A DNA stretch of 64,000 nt from Datisca glomerata. Lineage: Eukaryota; Streptophyta; Magnoliopsida; Cucurbitales; Datiscaceae. The position numbers and the translations under genes were made by a program. Each line of letters opens with the position of its first letter. Within the stretch, counting starts at the first letter, position 1. Positions 1 to 64,000 of this stretch are shown here, piece by piece. Under the pieces are notes generated by a model. It searched no databases. It was not told where the DNA came from and was given only the letters and a program-made list of their open reading frames with translations. Where the stretch lies: assembly GCA_003255025.1 (NCBI GenBank), contig QANY01009128.1:1426547-1490546 (forward strand), written 5' to 3'.

Positions 1-599
1 ACATGACAGATTGGGTGTCCTGAAACTTAATGTCACTTAAATTTATCTGAACCTTAAGGACGCTAACATGAATATGGTGAGATCCAACCGTATAACTTGA
101 TAGATAACATGACGTGAACAATTTGGTTATTTGATAACCAAGGGACATGACTAAGTCTACTTCTTGTTTACTTATCACTTGACTTGAATTAATATTCATA
201 ATTCACATTATCACATATACATATGTAAACATAAAACTTGTTCATGAACATAAACGATATAACTATTATATGTATAACTCAAAATATAATCATATACAAC
301 ATGGTAAATAATTTAATTATGATATGAAAAATAAATAAAACACTTTATCATAAGATTTAATATAAAGAAATAATAAAACAGTTTCACATTATATATTCAA
401 CATTTATAATATATGAACTGAATTATTATGTAAATTCGCTTACCTGAATTTGCTACGAATTAAATTCAGCAACTAATGACCTAAAATCCAAGGATCCCAG
501 GTCACAACAAATTCATATAATATCTATAATTCTTTAATTAACTAGAGGCCAAGCGAGGTTGGAAACAGGTGGAAACTACACCGGGTGTAAATTATCAAG

Positions 600-1210
600 C
601 GGTCCAAAATGGTTCAACAAGGTTTGGGTGGTCTGAATTGGTTCGGTTCTGCTATTTTGGGCTGGTTCGGTCTGGTCGGGTTGAACTAGTTTGTTCTGGT
701 CTAACCGAGTCGGTTCGGTTTGGTCTGGTCTAACTGACCTGGTTTGACCTTGTCTAATTGAACTGATCTGGTTCAGGTGAACAGATTCAAGAGAAGGGGA
801 GGAACAATAAAGGGAAATGAAGAAGAGGAAGAGGGAAAGGGAGAGAGAGACGCAACAGAAAGGGGGGAAAGACGAAGGGAGAGAGACTGAGAGAAGTAAC
901 GAGAGGGAGACATAGAGAGAGACCAATACAACAAAAATAGAGGGTGAAAGGGAGACGAAGGAGAGAGAGAGACCGAGACAAAACAGAAATAGAGGGAAAG
1001 AGGGAGACTGAGACAATAGAAATAGAGGAGGAAGAGGGAGACAAAGAAGAAAGAGACCGAGACAACAGAAACAAAGGGGGAAGAGGGATACGAAGGAGAG
1101 AGAGAGACCGAGATAAATAGAAACAGAGGGGGAAGAATGAGATGAATGGGAGAGAGAAATACTGAGAGAAGTAGAAATAGAGAGAGTGAGAGACCGAGAG
1201 ATTGAAGCTT
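600..1210. repeat. simple-sequence block: GGTT/TGGTC-rich, then GA-rich
   Basis: From about 600 to 780 the plus strand is built from variants of GGTTCGGT and TGGTC. From about 790 to 1210 it is almost pure purine (GAGAGAGAC, GGGAGAC, GAAATAGAGG). Reading frames here give low-complexity Ser/Leu/Phe/Pro or Gln/Thr/Pro strings and are not credible genes. The block lies in the presumed chromovirus LTR. Confidence 0.6.
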
Positions 1211-1912
1211 ACCAAAATGGAGTTACAGGTGGTGCGGTGACGATGCCGGAAACAAAGATGAACAAAATGCCTAGCTTTGAAAATTGAGAAAAATCCAGAA
1301 TTGGATATTATATACACATTGAATAAATCATGAGAAATGAGAAAAGAATGAAGAAATAGAGAAGAATTAGTTTACCTTAAATTGATGGCGGAACAAATGG
1401 AAAACGAGACAAGCAAGAAGATCGAGATGAAGATAAAACAGAGAGCTCGTGGAAAATTAGAGGAGAGGAAAAATAAACTCAGATTGATTCTTCAATGAAT
1501 TTATCAAAATCTAAGTTGATTATAGAAAAGAAAGAGAAAATAAAATAGAAGAAACAAGTAATCATTTACCTTGATTAATGGAGGATAGTTGTTAAAGAAG
1601 AAACTAGATGAAGTAGCAAGCAAAAGGGGTTTTCGTTGGGTGAAGAAAACTATAAAAGAATTAGAGATGTGCAGTAAAATAAAAAGGGGAGGGCTCGTGA
1701 ATATAAAAGAAAATGGGAAGAAGGGGAGGGAGAGTGTAGGTGGTTACAAGGATTAGCTTGAGATAAACAAAAGAGAGATTTAGGGGAAAAATGGTTGAGA
1801 GGGAACACGTGGTATGGGGGAAACAAATGGAGTGGCTTAGGGTATATGTACATATATAGTGTGAGTGGGGGTTCTAAATTACAAACTACCTTTTATTAAA
1901 CACTGTATCACA

Positions 1913-1927
1913 TTCTCCCCTCCTTAA
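1913..1927 (-). other. polypurine tract of the chromovirus
   Basis: Minus strand reads TTAAGGAGGGGAGAA immediately before the TG that opens the 3' LTR at 1912. A purine run in this position primes plus-strand synthesis in LTR retrotransposons. Confidence 0.7.
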
Positions 1928-1949
1928 GAACTTTCGTCCCCGAAACGAA

Positions 1950-2495
1950 TATACCTTACAGATAATAATTCTGGATACTTGACACGTATCTCCGCTTTTC
2001 GTTCCCATGTTGCTTCCTCGACTCGATGATTTCTCCAGAGAACCTTGACTAACTAAACCATTCAGTTACGAAGAGTCTAATTCCTACGCTCTAGAATTTT
2101 GATTGGCTTCTCCTCGTAAGTAATATCATCACAAACTTGTAGAGGTTGAAAATCCATGCTTTGGTCGGGCACATACTTGTGAGCATCGAGACATAAAACA
2201 CATAATGAACACCTTAAAGAGCTGGTGGTAAAGCAAGCCGGTAGGCCAAAGGACATATACGATCCAAAATCTCAAAAAGGCATGTAAACCTGGGGCTCAG
2301 CTTCCCCTTGCGACCAAAATGCATAACACCCTTTATTGGGGAAACCTTGAGAAGCACATGATCACCCACTTTAAATTCGAGATCCTTCCTCCTGACATAT
2401 GCGTAACTCTTTTGCCTACTCTAAGCGGTCTTCATTCTATCTTTGATTTTCTAAATAGCTTCATTTGTAGACTGAACCAGATCACTGGAGTTAAT
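1950..2495 (-). pseudogene. gypsy integrase C-terminus and chromodomain remnant
   Basis: Minus-strand translation gives recognisable pieces of a chromovirus polyprotein tail: SRQKSYAYVRRKDLEF, then KVGDHVLLKVSPIKG and GKLSPRF. Further on come a YVSMLTSM-like segment, and finally a segment resembling the chromodomain core VLWRNH.VEEATWE. Several stop codons and at least one frameshift break it, including probable Gln-to-stop changes near 2430-2450. The best unbroken part is 2319-2440. It is a decayed coding remnant with no expected product. Confidence 0.75.
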
Positions 2496-3879
2496 TACCA
2501 CAACTAACTGTAACAAACCAATAGAAAGGAAAGCATGAAGCATAATTGTAAGTCTCACAAATTAGAAAAGAAAACACACTGACAACACGAATCGAACAGA
2601 TTCTAGCTCACTTCACCAGCCAAGACATGAAGTAAGTCAACCCCCATGAAGCCTATCTCATGTCAACAGCACCTAACCTACCACATACATTATAGAAAAC
2701 TAACATTCATGAGAAATGAGCACATAATAGAAAAAGAAAAAATGGCACAATGAACAAAGCCCAACCATAAATCATCGCTAAGTTTAGCTCACTTCATAAG
2801 AAAAACAACCAACTCCCTTCATATAGAGGGTACAAAAGCCAATGCAAAATTTCATTATTTTTTGTCACACAATAAAATGATACTAACCTACCATCTCATC
2901 TAACATTAAGAAATGATATCTCGTCACATCGAGTTAAAATTTCTCATCACCAAGCTCTCTACTAATGTACTTCCACCAACACTAAACTTACTTCTTGAGA
3001 TGCTGAACATCATAGAGTTTCTGCCAAAAGAATTGATAAGTACTAGAATAAAATTATTTTAGATTCAAAAATCACATAAAAAGATGGTTGCCCCAAGAAA
3101 AATTAATTAAAATTGAACTCTATGAGAAGGAAATATCAAGAGCCTTTATTTCTAGATCTATTTGGTACCACCATAAAATTTGTACAGGTAATGCGCCGTC
3201 TACGTGAATCAATACAATGGAATATAATCATTCTCTTATAAACTCACAGAAGGGGATATTAGCAAGAAAATCAACCCAAGAACTAGTAGACTCGATAGTC
3301 AAAGTCTTAAAGACATAGTTATTCTCAATAGTAAGATCAAATATATTACCCTTATGAAAATGGTTAAGTTATGAACATAATCAAGATTTTAGCCACGGAA
3401 CCAAACTGTAGAGGCACCGGAAATCCAAATAAATAACATATTCATGTAGCATTAACAAAAGAAAAAGTGCATTGATTTTTCCCAGGTAATTAACTTTGAT
3501 GAAATTTATGGCTCAAATACAAGAGGAAAAATAAACATCTGCTAACCTAAGAAGCAAACAGGTGAACAACCTAATTATCACAGAACATATATGTATTGAA
3601 ATATCGATCAAATAAGACAAGCTAATCATCATTACCTCTGACAATTGCAGCTGCACATGGCACACCCCATCCCCTCAACCCCCCAACGTTAAGGCACATG
3701 ACCCAGCACCTGAACTCACATGGGTGCTGATGTATTCACAAGCTCAATAGTTCTGATGGCTCTTTAGGCACCTCCACGACAGGAGCCTACAAGAATCTAA
3801 CTTGTACAAGTGTCTAATCTGGGTGAAAAAGCATACGAATAAAGATAAAAAATGAAACGATTAGGATTATCCTTACCTC
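2496..3879. other. non-coding AT-rich stretch
   Basis: No convincing reading frame, RNA gene or element boundary was found here. The sequence is AT-rich with short A runs. Confidence 0.5.
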
Positions 3880-4180
3880 CTACCCCATTGAAAATAGCTG
3901 TAAATTTTGAACTGCGAGATTGGATTTGGAAGTTTCGTTGACAACCGCAGATTCTGCACTGACGCTCCTAGGGTCATCGCCAGACGACACCCTTATCCTG
4001 GAAAACCCTTCAACTTGCGTCGCCAAGTCTTCCCCACTGAGAAGCTTCGAAAGTTTCTCCCATGGCGGCTCACTCTTTAACAGAGAAGCTTCGCGCGTCT
4101 CTCTCTTCATCCCACCGATCTTGTTCCCTCTTCCTGCCGATCTCACTTCTCTCTTCCCAACAGAAGCTTGGAGAGCCTTT
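3868..4180 (-). CDS. possible first exon of an unknown gene
   Basis: A minus-strand frame starting at an ATG near 4108 (MKRETREASLLKSEPPWEKL) runs about 75 residues to a TAG at 3880. A good splice donor (AG|GTAAGGAT) follows a few bases after the stop. The DNA is clearly GC-richer than its surroundings. Upstream on the same strand (4240-4400) lie repeated GACGGCTGAGAT-type motifs of the sort found near plant housekeeping promoters. I recognise no domain, and no downstream exon was found toward 2500, where transposon sequence begins. It may be the 5' end of a gene whose remainder was lost, or a non-coding first exon. Low certainty. Confidence 0.25.
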
Positions 4181-4239
4181 CTTCATGGATGAAGCTTCGA
4201 AGGCTCTCTCAATCGCCCCCTCTCTCTTTGGTACACGAT

Positions 4240-4400
4240 CACCTAACAAAAGAAATCGACGGCTGAGATCAATAATCCAAAGGAGATGGACGGCTGAGAT
4301 ATGATCCCACCCACCATACGGACGGTCGAGATTCATTTTCACCAACCCCAAAATATGAAACACATCGACAGAAATGATCATAGCGATCCAACGGTCCAGG
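4240..4400. promoter_or_regulatory. repeated GACGG(C/T)(T/C)GAGAT motifs, promoter-like
   Basis: GACGGCTGAGAT occurs at about 4258 and 4288, and GACGGTCGAGATT at about 4320. A related GATCCAACGGTCCAGGATC follows at about 4384. This spacing of near-identical 12-mers beside a possible first exon suggests an upstream regulatory block for a minus-strand transcript. Function is inferred. Confidence 0.3.
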
Positions 4401-4572
4401 ATCCATCAACACTTAACTGCACTAAAATGACTGACATACCCTTCATTCCACCAAAATTTATAAGCCAACTCCAAGCACATCCATCAAGTAAATAAGCTCA
4501 GATTATAGGGACAGGATGGACATTTTATGAAAGTAAGCAGCTAGAAACTCACCCTTTTATAAGAGAAAGATA

Positions 4573-4797
4573 TGTGTAATTTTTCTCATTGCCAAAGCAA
4601 ACTCTTTGAAAATAAAAAAAAACAACCCCCCCAAAAAAAAAGAAGGGAAAAAAATGAAACTTTACGGAAAGTAGGAGCATAAAAGAGTGAAAACGAATTT
4701 ATAAGTAATTAATAGCCGAGTACGTGATTGATGAAAGTTCAATAATTTTGCATGGGACCAATAGTAGTCAAGTCCTTTTTTTTTAAATCAAAAGAAA
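4573..4797 (+). repeat. dispersed direct repeat, copy 1 (about 225 bp)
   Basis: This segment matches 11201-11429 in the same orientation. Shared landmarks in order are AAAGCAAACTCTTTGAAAAT, GGAAAGTAGGAGCATAAAAG, AGCCGAGTACGTGATTGATG and CCAATAGTAGTCAAGTC. The two copies flank the whole copia element at 5963-11005. Confidence 0.75.
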
Positions 4798-4970
4798 TCA
4801 CTTTCTCTCCATTACTAAATTTTTTAAGAAAATTAATAATTTGATCATCGTAGTTTGTACTTATTTTTATTTTGATTATCATAGTTTAAAAAGTTTAAAT
4901 TTGATGATCCTAATTTATTTAACGTTTTAATATGGTCATTCTGTCATGCTCCATTAACAGGCACATTAAT

Positions 4971-5070
4971 GTGACACGTTAAGTGATGATGTGGCACGTT
5001 AAGTGATTATGTGACACGTTAAGTGATGACGTGAGATGTTAAGTGATGATTTGATACGTTAAGTGATGAT
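4971..5070 (+). repeat. 20-bp minisatellite, 5 copies
   Basis: Five consecutive 20-bp units of the form GTGACACGTTAAGTGATGAT with one to four changes each. The repeat is exactly phased from 4971 to 5070. Confidence 0.9.
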
Positions 5071-5139
5071 GTACCATTAAAATATTATTTTATATTTTCC
5101 AACTCACATAATATATATTTTATTTTATAAAAAATATCA

Positions 5140-5208
5140 CTTTTTACTTTATCTTTTAAAATTTAACTTTTTACTTTATCTTTTAAAATTTAACTTTTTA
5201 CTTTATCT
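5140..5208 (+). repeat. 27-bp tandem repeat, about 2.5 copies
   Basis: A 27-bp unit beginning CTTTTTACTTTATCTTTTAA occurs at 5140 and 5167. A partial third copy starts at 5194. Confidence 0.9.
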
Positions 5209-5962
5209 CTCCATTCCCCCTTCATCGTTTCCTCCATCCTTTCCTGTTCAATGAAGCAACGAATCTCCGTTTCTTCCATTTCTTAGCTTTGATCGCTTTT
5301 TTCTTACAGGTAAGCTTCGATTCTTCATTTAAGTCCTTTAACTTTTAAAATTTAAACCATGTAATCTCTATTTAAACGTTTATTAGTAATTACTAACAGA
5401 AAGATCAAGTACTAAGCATGTCATCAAAACTAAGGCTGAAATCACATTATCTTCAGCAAATTTTATAATTTAAATCGCATAAAATCATAGCTTAGCTCAC
5501 ACGAAATTGAGGTACACGATCTACAACAAATAAGAATTTAGTTTGATTTAAGACCCGATTTTGATTACGCAGGTGATCGCTCCATTTAATTTCTAACGAT
5601 CGATTAGCACATTTATGTTTTGAAAGTTAAGGAACTTAACTGTTCATTTTAAATTGTTGATTTTTCTACAGTATCATGTGTATTGGTAAGGAATGATCAT
5701 TCTTATATCACTCCAGAAGTCGTGAAATGACCTTCGCTGTCATAGTTCTTCGACATTCATGCCATGTCAGCAACAAATGATATGGCACGTGAATATCTCT
5801 CTACACACTCACTATGAACATTTAGCGTGATCAATGTCAAGTAGGAAAAATAAGTAGATTTTTTATGTACCATACTCAAACCGAGATTATAAAGTCATAA
5901 CTATTACAAATATCTCTTATATTCTTACTACTAAGGGAAGAGTAAATACTATATGATCATAT

Positions 5963-6177
5963 TATAGAAGATTGAGAAGAGATGGAGTAAACAATCAAGA
6001 AGAATGAGAACCAGGAAGAATGGAAGAAAGAATCGAAGGAGAAGAAAGACTAAAGTGAAATTTCAGTAACCAAAAAGAAACTGTACAAAGAGCAATATAA
6101 AGAAGGGATAAACTATACTAATAACTAGTTAAGCTAAAGGATAGTAATACTCTCAACTAAATTAACTATTTTTAACA
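5963..6177 (-). repeat. 3' LTR of the copia element
   Basis: 215 bp; it carries a 12-bp segment absent from the 5' LTR. The terminal dinucleotide at 5963-5964 is TA rather than TG on the plus strand, a point change relative to the other copy. The CATAT target duplication is at 5958-5962. Confidence 0.93.
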
Positions 6178-6190
6178 TCTCCCCTCAAAC
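6178..6190 (-). other. polypurine tract of the copia element
   Basis: Minus strand reads TTTGAGGGGAGA directly before the 3' LTR, the expected plus-strand primer site. Confidence 0.85.
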
Positions 6191-6239
6191 TTAGCGTAGG
6201 TTAAATGATAAGTTTGTCGCTCAAAAATTAAAATTTAGA

Positions 6240-8610
6240 AGTAGGCAAAGCCTTTGTAAAAAGATCTGCCAACTGAATGTATGAAGGAACATGTTGAACA
6301 ATAAGATATTTCTTCATAATTTTCCCCCTCACAAAGTGATAATCAATCTCCACATGCTTTGTCCTAGCATGAAGAACCGGATTAGAAGCCAAGTAAACAT
6401 CATAGGTGTTATCTTAGTATATAATAGGAGCTTTATCTTGGAAAACATGAAAATCTCGTAGAATTTGTCGAATCCAACTTAGCTCTACTGCAGTGTTAGC
6501 CAAAGCTTTGTACTCGGCCTCTGTAGAAAATCTGGCAACCGATGCTTGCTTCTTAGCACTCCAAAGACGCTGCATTGGATCCAAGAAAAACAGTAAAGCC
6601 CGAGGTGGACCTCCTATTAGAAGGATCTCCATCCCAATCAGTATTTATGAAGGCCTACAAATGGAGATTACCAGGTTTAAATAAAAGCCCATAATCCATA
6701 GTTCCAACTAAGTATCTCAAAATCCTTTTAACGACTATAAAATGAGTAGAAGTAGGTGAATGCATGAATTGACACACTCGATTTATAGCAAAATAAATAT
6801 CTAGACGAGTGAAGTTAAGTATTGAAAGGAGCCAACAATGCTCCTATATAGAGTAACATCCGAAAGAGGGGTACCTACATGACTGTACAAGGCTGTTTTG
6901 GTGGAATAAGGAGAATGACATGGCTTAGAATGCAACATAACAACCTTTAAAAGTAAGTCTTTGGTGTATTTAAGTTGATTAACAAAGATGCCATTAGTAG
7001 TCTGAGTGATTTCTAAACCAATAAAGTACTTTAAACAACCTAAATATCTGAAACAATTTTACTAATGTAATCATTATTAGTTCCACTAATGATAATGTCA
7101 ACATAAAGTAAGATATAAGTCAAGGATGAAGAAGAAGCATAAACAAATAAGGATGTATCAGCTTAAGATGCAACAAATCTGATAGAAAGAAAATGACTAG
7201 TACGTTCAAACCAAACCCTATGTGCTTATTTAAGACCATAAAGAGATTTGTTCAGTCTACAAACATAATTAGGGTAATGCTTGTAAATAAAACTTTATGC
7301 TTTAGACATATAAACCTCCTCATAAAGATTACCATAAAAGAAAGCATTCTTAACATCTAGTTGTCTCAGTGACCAACCATAAGTCGCAGCCAGCGATAAC
7401 AAAATAAGAATAGTATGACGTTTAATAATAGGGCTAAAAGTTTCACTATAGTCTAAACCAGGTTATTGATGAAAGCCCTAAGCAACTAATCAAGCTTTAT
7501 GCTTAGAAATAGAACCATCAGGATTATACTTAAGCTTATACGCCCATTTACATCCAATAACATTTTTATTGCAAGGGAATGGCACTAAAGTCCAAGTATT
7601 TTGAGAAATTAAGCTTTATACTCATCATTCATATCTTGAACCCAATCAGAATTTTTAGAAGCAGTAGAGAAAGATGTAGGTTCATGCAAAGATGGACTAG
7701 AAGATGTAGCAGACACATGCAAAGCCTTCTTTTTAAATATGCCAGATTTGGACCTTGTATGCATGGGATGAGTAGAACTAGTTTGTACAGATTAAGGAGG
7801 TTGAGCTATAGGCAAGTCAACATAAAGATTGGAAGAGATATTTGGAAAGGATTTAGAGTATAAGTTGCCAAAAGTAATGGAATGAGACATGGAATTTGTG
7901 TCATGCAAGGTAGGAATAGAAGCAGTGTTGTCCATACCAGTATGTTCAGAATCAATGTTAACAGAATTAATACAAAAAGGCATATCATGCACACAAAAAG
8001 TGACAGCAAGATTGTCAACATTTGAACTAGAAATAACATTGGACATATCAGAATGAGAACAATTAACAGTATTTCCAGTAGGAGAGATATCATATAGAGA
8101 AACAGAAGGTATATCAGAAACAGAATTCGCAGTATTTATATGACTGGCAGAAGAAAAGGAACCAGAAGAAGCAGCAGTATGTCTAGAAGGAGTAGTAGTT
8201 GAGGAAGTCCAATATTTATAACGAAAATGAAGTAAAGAATTATACCTGGATGGAGATCTAGAGTGATCAGAAGTAGTAGAAGAGAATGAATTCGCAGAAC
8301 TAGTGACTGCATAAGGAAAGAGTTGTTCATGGAATAAAACATGTCTAGAAACATACATTCGATGAGTATTGTGATCATAACATAAATAACCCTTTTGATT
8401 TTGAGCATAACCAAAGAAAATACAAGGAATCGATTTAAGGCAGAATTTTTTATGCATACAAGGTCTTAAACTAGGAAAACAAGCACACCCAAAAACTTTA
8501 AAGTTACTATAGTTAGGTAACTTACCAAAGAGTTTTTCAGAAGGGGAAATATTTTTAATGGTAGCCGTGGGTAATCTATTTATAAGAAGAGTAGAAACAG
8601 AAAAAGGCAT
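6240..8610 (-). pseudogene. copia reverse transcriptase and RNase H, broken
   Basis: The frame 7792-8610 carries the integrase C-terminus, with LPTATIKNISPSEKLFGK and VFGCACFPSLRPCMHKK. It is followed by a long Ser/Asn-rich spacer. The reverse transcriptase that follows (about 6700-7790) is full of stops. The catalytic YVDD box at about 7095-7106 reads LLYVD-III: one of the two catalytic Asp codons is missing. RNase H remains readable at 6414-6632 ([20 protein letters not shown]) and its end at about 6310-6400 (HARTKHVEIDYHF). Confidence 0.85.
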
Positions 8611-8614
8611 AATT

Positions 8615-9575
8615 CTAAAACATCAAAGGGACAGAAGCATGATGGAGTAAGGTTAACCCAGTTTCAACTATGTGTCTGTGTTTCCTCTTAGCAATGTCAT
8701 TTTGCTTAGGGGTGTAAGGGCAAGTCATGTGGTGAATAATAACACTTTCATGCAAGTAATTTTTAAAAGGGAGGTTGGTGTATTCACCACCCCCATCAGT
8801 CCTCAAGATTTTGATCTTGGTAGAAAATAAGTTCTCGACCATAGGTTTAAAACGTTTAAAGACAGCAAACACATCAGATTTGGAAGTAATATGATAGAAC
8901 CAGGTAAATCTTGAGATATCATCAATAAAAAATAACGTAAAATCTATGACCAAGAGAGGAAGTAACAGGGGAAGGTCCCCAAACATCACTATGAATTATA
9001 GCCAAAGGAGAGTAAGAGACGGTTTCAAAGATTGAAAATGGAAGTCTTGTCATTTTATTTTGTAAGCAACTAACATATATACATTGATCAGAAGGACTAG
9101 AAGTACAAGTCAATTTAGCTCTGCTAAGAATATGTCTACCAGTATTAGAAGCAGGGTGCCCAAGTCTAAAATGTCAAATAAAAGTATTGGCTTTAACCCC
9201 AAGAAATGCACCCTTATGCTTAGGTAAACAAGTATGAATAGGGTAGAGCCCTTGTATACTAGGTCTTTTATGAAGAATTTCCCTTGTAACTTTGTCCTGA
9301 ATATAAAAAAATGAGGCATCAAAGATAAAGATACAATTATTATCTACACAGAATTGATACAGGGAAAGAAGGTTAGAGGCAAGATGAGAAACACAAAAAG
9401 TTGAGATAAAGGAAAGGATTGAGAAGAATTTTGGAGAGTACCGGAGCCTTGATGAGTTATAAGAATGGAGTGCCCATGGCCCACTGTGATGGATTCATCT
9501 CCATTTATATTCAGAGTTGGAAATAATGTCGCTAAGAATTGGTGTTAAGTGGGTGTTGCACCCAGTATCAGTGAG
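8615..9575 (-). pseudogene. copia protease and integrase, broken
   Basis: The protease active-site motif is visible as LTDTGCNTH at about 9540-9575. It is followed by a pre-integrase domain and then the integrase core: HSDVWGPSP (first Asp, about 9005-9025), TDGGGEY (second Asp, about 8790-8810), and QNDIAKRKHRHIVE (about 8660-8700). In functional copia integrases the third catalytic residue is the Glu of a (V/A)ERK-like motif; here that position reads AKRK. Frames are interrupted between 9113 and 9322. It would cut and join element DNA if intact. Confidence 0.85.
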
Positions 9576-10767
9576 TCATACATGTGAGTCTGCAGATTGA
9601 GAATTGTGATTCATGGCAGTCATTACAGTGAGCTGTTGAGGAGGAGTGTGACCTTGATGAGAAAAGTTAAGTCTATGGTAGCAATCTACTGCACTGTGAC
9701 CATATTTTTGACAGATTTGACACTGAATTCTGCCACCTTGAGAAGAAAAATTATTGTCTAAAGCTTGAGGTTTTGAAGTTCTGAAAGGGTGGAGTACCAA
9801 GAATGGAGGGCAAAAGAGAAGGTGATGACCAGTGTTGAGACTTACCACCACGACCAAGATTGTTGGATCTTCTTGCTTTTATATTTCCTTTAAAGTTCTT
9901 GAACCCCTGCCTCTATTTAAACCACGATTAATAATGGAAACAACCATTGCAGTATTTTGAAAGATTGTTTCTTGTTTCTTGTTTTGAGAGTCAAGAAACT
10001 ATTCTTCAGACTTTAGAAGAACATGAAGCTCTTCCAAGGAAATGGGTTTTGCCCTGGTGTGAATAGAGGTCCTAATGGTATTGTATTCAGGTGGAAGCCC
10101 ATTTATTGTGTAGATAAGGATGTCTTCGTCTTCAACATTGTCAGAAACAACACTCAATTTATTTTTGATTTCTTTAATACGGTAGATGTAAGAATCCATG
10201 TTTTTCAGTTGGTTTCTTGGAAATGGAATGTAGCTCAGACTTGAGTTATAAAATATTTGTGCGAGACAGGGATGAGTATCTTCGCTCAATAGAATTTCAT
10301 ACATCTTTGGACGTTGAACACCCAACTACATAAGATAAGGCAGTGGGAGAAAGGGTGACATTGATCAAGGTCATTAGAGCATGATCTTGTGCCACCCATT
10401 GAACATACCTCGGATCAATTACTTTTGTTCCATAGGAATTCTTGCAAAATTGAGCAGGATATTTGATTGTACCATCCACATACCCAAAAACCATATGAGC
10501 TTTGAGAATGACTGATATTTGATATTTCTAGATAATGAAGTTGCTTGAGTCGAGGCGTATCGAGATGAGGTTGCATATGTTGGAGAGAAGGAAAATTAGT
10601 GAGTGAGAGGGATTTTCTTGAACAGGGGAGCCATTGGTAGCAAGATCTTGCGTAGAGGAAAATGTAGAATGGTTTTGAGTAATGGTTTGCATACTTGGTT
10701 GAGACGCACTCTGAATAGTTGGATTTTCCTGAACTTTAACTGCTTGTTCAGAGGTCTGGTTAGCCAT
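9576..10767 (-). pseudogene. copia gag, broken
   Basis: An ATG at 10767 opens MANQTSEQAVKVQ. The frame is then broken, but segments at 10297-10494 and 9999-10325 carry gag-like sequence (SYIYRIKEIKNKL, LSVVSDNVEDED). The zinc knuckle C-X2-C-X4-H-X4-C is intact at about 9681-9722 (CQICQKYGHSAVDC). Gag forms the particle that packages element RNA; this copy has several stops and frameshifts and is not expected to work. Confidence 0.85.
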
Positions 10768-10790
10768 GAATCTTAACGTTGGTCAGATCT

Positions 10791-10802
10791 ACTATGATAC
10801 CA
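10791..10802 (-). other. primer binding site of the copia element
   Basis: Minus strand directly after the 5' LTR reads TGGTATCATAGT. This is one base from the usual TGGTATCAGAG that pairs with initiator-Met tRNA in plant copia elements. Confidence 0.9.
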
Positions 10803-11005
10803 TGTAGAAGATTGAGAAGAGATGAAGTAAACAATCAAGAAGAATGAGAACCAGAAAGAATCGAAGGAGAAGAAAGAGAAAGGTGAAATATCATTAACCA
10901 AAAATAAACTGTATCGAGAGTAATATAAGGAAGGGATAAACCACACTAATAACTAGTTAAGCTAAAGGATAGAAATACCCTCCACTAAACTAAGTATCTT
11001 CAACA
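10803..11005 (-). repeat. 5' LTR of the copia element
   Basis: 203 bp, matching 5963-6177. It is followed on its outer side by the CATAT target duplication at 11006-11010. Confidence 0.93.
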
Positions 11006-11010
11006 CATAT

Positions 11011-13850
11011 GACATATTTATATTATATATAAGTAATGACAGTTTAAATTAACTAATCATATTCGATTTACCTACAAATAAAATTATGGCGTTGGGGTGA
11101 GAGTGTAGGCCTCAGGTGGCTATGGAAATAAGTTAAGACTTTTCATGCATATATCCGATAAGCAATAACATATATACGCCGTTGCCTTTTGTTTGAATCT
11201 GTGTAATTTGTCTAATTCTCAAAGCAAACTCTTTGAAAATAAAAAACAAAACCCCAGAAAAAGAAGGAAAAAGAAAAGCAAAACTTTATGGAAAGTAGGA
11301 GCATAAAAGATGAATTTGTAGCTAATTACTAGCCGAGTACGTGATTGATGATAGTTCAATAATTTTGCACGGGGCCAATAGTAGTCAAGTCTTTCTTTCT
11401 TTCTTCTTTTTTTTTTTAAATCAAAAGAACCTGAATTTAAATCACCAAATCTTCTTGTCTACAAAATGTTAATTCTTACTTGGACAAGTTTTGTGTCAAA
11501 TTATATGGTGTTGTGTCAATCGTATATAAATTAATATAACACTAATTTGTATAGTTTTCTCACTTTTTAATTATATTTTTATTTAAAAATATATGACACT
11601 CAGTTGATCAAATAAATTTCATAAGAGTATTTAGTTATATTCTTACTCTTCTTTTACAACAAACTAAAAACGATAACAATTTCTCTATTTTTCTTCTTTT
11701 TCCTCAAATACATCATGTGAATATAATCAAATAATTTTTGGGGTTAAAAAAGATGACTATTTTGCTACAAGCTCAATTTTTTTGCACTTACTCGTCTGTC
11801 AATCCAAGCGATTCTCTTTAGAACATCTTATTTCACAGTTATTCCATGTTATACATATTAACATTTATTTTGTTACTAAAGCATTTTATTATTTTTTTTT
11901 GGGTAGAAATATTAATGTTTAAGTTTTTGTTTTGAAATAAAAGACAACTCTAAAACATTAAAACATGTTTACCAAACACGTATTTGTTTTTGTCAAAGAA
12001 CCAAACACGTATTTTAATTAAAACTGATTTTGAAAAATGGTTTAATTTTTACTAAAACACATCTTTAAATACTATCATCAAACATATTTTGAGATATACG
12101 TTTTTAATACAATATATATATATAGAAATAAATACATACATACACATTATATGTATAGTTATATTGTAGAGAGGATTTAGGTCTATTATTCGACTGTCAC
12201 CCTGTTTTGGGTAACAGGGGAGAAAGATAATTGGGACTCTTTCCAAAAAGTAACACCTAAATGATGTAAGCAAGGACGTTTGCAATCTTGTATTTGTACT
12301 TTAAATAATCACTCTATTTTATTTTATAGGCTAATTAACTTCAAATAATCCTATGGGTGTCTTCAACAAGGCTGTCGGTCCACATTTTTATTTGTAATTT
12401 ATTTCAATATTATTATGAGGGACAACATTAAAATTTTATTTTACTAAGGATCAAGACTTGTAATGTAAGTTAATGGCATCAAGTTTCTATAATTTTGTTT
12501 ATCTTTATCTATTTAACATTAATAGCAAAATATCAAGTTACTTATCTATCGTTTGCTATTTATAAATCTATCCGATCCAAAAAAAATAATGAAAATAAAA
12601 AATAAACCACTAATAAAAAAATTAACATTATTAACGAGATGATTTGTCATATATATTATTTGAGTCGATAAAAAGAAATATATTAAAAAATTGCAAAATT
12701 GTCAAACTACTAGTGTGAAAAGGATTATCCTAAAGCTTTCTTTTGCAGTCACAAATATATTTTATTTCACATTTCTCTTTTTTTACACCTCTTTGAAAAC
12801 CTAGCTACCTAAACTTCTTATTTTCAAATTTATAGTTTATTTAGAGAAAATATTTTATACTCATGTGGCATTGAAAATTAACTCAGTAATGTTTTATATT
12901 ATTTAATGTTATGTGTGTGATTAATTTTTTTTATTTTAAGAGCATATTTATTATCTCTCTTCAGATTTTGAATAAAAATATTATATTTTAATATGTATGG
13001 CGTGATATCACGGAAAATAGTACTGAAAACTCAAATCTCGGAATTAATTTTTTTTGTTTATTTATAGTTATTTTAAATTAAGTTTTTCAGGAAGATAAAC
13101 ACAATATGGGTCCTATGCGAGCACATTTCCTTTTCCTTTCTTTGTTCCTTTAGTTACAAAGATACTTTTATCATTGCAATGAAACTTTGGCCCCCACTTT
13201 CACTTTGATGGGAAGATAATGTAAAATAGTTGTTTTGAATATGATAGAACAATTTTTTTCTTTTTCTATAATTTTATAAATCTCATTTGTATCTGATAGG
13301 TTGATATAATTAACCATATAGTTGTTAAAAAAATAAACCAAAATTATACTACATTTGGATTTTTCACGTTAAAAAGAACTAGCTATAGTTTGGTTAGAAA
13401 AAATAGCCAAGAACTAACTTGTTTGGACCTTTGTATTAGAGTGAGATTAGTTAGATTAATGTGTGATTATTATATATAGACTCTTGTTTGTCATGTGATT
13501 ATAATCTAAAAATTATACTAATCCGACTAAACGAAAAACCCCCAAAATTAACCATATTATGATCTTCAAACAAATGAACTCGTACTTAGACAAGCAACGA
13601 CGACAACTGATTAACCAAATTAATTATTGATTAACTATCTTATTAAGATAGAAAATAATCTGAAACAAAAACTTTACTTTAAACTGTTAATTACCACTTA
13701 AATCAAAAGATATATACGGGGTAAAAGCGATGGGCAAAATGCTATGAGAAATCGAGGCGTGCAGCAGAGACAGTTTATTTAAAAGTTTTATTGATTGAAA
13801 AAATAATCGCGTCGTCACAAGTTTAAAAAAATTAACAAAAAATATTTTTT
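11011..13850. other. AT-rich intergenic DNA with a second dispersed-repeat copy
   Basis: Nothing coding is supported here. The stretch holds the direct repeat 11201-11429, poly-T/A tracts and a short TA run near 12112. Short frames such as 12052-12285 are low-complexity and have no family resemblance. Confidence 0.5.
11201..11429 (+). repeat. dispersed direct repeat, copy 2
   Basis: Matches 4573-4797 over its full length in the same orientation, with scattered substitutions and small indels. Similarity stops at both ends, which argues for a discrete duplicated unit. Confidence 0.75.
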
Positions 13851-15900
13851 TCTCATCGAATCCATTATATATTTAGACATTAAGTCTAAGGCATATAAAG
13901 ATATGAATTATGTCTCTTGTAGCCTATCAAGCGTCATTGTCAACAACGAACTGGAGGTTCGACGAACAACGAACTGTGAGATCCACATCAAGATCTTCAA
14001 AATCAATCTTCAAACACACTAGGATGTGTGTGGACACGTAAAATGTATCAAGGACGCTTTGCTGTCTCTAGATATACTCAACACATGAGATCTAGAGATT
14101 TTGATAAGAACTTTTGTGAACAAAAACTCTGAAAATGCATTAGAGTATTCATAGAGTCTTTGATTAATTTTTAATCACAGTGAATGTTTCAATCACTTAA
14201 TCACACACTTAATTATAGGACAATAGAATAATATCTATGTATATATTCTAGGTCAAGACTCATTAGATTTTAGGTTGTACATAAAATAACAAATTATTTA
14301 CAAATATATCATTATAGTGGGACTCAGTGCAATTGGTGCAACATTGTAGTGTCACACGACACTGCAGTGTGCCGTACAGAGCTATAGTCCTCACCACTGT
14401 AGTGTCGCGTGGCACTACAATAATTCATGTCAATCTCTGATTCAAAAAATCAGTGATTTACATGTGGCAGTCCAACATGCCAAGTGTCAATTTTCCCAAA
14501 TTTATTATTTAGTTTAATCAGATAAATATCTAGAGATCAGTTAATTCAAAAATAACTCATATGATCACTCATATCAAATAACTTATCTGTTAGTTCACAA
14601 ATAATAGATTTAGTTGATTCAAATTTGAATTATTATCTCATAATAATTTAACATTATTAAATTTCATAAATCAAATATATTGTCTCACTTATCGATTAAC
14701 ACAAAAATTTGTCAATATAATTATGTAATTTTAATTGCCAAAAATTACAATAAATAATTTAATTAGTTAATTATATATAATCATCTCGTAATATACTTGC
14801 CCTAGAAATTTAATTCTTATCGTAAGTTAGTCATTTTCTCATATCTTGAAATATTCACACTCTAGATTGTGTAGTACAGAGGTGACTCGAGAACCATGGA
14901 CCCATAATTTTAAGTTCCAATAAATCAGATTATTAATTAAACCCTTTAATTAAATAATTTTATTTATTAATTTCATTATTACTCCACTATAAATATTGAT
15001 TGCACTCTTAGTAATTACAGAATATATTTATAGAGTATTCTCGTGTAGTTTATTGATATAATCACTTCATGTAGTTCAGTCATCCAATTATTGATTCGTA
15101 AATTAGAGCTGGTCAAAATTATTGTTTACCCTTCTAATTACCTCTTGATCTTTAAGTACCATTAATTTACCAGTTAATGGTCAATTTATAATCGTATTAT
15201 AAATTTGAACTCAATTATCATTCAGCTATAGAATTACCATTTAAGGGAACCAATAGACGGTATGTTAGGAAAGTTTGGATTCTAAATCTTGTAAGTTCAT
15301 ATTTCCAGCCATCCACATCATTGAATCTCCAAAAATAAAAGTCACTAGTTTGTTTTACAAACAAACATTAACGAGTGAATCAAAAGATTCAGTAGACATG
15401 CATTCAAAAAATGCATAGTGAATTGTATTCGCAATCATTCATTAAATATTACATATTTTAATATGTTGCAGACTATTTTATTCATTATATATTATCTTAA
15501 TTCTTTTGTACTTATATAAGATCATAGTCTCACTAATGAATATAGAATTTTCAGATATTTATATAAATTATTCAACAACAATTCAAAAGAACAATTATAA
15601 GAAAAATGTATGTTCATTAATTTTAAATTAAAAATATTTAAACACATAGACTATTCATATGAATTTAAAGGGCGTGAGATTTTGTTTTAAACAGTTAGCT
15701 AATTCCCCTTGATTTCAGAATATATTATGATTTATAAATAACTATAGAGTCCACAAATAAATCTTTAAGTTAAAATAATGGTCAATTTCTCTTTGATGAA
15801 TCAATAGTGGGTCCTTTCTTAAAGCCAAATCTTGACTCGTAGACCCCTGCTCTTACTTGTTACACTCATATCCTCAACCGCTCTCGACCTCTCTCAAAAA
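13851..15900. other. non-coding AT-rich stretch, possibly a decayed non-autonomous LTR element
   Basis: No reading frame of note. At 14330-14425 there is a cluster of related half-palindromes: GTGTCACACGACACTGCAGTGTG and, about 50 bp on, ACTGTAGTGTCGCGTGGCAC. The texture from 13980 to 15300 recalls non-coding LTR-element DNA, but I found no matching LTR pair, primer site or target duplication. This is therefore only a suggestion. Confidence 0.25.
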
Positions 15901-15920
15901 TGTATATAAAAAAAGACCCC

Positions 15921-16015
15921 ACAAATAAAGTCCTTTGTAGTATTGTGCCATCTATCTCACCAAAAATAAAAAGATAAAAACACCCCAATAAAGTCCTTTG
16001 TAGTATTGTCTCGCC
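15921..16015 (+). repeat. duplicated promoter segment upstream of the Gly/His-rich gene
   Basis: AATAAAGTCCTTTGTAGTAT occurs at about 15925 and again at about 15987, a direct repeat about 62 bp apart with similar flanks. It lies 30-120 bp upstream of the TATA box at 16039, so it may duplicate a regulatory site. Confidence 0.6.
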
Positions 16016-16038
16016 TTCTCTCTCTCAAAAAAAAGTTC

Positions 16039-16046
16039 TATAAATA
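16039..16046 (+). promoter_or_regulatory. TATA box
   Basis: TATAAATA 79 bp before the start codon at 16118. This fits a transcription start near 16070 and a 5' leader of roughly 45 bases. Confidence 0.75.
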
Positions 16047-16117
16047 GCTAAGAGAGCACAATGCTCTTACACAACACACTACTTGAGTTCTAGCTCTTCT
16101 GTACTATTTAAGAAAAT

Positions 16118-16633
16118 ATGGCTTTCTCCAAGACTTCCCTTCTTCTTGGCCTTGTCTTTGTTGTTGTTCTCCTTGTCTCCACTAAGGTTTCAGCTCGTGA
16201 ACTAGCTGAAAAAACCCGTGAGTGTCTTTCTTAAATTTTATATATGTTCTGATACCATGTCATTTTAATTATCATTAATTTTAAAATTTTAAAGTTGCTA
16301 GGTTAAGGTTTTATTAGTTCATTATAATATTCTCGAATGTACATACACGTACAATGAATCTTATTATAAGTAACTAAGTATCACATTTTTGTATATTTTT
16401 CATTTTTAGAGGAGAGTGTGCAAACTGACAGTGTCCATGAGACATATGGTGACCATTATCATGGGAAAAATGACAAATACAACCACGGATCATACGGTCA
16501 CAACAAAGGCGGGTATGGTCATGACAAAGGACACGGACAATACGGGAAGCCTGGCCACGGACACTACGGGAAGCCCGGCCACGGTCACCCGGGACACGGT
16601 GATGCTGCCAAGAACATGGAGAACCAAGACTGA
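16118..16633 (+). CDS. secreted glycine/histidine-rich peptide precursor
   Basis: Two exons, 16118-16217 and 16410-16633, with a GT-AG intron of 192 bp, give 107 residues. The protein opens with a clear signal peptide (MAFSKTSLLLGLVFVVVLLV, then STKVSARELAE), pointing to the cell wall or apoplast. The mature part carries an acidic/His segment (ETYGDHYHGKND). It is followed by Gly-His-Tyr-Lys repeats: GHDKGHGQYGKPGHGHYGKP, then GHGHPGHG, and the tail NMENQD. The N-terminus and Gly-rich body resemble the plant GRP3-type family. The GH runs recall shepherin-like antimicrobial peptides and metal-binding peptides. The gene has a TATA box, a typical plant start context and an AATAAA at 16720. The precise function is unknown. 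Gene structure is confident; role is inferred. Confidence 0.88.
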
Positions 16634-16719
16634 ATATAATGAAAATTAGATGGAACCCTTCATTATGCATGTACGTGCCAACTTTTGAAAAAAAAATAAT
16701 AGTAGAAAGTATGGTTGTG

Positions 16720-16725
16720 AATAAA
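16720..16725 (+). terminator. polyadenylation signal of the Gly/His-rich gene
   Basis: AATAAA 87 bp after the stop codon at 16633, in a T-rich 3' region. Confidence 0.55.
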
Positions 16726-16739
16726 GTGTTGTAATGGCT

Positions 16740-18200
16740 TGAATTAGCTTTTATGCTTTTCAACCAGTACATGTTTCAAGCCTTTTCTTTTGTATTTTGC
16801 TTATGTGTTTTATCCACTCTATAATCAAAATCCACTTTAGTAATCACTTTTTTTTTCCTTTTGATTTTCTTTCCTGTTTGGTTTGATAGTATGCAGGTAA
16901 TTAGACATATTATTGCACAGCACAACCCAAAAAATATAATTCACAACTTCATTAATATAACTTTATTTCTTTTTATAATTTTATGTAACCTTACTTTGAT
17001 CATGATGTGAAAAAATAGAATAAAATTTTATGGTAAAAAATAATATCATATTTATAGAATTGTGAAAAATAGTCTCACAGAGATACGGGTAAAGCTCGGA
17101 ATATAAGCATGGAAATTAGAAACTGATTTTGAGCAATCTTGAGTTTGAGCCCCAACACCATAGAAAAAAACTTCTAGGCCAGCGATATGACACTGATCAG
17201 TCATTTGGTTGAAAGATTTAGGGATGTATTGAGTCAATGACCATAAAATAACTGATAATGAGTAATAGTAAGTGATCATCGGAGAGAAACATGTTAGGTG
17301 TTAATATTGTGAAAAATCTTTAATACTAGTTTTCAAAAACAATTTATTTCAAAGTAAATACTTGAAAAACTTAGCATTGAGTCATTCTAACATTTAAATA
17401 TGAGTCTTAAAAAAGAAATTTCACCAAATCACTAAGCTCCCACAACTTCAAAAATGTGAAATAAAAGTAAGATTCTGATTGTACAGAAGCGAAGAGAGAA
17501 GATGAAGGAAGAAGAAAATCAAGAAAAGAAGAAGACTCAGTAGAGAAAGATTCTGCATTAACCTCAAAGCAACAAAAGAACAAACCATATACAAGAAGCA
17601 AAACTCTCGCTCGATAGAGAGGAAAGGACAAAACACCCCTAATAAACAACTAACAGAAACGTAAAATATTTACAATTAACCCTTTATGTTAACACATTGG
17701 TAGAATTAGTGTTATTTTTTACTAATTATTTCTTTCTTTCTTTATTTTTCCCGTATTAAGGATACAGCTCAAATAGTGTATAAGAAAGTTTCAAAAAGAA
17801 AAAAAAAATAGTAAATTAAAGTAATGTTTGTTAATAGCAAATAAGAAATTCAACCAAAGCAAGACTCAAAATTGTGAAAATTATATATAAAAGTAATGAA
17901 TGAGTACAATTTAGCTCCATTTTAACAACGCTAATTTTTAATTTTAACCATTAAACCTTTAGTTTAATGATTCTTTGAAATTTTCATGGTGAACAACTAT
18001 AAAGGCAACTGCTCAACCAGAAGCACTCACCTCATGATTAGATCAGATTGAACATATAACATGAACTCTGAACTCAAATTAAAAGGTAAAATTTTGAAAT
18101 ATGATGTACAAGATTTTCTCTTCTACTTTTTTTTTCTCTTCTTTTCTCTCTCTCTTTCACGGTTTCACTTCGAAGGTAAGAGAAGTCGAGCCGATCAACG
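16740..18200. other. intergenic DNA between the Gly/His gene and TOP1
   Basis: AT-rich. The frames at 17052-17279 and 17407-17649 on the minus strand have no recognisable domain. A purine-rich patch (17470-17560) explains the second as Ser/Phe/Leu-rich low complexity. The part nearest 18215 should contain the TOP1 3' untranslated region. Confidence 0.5.
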
Positions 18201-18214
18201 AGCATTTCCGACGA

Positions 18215-21200
18215 TCAAAATCTGAAGTCAGGATCCACATCCATTGCCCAAGCAAACTTAGCCAAAAGAGACTTGTTGAATATCTATGGACGAATGATGT
18301 GTGAATTATTATAAATTCACATATAACGTTATTAAAACTCATCTATAATTAGATATAAATAATATCATGATTTACAAAAGTTTTTAAGTATGGAAGCTGC
18401 TTACCTTCTCAATTGGAACTTCATGACGCTTGCACCAAGCAACTGTGATTCGAGGGTCAAGGTAGTTGATTTTCGAAGTGCCTAATGCCACAGTTTTCAA
18501 ATCCTCTTTAGTCTTCATATCCCTTTCCATCTTCTCAATCTTTGCATTTGTTTGTGCCATCTTCCTTTCTAACCTGAAATTACATGAATACTTATCAACC
18601 AGTGCCAGAAGGATGAAGAGATCTATAATTAACTTAGTGAAGCAAAACAGTTAGTTATATTACGCTGCAGGGGCTAAGTTCCTCTTTTGCTTTCCATCAG
18701 CGTCCTTTAATGGGGGCTTTCCCTTCTTCGCCCGGTCTAAGTCTATTTTCAGCTCTTTCAGAACACCCTACAAAGAGAAATGACAAAGAGAAAGACATTT
18801 GATTGCTCAAATAAATTTATGAACCGAGAAATACGCTTATTACCTTAAGCTCGCTAACTTTCTCATTCAACCGCGACATCTGTGCGCTGTGAGATTTTGA
18901 AACAGTTCGCTGATGATTACAAATAATAGCAACCTGCAATTAAGGAAACCAAAACTTTTTATGCCAGAAGGAACTTATATAGATGGTATAAAATATATGT
19001 GAAATAAAACTTTGATTAGATAGGGACTGCATTTACCTCTTTGTTTGCTTGCTGATAAATAACGATCTTCTCTGGAACATCTCCATCTTTAGTTTCTTTC
19101 GTCAACTGCCATATACCAAACCAAGATATACTAAAATGACTGAAATGTAGATCTTCAGAATGACATCTCTTATGTCAAATGACTCAAATAAATGGATTAT
19201 ATTATTGCCATGCAAGTCATCCTAGATTTAGAGCCATCAAGAGTTGTTAAATCCATACCACTTGAATATGAGGGGAAAAAGAGAAGAAAAACGAAGAGTT
19301 TCACACAACGTTTACTTGCCATCTCATCCAGTGTAATAGAAGCATTGTATGTACGGAAGACTTTTGCTGTAAGGCCAGGCATGAACTCCTTCAGATGAGC
19401 ATTCAACTTATTTGTATCCAGCATATCGAAAAGGTCATCACCGACTTTTTTTCCTGAAGCAGATAGAAAAGGTATATTCATTGGTCTAGAATGAAAAAGA
19501 AAAGGAGATTATTTCTCATATGAAAAAAAAAAAACACAAGAACTTACCAGCTTGAAACTGTGTAATTGCCTTGAAAACTGGGGGCTCAACTTCAACAACA
19601 TTTTCATATCTGATTGAATCTTTACCAAGGAAGTTAAACTGAATATTACAAGAGAATTAACTGGTCATTACAAATAAGTTATTAATCAAGCAACTGATTA
19701 AGATATTTGTAGACCTCAACAAACTTGGTCATTTACCTCCAGAGTATTTGGAGGTGTTGCTTTCACATTCTCCACTTTCAATGTGCAGCAACCAACTGTA
19801 TCAGCTTCATCATCATCCTGCAGCAGGACAGTAACTAATATCAAGCATTCACTAACCAAATGAGTAAATATTCTTATAATAAATGAATTCCTTAAAAACT
19901 ACTCAATATAAAGTAGACATCACAAAAGGTATCAATTATTAATAATGAAGGCCATCACTACTTCCTGCATCAGTGAGCACAGGCATGAAAAAAAAAAACA
20001 AATTCCAATATTGTGTTGTCTATGTTAGTCCAAATGTTAAACCCAGATTGCCAACCAACATAGCACAAAACCTTTTATTAGAACCGTTGGGTCTAAAACA
20101 TGCACAAGAATGGCACTTCAACTGAGTTTGATAGTACCATCGCATTACTTCGAGTGGGTTACATATTGCAACTCTTATCCACCACATTTTTTCTATTAGA
20201 CTCTTAATCAAAATATTTAAGCTCCACAACATGTTAAGGAGATATCTTCAGGATAGACAATGGTCATGATGATACATCCAGAAAATACCTTCTCATTGCC
20301 AGCCCTGAGAGCAAGCTTGTCAATAAGATAAGTAGCAACTGCAATCTGCCTTTTTGTAACATCTTTACAAGTAAAATCCTTAGTATAGACCGCCCTGATG
20401 TTTTTAATATAGTCCTGCAATTGCAAGTTTTGGATAAGCAAAATTGACTCCTGGGGTATAAGCAAATTATGACAACAAAAACGTACTGACAGTACCTTCA
20501 GCTTTCTCGCTTTCTCATATTTCTCCTTGTCACTTAGGCCCTTTAAGGTACTACTAGGAGCCAGAAACACATACTTGAATTCTTTAAGATTTATTGGATC
20601 ATTCCAGAAAGCTAGCCATGTCACAGTGTTGTCATGTTTCACTTCTTTCCAGCTGCCAAGATCACAAATCTCAAAGTCAAAATTATCCCAAAGCACATTT
20701 TTGCGTTCATGCATGTTGAGACACGCTTTTGTTTACTTTCTTGACAATTATTGTTTCGCTTGTATCTTAATGGTATCATATCTTCCTTCCAGTTTCCAAT
20801 GGAGTTAAGAATGAAACCTTTCACCAGGAATAGGACATTCTGGAATTGGAGAATCCTTTCCAATATTAATTGTGATATCACTTGGGTGAATTCGTTTTTT
20901 CAGCTTTCCCATCTGACAAGATACATATTAGCCATCAATGCTTGATTCTATTGACTTTAGAATCAGCCCAACCCACGAAATTATCAGAATGTTCCACAAT
21001 AAACTACTCTAACACCCAGTTCTGACATAAACACAAATGAAATTATACCTTCGGATGTTCTCCACGACCTCGGAACAAGGCAGGTGGTTCAACTCTAAAG
21101 TTCCCTACCTGATAGCATGAGTCACAGATCGTGATCAAATTTATATAGTTTCAGAAACAGGAAGTATGAAACTTCTTTTTTTAATTCTCCAACGTGAGAT

Positions 21201-21777
21201 AGAACAAGGGATGATTCCGTCTATTTGACCCATGAAGGGGATTATACATAATAATAAGAAAACAACCACCTTTCATCTACTAAGCAAGAAGGTTGGATAG
21301 GCTTTAGTCAATACATGACAAAATGAGCCAAAAAGCCATGTCATGGAATCACAATCCAGGAGATTGCTTTACATGGGAGTTCTAGGAAAATCCTCCATAC
21401 ATATGCTTGAAGTCATAATTTTGTCATCCAGTTTAAATGCTAATTTGATATATAAGTTGCATTGCTGATTGCTCACTCCAATCCTTTGTAATGACCTACT
21501 GTAAGAAGTACAGATTGGCTCAGCATACTTCGAAGGATAGTTCAAGTTCAATCATAACTAAAAATGATGGTGTGTCAAATATTCTAATCTCTAAATGGGG
21601 AAGCTCAAATCCATTTCTAATGGCTAAGCATTTTTTCGATGCTCAACTCCGACACCTATAACATACTGAAACGATAACCAACGTCATGACTCATATTAAC
21701 AAGTTGTTAACTTCAAACATGGGTTAATGCATGAAGTTCCTCAGTCATATGACTTTCGAGAGAGACCGAAACCCAAA

Positions 21778-21809
<32 letters not shown>

Positions 21810-24165
21810 CAGTAGTAAGATCATAGACAAAGCTTGAGTAACCTTCTCTTTAACACCATCAACAATAGCCCACATATACTTCTCCTCCTGTTTCAGTTTC
21901 TCCTCCTTCAAGGCCTTTTTCTCCTGCATAAACATTAATGTCAACAGGTCAACAACTGAATCCTTCACTCAAAAGATGACACGTAGGATGCGGAACAAAG
22001 GGGTCAGTTTCATCTTTCAACATTGAAACCAGGAGTAGAAACTGAATCATGCTTCATGAGAAAATTAATTTTATCTTACACAATAGGGGAGCAAGGGTGA
22101 GAAGTGGTACAAAGAAAATTCCTAAAGGAAGACAAGGATGAACTAGTTTAACTTAAAACGAACACCACAGCACCAACATCAATTGGCATCATGGAGGTTT
22201 AAACAATGGCAAATTCATTTTGCAAAACTATTTGGGAAGTTTACCAAGTATGAAAAAAGTCCACGTCATTGGTCAAATTAATCAGAGGCATCTGATCTTC
22301 ATTGAATATGGCCAATATGCCAGTAGTAAATCAAACTACATATATGAATTACTTCTTAGACGACATTGACATAGTCTTGAATTAGCTGTCAAATGAACTA
22401 TAAATTTCACTGCAACTTTATATCAAGCTTAATTGAAGACCCATTATGAAGTGAAATAAAGCAGAGAGAGAACAAATCATAATGTTAAATGAAAATCAAA
22501 ATTTGCATGGGAGTGTCCGTTTACCAAAGCAACTTTCATCCATGCTCATTGGCATTGCTTAACAAACGAATCTTGAACATTTAAATCATCAAAGGATATC
22601 TTGGAAAAGGAAGATAAAAAATAATTAATCTGACTTCATCTTTTGTTGCCAATGAAGCGATGGAGAACCATGAACTTACTCCTGCACTCAATTGCTTCTT
22701 CTTCTCTTTTTCCTGCTGATACCAATCATATATAGGGTTGAAATTACAATTCTCCAAACTCTGAATTACATGGTGCTTTCCGAGTAACTTACGCCAATCA
22801 TTCCAAAAATTTTCCTTAAACCTTGGTTTTGTCATATAATCTGTATCCTGCATCACCGCAAACATTGTTGCGACCTGCAAATAAGATTTTTTTTTTTAGT
22901 AAACTAATATACCTGCACAATATCTACAAAAAGGAATTTGACACATTGGTCAAGAGAGAGAGAGAGAGAGGGACCTCCTCTTGTTCAGGAGTCAAATCAA
23001 CTGGCTTCCCATTATAGAGCATTTTAACCCCATGAGGCTGGTATGAAGGAGGGAATATGACGCCATTGTGAACCAAGGTAGTCCATTTTTTCTGGCCATC
23101 GCCAGAGCTAGGTGGCACTTTGGTTGATTTAGAGTATTTCAAACTCTTTTTCATTGTTTTGCTGGATTTCTTGGTTATTTTCTTGGATGAGGAAGAAGTT
23201 ACTCTAGCTACTTTTTGCTTCAAGGCTGTTGATTTATTTCCTATTGTAGATGACTTTTTAATTCTCTGGGAAATCGGAATATTGCCACCTTCATCATCTT
23301 CTGCTTTTGGTTCTACCTTGACTGATCCTTGTTTATTCGTGGCTGGTGTAATTGAGTTTGAAATCTTAGTTTTCTTACCCACAGAAAGAGATGGAGAAGT
23401 TGCCTTATCTAGAGGCCTCTTGGTCAAAATTGTAGAAAGTTTTTGAAACTTATTGCTTTTCATGGAACCATTTTGCTGAATCTTTGAAACCAATTGCTTC
23501 TTTTCATCGGTATGACAAAGCTTGGTTCCAGATGTCCCCGCACTGGATTTCACCGGGAACCTTGATGAAATGGGAACTCCATCATCCGAGTCTTCAGAAG
23601 ATTCTTTTACTATCTTTTTTGATACAAGGGACAACGATGAGTTAGGAACTGGTCCACAACGCCCTTTATTGTCATTGTTATTCCCTTTCAGTCCACTTCT
23701 CAGCGGCTTACTATCTTCAGGATCATCCATTTCAAGATTTGCTTTGCTAGAGAGTTTCATATCAAGCTTTTCCTCCTTCTTAGCAATAGATGTAGCATTT
23801 CCTGATGAACGTATAGGCGGATTATCTGATGAAATCAATGCCTTTTGAGTTGCTTCTAGTGGCTTTACGGGTGATGCCTTCGCAGATAAAGTCAATGCTT
23901 TAGGGCTTGCTGCAGAAATTTTCACTTGTGATGCCTTGCTACATGAAACCATCTTTCCTTTCTGATTGCTAGAGCTTTGACCATTGGCCGAATGTAAATC
24001 GGAGGCCGGCCTCCCGGAATGGCTTTCATGTCTTTGAGATGATAACTTCTTCACTTCTGAGCTTAATTGATTTTTCTTTTTTAAGGTGTTACTCCTTTTA
24101 AAAACCAAGGGGCGCTCATCATCATCATCAATTTGATCATATTGACCAGAACCCTGAAAAGTCAT
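18215..24165 (-). CDS. TOP1: DNA topoisomerase I (type IB)
   Basis: Nuclear enzyme that nicks, swivels and reseals one DNA strand. Fifteen coding exons (minus strand order): 24153-22975, 22874-22680, 21923-21843, 21108-21049, 20912-20818, 20652-20496, 20414-20289, 19817-19737, 19638-19548, 19453-19320, 19105-19037, 18933-18844, 18767-18664, 18573-18405, 18283-18215. They sum to 2,700 bp in one open frame, 899 residues, close to Arabidopsis TOP1 (about 916). The first 360 residues are a charged Ser/Lys-rich tail ([15 protein letters not shown]). The core runs from [15 protein letters not shown]. The catalytic residues lie in LALRAGNEK (Arg), GKDSIRY (Lys), [10 protein letters not shown] (Arg), CNHQR (His) and SKINYLDPR (active-site Tyr). 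All splice junctions keep phase; one intron uses GC-AG. The initiator is uncertain: the nearest in-frame ATG is 24165, reading directly into the first acceptor. A separate upstream first exon is expected. Confidence 0.95.
21781..21813 (+). repeat. (AGT)n microsatellite in a TOP1 intron
   Basis: About ten AGT units with one AGC interruption, between TOP1 coding exons 3 and 4. Confidence 0.9.
22951..22974 (+). repeat. (GA)n microsatellite touching a TOP1 splice donor
   Basis: Plus-strand GAGAGA repeat. On the TOP1 strand it is (CT)n starting four bases after the donor GT of coding exon 1 (22974-22973). Confidence 0.9.
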
Positions 24166-25550
24166 TATACAACTATGCACAAAGCTTGCCCGTATGTGGT
24201 ATCAATTTCTGCAGGAAAGGCAAATAGAGTAAAATCCCCGTTTATAGCATCATGCCTTATGCTAAATATAAATCGAGAAAATCAATGAATCGCATTCTAG
24301 TACAAAACTGAGAACAAATCATCAGAATCACATGATAGCCTAGAGTCTAGACCAACGTGGCAAGAACTTATTGCTTATGGTATTCAAACAATCATGCACA
24401 ATATGGTCCAAGAGGCAGCTCCTATCTGGAGGCAGCAGAACCTCAGCTTAAGGTAAAAAACGAGATGTTGAACAAGTTGAATATTGGACAGTTACCCAAG
24501 TAAATCAAATTGGATGCAGGACTTATTCATTCATGAAGTAGTTGTTCCAATTAAAATTTTCTTCCTAGACCACTTCTATGCGATTAAATGGGCAAATGAA
24601 CTTATGTCCCTTTCCCAGTAATGCATGAGCCAACGCATCTACAAAGGTCCATTCATCATCACCTCAGCTGTTTCATAACTTCCCCCAAGTCATTTATTAA
24701 AAAAAGGATGATGTGATATCAAAACTGCCTCTTCCAGCTCAACTAGCCCTTTCATATTTGTGCATGTATGGTCATAAAATCTAACTCAATTTCAACTAAG
24801 TTGATTCCTCATTCATCTAATCCAAAGTTCAGTTGGTGGCTGCTTATGTGCTCTAAATTCTCAAGGAGCCTGACCATTTTTGTTCACTCTAGTTAGATAA
24901 GAATATATTTTCTTGAAGGGCTCAACTAATAAGAAATCATTCATTCGTAGGCCTAAAAAGCCAAGCATCATGCAAATCAAACTAGACCGTAAATCGCTTG
25001 GATCACTTGTAGATAGACAGCATTTCCAAAGGTGACCAAACGCTTGCGTTTAATTGTTCTGGAGATACCAAAAATGGCCACTATTTGATTGTTCTGAAGA
25101 CTAAATTCAAAACTTGTAAAATCAGAATCCAAGAGACATTACTTAATCCTTGACTTAAAGCCAAAAATCAGAAACTTAAAGCACATCACTTCAGCTGAGT
25201 TATTGTATACTTTTATCAACTAAAAGTATTCATCAATCATTGCAAAAGAACGCCCATAGAAAGGGATTGAAGAACAAGCTGGCTTTAGCATTCACATACA
25301 AAAGGCTACAAAATGCAGCAATAGACTTCTTCAAAGAACACAATTGGCGGCCGCTTCAATTTCATTGAACGCCACTGGTGAATTAAACAACTCAGGCAAA
25401 AAATCAACCCAATACCACATAATGATGGATCAATACGGGCCTTTGCAGAAAACACAGAGGTCATACAAGTAAAACTCGCCCAAATCCATATGGCATTCAG
25501 CTTCGATAAGCAAAACACCAAGAATGAGCAAAACAAACACAAAATAGTAC

Positions 25551-25660
25551 CTGGGTAGAGGAGGTCCACGGTGGTCGTCGTGCCGGAGCTCCAGTTATGG
25601 CTGCGGTCGTAATAGGACGATAGAACCATAAATAGTCGGAGCTGGACAGAGGCTACCGGA
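25551..25660 (-). other. TOP1: candidate 5' exon of TOP1
   Basis: A GC-rich block on the minus strand ends with an excellent donor (CCCAG|GTACTA at 25551/25550). An ATG lies at 25629. Joined to the acceptor at 24153, the ATG frame would shift by one base and hit a stop within a few codons. Either the block is 5' untranslated, or another small exon or donor is used. Position and base composition fit the TOP1 transcription start; the exact splice is unresolved. Confidence 0.4.
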
Positions 25661-25939
25661 TATAGGATGTGTTTGAACTTAGATCGCTTGTTGCTTGTTT
25701 AAGTTAATAAATAAGTTTTCAAAAATTGTATATGGCCGTATTTATTAAATAATTAACAACAATGATCATTAGTTTAGATATATATAAAAATGATCATATT
25801 TAAGTTTAAATATTTTCTATTTATATAAAACTTGTTATTTTATTTTTATTAATTAATTTTTTGTTGAAAAATAAAATAAAATATCATGTCCGTCAAAGTC
25901 GATGTGAGAGCAAAAGAGAAATTTGGTGAGGGGTTTCTA
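25661..25939. other. short AT-rich intergenic stretch
   Basis: Lies between the likely TOP1 5' end and the ACR fragment. It should hold the TOP1 promoter; no clear TATA element was identified. Confidence 0.4.
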
Positions 25940-26914
25940 ATGGCGATTTGGTCGATTGCCACAAGGCAATAAAAGTCAGATTTGCTTACTGATTACCTTG
26001 ATGAATATCAAAAGCTTCTTATTATGATGAATACCCCAGGTTTGCTTTATCGATTACATGATCTTTGAGTTTGTTCATTTTTTTCCTGATTTTTTTAAAA
26101 TTTCATCCACTGGCGTTAATTTCCCTCTATTTCTTTGGGTATTTCATTGAGTTTGATCAAATTTCTAATTTTTAGACCAGAGCCAACTGTTTTCATTTTT
26201 TTTTTTTTGAGAAAATTCTTCCGAAACAAATTTTGGAAACCTTTCTACCCCGATCAAAAATTTGAATTATGAGTTTCTCTTACAGAAATCAAATATTATT
26301 TTCATGGTAGTATTACATTATTAGCAGATTTCTACATCAAATTTCACCGACATTTGGAGTGCTGATACTCAAGTTTCTCTAGTTTACTAGTTTTCTGACT
26401 TTTTCTTTTTACCTCTTCTCTTCTCAACGCTCACACATTTTTAATAAGACTTTTCAAAAACCCAACCAATACACCTTTATTTTTCTTCCAAACTTGAAAT
26501 TTCAAACATTCTAGAAAATACAAAAGAGAAATAGAACTAAAGTGGGTTTGATTCCTGACTTGACATTTTCTCTGTCTTGGCAGGGTGGTGATTGAAAATG
26601 TCATTTGCAATACTACGACCATTGTCAAGGTTGATAGTGCAAGAAGGCATGGGATTCTCCTTGATGATGTACATATTCTAACAGATCTTAACTTTTTCAT
26701 CAACAAGGCCTACATTTCTTTCGATGGGGAATGGTTCACGGACTGTAAGAATGATCTAATTTTCAAGAATTAATGTGTTGGGTTACCAATTTTGTATTAT
26801 TTATGAATAAAATTTTCCTAAAATCTCTATAAACATATTTTCTTAGTTTTCCACGTTAGCGATCTAAATAGAAAGAAATTGACTCAGAAGAGCGTCATTA
26901 GCTATCTTGAGCAG
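25940..26914 (+). pseudogene. fragment of an ACT-domain-repeat (ACR) gene
   Basis: Three exon-like pieces match the start of plant ACR proteins, presumed amino-acid-sensing regulators. Piece 1 (about 25973-26039) reads DEYQKLLIMMNTP. Piece 2 (26584-26744, with a good acceptor and donor) reads VVIENVICNTTTIVKVDSAR, then GILLDDVHILTDLNFFINKA and GEWFTD. Piece 3 (26847-26914) reads FHVSDLNRKKLTQKSVISYL. Only the first part of the first ACT domain is present; later ACT repeats are absent. An ATG at 25940 in frame with piece 1 is followed by a TAA at 25970. Piece 1 ends in CCCCAG, which leaves piece 2 out of frame by one base. It is truncated and disabled. Confidence 0.8.
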
Positions 26915-27302
26915 GTAATTTAATTGCTTCATTTAGTGCTAATTAAATTATATCATGAACTATTTGCAGATTTTGTGTTATATGAGTTTTAATTGCAAAA
27001 ATTATATCAATCTTGATCATTGTTTTGTATCATGGGTATTAGAGAACTATTTACAGCATACTCTTACTGTCTCTATATTTTGAATAAAACATGTGTGTGG
27101 TTAAATATATATTTACGAGTCGTAAACATATATTTAACTATTGTGTCTGGAGATGCATTGTATTTGTTGCATATTTGTTACCGCATTTTATGCTTTTTTC
27201 TTGAAATATATATAAATGTTACTACGTTGTAATTAATTTCGTTATCGGAATTGAATTCGCGATAGATCTTACCCTCATTTACGGTCGACAATTTAAAGTT
27301 TT

Positions 27303-27575
27303 TTGCCCATATTGGCCTTCACTCCAAACGATTTGGATCAAGCTTGCTTCTGTAATTGGCTGTTAATTGGAGGATGTAAAAATCAGATTACAAATGAAGT
27401 TAAAAGCTGGCCGTATGATTTCCCGACTTTGGATGATTTTCCACCGTTTGATCAACGAGGTACTGTTAGTGGCAGATTACTTGTCGTAGACAGTAAGGTA
27501 AATATATCCGCTAATGGTGAATATGTGGGAGTAGCACCACCGGGCAATATTGGCTCCTGGCAAATTGAATGTAAG
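27303..27575 (+). pseudogene. fragment of a rhamnogalacturonate endolyase gene
   Basis: One exon-like block reads NEVKSWPYDFPTLDDFPP, QRGTVSGRLLVVD, NGEYVGVAPPGNIGSWQIEC. This is the pattern of the middle (fibronectin-like) part of plant polysaccharide lyase family 4 enzymes, which cleave rhamnogalacturonan I in the wall. It ends at a plausible donor (AAG|GTCACT at about 27575). No neighbouring exons were found on either side. The catalytic N-terminal domain is absent, so this is a gene fragment. Confidence 0.8.
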
Positions 27576-27587
27576 GTCACTTGATAA

Positions 27588-27690
27588 CGAAAAATCATTA
27601 TATTCTCCATAATATCCCATTGTTAGAAAGAAAAGTGAAAGGCTTGATCAAACGGAACTCTCGGATAAAAAATTGTGTAGATCTGAAAGA
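27588..27690 (+). repeat. inverted LTR fragment of the same copia family
   Basis: Reverse complement of this segment matches 29872-29974 of the 5' LTR. Landmarks are TTTGATCAAG, TTTCT(C/T)TCTAAC and ATATTATGGAGAATATAATG. The two LTR pieces therefore point toward each other. Confidence 0.75.
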
Positions 27691-27699
27691 CCAATATTG

Positions 27700-28330
27700 T
27701 CGGTTTGCGCTTTCTATCTTATCATGTTTCAATCTTTCCTCTTTCTGAACACAGTGTGAGATGAGCTCATTTAGAGACCAAGTCTCTTTATGACAATTAT
27801 AGCTCACCTTAAACTGGCTAAACTGTGCCGCAATGGATATCAAAACCAGATACACAAGTAAGTCCTCAGAGAGTTCAACACTTAAGGATTTCATCCCCTG
27901 AATAAATGTGAGACATCTCCATAAAGCATTCCCTGATAATACATTTATCTTTTATACCTATTTGAAATTATGTCTGGCAAGAGCGTACCATCTTCTGCCT
28001 TTTTGTTATTGACAGATATTTTTTCAATGTCTGCAAGGAAATCATTAATTGTAGTTATCTTTTCAGATATAGTATCCATGAATGCTTCTAGAATAGCCTT
28101 ATTCATGACCAGCATACACATGCGATTTGATTTCTCTCACATTTTCATCTCCCTTTTATCATCAGAGGTACTCTTATCTATAAGAGGTGTAGGAGAGTCA
28201 GTTAGTAACGTAAAATTGAGATCCATGACTCCAAGAACTATCAAGAGATTACCTTTTCAAGACTTGAAGTTTGAGCTATTTAGAACTGAAATTGAATTGA
28301 TGTTGGCCGTGATACTAGCAGGAGTAATAG
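27700..28330 (-). pseudogene. copia gag (UBN2-type) remnant
   Basis: The first part, at about 28330-27960, reads ANINSISVLNSSNFKS*KGN, LLIVLGVMDLNFTLL and SNRMCMLVMNKAILEAF. The second part, at 27700-27894, reads FKVSYNCHKETWSLNELISH and QKEERLKHDKIESA. This is the pattern of plant copia gag proteins (UBN2 family). A Trp-to-stop change and frameshifts break it, and it ends before the zinc knuckle. Confidence 0.8.
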
Positions 28331-28339
28331 CTCAATAGA

Positions 28340-29716
28340 AAACAAGAAACACAATAAACTCACATAAATCCTAAAACAATAATAAATCCAAACAATAACA
28401 AAAAATATCATCTCAAGACACCGGACGTTCCATTAATATTATGACTCTCGCAAAAAATACTAACTTGTAAGTGATGTATTGGAGTAGTAATCAAACACTG
28501 ATGATAAATAACATGTCAAACAAAAAACTTTCATTTTTGCCGATTTATTGTTCGCATGTAAAATTAAATAATCATCACGTATTTATTACTACAAAAACAC
28601 ATGTAATTCTGTCAAATAATTACCTTCTTTTGGGTCGATAAATATTCACATAAGTAACATGCACGCATAACCTTTTATATTTCAAGATAAATTAATTTTC
28701 ACAAGAAATGTTACTTTGACGATATGTTGCTTCAACTAATTCATATTAAATTATATAACATACTAATGTTCAAATTTAAAATTGTACCGAAATTAAACCT
28801 TAAATTAATTGATAAACAATTAATTTACGATCCTTAAAAAATAATGTGAAATTATTTTAACAAAAATCCGTAAAAATTTCAAAACAATTTATTTGACGAT
28901 CTTTAGAAATTATTTAAATCAAACAATCCGTAAAATCAAAATATTTTACAAAATAATCCTTAAAATTAATTTAATTAAATTAATTTCAAAATATTTTTTA
29001 TATATTAAAAAAAACCGTAAGGGTTGGGTTACCCAACCCTTCCTAAAATTGGCCGTGGGCGAAGCCCATAGTCTTCCTTAATGGCTGTGGGCAGCCCACA
29101 CCATTTTCCTTTAGCCCACAGCCTTCCCCTTAATTTTTTTTTAAAGGCTTCCAGCTGTGGGTCGCTCCATAACTTGACCAGGTTTAATACTTTTTTTTTA
29201 TGTGAGTTTTTTATGTGAGTCAACCCATGACTCGTTAACCTGTCAATATTTTTTTAATACTTGTGAAAATCCTAGGGTTTCCAACCTTAGCGACGGGGCC
29301 AGGCCGCGGTTGCCTGCTCGCCATGGCCATACCGCAGCGTCTCCTTCGCCGAGGCTTTCCTTAACAACTGCGGCCTTCTGTAATAGTTGCGGCCAAGGCC
29401 GCGACCTTCTGTGATAGCCACGACCAAAGTCGTGGTATTTTATGATAGCTGCGGCCTTCTGTGATAGCCTGGCCGTGACTTTCCATCCTGGCGCGGCCAG
29501 ACTGCGTCGCGGATGTCCTTCCGCCGTCAGTCGTAAACAACGACCGGCGACGTTTCTGGCATCATATACAAAATACAGAAAAATCCGTACAAAAAAATAC
29601 TCTTCTCAAATCTAATAAAATAAATTGTCGAACAAATATCAAATTCAAGAATTCCTAAACACAAATAATCATGGATCTAAACTTATAGATCGATTCTCAA
29701 TTATTCAACATAAATT
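28340..29716 (-). other. leader of the copia remnant with a GC-rich palindromic section
   Basis: About 1.4 kb without a gene. From 28390 to 29015 it is AT-rich. From 29018 to 29530 it becomes GC-rich and full of short inverted repeats. These include a 10-bp-arm palindrome at 29020-29040 (AGGGTTGGGT / ACCCAACCCT) and GGCTGTGGGCAGCCCACA near 29080. Four variants of GCGGCCTTCTGTGATAGC follow between 29368 and 29470. Confidence 0.6.
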
Positions 29717-29728
29717 GCTCTGATACCA
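29717..29728 (-). other. primer binding site of the copia remnant
   Basis: Minus strand TGGTATCAGAGC, the classic site complementary to initiator-Met tRNA. Confidence 0.9.
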
Positions 29729-29730
29729 CT

Positions 29731-30234
29731 TGTTCTATTCAAAATCTCTTGCGATATACATCGTATCTCAATAAAATCTCAAGATCTCATGTTGAACACA
29801 TCAAGAATCAAATCAAGATAGAGGGGAAATATATATGAATCCATGAAGATAGATCGTTGTTTAGAGCCGAGTGGTTAGCTTTTCAGATTTACACGATTCT
29901 CTATCTGAGAGTCTCATTTGATCAAGTCTCTCAGCTTTCTCTCTAACGATGAGATATTATGGAGAATATAATGATTTCCTTTTATTGTGTGACATGTGGA
30001 CCATAACTACATATTGATATTTATCTTTTGATATTTTTATTTTAGCTCATCATAAAGATAGAAATTATCTAAAGTCTCTACACATTAAAACGTCTACAAC
30101 CTATCAGATATATTAAAACCTCAATTATCTAAACATTAGTTGATCACTTTATTTGAGTTTAACTTTATTTGACAGTCTACGACATATAATTATTTTATAT
30201 ATAATAAATCTAACGTTGGATTAAGGATCCAACA
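29731..30234 (-). repeat. 5' LTR of the copia remnant
   Basis: 504 bp, opening TGTTGGATCCTTAATCC on the minus strand and closing in ...AACA. It is separated by two bases from the primer site. Confidence 0.75.
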
Positions 30235-30853
30235 CATCAAAGTTGAGGCAAACTTGGATAGCAGACAGACACAAAAAGTCTTCGAGGAGTAAATTGCAAA
30301 ATTCATTCATTCTAAAATAACCGAAAACATAAACATATTGATTAACCCTTCAAGTGGACCAATTTGATTGACAGGTATGATTTGGATACGTAGAAAAAAA
30401 AACCCTTTCTCACTTTCTGGAGCTATATGATTATATGAATATTACTTAACTTTATTACTCGTAGGTCCAGACCCTCACATCCTTGCAAAGTTTGAGCTTT
30501 ATAAAACTGACCTGTCTTTATGTAGTCGGATGTTAAGCTTGCCAGCTACTTGCCAATCCTTCAAATTCATATGAAATTCATGTATAAGGGGAATAAATAA
30601 TTAACCGAACTGCTTGTTCTTATTTACAGATAACTCCATCACAAATTGATACAAAAGTTTAAATCATTCATACTATATTGTGTTGAATTGAAGTTTAAAT
30701 TCGTATGCTATACACATAAAATGGAAAGAAAAAGTAAAATTATATCCTTCATTAGAAAATGAAGAAAAATAACTTCAATTTGGAAATAAGTGTTAGCTGC
30801 AATCGCACACACGGTATGTGTGGGATCTCAACCGTCCACGCAAATGAACTATG
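30235..30853. other. intergenic stretch downstream of the first MBOAT gene
   Basis: No gene seen. The last 100-200 bases before 30854 are expected to be the MBOAT 3' untranslated region. Confidence 0.45.
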
Positions 30854-31936
30854 CTATGATCTTCCTGATAACGCCCATTTCAAGTTGCTTTTCAAAAACT
30901 CCACCAAGACTTCGCGCTCCTCATTAGCTCCGGCAATCACACCATTCCTCACCAGTTGCGGAAAGAACAGCCAGACAGCAGTGACCACCACGAACCCCAC
31001 CGTCAACGGCCCCGACACTGCCCAATGCAACCGCCATTTCCCTCCAAACGCCCCTTTCAATCCAATTTCTACCACCAAACACACCCCATGAAGCACAAAG
31101 AACCACGTGACTTCCCACGTTGGAGTCGCACGTGAGATGTAGAAGTACAACAGCTCGTGCATCAGACCCGACACTAAGAAAGCCGCCAGCACCGCCGGCA
31201 CTGGAGCCCACTCACGACCCAACACGTCGTCCAAAATTGACCTAACGGGTTTGTATACTGTGTGGCGCAGAGCATTCGTTACCATGAGGTTCCACCGCCG
31301 GCCCCAAAAGTCTTGTAGAGAAGTAGAAAAGTAAGGCTCATTGGACGGCAATTCCAGCTCAATCCCTAGAACTGACCGCACCAGAACATTGCAGACACCA
31401 AAAAGAATGTCAATGAACAAATACAAACCCACACAATACAGACTTAGTATGATTTTTGGGTGCAAATATCTCTGGTAGTCAGAAAGTCCAAGCAAAACAG
31501 CATAAAGAAGGATTTTTATTGAAAATTTTGGGGGTAATTTAGAAGATTTATTTGAAATAATGGTTTTCTGATCTGTTTTGGTTGATGGGTGTTGTTTATT
31601 TTGCTTCATTTTGATGGGAAAGCAAGCAATGGAGGCGAATAGGAGGAGGGAGAGTGGTGGGTCAGATTTAAGTGGGCCCAAATCAAATGCAAAGAGGATG
31701 AGCTTGAAATTTGCAAGCCAAGTGATGAATAAGGCTGTAATGCCTGTGGGGAGGATGGTAGAGAGAGAAAGAGGGAGGAGAGTGAAGAGGAAGAAGATGG
31801 GGAGGAGAGAGAGAAGTCTAAGTTTGCCTTTGGGTAATTTTGAAGCTATGGAATAGCAATAGATTAGTGATGCTAAGACTGTTAACCATACCTTGATTAA
31901 GCTCTTGATTTCACTCATAATTTGTTTCTCTTCCAT
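30854..31936 (-). CDS. wax-synthase-like MBOAT acyltransferase, copy 1
   Basis: Single-exon gene, 360 residues from the ATG at 31936. A second ATG at 31918 (MSEIKSLIKVWL) aligns better with the neighbouring paralogue's start. It is a multi-pass membrane protein with hydrophobic segments throughout. It matches the plant wax synthase / long-chain-alcohol or sterol O-acyltransferase family. Family blocks are LANFKLILFAFDLGPL (about 75-90), NEPYFSTSLQDFWGRRWNLM (about 199-218) and VSGLMHELLYFYISR with the presumed catalytic His (about 255-268). TPTWEVTWFFVLHGVC follows. These enzymes transfer acyl groups from acyl-CoA to fatty alcohols or sterols in the ER. Substrate cannot be told from sequence. 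No stops or frameshifts, so it looks functional. Confidence 0.92.
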   Translation of the reverse strand: MEEKQIMSEIKSLIKVWLTVLASLIYCYSIASKLPKGKLRLLSLLPIFFLFTLLPLSLSTILPTGITALFITWLANFKLILFAFDLGPLKSDPPLSLLLFASIACFPIKMKQNKQHPSTKTDQKTIISNKSSKLPPKFSIKILLYAVLLGLSDYQRYLHPKIILSLYCVGLYLFIDILFGVCNVLVRSVLGIELELPSNEPYFSTSLQDFWGRRWNLMVTNALRHTVYKPVRSILDDVLGREWAPVPAVLAAFLVSGLMHELLYFYISRATPTWEVTWFFVLHGVCLVVEIGLKGAFGGKWRLHWAVSGPLTVGFVVVTAVWLFFPQLVRNGVIAGANEEREVLVEFLKSNLKWALSGRS

Positions 31937-33978
31937 TGGAATATTGATTTCTTCTTAGTTGGGCGGGTCTTAAAAAAGTGGTTTTGATTTGAGAAGCAAA
32001 GCTTTGAAAAGAAAATTAGAGTTTTGTTGTTGCCTGCGGGTAATATAGTAGGAGTCAACCCATAATTTGTCTTACTTCAATTGGGCAATTTAAAGAGGCT
32101 GCTTTTTTTACCCATTTCTAGCGAGAGACTTGTCCATACGTAACTGGCACGTATTTAATCAACTGAATTTATATATATAATTTAAATTAAGATTAACATT
32201 AAATTAAATATATCATCGTGTTTAAAAATTATTCTACAACAAAACTAGAAGTGAAATAGTACTAATTACTTTTTTATAATATTGAGATTTTATGTTATTT
32301 GAATAGTATAAAAAATAGTTTTATTTTACTAATTTATCATATTCTTAATAAATAATTTTATCATATTAAAAGATATTTTCTTATAAATTCACGTATATAA
32401 ATTTTCACGATAACATAAATATTATATAATATTTAATATATATTTTAATAGACTTTAAAAGATAAAATGAAGAATTAAAAATTTCTCACATTCAAACATA
32501 TTTTAAGATAATACATAGATATTTAGATTAATGGAAGTAACCACAGTGCGGCTGCAGTTCACGTAAGTGATTGGACTTAATTATTAGAGAGTGAGTGCAA
32601 TTGTTTATGGGACAACCATCATGAACGGTAATTATAATGTGACCGCTTCATCATATAAAATTTTGGTTTGGATGGGATTATTTTTTATAAATATTTGGCA
32701 TGCATCATTATTGTTGAGTTAGAGTCATATTAACTTTATATGACAATGTACGTGAAAATAGACAACATATTCAAATCATAATTCAAGCATATTTTTCTTA
32801 TTACAGGCGCGATGTAAAACTTTATACGTTGTCAATTTAAAGTACCAATAAAATATTATAATACTATATAACATTCTTCTTTGATGGATACATCCTTCTC
32901 AAATACTGACTAAACGAGTGTAGCAACGGACTTCAAGTGTTAAAAAATTATTCGTAAATTACATATCAAATGAGTGGTGTAATTTAACATTTTTTTGTAT
33001 AAATAGAAATACATTCAAAGATAAACCATAGTAGTCAATTCTGTTTCGGTGTCCATTTCAGTTTTCTGAAAAAATGAAACGTTTCGGATATTTCAGTGTT
33101 TCGGTGCGCTGTTTCAGAAAAAAAATTTGGTCATCTAAAATAATGTTATAAACAAAAACATCATATTAATGATATTAAAATTCAACAAAAACATCATATT
33201 AAATAATATTATCATCATGAAAAACACAAATGTTCAACATCACAACAAATTTACTTGAGTTTCATCATCATCATCCTCATTAAACTTTGTAATTCAGGAG
33301 TAACTCCACCAAACTGATCTCATCATATCTCTACAAAAGAAACATATTGAGAATAAATTCAATTAAAACAACATAAATTCATATGAGTATTTCGCTCGAA
33401 ACAGACCAAAACCTATCGAAACAAACCGATACAAACCGATACAAACTAAAATTTTGGACAAAAAATTATAACTTCTCTTTCATTTCAATTTCTTGCCAGA
33501 ACCAAAATATTTCAATCGAAATGAAATGAAACTGTCAACGATGTGATAACACTCTCAAACAAATCCTAATCGTAGTAAACAAAAAAAAACCTTTTCTCCA
33601 TTTTGAGTGGATGTGACGTGTGTTGATACACAGAAATTCATAGATAACACAACTTTCTGTTATAAATGGCTCATCCATTCCAATTTCCACTTCCATGTTT
33701 CGAGTACTCATGCGTCGGATGCCATATGGTATGGGGCTAGGGAAGAATTTCACAAGCTCTTCACATCTAAGCCTAATAAAATAACATAAAATCATATTTG
33801 CATGATTTTATTCATCCCTCTCTCCCTCCGAAATTAATATTAAATTTACGATATGAATTCTATATTAGAACTATTGAAGTTGATAGTTTATATTATGCAT
33901 GGGTCGTGCTATGGTATTATATGAGGATTTCGATATTGTACACTTGAATCATTGAATTCATCAATAAAATGGATTAAT

Positions 33979-34086
33979 GCAATTGCTTAAACCTCACACT
34001 CATAAGTTATATTTTAAAAATCGTGGGTTCGAGTCATATCTCTAATTTTTTTTAGAATCTAGAATGTAATTTTGTCTAAAAAAACA
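33979..34086 (+). repeat. tRNA-derived SINE-like copy 1
   Basis: Carries an A-box-like GCAATTGCTTAAAC at 33979 and a B-box GTGGGTTCGAGTC at about 34023, about 40 bp apart. The tail is T/A-rich and ends in AAAAAAA. It is roughly 75% identical by eye to 34796-34902. Confidence 0.5.
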
Positions 34087-34795
34087 ACTATTGGATTCAC
34101 CAATTAGATCCAATTACTTTGTGATAAAGCTACTGTGACAACACTACAAAAAGATGCAACTTATATGATGAATTATGAAATGTATCTCATAAAAATGCAT
34201 AGAAGATTATCAATTTTTACGTAAAGTGGCCTTAATTAATAATTATAATTAACTTTTTAAGCTTTAACTGGTCATTGCAAGATCGCCTCAAGTTTTTCAT
34301 TCCCCTGACAAAATAATTATTCAATCACACAGCTGGTAAAATTTATTTAATCAGAAAAAATATTAATTTACTCCACTAAATTATAGGGGTTGTTACTAAT
34401 GGAACATGTTACTATATTTTACAACAATCTAAAGAAATCATAATTCAATATGCGAAGCCATGTGACCTAAAGAATGTGTATTATATTTTTAAAAATTAAA
34501 CTAAATTTATTTAAATCAAGATCTTAATCATTATTCTAAAGATAACCTCAAATAAGAAATTTTTAAGGATGGAATCCAAAGTTTCACACCATGGTATATC
34601 CTAGGGAAAATAAAAGTCAATAATAGACAAAAAGTCAAAGTTTCATGTGATGCAATGAATGTTGGCCCACATGACCATATAAAAAGAATTTTTGCTCTCA
34701 ACTTCCAGCACTTCTTCCAAACAGAACTAGTGCTAGAATTTAAAATTAAAACATGATTTGCAAAAATTGAAGTAACATGATAAATCAGATTTGAC

Positions 34796-34902
34796 GCAGT
34801 TGATTAAACTCTCATATTCATATTTTAAAATTGTAGATTTGAGTCATATTCTTCAATTTCTTTTAAAATTTACAATATAATTTTGATAAAAAAATAAATA
34901 AA
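34796..34902 (+). repeat. tRNA-derived SINE-like copy 2
   Basis: A-box-like GCAGTTGATTAAAC and a degraded B-box (GTAGATTTGAGTC), with an A-rich tail (ATAAAAAAATAAATAAA). Same layout as copy 1, with a short internal deletion. Confidence 0.5.
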
Positions 34903-35065
34903 TCTATTCGATTTAAAATAAAGCTATGTCTTATTATGGTGTCATTGCTAATATAAGGTGGTAGTGTAACTGATCAAACATATCGCATAAACAGTAAACT
35001 AATGAGAAAAAATAAATCTCTCTCATAGATCTGACACATCATTATATTGGTGAACATCATTATGC

Positions 35066-36202
35066 TTACAAGAGAATGTTCTTGACGAAGTTTACCATTA
35101 TTGGGTACTCACTAATGGCCCTCTCAACAACACCATTCCTTATAAGTTGTTGCAAGAAGAGCCATTTTCCGGTCACCGCCAGAAAGCCTAGTGTCAATGG
35201 TCCTGAGATCGCCCGGCGCAAATGCCACTTATAGGGCATGACTCTCTTCACCGCCACCTCTATTGCCGTGCAAATGCCATGTAGGACGAAGAACCACGTC
35301 ACTTCCCATGTGGGACTCACACGTGCCAAGTAAAAATAAATAAGCTCATGCATTAGCCCGGAAACCAAGAAAGCCGCTATCTGTCCAAACATTACGGCCC
35401 ACCTCGGCCCAAATAGCGGGGTAGAGATACGCCGTATAGGTACGTATACGGTAGGACGTAGAATACTTGGGACCATGAGGTTCCATCTACGGCCCCAAAA
35501 GTCCTGGAGTGAGGTGGATAGGTACGGCTCATTGAACTGTGGCTCCAGCTCAAACCCAAAAATGGCTCGAACCGGAGCTGCAGAAAGGGCTAAAAGAACT
35601 TCAAGAGCCAAATACATGTGGCAAAAGTAGAGCGCTAAAACCGCATATGGGTGCAGACGGTGTCTGAAATTATAAGCAAAAATCACCATAGCCAAAATCA
35701 GAGCTTTTATAGCCAGAAAAAGTGGCTTTTGTGGTGTTTTGGGCAAATGGGTTGTTGAATTTGGAGGAGTTTTGGGGTTTTGAGAAGGGATTTGGGGGTT
35801 TTGGGTGATTTGTTGAGATGGGTGTTTGACTTTTTTGGAGTTTGAATGAGATTGGGGATTTCGAGGTGAATTTGGAGGTGGGTTTTGGTTGATTTTGATT
35901 GGGAGAGAAGCAATGACGATGAAATGGAAGAGATTTGGTTGAGGGAGTGCAAGAGGGCCAAGATCAAAGGAGAAGAGGAGGAGTTTGAAGTTGGCAAGCC
36001 AAGCTAAGAAGAAAGAGGTAGGGCCACAAAGATGAAAGGAATGAAGGTTTAAGGGGAGAATGATGAAGAGGTAGAAGATGGGGAGGAGAGAGATTAATCT
36101 TAAGATACCCTTTGGGAATCTTGATGCAATATAGTAAGAATAGCAGAGAGATGTAATGGCTATGATCCATACCTTGATGAAGCTCTCGATTTCATTATCC
36201 AT
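35066..36202 (-). CDS. wax-synthase-like MBOAT acyltransferase, copy 2
   Basis: Single-exon gene, 378 residues (MDNEIESFIKVWIIAITSLC), minus strand, 3.1 kb upstream of its paralogue. It has the same family blocks: LANFKLLLFSFDLGPLA, NEPYLSTSLQDFWGRRWNLM, and VSGLMHELIYFYLARVSPTW with the presumed catalytic His. It differs by a long hydrophilic loop at about residues 105-165. That loop is rich in Pro, Asn, Ser, Lys and Gln (NPPPNSPRNPQSHSNSKK and on), where copy 1 has a much shorter one. Predicted ER membrane enzyme forming wax or sterol esters; substrate unknown. Same strand and high similarity indicate tandem duplication. Confidence 0.92.
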   Translation of the reverse strand: MDNEIESFIKVWIIAITSLCYSYYIASRFPKGILRLISLLPIFYLFIILPLNLHSFHLCGPTSFFLAWLANFKLLLFSFDLGPLALPQPNLFHFIVIASLPIKINQNPPPNSPRNPQSHSNSKKVKHPSQQITQNPQIPSQNPKTPPNSTTHLPKTPQKPLFLAIKALILAMVIFAYNFRHRLHPYAVLALYFCHMYLALEVLLALSAAPVRAIFGFELEPQFNEPYLSTSLQDFWGRRWNLMVPSILRPTVYVPIRRISTPLFGPRWAVMFGQIAAFLVSGLMHELIYFYLARVSPTWEVTWFFVLHGICTAIEVAVKRVMPYKWHLRRAISGPLTLGFLAVTGKWLFLQQLIRNGVVERAISEYPIMVNFVKNILL

Positions 36203-37135
36203 TTGCAGTTTGACCTATCTTCCTTTATCTCTCTCTTTATGTCTCCGTCTCTGGATCGATCAACTGAGTATGTGAGATGGGAGCCAGTGACAGCTTAATA
36301 TTAATATATGAAGGGTACTTGCAACTTGAACTTACCTTATGCTGTTTAGTGGCTTATCAGACAGAAGCCAATATAAAGAAAAAATAAGAAAGGATTTTTT
36401 GCAAGATTAGACACTAGGATTTTGACTTTGCAGAAAAATAACCAAAGAATAATTTGTGTATTCCATTACTCTTCGCTAACACTCCACTTAAAATGAGTGT
36501 GTAAAGTTATAAGTTTCTCCTCTCTTTCTCTAAGCTTCTCTCCCCTCTTGGAACCAAAACCGAGCTTCTTTCTCTAAGTGTGTGAAGGCTTCTCTCTCAT
36601 AAAGGTTTCTCTGTTTTGAATCTTTACAGTTTGAGATTGCAGTTACACTTGTAAAAAAAATGTCTAAATTTTCACAGAATTGAGCTATTTTGGTTAATTA
36701 TTCTACATCGTCCAACGAATCAAAGATAAAAATCAACCAAAGTAAAGAAATGAAATCCCAATTTAGCTGATCTCTGAGGATGTTGAATAGTGTAGTTTCT
36801 GTGCATTTTGGTTTTTATGAACGCTGATATGAGGTTGAATTCTGCTTTTTGCAGGATTATATCTACACACTGTCACTGAGACAAAGCTTGCTATGGATAC
36901 TTCTAGAGGGGAAACTTTACGGATTTATGTAATCTTGAATTTTCATCTTTATATTCACTGATTTTGTATGTATTCTATGGTTGACTCTCACTAGCTGAAG
37001 TGAGTTCTTTTGCTTGTATGTATCTTATCTGAGTTTCAATCCACTCTTTTGATTTCTCTACTGATTTGGCAAAAAGTTAAACCTTTTTTTACATTTAATA
37101 ACAAATGTTGTTCTTATTATAACGTTACAGAGAGC
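36203..37135. other. intergenic stretch upstream of MBOAT copy 2
   Basis: No gene supported. The first 100 bases should hold the promoter and leader of copy 2; an AT-rich ATATTAATATT lies near 36300. A CT-rich patch occurs at 36510-36620. Confidence 0.45.
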
Positions 37136-37635
37136 AACCAACAATATGACTACTTGAAGGGTTCAAGTAGTCAAAAAATACTACTTGAACCCTTAAAGTA
37201 GTCATTTTTATCTCCTGTTAGTGAACAATCTAGACACAGAAATTGACATCATCCATACAGTAATCAATCTTGAACCTCTCATCGGTTATAATTTATTGAA
37301 TTCCAATCAACAAATATATCCAATAAAAAGACTTATTATCCAAATAAGTGTTTATAAAAATTCAGAAATCCAAACAACAAACAAAAACAGTGTTCATAGT
37401 TCTGCAAGATCTTCAAGTGGTGATGTATGACAAAAAAATTTCACAGCTAACTTGTTGCGGAATTATGGGATATGTTTCTGCCTAATAGTTGTTAAGTCCC
37501 GATCATAAACCAAGGCCTCCAAAAATTTTAAGGCAAAAAACACCACAATCTAACCTACAAAACAAAAGCAATCAGATATCCTTCTTCCATGAATTAAGGT
37601 CATGTGTACTAGAACAAAGCTCACACGTTCCCTTA

Positions 37636-38100
37636 CTAAGGAACTTTGACATGAGTTAGAGTCCACTCATCAAGTACTTTATGAACTTCTTTTCTATTTT
37701 CATAAAAGTTCATAAGTTTTAGTACACGAGGGAGTAGATGGGTGAAGGGTTGCATTAATGGATGGAGGTGGGCTCGTTGACTGGCGTTGTTCATTGAATT
37801 ATAGACTTTGACAGCTTGTTCATTGAGGTCCAACTCCACGATTATCCAATGAGATTTGTTCACGTTCATAACAAAAAAAACCTATACAATAGTATTTCAG
37901 TAAACTTTGCATAAAATAACTTTTATAGGACATAATTTGAAAAATGTGTAAGAGTACATACTCGATCACAGAAATCCCAAGTTCCTCCAAAATGTGGTCT
38001 CAGCCTGACTATATTAGTTGGCAAAAGGTCATTTTCTTCTAATGAAAATTCAGAAGGATTAGCATCAAATAGTTCACATCTACCAGACATGTTAGCCTAC
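37636..38100 (-). pseudogene. ULP1-type cysteine protease (C48) domain remnant
   Basis: An upstream piece on the minus strand (about 38095-37965) reads LPTNIVRLRPHFGGTWDFC and ends at a donor. The main piece (37869-37636) reads NVNKSHWIIVELDLNEQAVK, VYNSMNNASQ, and ENRKEVHKVLDEWTLTHVKV, then stops. The HW motif (His about 37850) and the following strand are typical of ULP/SUMO-protease-like C48 peptidases. The catalytic Asp position usually reads YDSM and here reads YNSM (about 37800). No D-C-G box with the catalytic Cys follows the stop. It is inactive. Confidence 0.75.
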
Positions 38101-38862
38101 ATTTGAGGTCAGCAAATTGATCATTATAGCATACTAAGTTCGCAATGAATTTGTACTTTGGAAAAAACCTAAAGGCTTACCTGAAAAATAACGTCAAAAA
38201 TATTGATTCGTAAATATGGGTGGAAGTCGTGAAGATCCCTCCGAATTTTGAGCTAGTGCTCATCAATATTCTGCCAACAAAATAAGGAAAAAATATGTTA
38301 TATGTTGCAGAACAGAGAACATGATACTACTTGAAAGGTACAAGTAGTTTTGTAACTGCTTGAAGAGTTTAAGTGGTCAAAAAGACTACTTGAACCCTTC
38401 AAGTAGTCTCATATTCACTGGATAACTTAGTGCAGGACTAAAAAATATCTACTTGAAGGGTTCAAGTAGTCAAAAGACACTACTTGAAACTGTCAAGTAG
38501 TCATAAAACACTACTGCAAAACATAACAAAAATCTAATTGGTTGAATTCTAAACTAATTAAATACGAACCTCTGATTCCAACCATTCAACTAGATCCAAG
38601 AGCTTGGAGAAGAACTTCTTACAAACAGTTGAAATACTAAGTTGGATGGTAGTGCTGCAAAACAAAACATATATGTACAATCATTTAACCTTCTTTTAAA
38701 TTAAAAAAAACATATATGTACATAAGTTCAAGAATTTACCTGTCATCAACGGAGTCATACCACTGGTCAAATTTTTTCTCACCTTCTTCCATCAGTTCAT
38801 CAAAGGGTTTGAATGGTAGTGATGGGGCATCTTTCTCAAATTGTTCTATCCGCGTTGTTATC

Positions 38863-39690
38863 TTACTGGATCTGTCCAAGGAGACTTGACATAATGGAAG
38901 GAAAGTGTTTTCTCTTTCCTAACTCCTCAAGCAACTCTACAACGTCGGATTCTAAAAGAGACTTGTCTACTTCTGAGTCAGCCTTCTGATAAGGTATCTC
39001 TACCACCTTTGTCTTAGCCTTCTCAGTGGGTAGATTTGGCTCTTTCTTAGTAATGTGATGTTCCTCTTCATTAGTTCTCTTCCAATGATTCAATATCGTA
39101 CTGTTGAACAATTTGAGAAATGATGTTGGATGCATCATCATCAATATCATCCAACTTCCCCAATGGAGAACCATTAATTTCATTTCCCCTATTAGTACCA
39201 TCCATTTTTTCTCCTTCACTACCATGTAACTTTTCTTCACGTCCAACATCCACCTTATCAAGATTGTTGTAGTTTGGTCAAAAGAATGTACATAAAAATC
39301 TTGCCCAATTGGGGATCTCACTTGCTGATCAATAAGGACTTGTAGCTGGCCTACAATGCTTCTTAATTCTTGCTTAATATCAGCAACTTCTTTTTTCAGC
39401 TTTGTTGAGTCACCCTTAAGTTTCTTAACATCAGAAGTCATGATGTCCAACTTCTTTTTGGTCTCATGCATGAAAGCATGAACATCCTCCCCATTATCGC
39501 AATAGCTCCAAAAGCAGTATACTCTAACAGTGGAACTTCTTCAACCACAGTTCCACTTTCAAGCAAAGGACTCGACAAGTCCATCTCTTCCTCAGCAACA
39601 ACCTTAACTTCCTCAACAACAACCCCAACTTTATGAACATCTGTAAAATTCTTCCAGAATGGCTGTTGCTCTTCTTGCAGTTGGTTTCAA
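38863..39690 (-). pseudogene. coiled-coil middle region of the DUF1985/ULP1 gene
   Basis: The longest open block (39471-38863) begins MHETKKKLDIMTSDVKKLKG, with regular Lys/Leu heptad-like spacing to about residue 50. It continues in Glu/Lys-rich sequence ending PSIMSSLLGQ. A frame change near 39270 separates two readable halves: the alternative frame 39071-39253 (GREEKLHGSEGEKMDGTNRG) looks more like the native acidic linker. The adjoining piece at 39524-39709 is less clear. It lies between the DUF1985-like and ULP1-like parts, as in transposon-associated ULP-like genes of plants. Confidence 0.5.
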
Positions 39691-40274
39691 AGTAAAAAAA
39701 AACCTTCAACTACAAATCAACACAAAAAAACATGTCATTGTTTGTTGAAAGATGTGAAAAAATTATTATTTGAAGGGTTCAAGTAGTCAGATATAACTAC
39801 TTGAACCCTTCAAGTAGTTACATGGTTTGACTTCCGGAGTCAAAATCACTACTTGAAGGGTTCAAGTAGTCAGATACAACTACTTGAACCCTTCAAGTAG
39901 TTACATGTTTTGACTTCCAAAGTCAAAATTATTACTTGAACTCTTCAACTAGTTAGATACAACTACTTGAACCTTTCATTGAAGGGTTCAAGTAATCCGA
40001 TATAACTACTTGAACCCTTCAAGTAGTTACATGTTTTGACTTTCAGAATCAAAATCACTACTTGAAGGGTTCAAGTAGTCAGATAAAACTACTTGAACCC
40101 TTCAAATAGTTACATGTTTTAACTTCCAGAGTCAAAATCACTACTTGAAGGGTTCAAGTAGCTACATGTTTTGACTTCCAGAGTCAAAATTACTACTTTA
40201 AGAGTTCAATAGTCATATACAATTACTTGACTTGCCACTACAAAAATGATAAAATAAGAAGTCAAGTGTTCTTA

Positions 40275-41252
40275 CCAATTTACGAGCGAAAATATCCTTG
40301 TGCACTTGTTCATGCGACACAATGGTGTTAGTCATCCAGTTAAGTAATCTTGGAAAATGATTAGCAACCTTTTCCGCTTACAGGTTTCCAATTGTAGGTA
40401 TGACCTCATATGCTCAAACCTATATAAATCAATAATAATTATTCTTCACTAATTCTAGAAGCATAAAAAGGAAGAAGAGGGGAATGAAGATACCTGAAAA
40501 GTATATGGAAAACCCCCCAATGCGTATGTATACTCAGCAATTTTTTTCTCAACCGTCTTCTTTTTCTTTTTCTGACTTCCACCATCTTCCTTATCATTAG
40601 CTTCTTTGGGAATGGAGTTCTTCAAATCTCATATGGTCCTCCCAAAGCAAACCTCCCCCCATGAGTAGCTATTGAAATCATCCAGATTATGAACTAGCAT
40701 CACCCGCCTATTATCAATCTTGTTCCCTCTCTCCTTCCCAAGCAAAACATGCTTCAGTAAGTAAAGTAGCCCCAAATTCACATCATCACCCTCCTCAACA
40801 CCTTCGATGTCAATAAAAACTTCCTCCAACCACTTGTTGTTGATGTTGTCATCACGGTTGAAGTACTAATCCCTAATCCTATTACGGCCAGTCTTGTCAT
40901 ATGTCCCAAGATCAGGAGGAGTGCCGCAGTGAAGGCCAGTTATCAAAGCAAATTCTCTCTTGGAGAACCTTATCGCTTTTCCAGCTTTGAGAAAATACAT
41001 CTCATCTTTAACAGTAAAATGCTTTGGCGTAGCTTCTCTGAGAAGCATGTGATGACATATGATTCAAGAAAACTGGATACTCCGTATGTCCAACAAATGA
41101 CTGAAACATGTCTTCCTAAACAGAATCTTCTGACATTCAGTGAGCTTCTCATTCAGTTTCGTAATAGCATTTAGGCTGGAGAGGCAGTTCACTTTCTCAG
41201 AGATATATTCATCATCATTGAAGACTAGAGTCAGCTGAATTTCTGGAGCCAT
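40275..41252 (-). pseudogene. DUF1985-like region of a transposon-associated ULP gene
   Basis: One frame can be followed from an ATG at 41252 (MAPEIQLTLVFNDDEYISEK) through FRKTCFSHLLDIRSIQFS and then FLKAGKAIRFSKREFALITG. It continues through DDVNLGLLYLLKHVLLGKER to LGGFPYTFQ at 40497. After an intron-like gap it resumes at 40429 (AYEVIPTIG, HFPRLLNWMTNTIV) and ends at 40277. The RFSKREFALITGL block is the hallmark of DUF1985. Stops interrupt the same frame at about 41064 (TGA), 40866 (TAG) and 40629 (TGA), with two more in the second part (V*AYE and NL*AEK). Such genes are carried by Mutator-like transposons in plants (Kaonashi type), but I found no terminal inverted repeats here. Confidence 0.7.
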
Positions 41253-41892
41253 ATCCGTTGAAGGATGCAAATATAAAGTTACTATCATCATTTATTTATA
41301 CACATAAAAGTACTTGATTGCTTACTGAAGGGTTAGGGTAGTTATATAAAACTACTTGAACCCTTCAAGTAGTGAACCAGTGACTACTTAAAGGATTCGA
41401 GTAGGCAGATACAATTACTTGAACCCTTCAAGTAGTTACTTGTTCTGATTTTCAAAAACAAATCACTACTTGAATGGTTCAAGTAATCAGATACATCTAC
41501 TTGAACCTTTCAAGTAGTTACTATTTTGAATTCCAGTATCAAAATCACTACTTGAAGGGTTCGAGTAGTCAGATACACTACTTGAACCTTCAAGTAGTGA
41601 TTTGTTTTGACTTTCAGATTCAAAATCACTACTTGAAGGGTCCAAGTAGTAAGATGCACTACTTGAACCCTTCAAGTAGTAACTTGTTTTGACTTCCAGA
41701 GTCAAAATCACTACTTGAAGGACTCAAGTAGTCAGATACAATACGTAAACCATTCAAGTAGTCATTTATTTTCACTTTCAGAATAAAAAAGACTACTTGA
41801 AGTTTTCAAATAGTGAGATGTTGTTTTCAAATTGACTACTTGAATGGTTCAAGTAGTTCTAAACAGCTACTTGAACCCTTCAAGTAGCCAAT

Positions 41893-43080
41893 ATATTCAA
41901 ATTGTTATCACATTCATCTATCAAAAACATCAACCAATCTAGAGATGCAGAAGGTCATAATCATCAAGAGAGACAATCTAAACCCTAGAAAAAATCTAGT
42001 AAGAAGAATAATGGGTACATGAGTTTCAAATTGACTCTTCAAGTCCTTTTATGCGTAAAAAAAAGTAATGGGTACTTGAGTTTGTCCGCAGGTGGGTGTC
42101 GTGCCTGACTATCGTGTCGGAGTGCTCTGGAAACAAAAGAAGACGACATGCAGGGACTATCTTGCCAAAGAAGAAGCAGAAGAGACGCGAAAAGAGAGAG
42201 CATAGAAGAGAATGGAGACGAAGAGGAAGAAGAGAGCAAATGAGTGTAAAGAGAAGAAAGAGAAACATAAGAGATGTGAAGAAGCAAGCAACTGCATTTT
42301 CCTACTTGATGGGTAACTGCTGGGAAGTGTGTGAACAGTGAAATTCGTTTGATTTAGTGGGTCATGGATATGAATTTCTGAGTTTTGAAAAGGAGTATAA
42401 AAATCCTAACAAAAAAGGAAAAAGATATATTTATTTAAATAACCCTTTTTAAAATGTAATTTTTATTCTCGAGTTAGTATGTGATGTTTCAAAAGAAACC
42501 AACAATTTGTGGCTGGTCAATATAGATAGATTTCAATGTCTTTAAAATGTAGTTTTTATTTCGAGTTAGTATGTAATGTTTCAAAACAAATGAACAATAC
42601 AAATTGTTTAAAAACCTAACTAGTTGTTACAAAGAGAGGGTCATATTCCAACATATGGTTGTTTATTAAGATTGAACAATATTCACCCCTAACCATGGAG
42701 GAGGAGCTCATCGCTATCATTACGTGAATCAATTATGTCTAATCATGTATAAAAAATTTTACACGATGCTCGTCACCTAATTAGGAGACAAATGTTATTC
42801 TATTAAGATCTCTTAATTTCCTGTTTTTAAAGAATGAGTAATGTTATTTAACTTAGCTTGTACTGCATCACAAATCTATAGTGTTTTGAATCATCAAAAT
42901 GCATCAATCCAATTTTGACACGTAAACTTACGATACCACAAGTTAGGCAAAATTGAATTTTTCTTTTAAAATTATTGACTTGTTAAGAAAATCTTACCTA
43001 AACGTGTATATTTAAGTGAAACTAAGTTTATAACTTTCATTAACAATACTCCTTCACATACTTAATTATGCAGAATGGTT
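41893..43080. other. intergenic stretch left of EDM2
   Basis: A purine-rich block (42120-42290) gives a Lys/Arg-rich frame that is not credible as a gene. A segment beginning near 42452 is repeated about 88 bp later (GAGTTAGTATGT(G/A)ATGTTTC at about 42470 and 42560). Otherwise plain AT-rich DNA. Confidence 0.5.
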
Positions 43081-43291
43081 GAGCATTTTTACGTGCGGAG
43101 GCCGGCCATACACGAGTACCTGGAAGTTCCTCTCGGCATTCGTTGGTTTACAGATAAGAAAGTGCGTAGAGAACACAACTAAGAAAGTGTATAGCAAAAC
43201 AGTGAACGTTAACATGCAGTAACTAGATATATAAACAGACTGCGTTTTCAGTACTGTAAAAGGAAAGTTCAGAAGATCTTAGCTTCATGTT

Positions 43292-46200
43292 CTACTCATT
43301 GAGCCAACCTGCTGAGTTCTGGTGCAAAAAGGGGTGATGAGGACCCGAAGCGAAACCCGGATGAACACCATGATATACAGGTGGCGGTGTTCTATGATCA
43401 GAGATCCCATTTCTAACCATTTGTGGTGCAGAGCCAAGACCTCCAATCCTTGTGTGGTTCAACTCATCCAATCGAGGTGCATAGCGCTGCATTGCTGACG
43501 TGGCCATCCGGTATGATGATTCAGCTGGCGATCCTCTACCCCCATAAGCTGATGATAATGATCCCATCTGGTTATTATATCCGGGATTGGGATCATGAGC
43601 CGCTGGATAACTACCTCTCAAAGAATCAAGACCTTGAAGCCCATATAAACGAATTTGAGACCGGATTTGAGAGTTCCTCATGTACCTCTCTTCTAGGTCA
43701 CTGATGTAGGGTCTATGACCTGAGCCATCTTCACTTCCTCCTCTCAAGTGTTGTCCCACAAGAGGCTCCTCAAAATTTCTAATCCCAACACCAGAATCAG
43801 GACCTTCTGCACTGCCTGCCCATCCATAGGTCCCAGATGAAGGGTCATTGTCATTCATGATGTACTTTCTGACAATATCATCGGTTATGCGGTCAATGGG
43901 TTCGCAATAAGCGTTTTCAAGTTCTGTGTGTGAGCCAGACACTTCAGGATTAGAATGCAGAGGCATCTCAGCGGATTTGGAAGGAAGGCGGTCTATAGAG
44001 TACCTGCTAGCAGTCGCCTTTGGAGAAGAGTGCATTCTTTCACGAGTATTGGCTACAGAAGGCCTCAAAATATCCTGTTTAACCTCTTCCGATAACTTAT
44101 CCGTTCTTCTTGCATGCTTTCTTTGACCACGTTGCCTCTTCCTTGATGTCTCATCTGAATGGGTTTTTCCATACTGATTATTTTCATAGCTTTCCCTATC
44201 GCAATCAATCTGAGCAGAGCTTCTTTTGCGAACTTCAGTATCACTTCTCAAATCTTCAGGCCTATCTGTCTGTAATGGAAGATCGTCAATTTCCATGGGT
44301 ATGACATTACCATTGTCAAGCTCTTTCACTGGACTTTCAAGGAGTGAAGCTTCCGAGGATTTTCTTGCCAAGTCTGTCTCTTCTTTTTCCCTGAGGTGAC
44401 CATTCTTTCCAGCAATAGTATTGTGTTTAGCAGTCCAATCACGACGGCTCCAAAGATAGAGAAGAGGTGGCCTAACATTCCACTGGTCCATTTGTTTGTC
44501 ATTCACGTTGACCGATCCAGGAAGATAAAAAGACTGAAATTATAGACAAAAACATTAACATTCTCTAAAAATAAAATTTCAAACGTCCAAATGAAAGGAA
44601 AACACATCTTTCCCCTTACCTTTCCTGACAAAAAATGATCATCTTCCCAAACCAGGTCATAAGCTGGCCTTTTCTTATCTAATCTGTCACAGACAACAAA
44701 TTAAGTTATGTAACATAATTGACAATATCATACAGTATTTCTCCCAATCTCACATTAAAAATGATGTATCCATGTATGCGCAACTAACATTTCTCTTTTA
44801 TTTTTCTCAATTTTTATTTAGTGTGTCGGGGGGGGGGGGGGGGGGGGNGGGGGGGCATTACCTCTCCGTCTCAGGCGGAACAATGAGAATAAGAAGCTTT
44901 GGCTTGAACTCGAGAGCCTTGTCAATGAACTTGTTTGCCAGAGCAGCTTTAACTCCAAAGGGAGGATTTAACCCCATTATCTGTTCAAGAAAAAGCGACA
45001 AAATGTAACGTCTGATAATAGGCTAGTGGACCATCAAATGTATTAATCCAATATGTACAGAAGCCAACAGTTTTTACCAATTGGGATCCTGTTGACAACT
45101 CCTTTGGTTGGACAGTCATCCAATCTCTCTTCTCAAAACAAAAGTCATTCTGCCAAGAGAAAATGTGCTCAACCTTCCAACTACAAAAGTTCAAACTCAC
45201 ACATGCAACCCCACACTTCTTATCTCAAAACAGTTATAAAACTCAATCAAGTAAAAGAAGAAATATTAAAGATCAAGAATCAAGAATAAACACCAAGAAC
45301 CTCGTGCTTACTCTGTATAGACCAACCAGCCACGAAAAAGCAAAAAACAATTAACACAAGATGGAAGCATGAACATCACGGGTTTCTAAGGTATATTTGA
45401 TAGCAAACATGTTCACGGGGATCTAAGGCTAAAACTAATGATTTAGTTACAATTAGAAGTGTGTTTTCTATCTCCATGGGTAAATCCTTAACTCGTCAAA
45501 ATGGAATTATTGAAAATCATTAATACAAATGTTCTTAACTCGGGACTCAATTTTGAATAATAACAACGCATCCTTCAGAACATCTGGAAAAACATCTCCA
45601 AGTAAGATATCCGAGAAGGATGCAATCATAATATATCCTCTGTGCGTATTCCTAAAAAACATGTTTATGTGTGTTAACGGGTTTCTGGCAGAAAGATTTG
45701 GATAATCTTAGGAGTTTTAGATGAGTTGAAGGTGGACAAGATTTGGATTTTCATAGTTGAAGGTGGACGAGATTTGGATTTTCCATCAAAGGGCTAAAAT
45801 TTCCACGGGCCTGGAGCTTCATCAAATTGTGGGTACCTCAAAGAAAAGTACCCAAGTTGTAATTCAGTAAGGTCATAGATTGTAATCAGTGTTGTTCTTC
45901 CATATAATTGTTGAATATCATAGAATCTTACAGTAAGTTTATCAAGCTAGTCTTCTGGTCCTATCATATAACTGAATCAAGCAAGCTATTTAAGATTATA
46001 GGATAGTAAATGACCACCTTTGGTGGAATAAAGTCATAGTTCTTATACGAACACTTTTTCCCAGTCTCTTCAAGTTTTTTCTTCATTAGGACACTGAAAT
46101 CATTAGCACCACAGCAAAAGTCCACTATCTGTTCACAGGAATAATTTGCAGTCAGAAGGTCAACATTGACACAAAATTTATCCAGAAACGGTAAGCAAAA

Positions 46201-49200
46201 TATGGACCAAGGTGATGTATACCTGTATGTCATATGAAATAAGACTGTAAACAAATGGTGATAGCAGAAACTCAAATGCAATGTGGACAATAAGTGCAAC
46301 AGATAAACAAGAAACCATAAAAGAAAAATATACAGATTGAAAAATCTCCTGTAAGTTATTATTTAAAGGATGGTCCATCAGTTTATTCTCTCACCAAATC
46401 CTAAATTCCTTGCATACTATTTGTTGTTGATGGGAAGGTAAGACGTAACATTATATGAAGACAAGCTCGACAACAGCATGATCAAAACATATTCTATCTA
46501 TACTGACTGAGACAACTAACTTTCAATTATTCACGTATCGTTTTCAAGTACATACCTAACGAAGGACAACTTACAAATCGAGTAAGTAGAGCCTTACCGT
46601 ATCACCATTTTGCACATACCAATGAAGCTTATCAACAATCTGTTAATTAGGAATAAGAGTTTTAGCATTTCTTCCACACTTGACAGAAATATGACAAGGC
46701 AACTTCAAAGAAGAAAGAGCAAGGGCAAATAACTAATCTTGTATATACACCGTCACATGAACTAAACCATAATTCAAATTGCACAAAGTGGTGAGCAAAC
46801 TGAAGATTACCTCTTGAAGTTTATCCTCTTTTGTAAAATGGCGGCCAAAGGATGTGTAGCGCATACCATGAAGAAAAGGTGACAGGTATACTTTTAGTTT
46901 GTTCTGCAACAAAGATAACTAATAACCAACTAAAGAAAGATAAAAAAGATTCTAAAACAAAAGTTGAAGCATCAATATAAATGGAAAAAGGATGATGTAC
47001 AGGCCAATGAATATTAACCACAAAAAGAAAAGAAAAGGAGCGTAATTAGAGCTTGGTATAAATAAGAGCAATGCAGGAAATGAAGTAATATTTTCCTCAA
47101 TTCTTACCNTTTCCCCCCCCCCCCCCCAAAAAAAAAAAATATATTATCTGATATTTGCAAAAAAGACAGAACATTACAAAAAGCTGGCATGATCAATTTG
47201 CAATCCAAAATATCCTAAGCCAATAGCGAGGCAGCTCATAAAAATGCATGTCCGTCAATTGAATAGTTAGAACAATCCATCCAACAGCTACACAGGTTAA
47301 GTTGCTCTTCCAAACCATTCCAAAGCTACATCAAGGTGATGCATAGAAATGCATCTAGTTGCACATCGAAATCAGCAAGCATTGGAATATGAAACACCAT
47401 TCACACCAAATTCATTCCCTATATTGTTATTTGATTGGTAACTAAAATCCTCTATATATACCATCAGTCAACGAGTTAATCTTTTATCACCATCATCATA
47501 ACTAATGACATAAAACACACTAAGGCAATTCTCACAAGATTGCTCTTGCTGACCGCTTAAGCGAGTTGCTTGAAAGCTGTACATCAGGAGCCTCTCACAT
47601 GGCAAAGAAAAATGGCGCATGAGTCTTGGTGTATGTGTATCAATGCATGCTGGATTATGAAGCATGATTAGTGTTCCTAAAAAAAATATTACTTGATGGC
47701 CATCAACAGTCAAAACCCCAATAAGTTCTCTGAGCAGCATCATCGAAATGTTTATTAAAAACTAAATTGAATTGAGAAATCAAGGCCCTAAGTCCTTTAA
47801 GACTCTCAAATTACAGACACCCCAATGATCCCACCACCAAACAGTGAAAACTGGATAAGACACTACTAAAATCTGGAACTCCAAATAACGCAAACTTACT
47901 AATATAAAAAGTGTTTTAAGAGGCCTAGATATAAAAAGTGTTCTTGCATTTATAATATAAAATTCGATCACTTCCAAAAAAGAGTATCCCGTAAAAAAAG
48001 GTTCAGAGAAAATAAGTACAGAAGCAGAAACAAAATAAATATAAAATGCAAGAACTGTCTTCTCCGGCACTAGGTTATGTCCGACACTAGGTTATGTCCG
48101 ACACTAGGTTAAGATGACTGAAGAAATGAGGACCTAGAACACTGGAATTTGTAGGATAGTAGGATAAGAAGAAGCAACCACCTTCCACTTAAATATTTGG
48201 GTAAGCACCTCAGATCCACAGACCGCTTCTGCATCCTCAATGCTACATCCTTCTTCTAGCTTCTGTAACGCTGTTCGAACAGCCTGAGAAAAAATGAGAT
48301 GGTATCATAATTAAGACTTTTCTTCAATAGCCAAAAGATAGTTTAAGAAACACAAAACTTAATGACCGACACATGATATAGACGTGCAATCATATCGGGA
48401 GATACATAATAAATCTGATAAAACTGTGTACCTCAACTGAGCCCTCCAACTTTCCCATGGTAATGGTCTTCTCCACAAAATTTTTTAAAGAATAAGAGTG
48501 AGTAGAAGGAACTTCATGCTTTTTTTTAATATCATTCAGAGTAATTGAAGATGCAGCATCTTTCACCAAACCCAATAACCTACATTGGTAGAAAAATATA
48601 TAAAGAAACAATCAATTTTTCCTTTCCCTTAACAAGAATGAACATAAAAAATCAACATCCATCCATGGGGTCACCTTCTCTCTGTATCTTCATCTAACGG
48701 AGGAAGCTCGCCGTTCAACGTCTTTTTCAGAGGTTTAATCGTTGTAGACTTACTAAGTTCACCTTCGGGTGAATCCTGCTTCCCAGGTTTGACTTGCTCA
48801 GACTCCTTGGTCATCCAGGTATACAGCCTGTCTCCCAGGGACGATTTGTTCTCCTTGACCAAGGATTTATCCACCTCCACTGAAATGGATTTCTTATTAC
48901 CATGTATGGATTTTTTCGGTACACTGCCTGCTTTCAATTTCCTGGAGGCATCTGAACCCTCCTGAAGTTTGCTATGACCCACTTTTACTGCAGAACGTGC
49001 CTTTTCATTTGATTTATGTACTTTTGCAGCAATTTTACTTTCGATGGAATCTTCACGCACTAAATTAGCCTTTTTTGACAAATTCTTTGCTCTATTTCCT
49101 AGAAAATCTGAAGACATTCTTTTCGTATCATCAAAAGAAGCTTTCTTTCTATCAACCATAATATCCTTTTCTTGAAAGGGATATTTGATGTGGTCTCTAA

Positions 49201-52200
49201 CTGGAGTTCCAAGTTCTACATCAATCTCATGGTTTCTGGTTAAACGAGATGGCCAAGATCAGCAGGTTACTATTGACAACATGAAGACCAAACCAGCCAA
49301 GTAAAAACTTACAAGCAGTATATCAAGATGCGATTGGGTAGTAGATCCTTCCAAGCTCTGGCAATTACTCCTTCACCCGCTTCGTCTTGCATGACAATCT
49401 CCCTGTTAAAGCAGCTCATACCTCAGGTAACTACTTAACATAAATGATCAGCTACATACTACATACTGGAGATAGAAAGTAGAAGAAAAGAGCTACATAC
49501 TTTGGTAAGCATTTTCTGTGGTATGACTTGGGACAACGCCTGCACACGGCAAACTGCAATTCAAGAACTTTCTTATTTTCCCCTTGCTTACAAACACAAC
49601 ACTTGTGAATGGGACATGTGAAAGACTCCCCATCAACAATCTTCTTCTCAAGCTCTTCCGCAGCAACTTCATTCTCCAGGTGAAGCAATTTTGTGACACA
49701 ATGAGGATGGTAGAAACGGCCACAGGTCGCATTAACACAGGGAAAGACCTAAAAGCATTTGGAAGGATCACATTTAGGTATGCCCAATACCCCAAATCAA
49801 AAGGATACCAATACGAACAATTCCTTGAAATCATTCAAGCTGGACATGACTTTATTCAAATAAACGTTGGCATACAACCACTAAAGGAAGTTTGGATGCA
49901 CTTATATAAGCCAAACTTTTAGTACAAATACAGCAAAGAATACCCAGAGTGGAGCTTAATTAACCAACAAGCATCACCGTGAGGGAAATGAATCAATACT
50001 TCGGAAAAACTACTGAGTACTTACACAGAGTAAAGCTTGAAAGCCAGAAAACATCAAAAATGCATCACAAGCAATGACCCAGACTAGATAGTACATATCG
50101 TGCGAACTTTTCAACCTACAAGATATAACAACCTAAAATTAACAATGCAAGGTTATTTTAAAAAACCTTAAAGGCATAGATGTATAGCCAAAATATTAAG
50201 CCTCAACGAAATTAATCGGATAAAAGACACTAAATAATAATGTTTGACTAAAATAAGTAAAGAATTACCAATATATGTTTTTTATAAGAAATATAAACAG
50301 TAAATCCATCAAATCTTGCGTTTATCTAAAAGAAAAGAAAAAACGATGAAATAATGCAATAGAACTGCAATTCTTGGATCAAAAAGTAGACTTTTCAACA
50401 AAACTTAAATTAGTAGATGATCAATTTCCATAAAATCTGCAGTAACCTTTACCGCCAACTTATAATTTATGTGGAATGAGTAGTGAGCTTTTAAAAAATT
50501 CTACTACAATGGTCAGTAGATCAGACAGTAGTCTCAAGTAAATACAATGATCAATAGATCAGATAGTAGACTCAAGAAAATACCTCAGCACCGGAAGATT
50601 TATCAGAGGAGCCCAATTCCCCGCAAGCAAAGCATTGATGTTGTTTAAACTGACAATTCTTGCAGAAAAAATCCTTCTCCTCCATTGCCTGCCATAATAA
50701 GAAAGGGTTTCTGTGCTAAGTAGCCGAAAATAGAACAAGGTACATAAGCAATGACAAAATAAAATGATAGACATCGTACCTTTACTTCATCATTAGAAAA
50801 TCCAAGAGACGAACATAAGGATTCTTCACCGTCCTTTTCAGTTGGATGGAACGACCTCAGGCACCTCCCTTCACAGCTACATCAAATCAAATAACAACTT
50901 TATGCAAGTTTATATAAATTAATCAGAGTAATTATGATCAAGTATTTCTTTCTTAAAAAATAAATTGAAACATTTAAAGATATCCTCGAGAAGTTAACAC
51001 AAAAAAGATTGTCAAGATTGACAGGAGGAGACATGAACAAAATATGTGAGATATGCCCTACGCATTATAACTATATAGCATTATAGAAAATCTGCATATA
51101 TGAGATATGCCCTATTATGGAAAAAGCAATCTGTCACGTAATGAAAACTGAATCAATAAAACCAACTTGGATAACATTTCTTCTGATGGTAAAAATTAAA
51201 TAAGCAGCAAGATAAGCATAAATTATAATGGAGACAATGGCCTAAGCATTATACCATATAGCAAACCACAAGTCATGACTAAAACCCCATGCTTGAGACT
51301 CGTAAATCATTCCAGTAGCCAACAAAACAAAAAGAACATACCAGAACAGCTCCCCACCATTATCACAAATTGCACAAACAAAATCAAATACATCCCCATC
51401 GTTCCCATCCTCTTCGGCATCATCCATATCTTCATCTGAATCATCAACTATGAAGCTAGACTTTTTGGCAGCTTGCAGATCCTAAATAAGCCGATTAGTG
51501 TACTTACTACTTCAACACTAGAGGTACAAAATATTTTCAAGAAAATGTGGCAACAGAAGTGCAAACACTATTAAAGCAGGATTATTTACCTCATCAGCTG
51601 GCTTCCTCCTGCCAGGCTTCTGTTCGAGCAATGTGTGCAAAAACTGTTAAAACCACAGCTCATTACCGAGAGGAAGTCATAAACTGATGGCATATTTCAA
51701 CGACTCGTATAATAGAGCTAAAGTCTAGAGCAGAATCTTACTCAAGTGGATAATACTTCTTTTATAAGAACTCAAGATAATATTACAAAGGCGTGGATAT
51801 TTCTGTATCAAGCATTATTTTTCTAGATATAAAAGGTGATATTAAAAATAATAATAATAATAATACATCAGAAAGTTTGAAAATGCCCATTGCTTCGAAA
51901 CAGTATAAAAAGAAAACAGCTCAATACCTTGGACGTCGCCAAGACATCATCCCTCTTAATGGCTTCACGAATTAAAGGCAAGTGATCAACTAGATCATTC
52001 TGCGAGGGTCTGACCTCATACAAGCTGCAAAGACAGTCGAATTTGACAATTAACACAAATGATAGTTATTTAAGGAATGCGAAAAGTTCTTTACTAAAAA
52101 AGACTTTTCAACCTGAAAAGAAGAATAACTTACCTGAAGACTTTAGACAAGTGATCCCATAAAGGTTTGCCAACTGTTTCAGGATTTTTCTTCAAAAAAT

Positions 52201-52543
52201 TAAGGCAATGTACGGTAATTAATATAGTCCTAATGGTGCCCTCAAAGATTTTTCTAGGCTTCTGCAGCTTTATCCAAATGTTTTCCTTGGAGAGAACGAA
52301 TATCCCAGGCATCACATTGGAAAGATCAAATCTCCACGCTATGACATGCTTAAATACTTTCTGGAGACCACTGTCAGTAGTTCCACGCAGAAATAGCTGC
52401 TCTTGCCTGCCATCTGGCCTCTGCCCCTCACTCCATATAATTGGCAATTCAGAAAACGAAACAGGTTCGTCCTTGTCGTCCGCAAAATCGTAATTCGAAA
52501 CGGACAGTTGCAGAACCTCAGTTTCATCATCAGAAGAAGCCAT
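43292..52543 (-). CDS. EDM2: EDM2-like PHD-finger regulator
   Basis: Eighteen exons (minus order): 52543-52134, 52024-51928, 51643-51590, 51481-51342, 50876-50780, 50688-50584, 49748-49501, 49402-49313, 49235-48675, 48579-48432, 48283-48182, 46903-46811, 46639-46598, 46128-46018, 45149-45078, 44980-44862, 44683-44620, 44533-43292. They sum to 3,795 bp, 1,264 residues in one open frame, close to Arabidopsis EDM2 (about 1,300). The start is MASSDDETEVLQLS. Composite PHD fingers span about 222-382 (CAICDNGGEL, CFACGELGSS, CCVCKQGE, CRRCPKSYHRKC). A basic linker follows (about 415-600). A methyltransferase-like module (about 685-850) has DFCCGANDFS and NPPFG. The tail is Gly/Pro/Tyr-rich and ends AGWLNE. 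In Arabidopsis EDM2 binds H3K9me2-marked chromatin and controls polyadenylation of RPP7 and other genes with intronic heterochromatin. No defects seen. Confidence 0.95.
44827..44856 (+). repeat. poly-G run with an undetermined base, EDM2 intron
   Basis: About 28 G residues interrupted by N at 44848, six bases from the end of EDM2 exon 16. Length is probably unreliable. Confidence 0.85.
47109..47139 (+). repeat. N, poly-C and poly-A run in an EDM2 intron
   Basis: N at 47109, then TTT, about 15 C and about 12 A. It lies in the 1.3-kb intron between exons 11 and 12. Confidence 0.85.
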
Positions 52544-52544
52544 T

Positions 52545-54749
52545 CTTCTGTTCGAGTTCACCTCACGACCCAACAAGACAGGTCACGAGCACGCTAAGGA
52601 AAGAAACAGCAAAACGTGAACATGATGATATAAGATTGTTATCATATTTGAATGCAAAGCAAGATAAACTGGAACCGAATAAACCCTGTTTGGCGCACGA
52701 GAAAACGAAAATATACGCAACCTCGAAGTTATAGAAATGAATCGAATACAACAGCACAAGGAAACGAAAACCCTCCACACTCAAAACACAAATTGTGCTC
52801 GAACAAAAGAACAATGCCAAGTTACAAACAATTCCTCGTTTTTGTCAAAATTTCTAATAATGTGAATACAACAGAAATTCTGATCATCCCCAATTTTCTT
52901 CCAATTCCTCTAATCCCTTGACTTTACCTACGTTTTCTTTCTTTTCTCGGAAATCAACAAGCACGTAGAGAGAGAGTGACTCCACACAAACAGAGAAAGA
53001 CAACAGAATCCAAATAGAAACGAAATGTAACTGCTTTCTTCTTTATCTTTATCAGATGTAACAAAAACCCTAAATTTTCTACGCCAGTTTGATAATTTCT
53101 TGATGATCAAAATGGATAATTTGCTCCGATTGCGTCACTGACCTCATTCATATACAGGTACGAATAAAAGTACATTTGAACTTGCCCCATATTTCTCTGA
53201 CAAAAAAAAAACCTTGGCCCATATTTAATGTTTTTTATTACGATTTTTATTTAAAGTAATTTTCAAAGCTGTAATCTTAATTTATATATAATCATAATTT
53301 AAAATTATTGTATATAATTGAATTATAAAATAAAATTGAAGTAATTATAATTTATAATATCATTACAATTCTAATATCAAACAAAATTATTTTCGTATGC
53401 TCATTGAAATATTTTTCTCACACTTTCTCCTTCATTTTATTAATTTAATTAAAATTAGCATTATCAATTTATTAGATATTAATAAAAAATTTAAAATTTC
53501 ACGTCAAAATATTTGTTTATAATATCTATTGTTTTATTAATTTAATTATAATTATTTTTAAAAATTTAATCCAACATTATTAACTTATTTAAAAATTAAT
53601 TAAAATTCATTTTATGAATTATTTTTTTGATTTTTAATTAACATATTAATAAAAATCCATTTTATTAATTTAATTAAAATTAAACTTATTAAATTTTAGT
53701 CTAATAATATTAATTTATTTGAATATTAATAAATAATTAATATTAATATTAAATTTTTCACGTGGAAATATTTTTTATTGCATCTCTTATTTTATTAATT
53801 TGATTAAAATATTTTATAAATTTAATTTAGCATTATTAATTTATTTAAATATTACTCAAAATTAATGTTAAAATTGTATGTCAAAACATAGTATATATTA
53901 AAAGGGCATTTATGTAACTTCGTGTTATTTATACAACTTTACAATAAAAATTAAAATATACTAAAGATAGCAATCACTAATTATCCAGTACTAGACAGTA
54001 CTATTTTTAGTATTGTACTGCGTCTGATTTGACAATCTGTCCAGATTGGCTAATACAGTTAAACTAAATAGTACTGCTATCATCGTATTAACTATTACGG
54101 TCCTCATCACTGGGATTTCTACGGGACTAAGACAAATAATTATTTCAAATCCGCATGTCAATAAAACTGAAATAATATTTTACTTATAGAATTCTAATTA
54201 TATAATATTCACATTTTATTTAATAATTGAATGTACTTATTAATATTGTTCAATATGTATTTTAAAGAAGTTTTAATTATGGAATTGTCTACCTGAAAAT
54301 ATGAAAGTTTTTGTTTGTGATAGAAATGTAAAATTACATGTAGCTTTAAGTAAATGATGAACGATAATTTTATAATCTAGTACTATCAGGTACCAAACAG
54401 TGGATAAGTAGTATAGTTTTTTAACTGGCATAGCATCAAACACTAGACTGCACTATTTAATCTAATACAATACAATACAGTCTAATCTGATAGATTCAGT
54501 ACATTATTATACAATACTATCATGACTATCAAACGAGGCATGAATTGCACGCAATTGAATTGCGATAGTCATTATAGATTACGCGAACCGAATGGGCCAT
54601 AAACTGATGTTAGTATTAAATACGCTTGTTAGAAAATATATTTATTTCTGATAAATTATGAATAAGCTTATTAATGAAAATTCGTTTTTTGTTATGTTCG
54701 ATAAACATGCGACATAATTGTGAACTAAAATATTGTTAGTTCAATGTAT
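52545..54749. other. EDM2 5' region and AT-rich intergenic DNA
   Basis: The part 52545-53120 is GC-richer and should hold the EDM2 leader and promoter. From 53200 on the sequence is extremely AT-rich without genes. A patch at 53970-54560 repeats words such as AGTACTA, TAATACAATACAATACAG and GGTACCAAACAG. It may contain a small MITE, but no terminal repeats were resolved. Confidence 0.45.
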
Positions 54750-54996
54750 AAAGCATTTATGGTGATAAATAGTAACAAACACCTATAAAGATTTTTAAAA
54801 TCATATACATGATCTTTCACATTCCTAACCACGTAATAATAGAAAATACTAAATTTTATGAAATATAAGTAAAAGAATAATTAATTAATAGAATTATAAA
54901 TGAGTTAAGCAACAAAAAAATTAACCTATTTTTAATGGGTATTAAAGAAAAAATTAAAAATCTCTCTCATTTAGTCTCCAGTTAATATAGTAGAGA
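54750..54996 (-). mobile_element. Helitron 5' end, second copy
   Basis: On the minus strand it starts at 54996 with TCTCTACTATATTAACTGG directly after an A. It matches the 5' 230 bp of the Helitron at 57294 (shared: ATCATATACATGATCTTT, AAGTAAAAGAATAATTA). No matching 3' hairpin/CTAG end was found at lower coordinates. This is a truncated copy, or its far end has diverged. Confidence 0.6.
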
Positions 54997-55455
54997 TATA
55001 GATGAAGATGTTTCTATTTGGAAATTTACCAACTAATCTAGAAAAAAATTTCAAACTAAAACGAAGGGCTCACTGGATATGCAAAATTTAAAATGACCAC
55101 GATAGTTTAATTGATTATAATTGGACTGGTGGTAAGACATGATTGACATAGTTGATTTTACATTGTAATATGCAGAATAATTGTTGGTAAATTAGAATTG
55201 CTATGTTTAGTATATTAGTAAAAAAGTATGTGTTTTGCATGTGTTAAACCAGTTTAAATATACGTAAGATTTAAAATCAATATTAACGTTAAATATGCAC
55301 ATTATTTGAATATTTATAATAGATATAAACTATAAATAAAATAATAATAAATGCATTAGCTAATTTAATGTTGAAATTGTACTATATAGTACTCCTCTTT
55401 GAAAAACATTAGAAATAACTTTATTTGATCAATTTGTCATATTTTCAATAAATTA

Positions 55456-57294
55456 CTAGTAAACTACCTGTGCCATGCACGAGACTACGTAAATATATTA
55501 CACAATTATATTAATTAAAAATATTCTATCTTAATTTAAACAATATCTTAAAAATGATTTGTACTATGACCAAACATTAAATTCTGTAAAAGTTCGACAC
55601 TAAGAAATGAATAAATGTAGTATAAAATATATTTATGAAATTTTATATTAAAAAATAAAAAAAAACTAACTTCAATTATTTAAAAGAAACCAAAAATATT
55701 TTATATAATAGCATATAAAATATATAGAATTAACACAAATTTCTAAAGAAAATTTATGGAAAAAGTTCAAGCCGCAATAATGAAATGTAGTTCAAACAAT
55801 TAGTTTTTAAGTATGTATGTGACGGTGGCTTTTATTTGAGTCTTGGAAAGAATCATATAAAAAGAAGTTATCGTTCAACTAAAATAGATTTTGGTTTATT
55901 TCTATTTTTCAGTAAATTTTTATTTGTTTTGTATTATAAAATTGCTACAAAAGAATACACGAAAAGATTACGTTGACATTCAATTAATGAAATACGAATT
56001 GTTCAAAATAATTGAAACAAAATAAAAGTAAATTAGAATCACAAATAATGATTAATTTTTATCTACTTTGACATACAAAATAATATTATATCTATTTTTT
56101 TAATGACCATAATGAGAGAATTTTTTAGATAAAAAATGAGAAATTGATGAAGAAAAACTGATATTGATATACTGAAATAATTTTTCTGCTTAAATCTACT
56201 AATACTCCAAGCTCAATTCGTTATTCAATAAAAAAATATATCGAACGAAAAATAAAAATAGAAACTCTTCATTATCAAAGCATATGAATGGAAATTAGGT
56301 ATACACAAAAGACCAAACAATATGAGAATCATTTTTAACTAATTAACACAAGGTTTACTCAAATTTAAGCTAAGATGAGAACCAAGATTTATAGAAATAA
56401 GAAAATTTATAGTGCCTCAGCTGGATTAATGCACGCAAAAGATAATCGAGAAGAAGAATGACAAATAATTAAATTTGAAGAGAAATTGTCATGAAAATGA
56501 GAATGTGAAAGAAAAAAAGAAGAGCCATTTAAAACCACTAGTAGGAAAGCATGTGCTTCTCACGTGTTGAAGAATTTTAAATTATGCGATAAATTTTAAA
56601 ATTATTATTAACGTTGAAATAATTACATTAGCTTTCAAAATCCAAATCTAAAAGAAAAGAAAATAATAATGGTAATTTTCTCATATTTAAAAATTTAAAG
56701 TATTACAAATAAAAGAAATTGAAATAAGTCATGCATCACTTGGAGATGATATTTATAATAAAATTATTGTAAATAGAAGAAAACTTGAATAAGCTGTGCA
56801 TAATCTCGAGATGATAAATTATCTACAAGAATTTTTAAATTAAAGAAAACACATCCTAAAATTATATCGTAAGATAAGATGAAAAAAAACTAAAAAATAT
56901 ATTTGAGAAGAGAAAATTAAATATGAAAAATTATTTTACTACGGATAATGAAAATTAAAAATTATGACATTTATTATAAAACTAAAAATAATAAATAACC
57001 AAAAAATTTTTGACAATAACTCATTATTATTGACTGAAATAATGTTTATGTTGATAAAAAAACTATGTTTATGATATAAATATCTCTAAAATCATATACA
57101 TGATCTTTTACAATTCCTAACAACACAATAATATAAAATACTATATTGTATAAAGTATTAAGTAAAAGAATAATTAGTGAATATAATTTAAATGCAAGAA
57201 AAAATTAATCTTATACTATATTAAATGGGGCTTAAAGTGTAAAAGAGAAACTTAAAAGTTTATCCCCCTTGAACTCTTTTTAATATAGCAGAGA
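55456..57294 (-). mobile_element. non-autonomous Helitron
   Basis: On the minus strand the element opens TCTCTGCTATATTAAAAAG at 57294 and closes at 55456 with a GTGC-ATG-GCAC hairpin (55470-55485) followed about 10 bases later by CTAG. It sits between A and T of the host, as Helitrons do (5'-A|TC...CTAG|T-3'), without target duplication. At 1,839 bp it has no Rep/helicase reading frame, so it is non-autonomous. The 5' end is shared with a second copy at 54996. The hairpin stem is imperfect. Confidence 0.7.
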
Positions 57295-58083
57295 TGTATA
57301 ATTTTGTAGTAAATATGTAAAAAAATCCTTGAGGGTAAATCAATTCCCTCCTCCACATTTTGTTGTTTTAGTAATTCTAGATTGCTTCTCCCTTATGACA
57401 GGCAATTTAATTGTTTGCTCAAGATGTAAATTAGATTTACTAGCAAATTGGAATTGTTGACAACTTTAATGATTATTCCAAACAAATAAAACAATTCAAT
57501 TATAATGAGTATTGCACGAGGATTGTGACTCTCAATTACGTGTACCAATCAACCCGTAAGATATTTATATTAATTCCTTCAAAATTTTGAAAATCTTGAT
57601 AGATCTTATGTTAGAATGTTACCAAACATTATGAGTTTTTGTGAAATCAATAGAATAAAACTCAATTGATAAAAATACATATGAAATGAGTAATTTTAGA
57701 CTTACTGAGTTATAATCTAGGTTTTATTAATCGACTAACTGGTCCATCATTTGCAGGTTGGCGTTTTAACACTGATAAATTGATTTATCAAATTAACTTA
57801 TGAATTATTCACACATCACTCTGTTAGTTGACACGAAATGTATAATTCGGTCAGCATAGAAATGCTTATATTAAATTTATAGAACAATGTTACACAACTT
57901 AGTGTCGCTCAATACGATTATGTTTCAACTATATGTGTACAGGTAAAAAATCATTTGAGAATCCACGTATGTAAACGCAACCAATTAGAAGCAGGAAGAG
58001 TGAATTGCCACCATGGCCAAGCGGAAAACCATTCGAACCGTTGATTCCATCGTGATTCATCTGACGGTTCAGAATTAAGCAGT
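57295..58083. other. intergenic DNA between the Helitron and the gypsy element
   Basis: AT-rich. Nothing coding or structural is supported. Confidence 0.45.
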
Positions 58084-58328
58084 TGTTAGATTAAATAAAC
58101 TTAGTCTAAAATGATAAGTTTAATCTAGGAGGTATATTCTATTGATTCCTCTAGTTTAGAGAGATTTAGCCAAATCTTGTAACTAATCAAGAGTCTATAA
58201 ATAGAGGTCAATCGTAAATCAATTCATTTAATGCAAACGGAAGTAATTCTATATTCGTTTATTGAGAATTATCATTTTCTCTCTTAATATTCTTATTCTT
58301 TTTGGGTGTGAGAACATTTTTCTTTACA
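58084..58328 (+). repeat. probable 5' LTR of the gypsy element
   Basis: Starts TGTTAGATTAAATAAAC and ends ...TTCTTTACA, with a promoter-like TCTATAAATAGAGG at about 58195. It is followed by TTTTGGTGCTTTCATTGAG, which looks like a primer-site region. The partner LTR is outside the window, so the boundaries are provisional. Confidence 0.45.
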
Positions 58329-58382
58329 TTTTGGTGCTTTCATTGAGAGTCTGAGAATTTTTACTCAAGAAGATAATTGAAG

Positions 58383-60040
58383 ATGCCTCGTACAAGATCG
58401 CACGATGCCAGGGAATTGGAAATGATCTCAACCCCGGTGCCAACTGCCCGGATCAACCTGCATAACCGACGGGAGTGCATGACATGATTGAATCCATTAT
58501 GAGCGAGATACAAGGAATGGAGAACCGCAACATTGAGGCACTGTGGAATATGTGGCAAACCGTGCATGAGCAGATTATCACACTGCAGGGGGAATCACGG
58601 AAACAAGAGCGGAAGTCAGCCAGAATACCATAGCAAGGAAGTGTGAAGCGAAAAATTAGAACCAAGAGCAAAGGGAACCGACATGGCAACAACCGAAACC
58701 AGTGACCAGCCACAACGCCCGTCATGAAAACTCTGAAGCCACTTCACGTGATAAGGGGAAAGGAATCACCGATGAGAGCTAGCCCATTCAGCCAATCACG
58801 GAGCGGGGAGTAGAAATGATGTTGGAATGGAATATGCTCGAAATGAAGAAACTAGGAGCAAGCAGAGTAGCATATTTGGAAACTCTAACTCGTTCCCTCT
58901 ATGCCCAAAAATCATATCCACTCTGATACCAAAGAAAATTGTGGCCTCCAAGTTTAAATGCTACGTAAGGAAGTCAGATCATGTTGACCACCTACACCAT
59001 TTCAAGCAAGTGATGGCACTTCATCAACATGGCGATGAATTGATGTGCCAAATCTCCCCATCCAGTCTACACAAGAATGCACTAACATTGTATCATCTCT
59101 TTACCCTCTTGCTCAATTGATAATTTTACTATAATGACTTCTATTTTTCTAGAGCAGTACTCCACCTACCGAATGATGATGGAAGATTTAGAACACCCTA
59201 TGACGATTACGATTAAGAAAGAAGAATCATTGTAGGAGTATACGCATCGTTTCGAAGATGAAATGGCCAAGGTGGAAAATTATGATGACTGTGTGGCTAG
59301 ACCGGCATTCAGATATGGCCTAGATATCGGGGAACAGATCACCTCATGTTCTGAGAACAGCACAGGAGGTGCTATTCAGCAAATCTGGGTAGTCCATTCT
59401 GAAAACGGACGGCTTATATCTCTCCTTTTTTTTCTTTTTACTTTTTGACAACTTTTTCATTTTTCTTTTCTTTTTCCCGTTTCCCGTAGCTGCATCTAGA
59501 CTGTCCATTTTTCACAACGGATGGTACAGATGCAACATAACTGTGGCGGAAACCTTCCTCTGAGCACAGACATACATAACTATTGAGGAAGAAAAGAAAA
59601 GCATTCAAAAGTTGATTGAGCAACAGAACCATGTGCATCGCAAGGATGACGATAGCACAAGAACAGGAAAGCGTGGATTAGAATGTTCCGAGAAGAAGGA
59701 AGATGAGAAGCAAGGTGATTTTGGGAAACGGCTAAAGCTGGCTGGAGGAATCCACCCCAAGGATAGGATATATACCCCATTGACTATCCTAATAAATCAA
59801 ATCCTTGAAGTTATCAAGGATGAACCTTGGTTGAAACGACATCATCTCATTACAAAGGAGTTGGATCTGAGAGATAAAGTTTAATATTCCCACTTCCATT
59901 GGAATGCCAGTCATAAACTTGAGATTGCTACCAATTAAAGGACTATGTTGAGAAGCTCGTCCAGGAAGGGCATTTGAAGGAATACGTTCTAAGGCGGGAC
60001 CAACCAAAGAGGGATGAGAAACACTAGCGCCCTAGGTATA
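58383..60040 (+). pseudogene. gypsy gag, broken and interrupted by a MITE
   Basis: The ATG at 58383 opens MPRTRSHDARELEM. A readable part at 58827-59120 shows PKIISTLIPKKIVASKFKCY, then DHVDHLHHFKQVMALHQHGD, the typical gag core. Pieces at 59230-59329 (RFEDEMAKVENYDD) and 59545-59700 (AQTYITIEEEKKSIQKL) lie on each side of a MITE. Many stops. Confidence 0.75.
59330..59545 (+). mobile_element. MULE-type MITE, copy 1, right end lost
   Basis: Starts GGGAACAGATCACCTCATGT and runs through the family core (GGACGGCTTATATCTCTCC, TTTTTCTTTTTACTTTTTGA, GTAGCTGCATCTAGACTGTC). It stops after GATGCAACATA, without the right terminal repeat. Gag sequence resumes directly. Its orientation is as copy 3. Confidence 0.7.
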
Positions 60041-60048
60041 AAGAACCA

Positions 60049-60522
60049 TTGAGAATAGTGGAAATTATTATTGCCATGACAGAATCAAAAGGAATGACCA
60101 AGGAAGAAAGAAAAATCTACTGCAAAAAGCTCACCCTCGAAGTAAAAGATGATCGAAAGAAAACAGTTGGTAACGTGTCGATTATTTTTTATGAGGAAGA
60201 TAAGGAACATGGTGAGCACAATGACACTTTTGTGATAACCATCCAGATTGGGAATTGTTTACCACGGAGAATGCTGATTGATGATGGAAGTGCTGTGAAT
60301 ATACTCCACCACTCAACGCTCGAGAAGATGACGATTGATGCTTCGAAGTTACGTGGCCCGAGACAACCACTCACAGGGTTCAATGGAGCAATAACGTATT
60401 CTGAAGGAATTTTATCACTCCCGGTACAGGCTGACCTATTCAACCACATCATCGATTTATGGTCATTGAGGCACGTCCACCCTATAATGCGATCCTTGGA
60501 AGAACTTAGATTCATAAGATGA
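60049..60522 (+). pseudogene. gypsy aspartic protease region
   Basis: An open frame of 157 codons contains GNCLPRRMLIDDGSAVNILH. The D-D-G-S-A block is the active-site Asp of the retrotransposon protease. It continues with LTGFNGAITYSEGILSLPVQ, then breaks. Confidence 0.75.
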
Positions 60523-60967
60523 GAGATGTGTCATCGACCTACTGTCAGACATTGAAGTATCCTGCGCTAGAAGGAGTACATACCATATTTTAGGATCAAG
60601 CGACTGCTAGATGCTGCACGATGTCGGCATTTGATTCCATAAAGAAGGACAATCTCCTTGTTCTTGAGAGTGGGGAAGAAAAGGCTAAATAATAGCAATG
60701 AGTGAGAGCAACCCGAGATATGAAGCCGAAAGCGAGACTGAATCTGTAGATTTAGGAGAAGGAAAAATAACCACAGTGGAAACGGGACTGTCTGAAACAG
60801 AAAAAGGAGAACTCATTGAGTTCCTTAGAAAGAACATGGATATTTTCGCCACCACTGCCGCATAAATACCAGGTATTGACGAATCGATAATTTGTCATAA
60901 ATCGAATGTTGATCCTTTTGTTAAACCTGTTAAATAGAAAAAATGGTCCTTCACTCCCGAGAGAAAA

Positions 60968-61915
60968 GTGGCAATAAAACAAGAAGCGGAAAAGTTGCTC
61001 GAAGCAAAGTTCATCAGAGAAGTCAGTTACTCAGAGTGGCTGACAAACGTTGTGATGGCGAAGAAAAAGAATGGAAAATGGAGAATTTGCGTGGATTTTA
61101 TAGATTTAAATAAAGCCTGCCCAAATGACAATTACCCATTGTCGAGAATCGATCAAATGGTAGATGCCACATCCGAGCACGAGCTCTTAAGTTTCATGGA
61201 TACTTATTCCGGATATAATCAAGTGAAAATATTTCATACGGATCAGGAAAAAACATCCTTTATCACTGATTTTGGAATATATTGCTACACGGTAATACCT
61301 TTCGGTCTAAAAAATGCAGGAGCAACACACCAAAGATTGGTTAATAAAGTCTTAGAGAAGCAAATTGGGAAGATGATAGAAGTGTATGTAGATGATATGC
61401 TCATCAAGGCATAAAGAAGAGAAGATCAGATTCGTACCCTGGAAGAAGCGTTCTCTACTTTGAGAAGAAGCAATATGAAGTTGAATCCAGAAAAGTGCAC
61501 TTTCGGAGTGGCGGCGGGAAAAATGCATCTAGTGAACAACAGAGGAATCGAAATCAATCCAAATCAGATGAAAGCAATCATGGACATAAAATCACCACAG
61601 ATAAAAAAGGAAATCCAAAGCTTGACAGGAAAGTTGGCGGCCTTGAATAGATTTATGTCCATATCAACAAACAAGTGCAGACCGTTCTTCACCAAACTGA
61701 AGAAGAATTCTAGACAACATCGGGATAAAGAGTGTGAAGATGCTTTACAAAAAATCAAAGTGGATTTGACTTCGCCACCAGTATTGTCAAAGCCCATACC
61801 AGGAGAAGAAACCTCAATTTACCTCACAGTGTTAGAAACCTCAGTCAGTGCAACACTCATCAGAGCGGAAGAAGGGTGTCAAAAACCAGTTTACTTTGTG
61901 ACTTTGCAACCATAG
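60968..61915 (+). pseudogene. gypsy reverse transcriptase and connection/RNase H start
   Basis: A frame of 148 codons (60968-61414) has SEWLTNVVMAKKKNGKWRIC, VDFIDLNKACPNDNYPLSRI, FGLKNAGATHQRLVNK and the catalytic box VYVDDM, which is intact. One TAA at 61412 interrupts, and the same frame resumes (61415-61915) with MKLNPEKCTFGV and SLTGKLAALNRFMS, the connection region and start of RNase H. This is the best preserved part of the element. Confidence 0.85.
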
Positions 61916-61925
61916 AGGCTAGATA

Positions 61926-62595
61926 TTGGAAAACGGTGAAGCTTGTACTCGCATTGATGGTTGCTGCAAGAAAGCTCAGACATTATTTTCAGGAGCACAT
62001 CTTAAATGTTGTGACGAAATTTCCAATAAAAAGCTTACTCCGAAGTGGGCAATAGAGCTTGGAGCATATGACATCCGGTATGCTGCTCGTACCGCCGTAA
62101 AAGCTCAAGTCATGGCAGACTTCATTGCAGAATTTACTTATGATGACACAAAACATGATATGACAATCAAGGAAAAAGAAGAAGGTGCTTGGACTCTATT
62201 TGTAGACGTGGAGTCTAATTATGGTGTAGCCAGAGTAGGAGTGGTAGTTTAGACTTCGTATGGAGAAACCTTTGAACAGGCTTTGTCATTTGGTTTCAAG
62301 GTGCCAAACAATGAAGCAAAATACAAAGCATTATTGGTTGGATTGCAGCTCATGATTGAGTTTAAGGAAACCAGAGTAAAATATATTTTGCGATTTAATG
62401 TTAGTTGCTAACCAAATCGCAGGAAAATACAATGCGAAAGACAGCCGAATGGCAGAATACTTGCAGAGTACCAAAGAAATGCTTTATTTATTCAAAGACC
62501 ATGAGATAACACAAATACCCAGAGCAGAAAATTCAAGGGCAGATGCGTTAGCCAGCTTGGGGTCGTCAGCCCAAGTTCTGTTTAGAAGAACATAA
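61926..62595 (+). pseudogene. gypsy RNase H and additional RNase H-like domain
   Basis: RNase H remnants with frameshifts (about 61926-62110) are followed by WTLFVDVESNYGVARVGVVV (stop at about 62250). After a further break come NNEAKYKALLVGLQLMIEF, LQSTKEMLYLFKDHEITQIP and NSRADALASLGSS. A second RNase H-like domain before integrase is a feature of Tat elements. Confidence 0.7.
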
Positions 62596-62708
62596 CGCTG
62601 GAATATTTGAGCGTGCCAAGCACAAAAATGTCGGTGCAAGTGGAAGTCACAGCAGAAACCGATATGAATGATTGGAGGAGCAATATAGTACAGTACCTAC
62701 TCAACCAG

Positions 62709-62955
62709 GGGAGCAGATCGTCTCATGTTCTTAGAACATGAGACGGCTTATGTTGCATCTGTACCATCCGTTATGAAAATGGACAGTCCAGATGCAGCTA
62801 CGGGGAGTGGGAAGAAAAAATAAAAATGAAAAAATCTGTCAAAAAGTAAAAAGAAAAAAAAGGGAGATTTGACGCATCCATTTTCAGATCGGACGGCCCA
62901 GATTTTCTGAACAACACCTCATATTCTGTTGTCAGAACAGGAGGTGACCTGTTCT
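62709..62955 (-). mobile_element. MULE-type MITE, copy 2, complete
   Basis: 247 bp bounded by a perfect 9-bp target duplication, CTCAACCAG, at 62700-62708 and 62956-62964. Terminal inverted repeats are about 23 bp with 17 matches (GGGAGCAGATCGTCTCATGT against GAGAACAGGTCACCTCCTGT). Inverted relative to copies 1 and 3. A 9-bp duplication with G-starting inverted repeats indicates mobilisation by a Mutator-like transposase. Confidence 0.85.
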
Positions 62956-62969
62956 CCTCAACCAGAAGC

Positions 62970-63660
62970 TCCCAGCCGACATAATGGAAGCTCGAAAACT
63001 CCAACAGCATGAGTGCTGAGTATACCATGATCCAAGGGGAGCTGTATAGGAGATCATTCTTGGGTCCATACCTCAAATGCATTTCCCCAACAGAAGCCCA
63101 GTACGTAATGATCGAAGTACACGAAGGAATCTGTGAGAATCATTCTGGTGGAATAATGCTAGCCAACAAGTTACTGAACGAGGGGTATTACTGGTAAAAA
63201 ATGTAAGAGGAAGCGAAGTCCTTGTGAAGAAGTGCGACAAATGCCAATGATACTCCATCATCCCAAAGATGGCTCTCGAAGCATTACAGATGCTCCTGAG
63301 CTTGTGGCCATTTATGTAATGGGGAATTGATTTAGTGGGTCAGCTACGATGGCTCCTGCTCAGAAAAGATTCTTACTAGTGGCGACTGAATATTTCACGA
63401 AGTGGATAGAAGCAGAAGTATTAACGATAGTACGAGAAGAAGTAAGGCAATTCCTATGGAAAAATATTGTATGCAGGTACGAGATCCTAAAGTACTCGTT
63501 TCGAACAATGGGATTCAAATCACTGGAAGTCGGGTGAAAAGTTTTTACGATGATCACCGCATAAAAAATAGACTGTCTACTCCGTACTACCCCCAAGGCA
63601 ATGGACATGCGGAAAGGTCAAATAGAACAATACTGAAAAATCTGAAAAAATGACTAGAAG
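62970..63660 (+). pseudogene. gypsy integrase, broken
   Basis: Begins near 63009 (MSAEYTMIQGELYRRSFLGP), an upstream zinc-binding-like region. Core fragments follow: FLLVATEYFTKWIEAEVL (63370-63425), GIQITGSRVKSFYDDHRIKN (63510-63570) and STPYYPQGNGHAERSNRTIL (63577-63640). The Glu of HAERSNR is the third catalytic residue and is present. The first Asp of the core is not readable (the block usually reads DIVGP near 63330). Several stops. Confidence 0.75.
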
Positions 63661-63699
63661 CTGCCAAAGGGAATGGGTTGAAGAGTTGCCATCAATTCT

Positions 63700-63944
63700 G
63701 GGAACATATCACCTCTCATTCTGACAACAGATAGCGAGGTGTTGTTCAGTAAATCTGGGTCGTCCGTTCTGAAAATGGACGGCTCAGATCTCCCTTTTTT
63801 TCTTTTTACTTTTTGACAGCTTTTTCATTTTTCATTTCTTTTCCCCACTTCCCGTAGTTGCATTTGGACCGTCCGTTTTCACAACAGATAATATAGATGC
63901 AACTAATTGTCTCATGTTCTAAGAACAGAAGACGGTTTGCTCCC
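63700..63944 (+). mobile_element. MULE-type MITE, copy 3, complete
   Basis: 245 bp, starting GGGAACATATCACCTCTCAT and ending GACGGTTTGCTCCC. The 9-bp target duplication is ATCAATTCT (63691-63699) and ATCAGTTCT (63945-63953), 8 of 9 matching. Same family core as copies 1 and 2. Confidence 0.85.
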
Positions 63945-64000
63945 ATCAGTTCTATGTGTGTATCGCACAACACCATGAAAGTTGACTGGAGAAACACCAT

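Follow-up and report, generated by a model that had tools for sequence, protein, structure and literature searches.

The 64,000-nucleotide stretch of Datisca glomerata DNA analyzed here (the window) contains a broken gene on the minus strand, which combines a DUF1985 domain with a Ulp1 protease domain and carries, in two introns and on both flanks, four clusters of short palindromic repeats. The exons of this gene were joined by an inferred splice model (Table 1). Exon 1, which gives the DUF1985 match, is interrupted by in-frame stops at 41066, 40868, and 40631. Exon 7 matches PF02902 above Pfam's cut-off (E=5.6e-6, profile positions 86-148), and exon 8 gives a collinear weak match that is under this cut-off (E=0.022, profile positions 174-208). 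The DCGVF sequence in exon 8 is presumably the motif expected around the Ulp1 catalytic cysteine. When compared with the PDB, exon 7 had no significant match (a ULP1 protease at E=0.67). The neighboring MBOAT protein displays at most 65% identity (Prunus) among the best 120 of its 1841 matches, none of which bears a Brassicaceae name; this points to a eudicot, probably from outside that family.

Table 1. Coordinates of the gene pieces and repeats in the window.
Feature	Position	Strand	Description
Exon 1	40494..41252	-	DUF1985 match at E=1.6e-24 (stops treated as residues); VANC21 homologue
Exon 2	40276..40419	-	Two in-frame stops; predicted splice sites
Exon 3	38740..39673	-	Low-complexity/coiled-coil; several frameshifts
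Exon 4	38570..38654	-	Predicted splice sites
Exon 5	38181..38270	-	One in-frame stop; predicted splice sites
Exon 6	37962..38096	-	Predicted splice sites
Exon 7 (low end approximate)	~37637..37881	-	Ulp1 protease (Peptidase_C48) segment, HW motif
Exon 8 (approximate, frameshift)	37397..37556	-	Ulp1 domain end, DCGVF motif
Array cluster 1	37149..37202		Two palindromic units (GGG, CCC), downstream of gene
Array cluster 2	38326..38501		Five units, in intron 4; spacers differ from clusters 3 and 4
Array cluster 3	39765..40213		Eleven units and one broken half; 83-bp higher-order repeat; in intron 2
Array cluster 4	41321..41888		Fourteen units and one decayed; ~82-bp higher-order repeat
Second palindrome TTTTGACTNNNNNAGTCAAAA	39825..40189		Five copies: 39825, 39908, 40034, 40117, 40169
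Second palindrome	41524..41789		Four copies (41524, 41605, 41687, 41769), decayed further in most

At a threshold of E≤10, exon 1 had a sole match among 177,635 distinct sequences from the PDB, namely VANC21 (9lnj/9lnk, E=1e-7, query residues 27-207 aligned to chain residues 54-234), which is an Arabidopsis anti-silencing protein (PMC5735166). This match is a general property of DUF1985 rather than a specific one: P0001, a B3-DUF1985 protein from cucumber, aligns with VANC21 at a still lower E value (6e-13). The lack of a DUF287 match in the gene pieces scanned with Pfam is treated as non-defining, because domains of the VANC family are reportedly gained and lost, as the 2022 work of Sasaki is said to describe. 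DUF287 is shown for the VANC proteins of PMC5735166. A search with the read-through protein identified five near-identical cucumber entries, one B3-DUF1985 protein, among 7994 candidates scored; we think that coiled-coil words probably crowded this search. With the DUF1985 part alone, 0 of 374 candidates matched, and no close DUF1985-Ulp1 relative was found among the candidates scored in either search. An AlphaFold model of exon 1 (2 sequences) was useless, with a mean pLDDT of 35.

The repeated unit is a 23-bp palindrome, ACTACTTGAA-NNN-TTCAAGTAGT, which is present in 32 copies at an edit distance of ≤4 (indels allowed) between 37149 and 41888, and nowhere else in the 64-kb window. The initial sequence-only reading, with its estimate of about 30 copies, four clusters, and a span of 4.7 kb, was therefore right (2 + 5 + 11 + 14 units). 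There are two additional decayed units, at edit distance 6, at 39962 and 41321. Outside the element, the best match in the window is at edit distance 6, i.e. at chance level, as assessed using only three shuffles, which gave 0.67 hits per 64 kb at distance 5 and 4.3 at distance 6. The ungapped pattern ACTACTTGAANNNTTCAAGTAGT has 29 matches with ≤3 mismatches, all within 37149-41888, whereas none of 100 shuffles that preserved dinucleotides contained any. Similarly, all 38 perfect half-sites ACTACTTGAA found in the 64 kb on both strands are inside the element. Exact-pattern scans of viral and prokaryote contig collections gave 0 matches, a result without bearing on copies in plants. In a literature search for the exact motif strings, the longest string was absent among the matches listed, the titles of which point to chance matches.

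The four clusters, which are upstream of the gene, in introns 2 and 4, and downstream, are part of the DUF1985/ULP1 relic and lie outside its exons, as had been proposed from the sequence. Indeed, all 32 units are non-coding on the splice model, although this would also be expected of any repeat kept out of exons by selection. The term intron-borne, which had also been used, is too narrow because two clusters lie outside the gene. One of these, cluster 4, is 5' of the start codon, on the promoter side, and its units at distance ≤4 span 41351-41888. The ratio of observed to expected CpG is 0.14 in the arrays and 0.38 in the exons, versus 0.58 in the window, low values resembling those of a long-methylated transposon.

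The units are regularly arranged. Alternation of GGG and CCC loops, noted from the sequence, was mostly borne out, with 24 of 28 neighboring pairs alternating (1/1, 3/4, 8/10, and 12/13 in clusters 1-4), as counted by eye from the loop labels after excluding the two units at distance 6. In the large clusters, units alternate because one 83-bp inverted dimer was amplified, and the alternating pairs are therefore not independent. Clusters 3 and 4 are composed of tandem units of 82-83 bp, in which the second, interposed palindrome (TTTTGACT/AGTCAAAA) is indeed present, mostly every 81-83 bp (steps of 83, 126, 83, and 52 bp in one cluster, and 81, 82, and 82 bp in the other). These two clusters account for nine of its 12 matches in the window (≤3 mismatches); the other three have three mismatches each, and chance alone would yield 1.48 in the window. 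The consensus arms of this second palindrome contain TTGACT, the W-box hexamer.

Spacings between units cluster near 31, 43, 52, and 63 bp, i.e. 3, 4, 5, and 6 turns of 10.5 bp. The helical fit (R=0.91, n=27 spacings) has a Monte Carlo p of ~0.001 for these four classes, which omit a spacing of 74 bp that spans the broken unit and would fit 7 turns, and pool 29-32 and 51-52 bp. All the p values given here are too small because tandem copies are not independent. Helical periodicity of motifs is reportedly required for the VANC-type system, again in the 2022 work of Sasaki. Here, the unit spacings are near whole turns, with copies that are not independent and a broad optimum near 10.7 bp (R of at least 0.8 from 10.0 to 11.5 bp).

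Changes are unevenly distributed within the arrays. In the arms, 28 of 580 positions are changed, versus 13 of 87 in the centers (p=0.001, with non-independent tandem copies). C>T and G>A amount to only 10 of these 28 changes, and arm decay by deamination alone is not claimed. Clusters 3 and 4 contain the 83-bp register eight times; in these copies, 15 of 320 arm positions are changed, versus 47 of 344 for all else. When single classes in this register are compared with the arms, the outer spacer gives the lowest p (1e-4) and the inner spacer the highest (0.07). The four paired units of clusters 1 and 2, compared with the consensus of clusters 3 and 4, have changes at 3 of 80 arm positions versus 9 of 16 positions in two 8-bp spacers (p=1.5e-6). 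The 23-bp arm sequence is thus kept between clusters despite differing spacers.

A neutral minisatellite, in which an 83-bp repeat arose by slippage in a single non-coding stretch, reached other parts of the element through recombination or conversion, and is palindromic by accident, would explain part of this pattern. Clusters 3 and 4 share one unit of 82-83 bp including its spacers, and tandem duplication has therefore clearly acted; in addition, their inner spacers are conserved nearly like the arms, with 2 of 40 positions changed in five 8-bp spacers and 7 of 64 in the 83-bp register. We nevertheless find this explanation improbable, because slippage alone does not move a unit to four separate places and the 23-bp arms are present without the 83-bp context in clusters 1 and 2. 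Moreover, both of two different palindromes are symmetric, and spacings beyond the 83-bp unit (43 and 63 bp) are also near whole turns.

As suggested by the sequence-only reading, the arrays are predicted to form hairpins: as minus-strand RNA, the two large clusters have a very stable predicted fold (z = -22.6 and -19.3). Such strong folding is predicted because the units are palindromes and proves nothing beyond that. An RNA-level function, with arrays folding in transcripts of either strand and feeding small RNAs or controlling splicing, would make use of this fold, and PMC10398659 considers that tandem repeats may give rise to siRNA and be targeted by RdDM, with an overlap between RdDM and VANC targets. 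This function is very unlikely in our view, as changes in the arms are not compensated: both sides are changed in 1 of 27 changed arm pairs, where 0.66 is expected by chance. Furthermore, the arm sequence itself is kept, beyond mere pairing, some clusters are outside the transcribed gene, and there are 0 Rfam matches at gathering scores in 36500-42500. Small RNAs would more likely be an answer of the host than the purpose of the arrays, and a role as a small-RNA source is possible as a secondary consequence. The structured intron satellite and the small-RNA source, both proposed earlier, are therefore not retained as primary explanations. The same applies to the hairpin-ended mobile repeat of which the arrays might be a scar. 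Repeated insertion of a small hairpin-type mobile element into non-coding parts, giving nested copies, would produce palindromic units in four separate clusters, but the regular 31/52-bp spacing and the shared 83-bp unit point to tandem growth, and no unit is found elsewhere in the 64 kb, which makes such insertions hardly credible.

Although it was initially stated that no described repeat family has this layout, the target arrays of VANC proteins in VANDAL elements had been overlooked (PMC5735166, PMC10398659, PMC13317346). According to PMC5735166, VANC proteins target short motifs that have built up as tandem repeats outside coding sequence (in introns, between genes, and toward the element ends); these motifs differ between related elements, and the coding-region probes tested were without motif. 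According to a 2026 review, some Vandals have VANC genes with a Ulp1 domain (KIU), which is conserved in eudicots, and recognize their own motifs in non-coding regions (PMC13317346). Judging from its sequence, the locus described here is probably a decayed VANDAL-type (non-TIR Mutator-like) element of the KIU sort, and its arrays are putative target sites of its own VANC-like protein. This is suggested by a DUF1985 protein that is homologous to VANC, albeit by a match that is not specific, a Ulp1 protease domain joined to it by the splice model, and a short motif that is accumulated in non-coding regions, is absent from exons, and is found in tandem repeats. The lower variation of the arms, the spacings near whole helical turns, and the low CpG ratio also speak for it.

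A close parallel is with VANC21/VANDAL21 (Hiun) of Arabidopsis thaliana, which has a DUF1985 protein like exon 1 here (PMC5735166; 9lnj/9lnk) and a short motif with the same distribution outside exons. However, the VANC21 motif YAGTATTAY is 9 bp long and is not described as palindromic in the available text of PMC5735166, whereas the motif here is a 23-bp palindrome. VANDAL21 also has VANA (transposase) and VANB genes, whereas this locus has a Ulp1 domain and no transposase was recognized in 28 ORFs. VANC6/VANDAL6 has its own motif (AGTTGTCC/AGTTGTAC) tandemly repeated in non-coding regions (PMC5735166), which differs in sequence. The VANC21 and VANC6 motifs are both absent from the element, and a post hoc core AGTWKT would fit VANC21, VANC6, and the half-site here (chance of 0.02 in a random 10-mer). 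The KIU genes of eudicot VANDALs share the Ulp1 domain (PMC13317346), and one of the motifs in Sasaki 2022 might be similar to that found here. The string 'palindrom' is absent from the VANC papers PMC5735166 and PMC10398659; on literature searches, a palindromic VANC motif appears to be new, a claim that could fall with Sasaki 2022.

A VANDAL backbone, rather than that of another MULE, is a proposal. No MULE transposase (vanA) was found in the 28 window ORFs scanned with Pfam, which include 20 of the 81 that reach ≥60 aa in 28-50 kb; a non-autonomous or truncated copy would lack vanA. Terminal inverted repeats that are missing or degenerate, and a target-site duplication near 9 bp, would be expected of a VANDAL element. 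No convincing TIR was found apart from the array units themselves. A candidate target-site duplication, AACCAACAAT, exact at 37136-37145 and 42497-42506, is weak and not convincing, with 0.13 such pairs expected within 14 positions of the array (8 exact 10-mer pairs, 850 left positions) and its right copy within a local duplication, as seen by eye.

The TnpA sites of En/Spm, a member of the CACTA superfamily, are repeated short sites confined to subterminal regions. It is highly improbable that the arrays are transposase subterminal repeats of this sort, since introns 2 and 4, deep within the gene, hold two of the clusters, no CACTA-type transposase domain was found in the 28 ORFs scanned, no TIR was found other than array units, and the encoded protein is VANC21-related. 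On the other side, the gene is flanked by clusters 1 and 4, and the element-encoded TnpA of maize En/Spm is itself linked to demethylation (PMC10398659), a mechanism close to the favored one. Grapevine CACTA families are marked with a ULP1-like region in a figure legend of PMC2528002.

If the locus is a VANDAL-type relic, a VANC-like protein, produced by this copy or a sister copy, would have bound the 23-bp sites, possibly with two molecules arranged symmetrically, one on each ACTACTTGAA half-site. Numerous sites on the same helical face, distributed over both flanks of the gene and two of its introns, would have let this protein cover the whole element. It would then have removed DNA methylation from its own element only, and the demethylated element could have been transcribed and moved. 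A more specific scheme, in which a dimeric DUF1985-Ulp1 protein sits on a 23-bp operator-like palindrome in an alternating whole-turn lattice, and the paired-W-box palindrome couples anti-silencing to host stress (WRKY) input, is speculative and, as a whole, rather unlikely.

Should the VANDAL interpretation be true, the array would offer a convenient case for testing transposon anti-silencing in a plant that is apparently not of the Brassicaceae, with a candidate protein family, a candidate site, and its spacing readable from one locus. The symmetric 23-bp site would hint, at the level of sequence, that dimers are the active form of some VANC-like proteins, and the motif might serve for the targeted removal of DNA methylation.

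A 23-bp palindrome, ACTACTTGAA-NNN-TTCAAGTAGT, is present in 29 ungapped copies (≤3 mismatches) in the 64-kb window, every one inside 37149–41888, with 0 copies in each of 100 shuffles. An indel-tolerant scan finds 32 units at edit distance ≤4 and two more-decayed units, with no match above chance level (null of three shuffles) in the window outside the element, i.e. the broken DUF1985-Ulp1 relic holding the arrays. All 38 window occurrences of the perfect half-site ACTACTTGAA fall inside the element. The repeat is real and far above chance.

In clusters 3 and 4, the repeat unit is 82–83 bp and consists, in order, of a GGG-centred palindrome, a 7–8 bp spacer (CAGATACA or a near variant), a CCC-centred palindrome, a short spacer, and a second palindrome (TTTTGACTtccagAGTCAAAA). 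Since a GGG unit is the reverse complement of a CCC unit, each pair amounts to a single extended inverted repeat. Clusters 1 and 2 contain the 23-bp unit outside any 83-bp frame, and a palindrome scan detected no match to the second palindrome in them. The sequence-only reading, which described about 30 inverted-repeat copies in four clusters and a different palindrome interposed near an 83-bp period, is borne out on the first point by the 32 units and on the second for the two large clusters. Both consensus arms of the second palindrome contain TTGACT, the W-box hexamer. The arrays (1.25 kb) hold 15 TTGACY sites and the remaining 62.75 kb hold 70; over the whole window the hexamer is not enriched (85 observed vs 84 expected). 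Coupling to WRKY factors through this palindrome would be a guess.

Features of the window (E values from Pfam)
Feature	Position	Strand	Details
Cluster 1	37149-37202		2 units
Cluster 2	38326-38501		5 units
Cluster 3	39765-40213		11 units
Cluster 4	41321-41888		14 units plus 1 decayed
Exon 1	41252-40494	minus	DUF1985, E=1.6e-24, stops read as residues
Exon 7		minus	Ulp1 cysteine-protease segment, E=5.6e-6
Exon 8		minus	Ulp1, collinear with exon 7, E=0.022, under cut-off
MBOAT wax-synthase-like ORF	30854-31954	minus	Pfam; uninterrupted, first of tandem pair
MBOAT wax-synthase-like ORF	35066-36214	minus	Pfam; uninterrupted, second of tandem pair
PHD_NSD zinc-finger ORF	49452-49748	minus	Pfam
DNMT1-RFD ORF	52133-52582	minus	Pfam
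DNA topoisomerase I exons	19200-24201	minus	Pfam
Retrotransposon remains	7795-8995		Pfam
Retrotransposon remains	27601-27951	minus	Pfam
Retrotransposon remains	60938-61912	plus	Pfam

The relic is a single broken minus-strand gene, with exons 1 to 8 reaching down to ∼37397 and three in-frame stops in exon 1. On a splice model read manually from GT/AG signals, rather than by a prediction program, introns 2 and 4 hold clusters 3 and 2, respectively, cluster 4 lies upstream of the start codon, and cluster 1 lies downstream of the gene. All four are thus non-coding, upholding the claim that the arrays avoid the exon-like blocks. CpG observed/expected is 0.14 in arrays, 0.38 in exons, 0.18 in the gene's other non-coding stretches, 0.63 in flanks, and 0.58 in the window. 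This depletion is consistent with a long-methylated, dead element copy; the array figure by itself is no evidence because the palindrome unit intrinsically lacks CpG.

According to two studies (PMC5735166; PMC10398659), Arabidopsis VANC proteins bind short motifs that have built up as tandem arrays in non-coding parts (introns, intergenic stretches and ends) of their own VANDAL element (non-TIR Mutator-like); the proteins induce loss of DNA methylation on that element, and motifs and proteins co-vary between families. DUF1985 and DUF287 are VANC domains (PMC5735166, Fig. 5 legend). Some VANC genes (KIU) carry an Ulp1 domain, conserved in eudicots, and act on their own motifs, as a 2026 review states (PMC13317346, citing Sasaki 2022). 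The window gene shares this DUF1985 and Ulp1 pairing. Searched against all PDB sequences, exon 1 has one match, VANC21 (9lnj, E=1e-7), and exon 7 has no significant match (yeast ULP1, E=0.67). A B3-DUF1985 protein from cucumber, P0001, used as a control, likewise matches VANC21 (E=6e-13), and the match therefore marks the domain family, not the whole system. A VANC-type system is indicated by gene and arrays in combination.

The pattern of change and of spacing within the arrays gives signs of sequence-specific binding. In the 29 ungapped units, arms are off consensus at 28/580 positions vs 13/87 for centres, scored against the nearer of GGG/CCC (p=0.001; this and the following conservation p-values assume independent positions, which tandem copies are not). 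Among eight 83-bp-register copies from clusters 3 and 4, changes affect 15/320 arm, 6/48 centre, 7/64 inner-spacer and 11/48 outer-spacer positions, and 14/128 and 6/40 positions in the arms and loop of the second palindrome. The arms are the best-kept class, at just p=0.07 vs the inner spacer; in a separate count, five 8-bp inner spacers (2/40 changed) were no worse. Compared with the cluster 3–4 consensus, four paired units of clusters 1 and 2 differ at 3/80 arm positions vs 9/16 in their two 8-bp spacers (p=1.5e-6), a comparison omitting three other cluster 2 units with spacers of other lengths. Unit-centre spacings (27 spacings, 31 units) are 29–32, 43, 51–52, 63, and 74 bp, near 3, 4, 5, 6, and 7 DNA turns, with R=0.91 at 10.5 bp on a broad optimum (R≥0.8 over 10.0–11.5 bp). 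For classes 31, 43, 52, and 63, the summed deviation from 10.5-bp multiples is matched by 0.09% of random draws, with 74 bp omitted (it spans a broken unit) and near-equal spacings merged beforehand. In Sasaki 2022, helical periodicity is said to be one determinant of VANC specificity.

Hairpin-forming transcripts had also been proposed. As minus-strand RNA, the two large clusters do fold extremely stably (z −22.6 and −19.3), which is automatic for such palindromes. Only 1 of 27 changed arm pairs is double-changed (0.66 expected, own arithmetic), and these unmatched changes argue against hairpin selection and for two half-sites. Because the targets of RdDM in Arabidopsis overlap with those of VANC (PMC10398659), the arrays may well give rise to small RNAs through host silencing, though this would be no evidence of purpose.

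Other findings count against a VANC/VANDAL origin. Pfam found no MULE or CACTA transposase domain in 28 window ORFs (20 of the 81 listed ORFs ≥60 aa in 28–50 kb, and eight elsewhere), nor DUF287 in window ORFs and gene exons, and a window search gave no convincing TIR at the element. A 10-bp direct repeat adjoins cluster 1 (37136–37145 and 42497–42506; chance ∼1 in 8, own estimate). A ∼70-bp local direct duplication (42440–42510 and 42536–42610) was seen by eye near a possible right element end. The published VANC21 and VANC6 motifs were not in the element by motif scan, as expected from motif divergence but also from some other kind of element. A post hoc core, AGTWKT, is common to the VANC21, VANC6, and window motifs; a random half-site has it in 2% of cases.

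Among the neighbours, the second MBOAT protein is ≤65% identical to relatives among the best 120 of 1841 matches, with no Brassicaceae name there. The VANDAL clade of one survey contained Brassicaceae elements (PMC6446971). The retrotransposon remains (Copia-type integrase/pol, a weak gag piece, reverse transcriptase with RNase H) are of an ordinary kind. Minus-strand ORFs over 43292–52582, including those with the PHD_NSD zinc fingers and the DNMT1-RFD domain, look like one EDM2-type gene. EDM2 regulates intronic transposon silencing, and an EDM2-type gene adjoining an anti-silencing relic is a curious neighbour. Elsewhere, P0001 (Cucumis sativus) carries a B3 DNA-binding domain together with DUF1985; it may be a VANC-like protein that was domesticated and acquired a new DNA-binding region.

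Taken together, the locus is quite probably what remains of a dead Mutator-type element of the DUF1985-Ulp1 (VANC/KIU-like) sort, along with its self-recognition arrays. The palindromic motif of these arrays is unusually clear.
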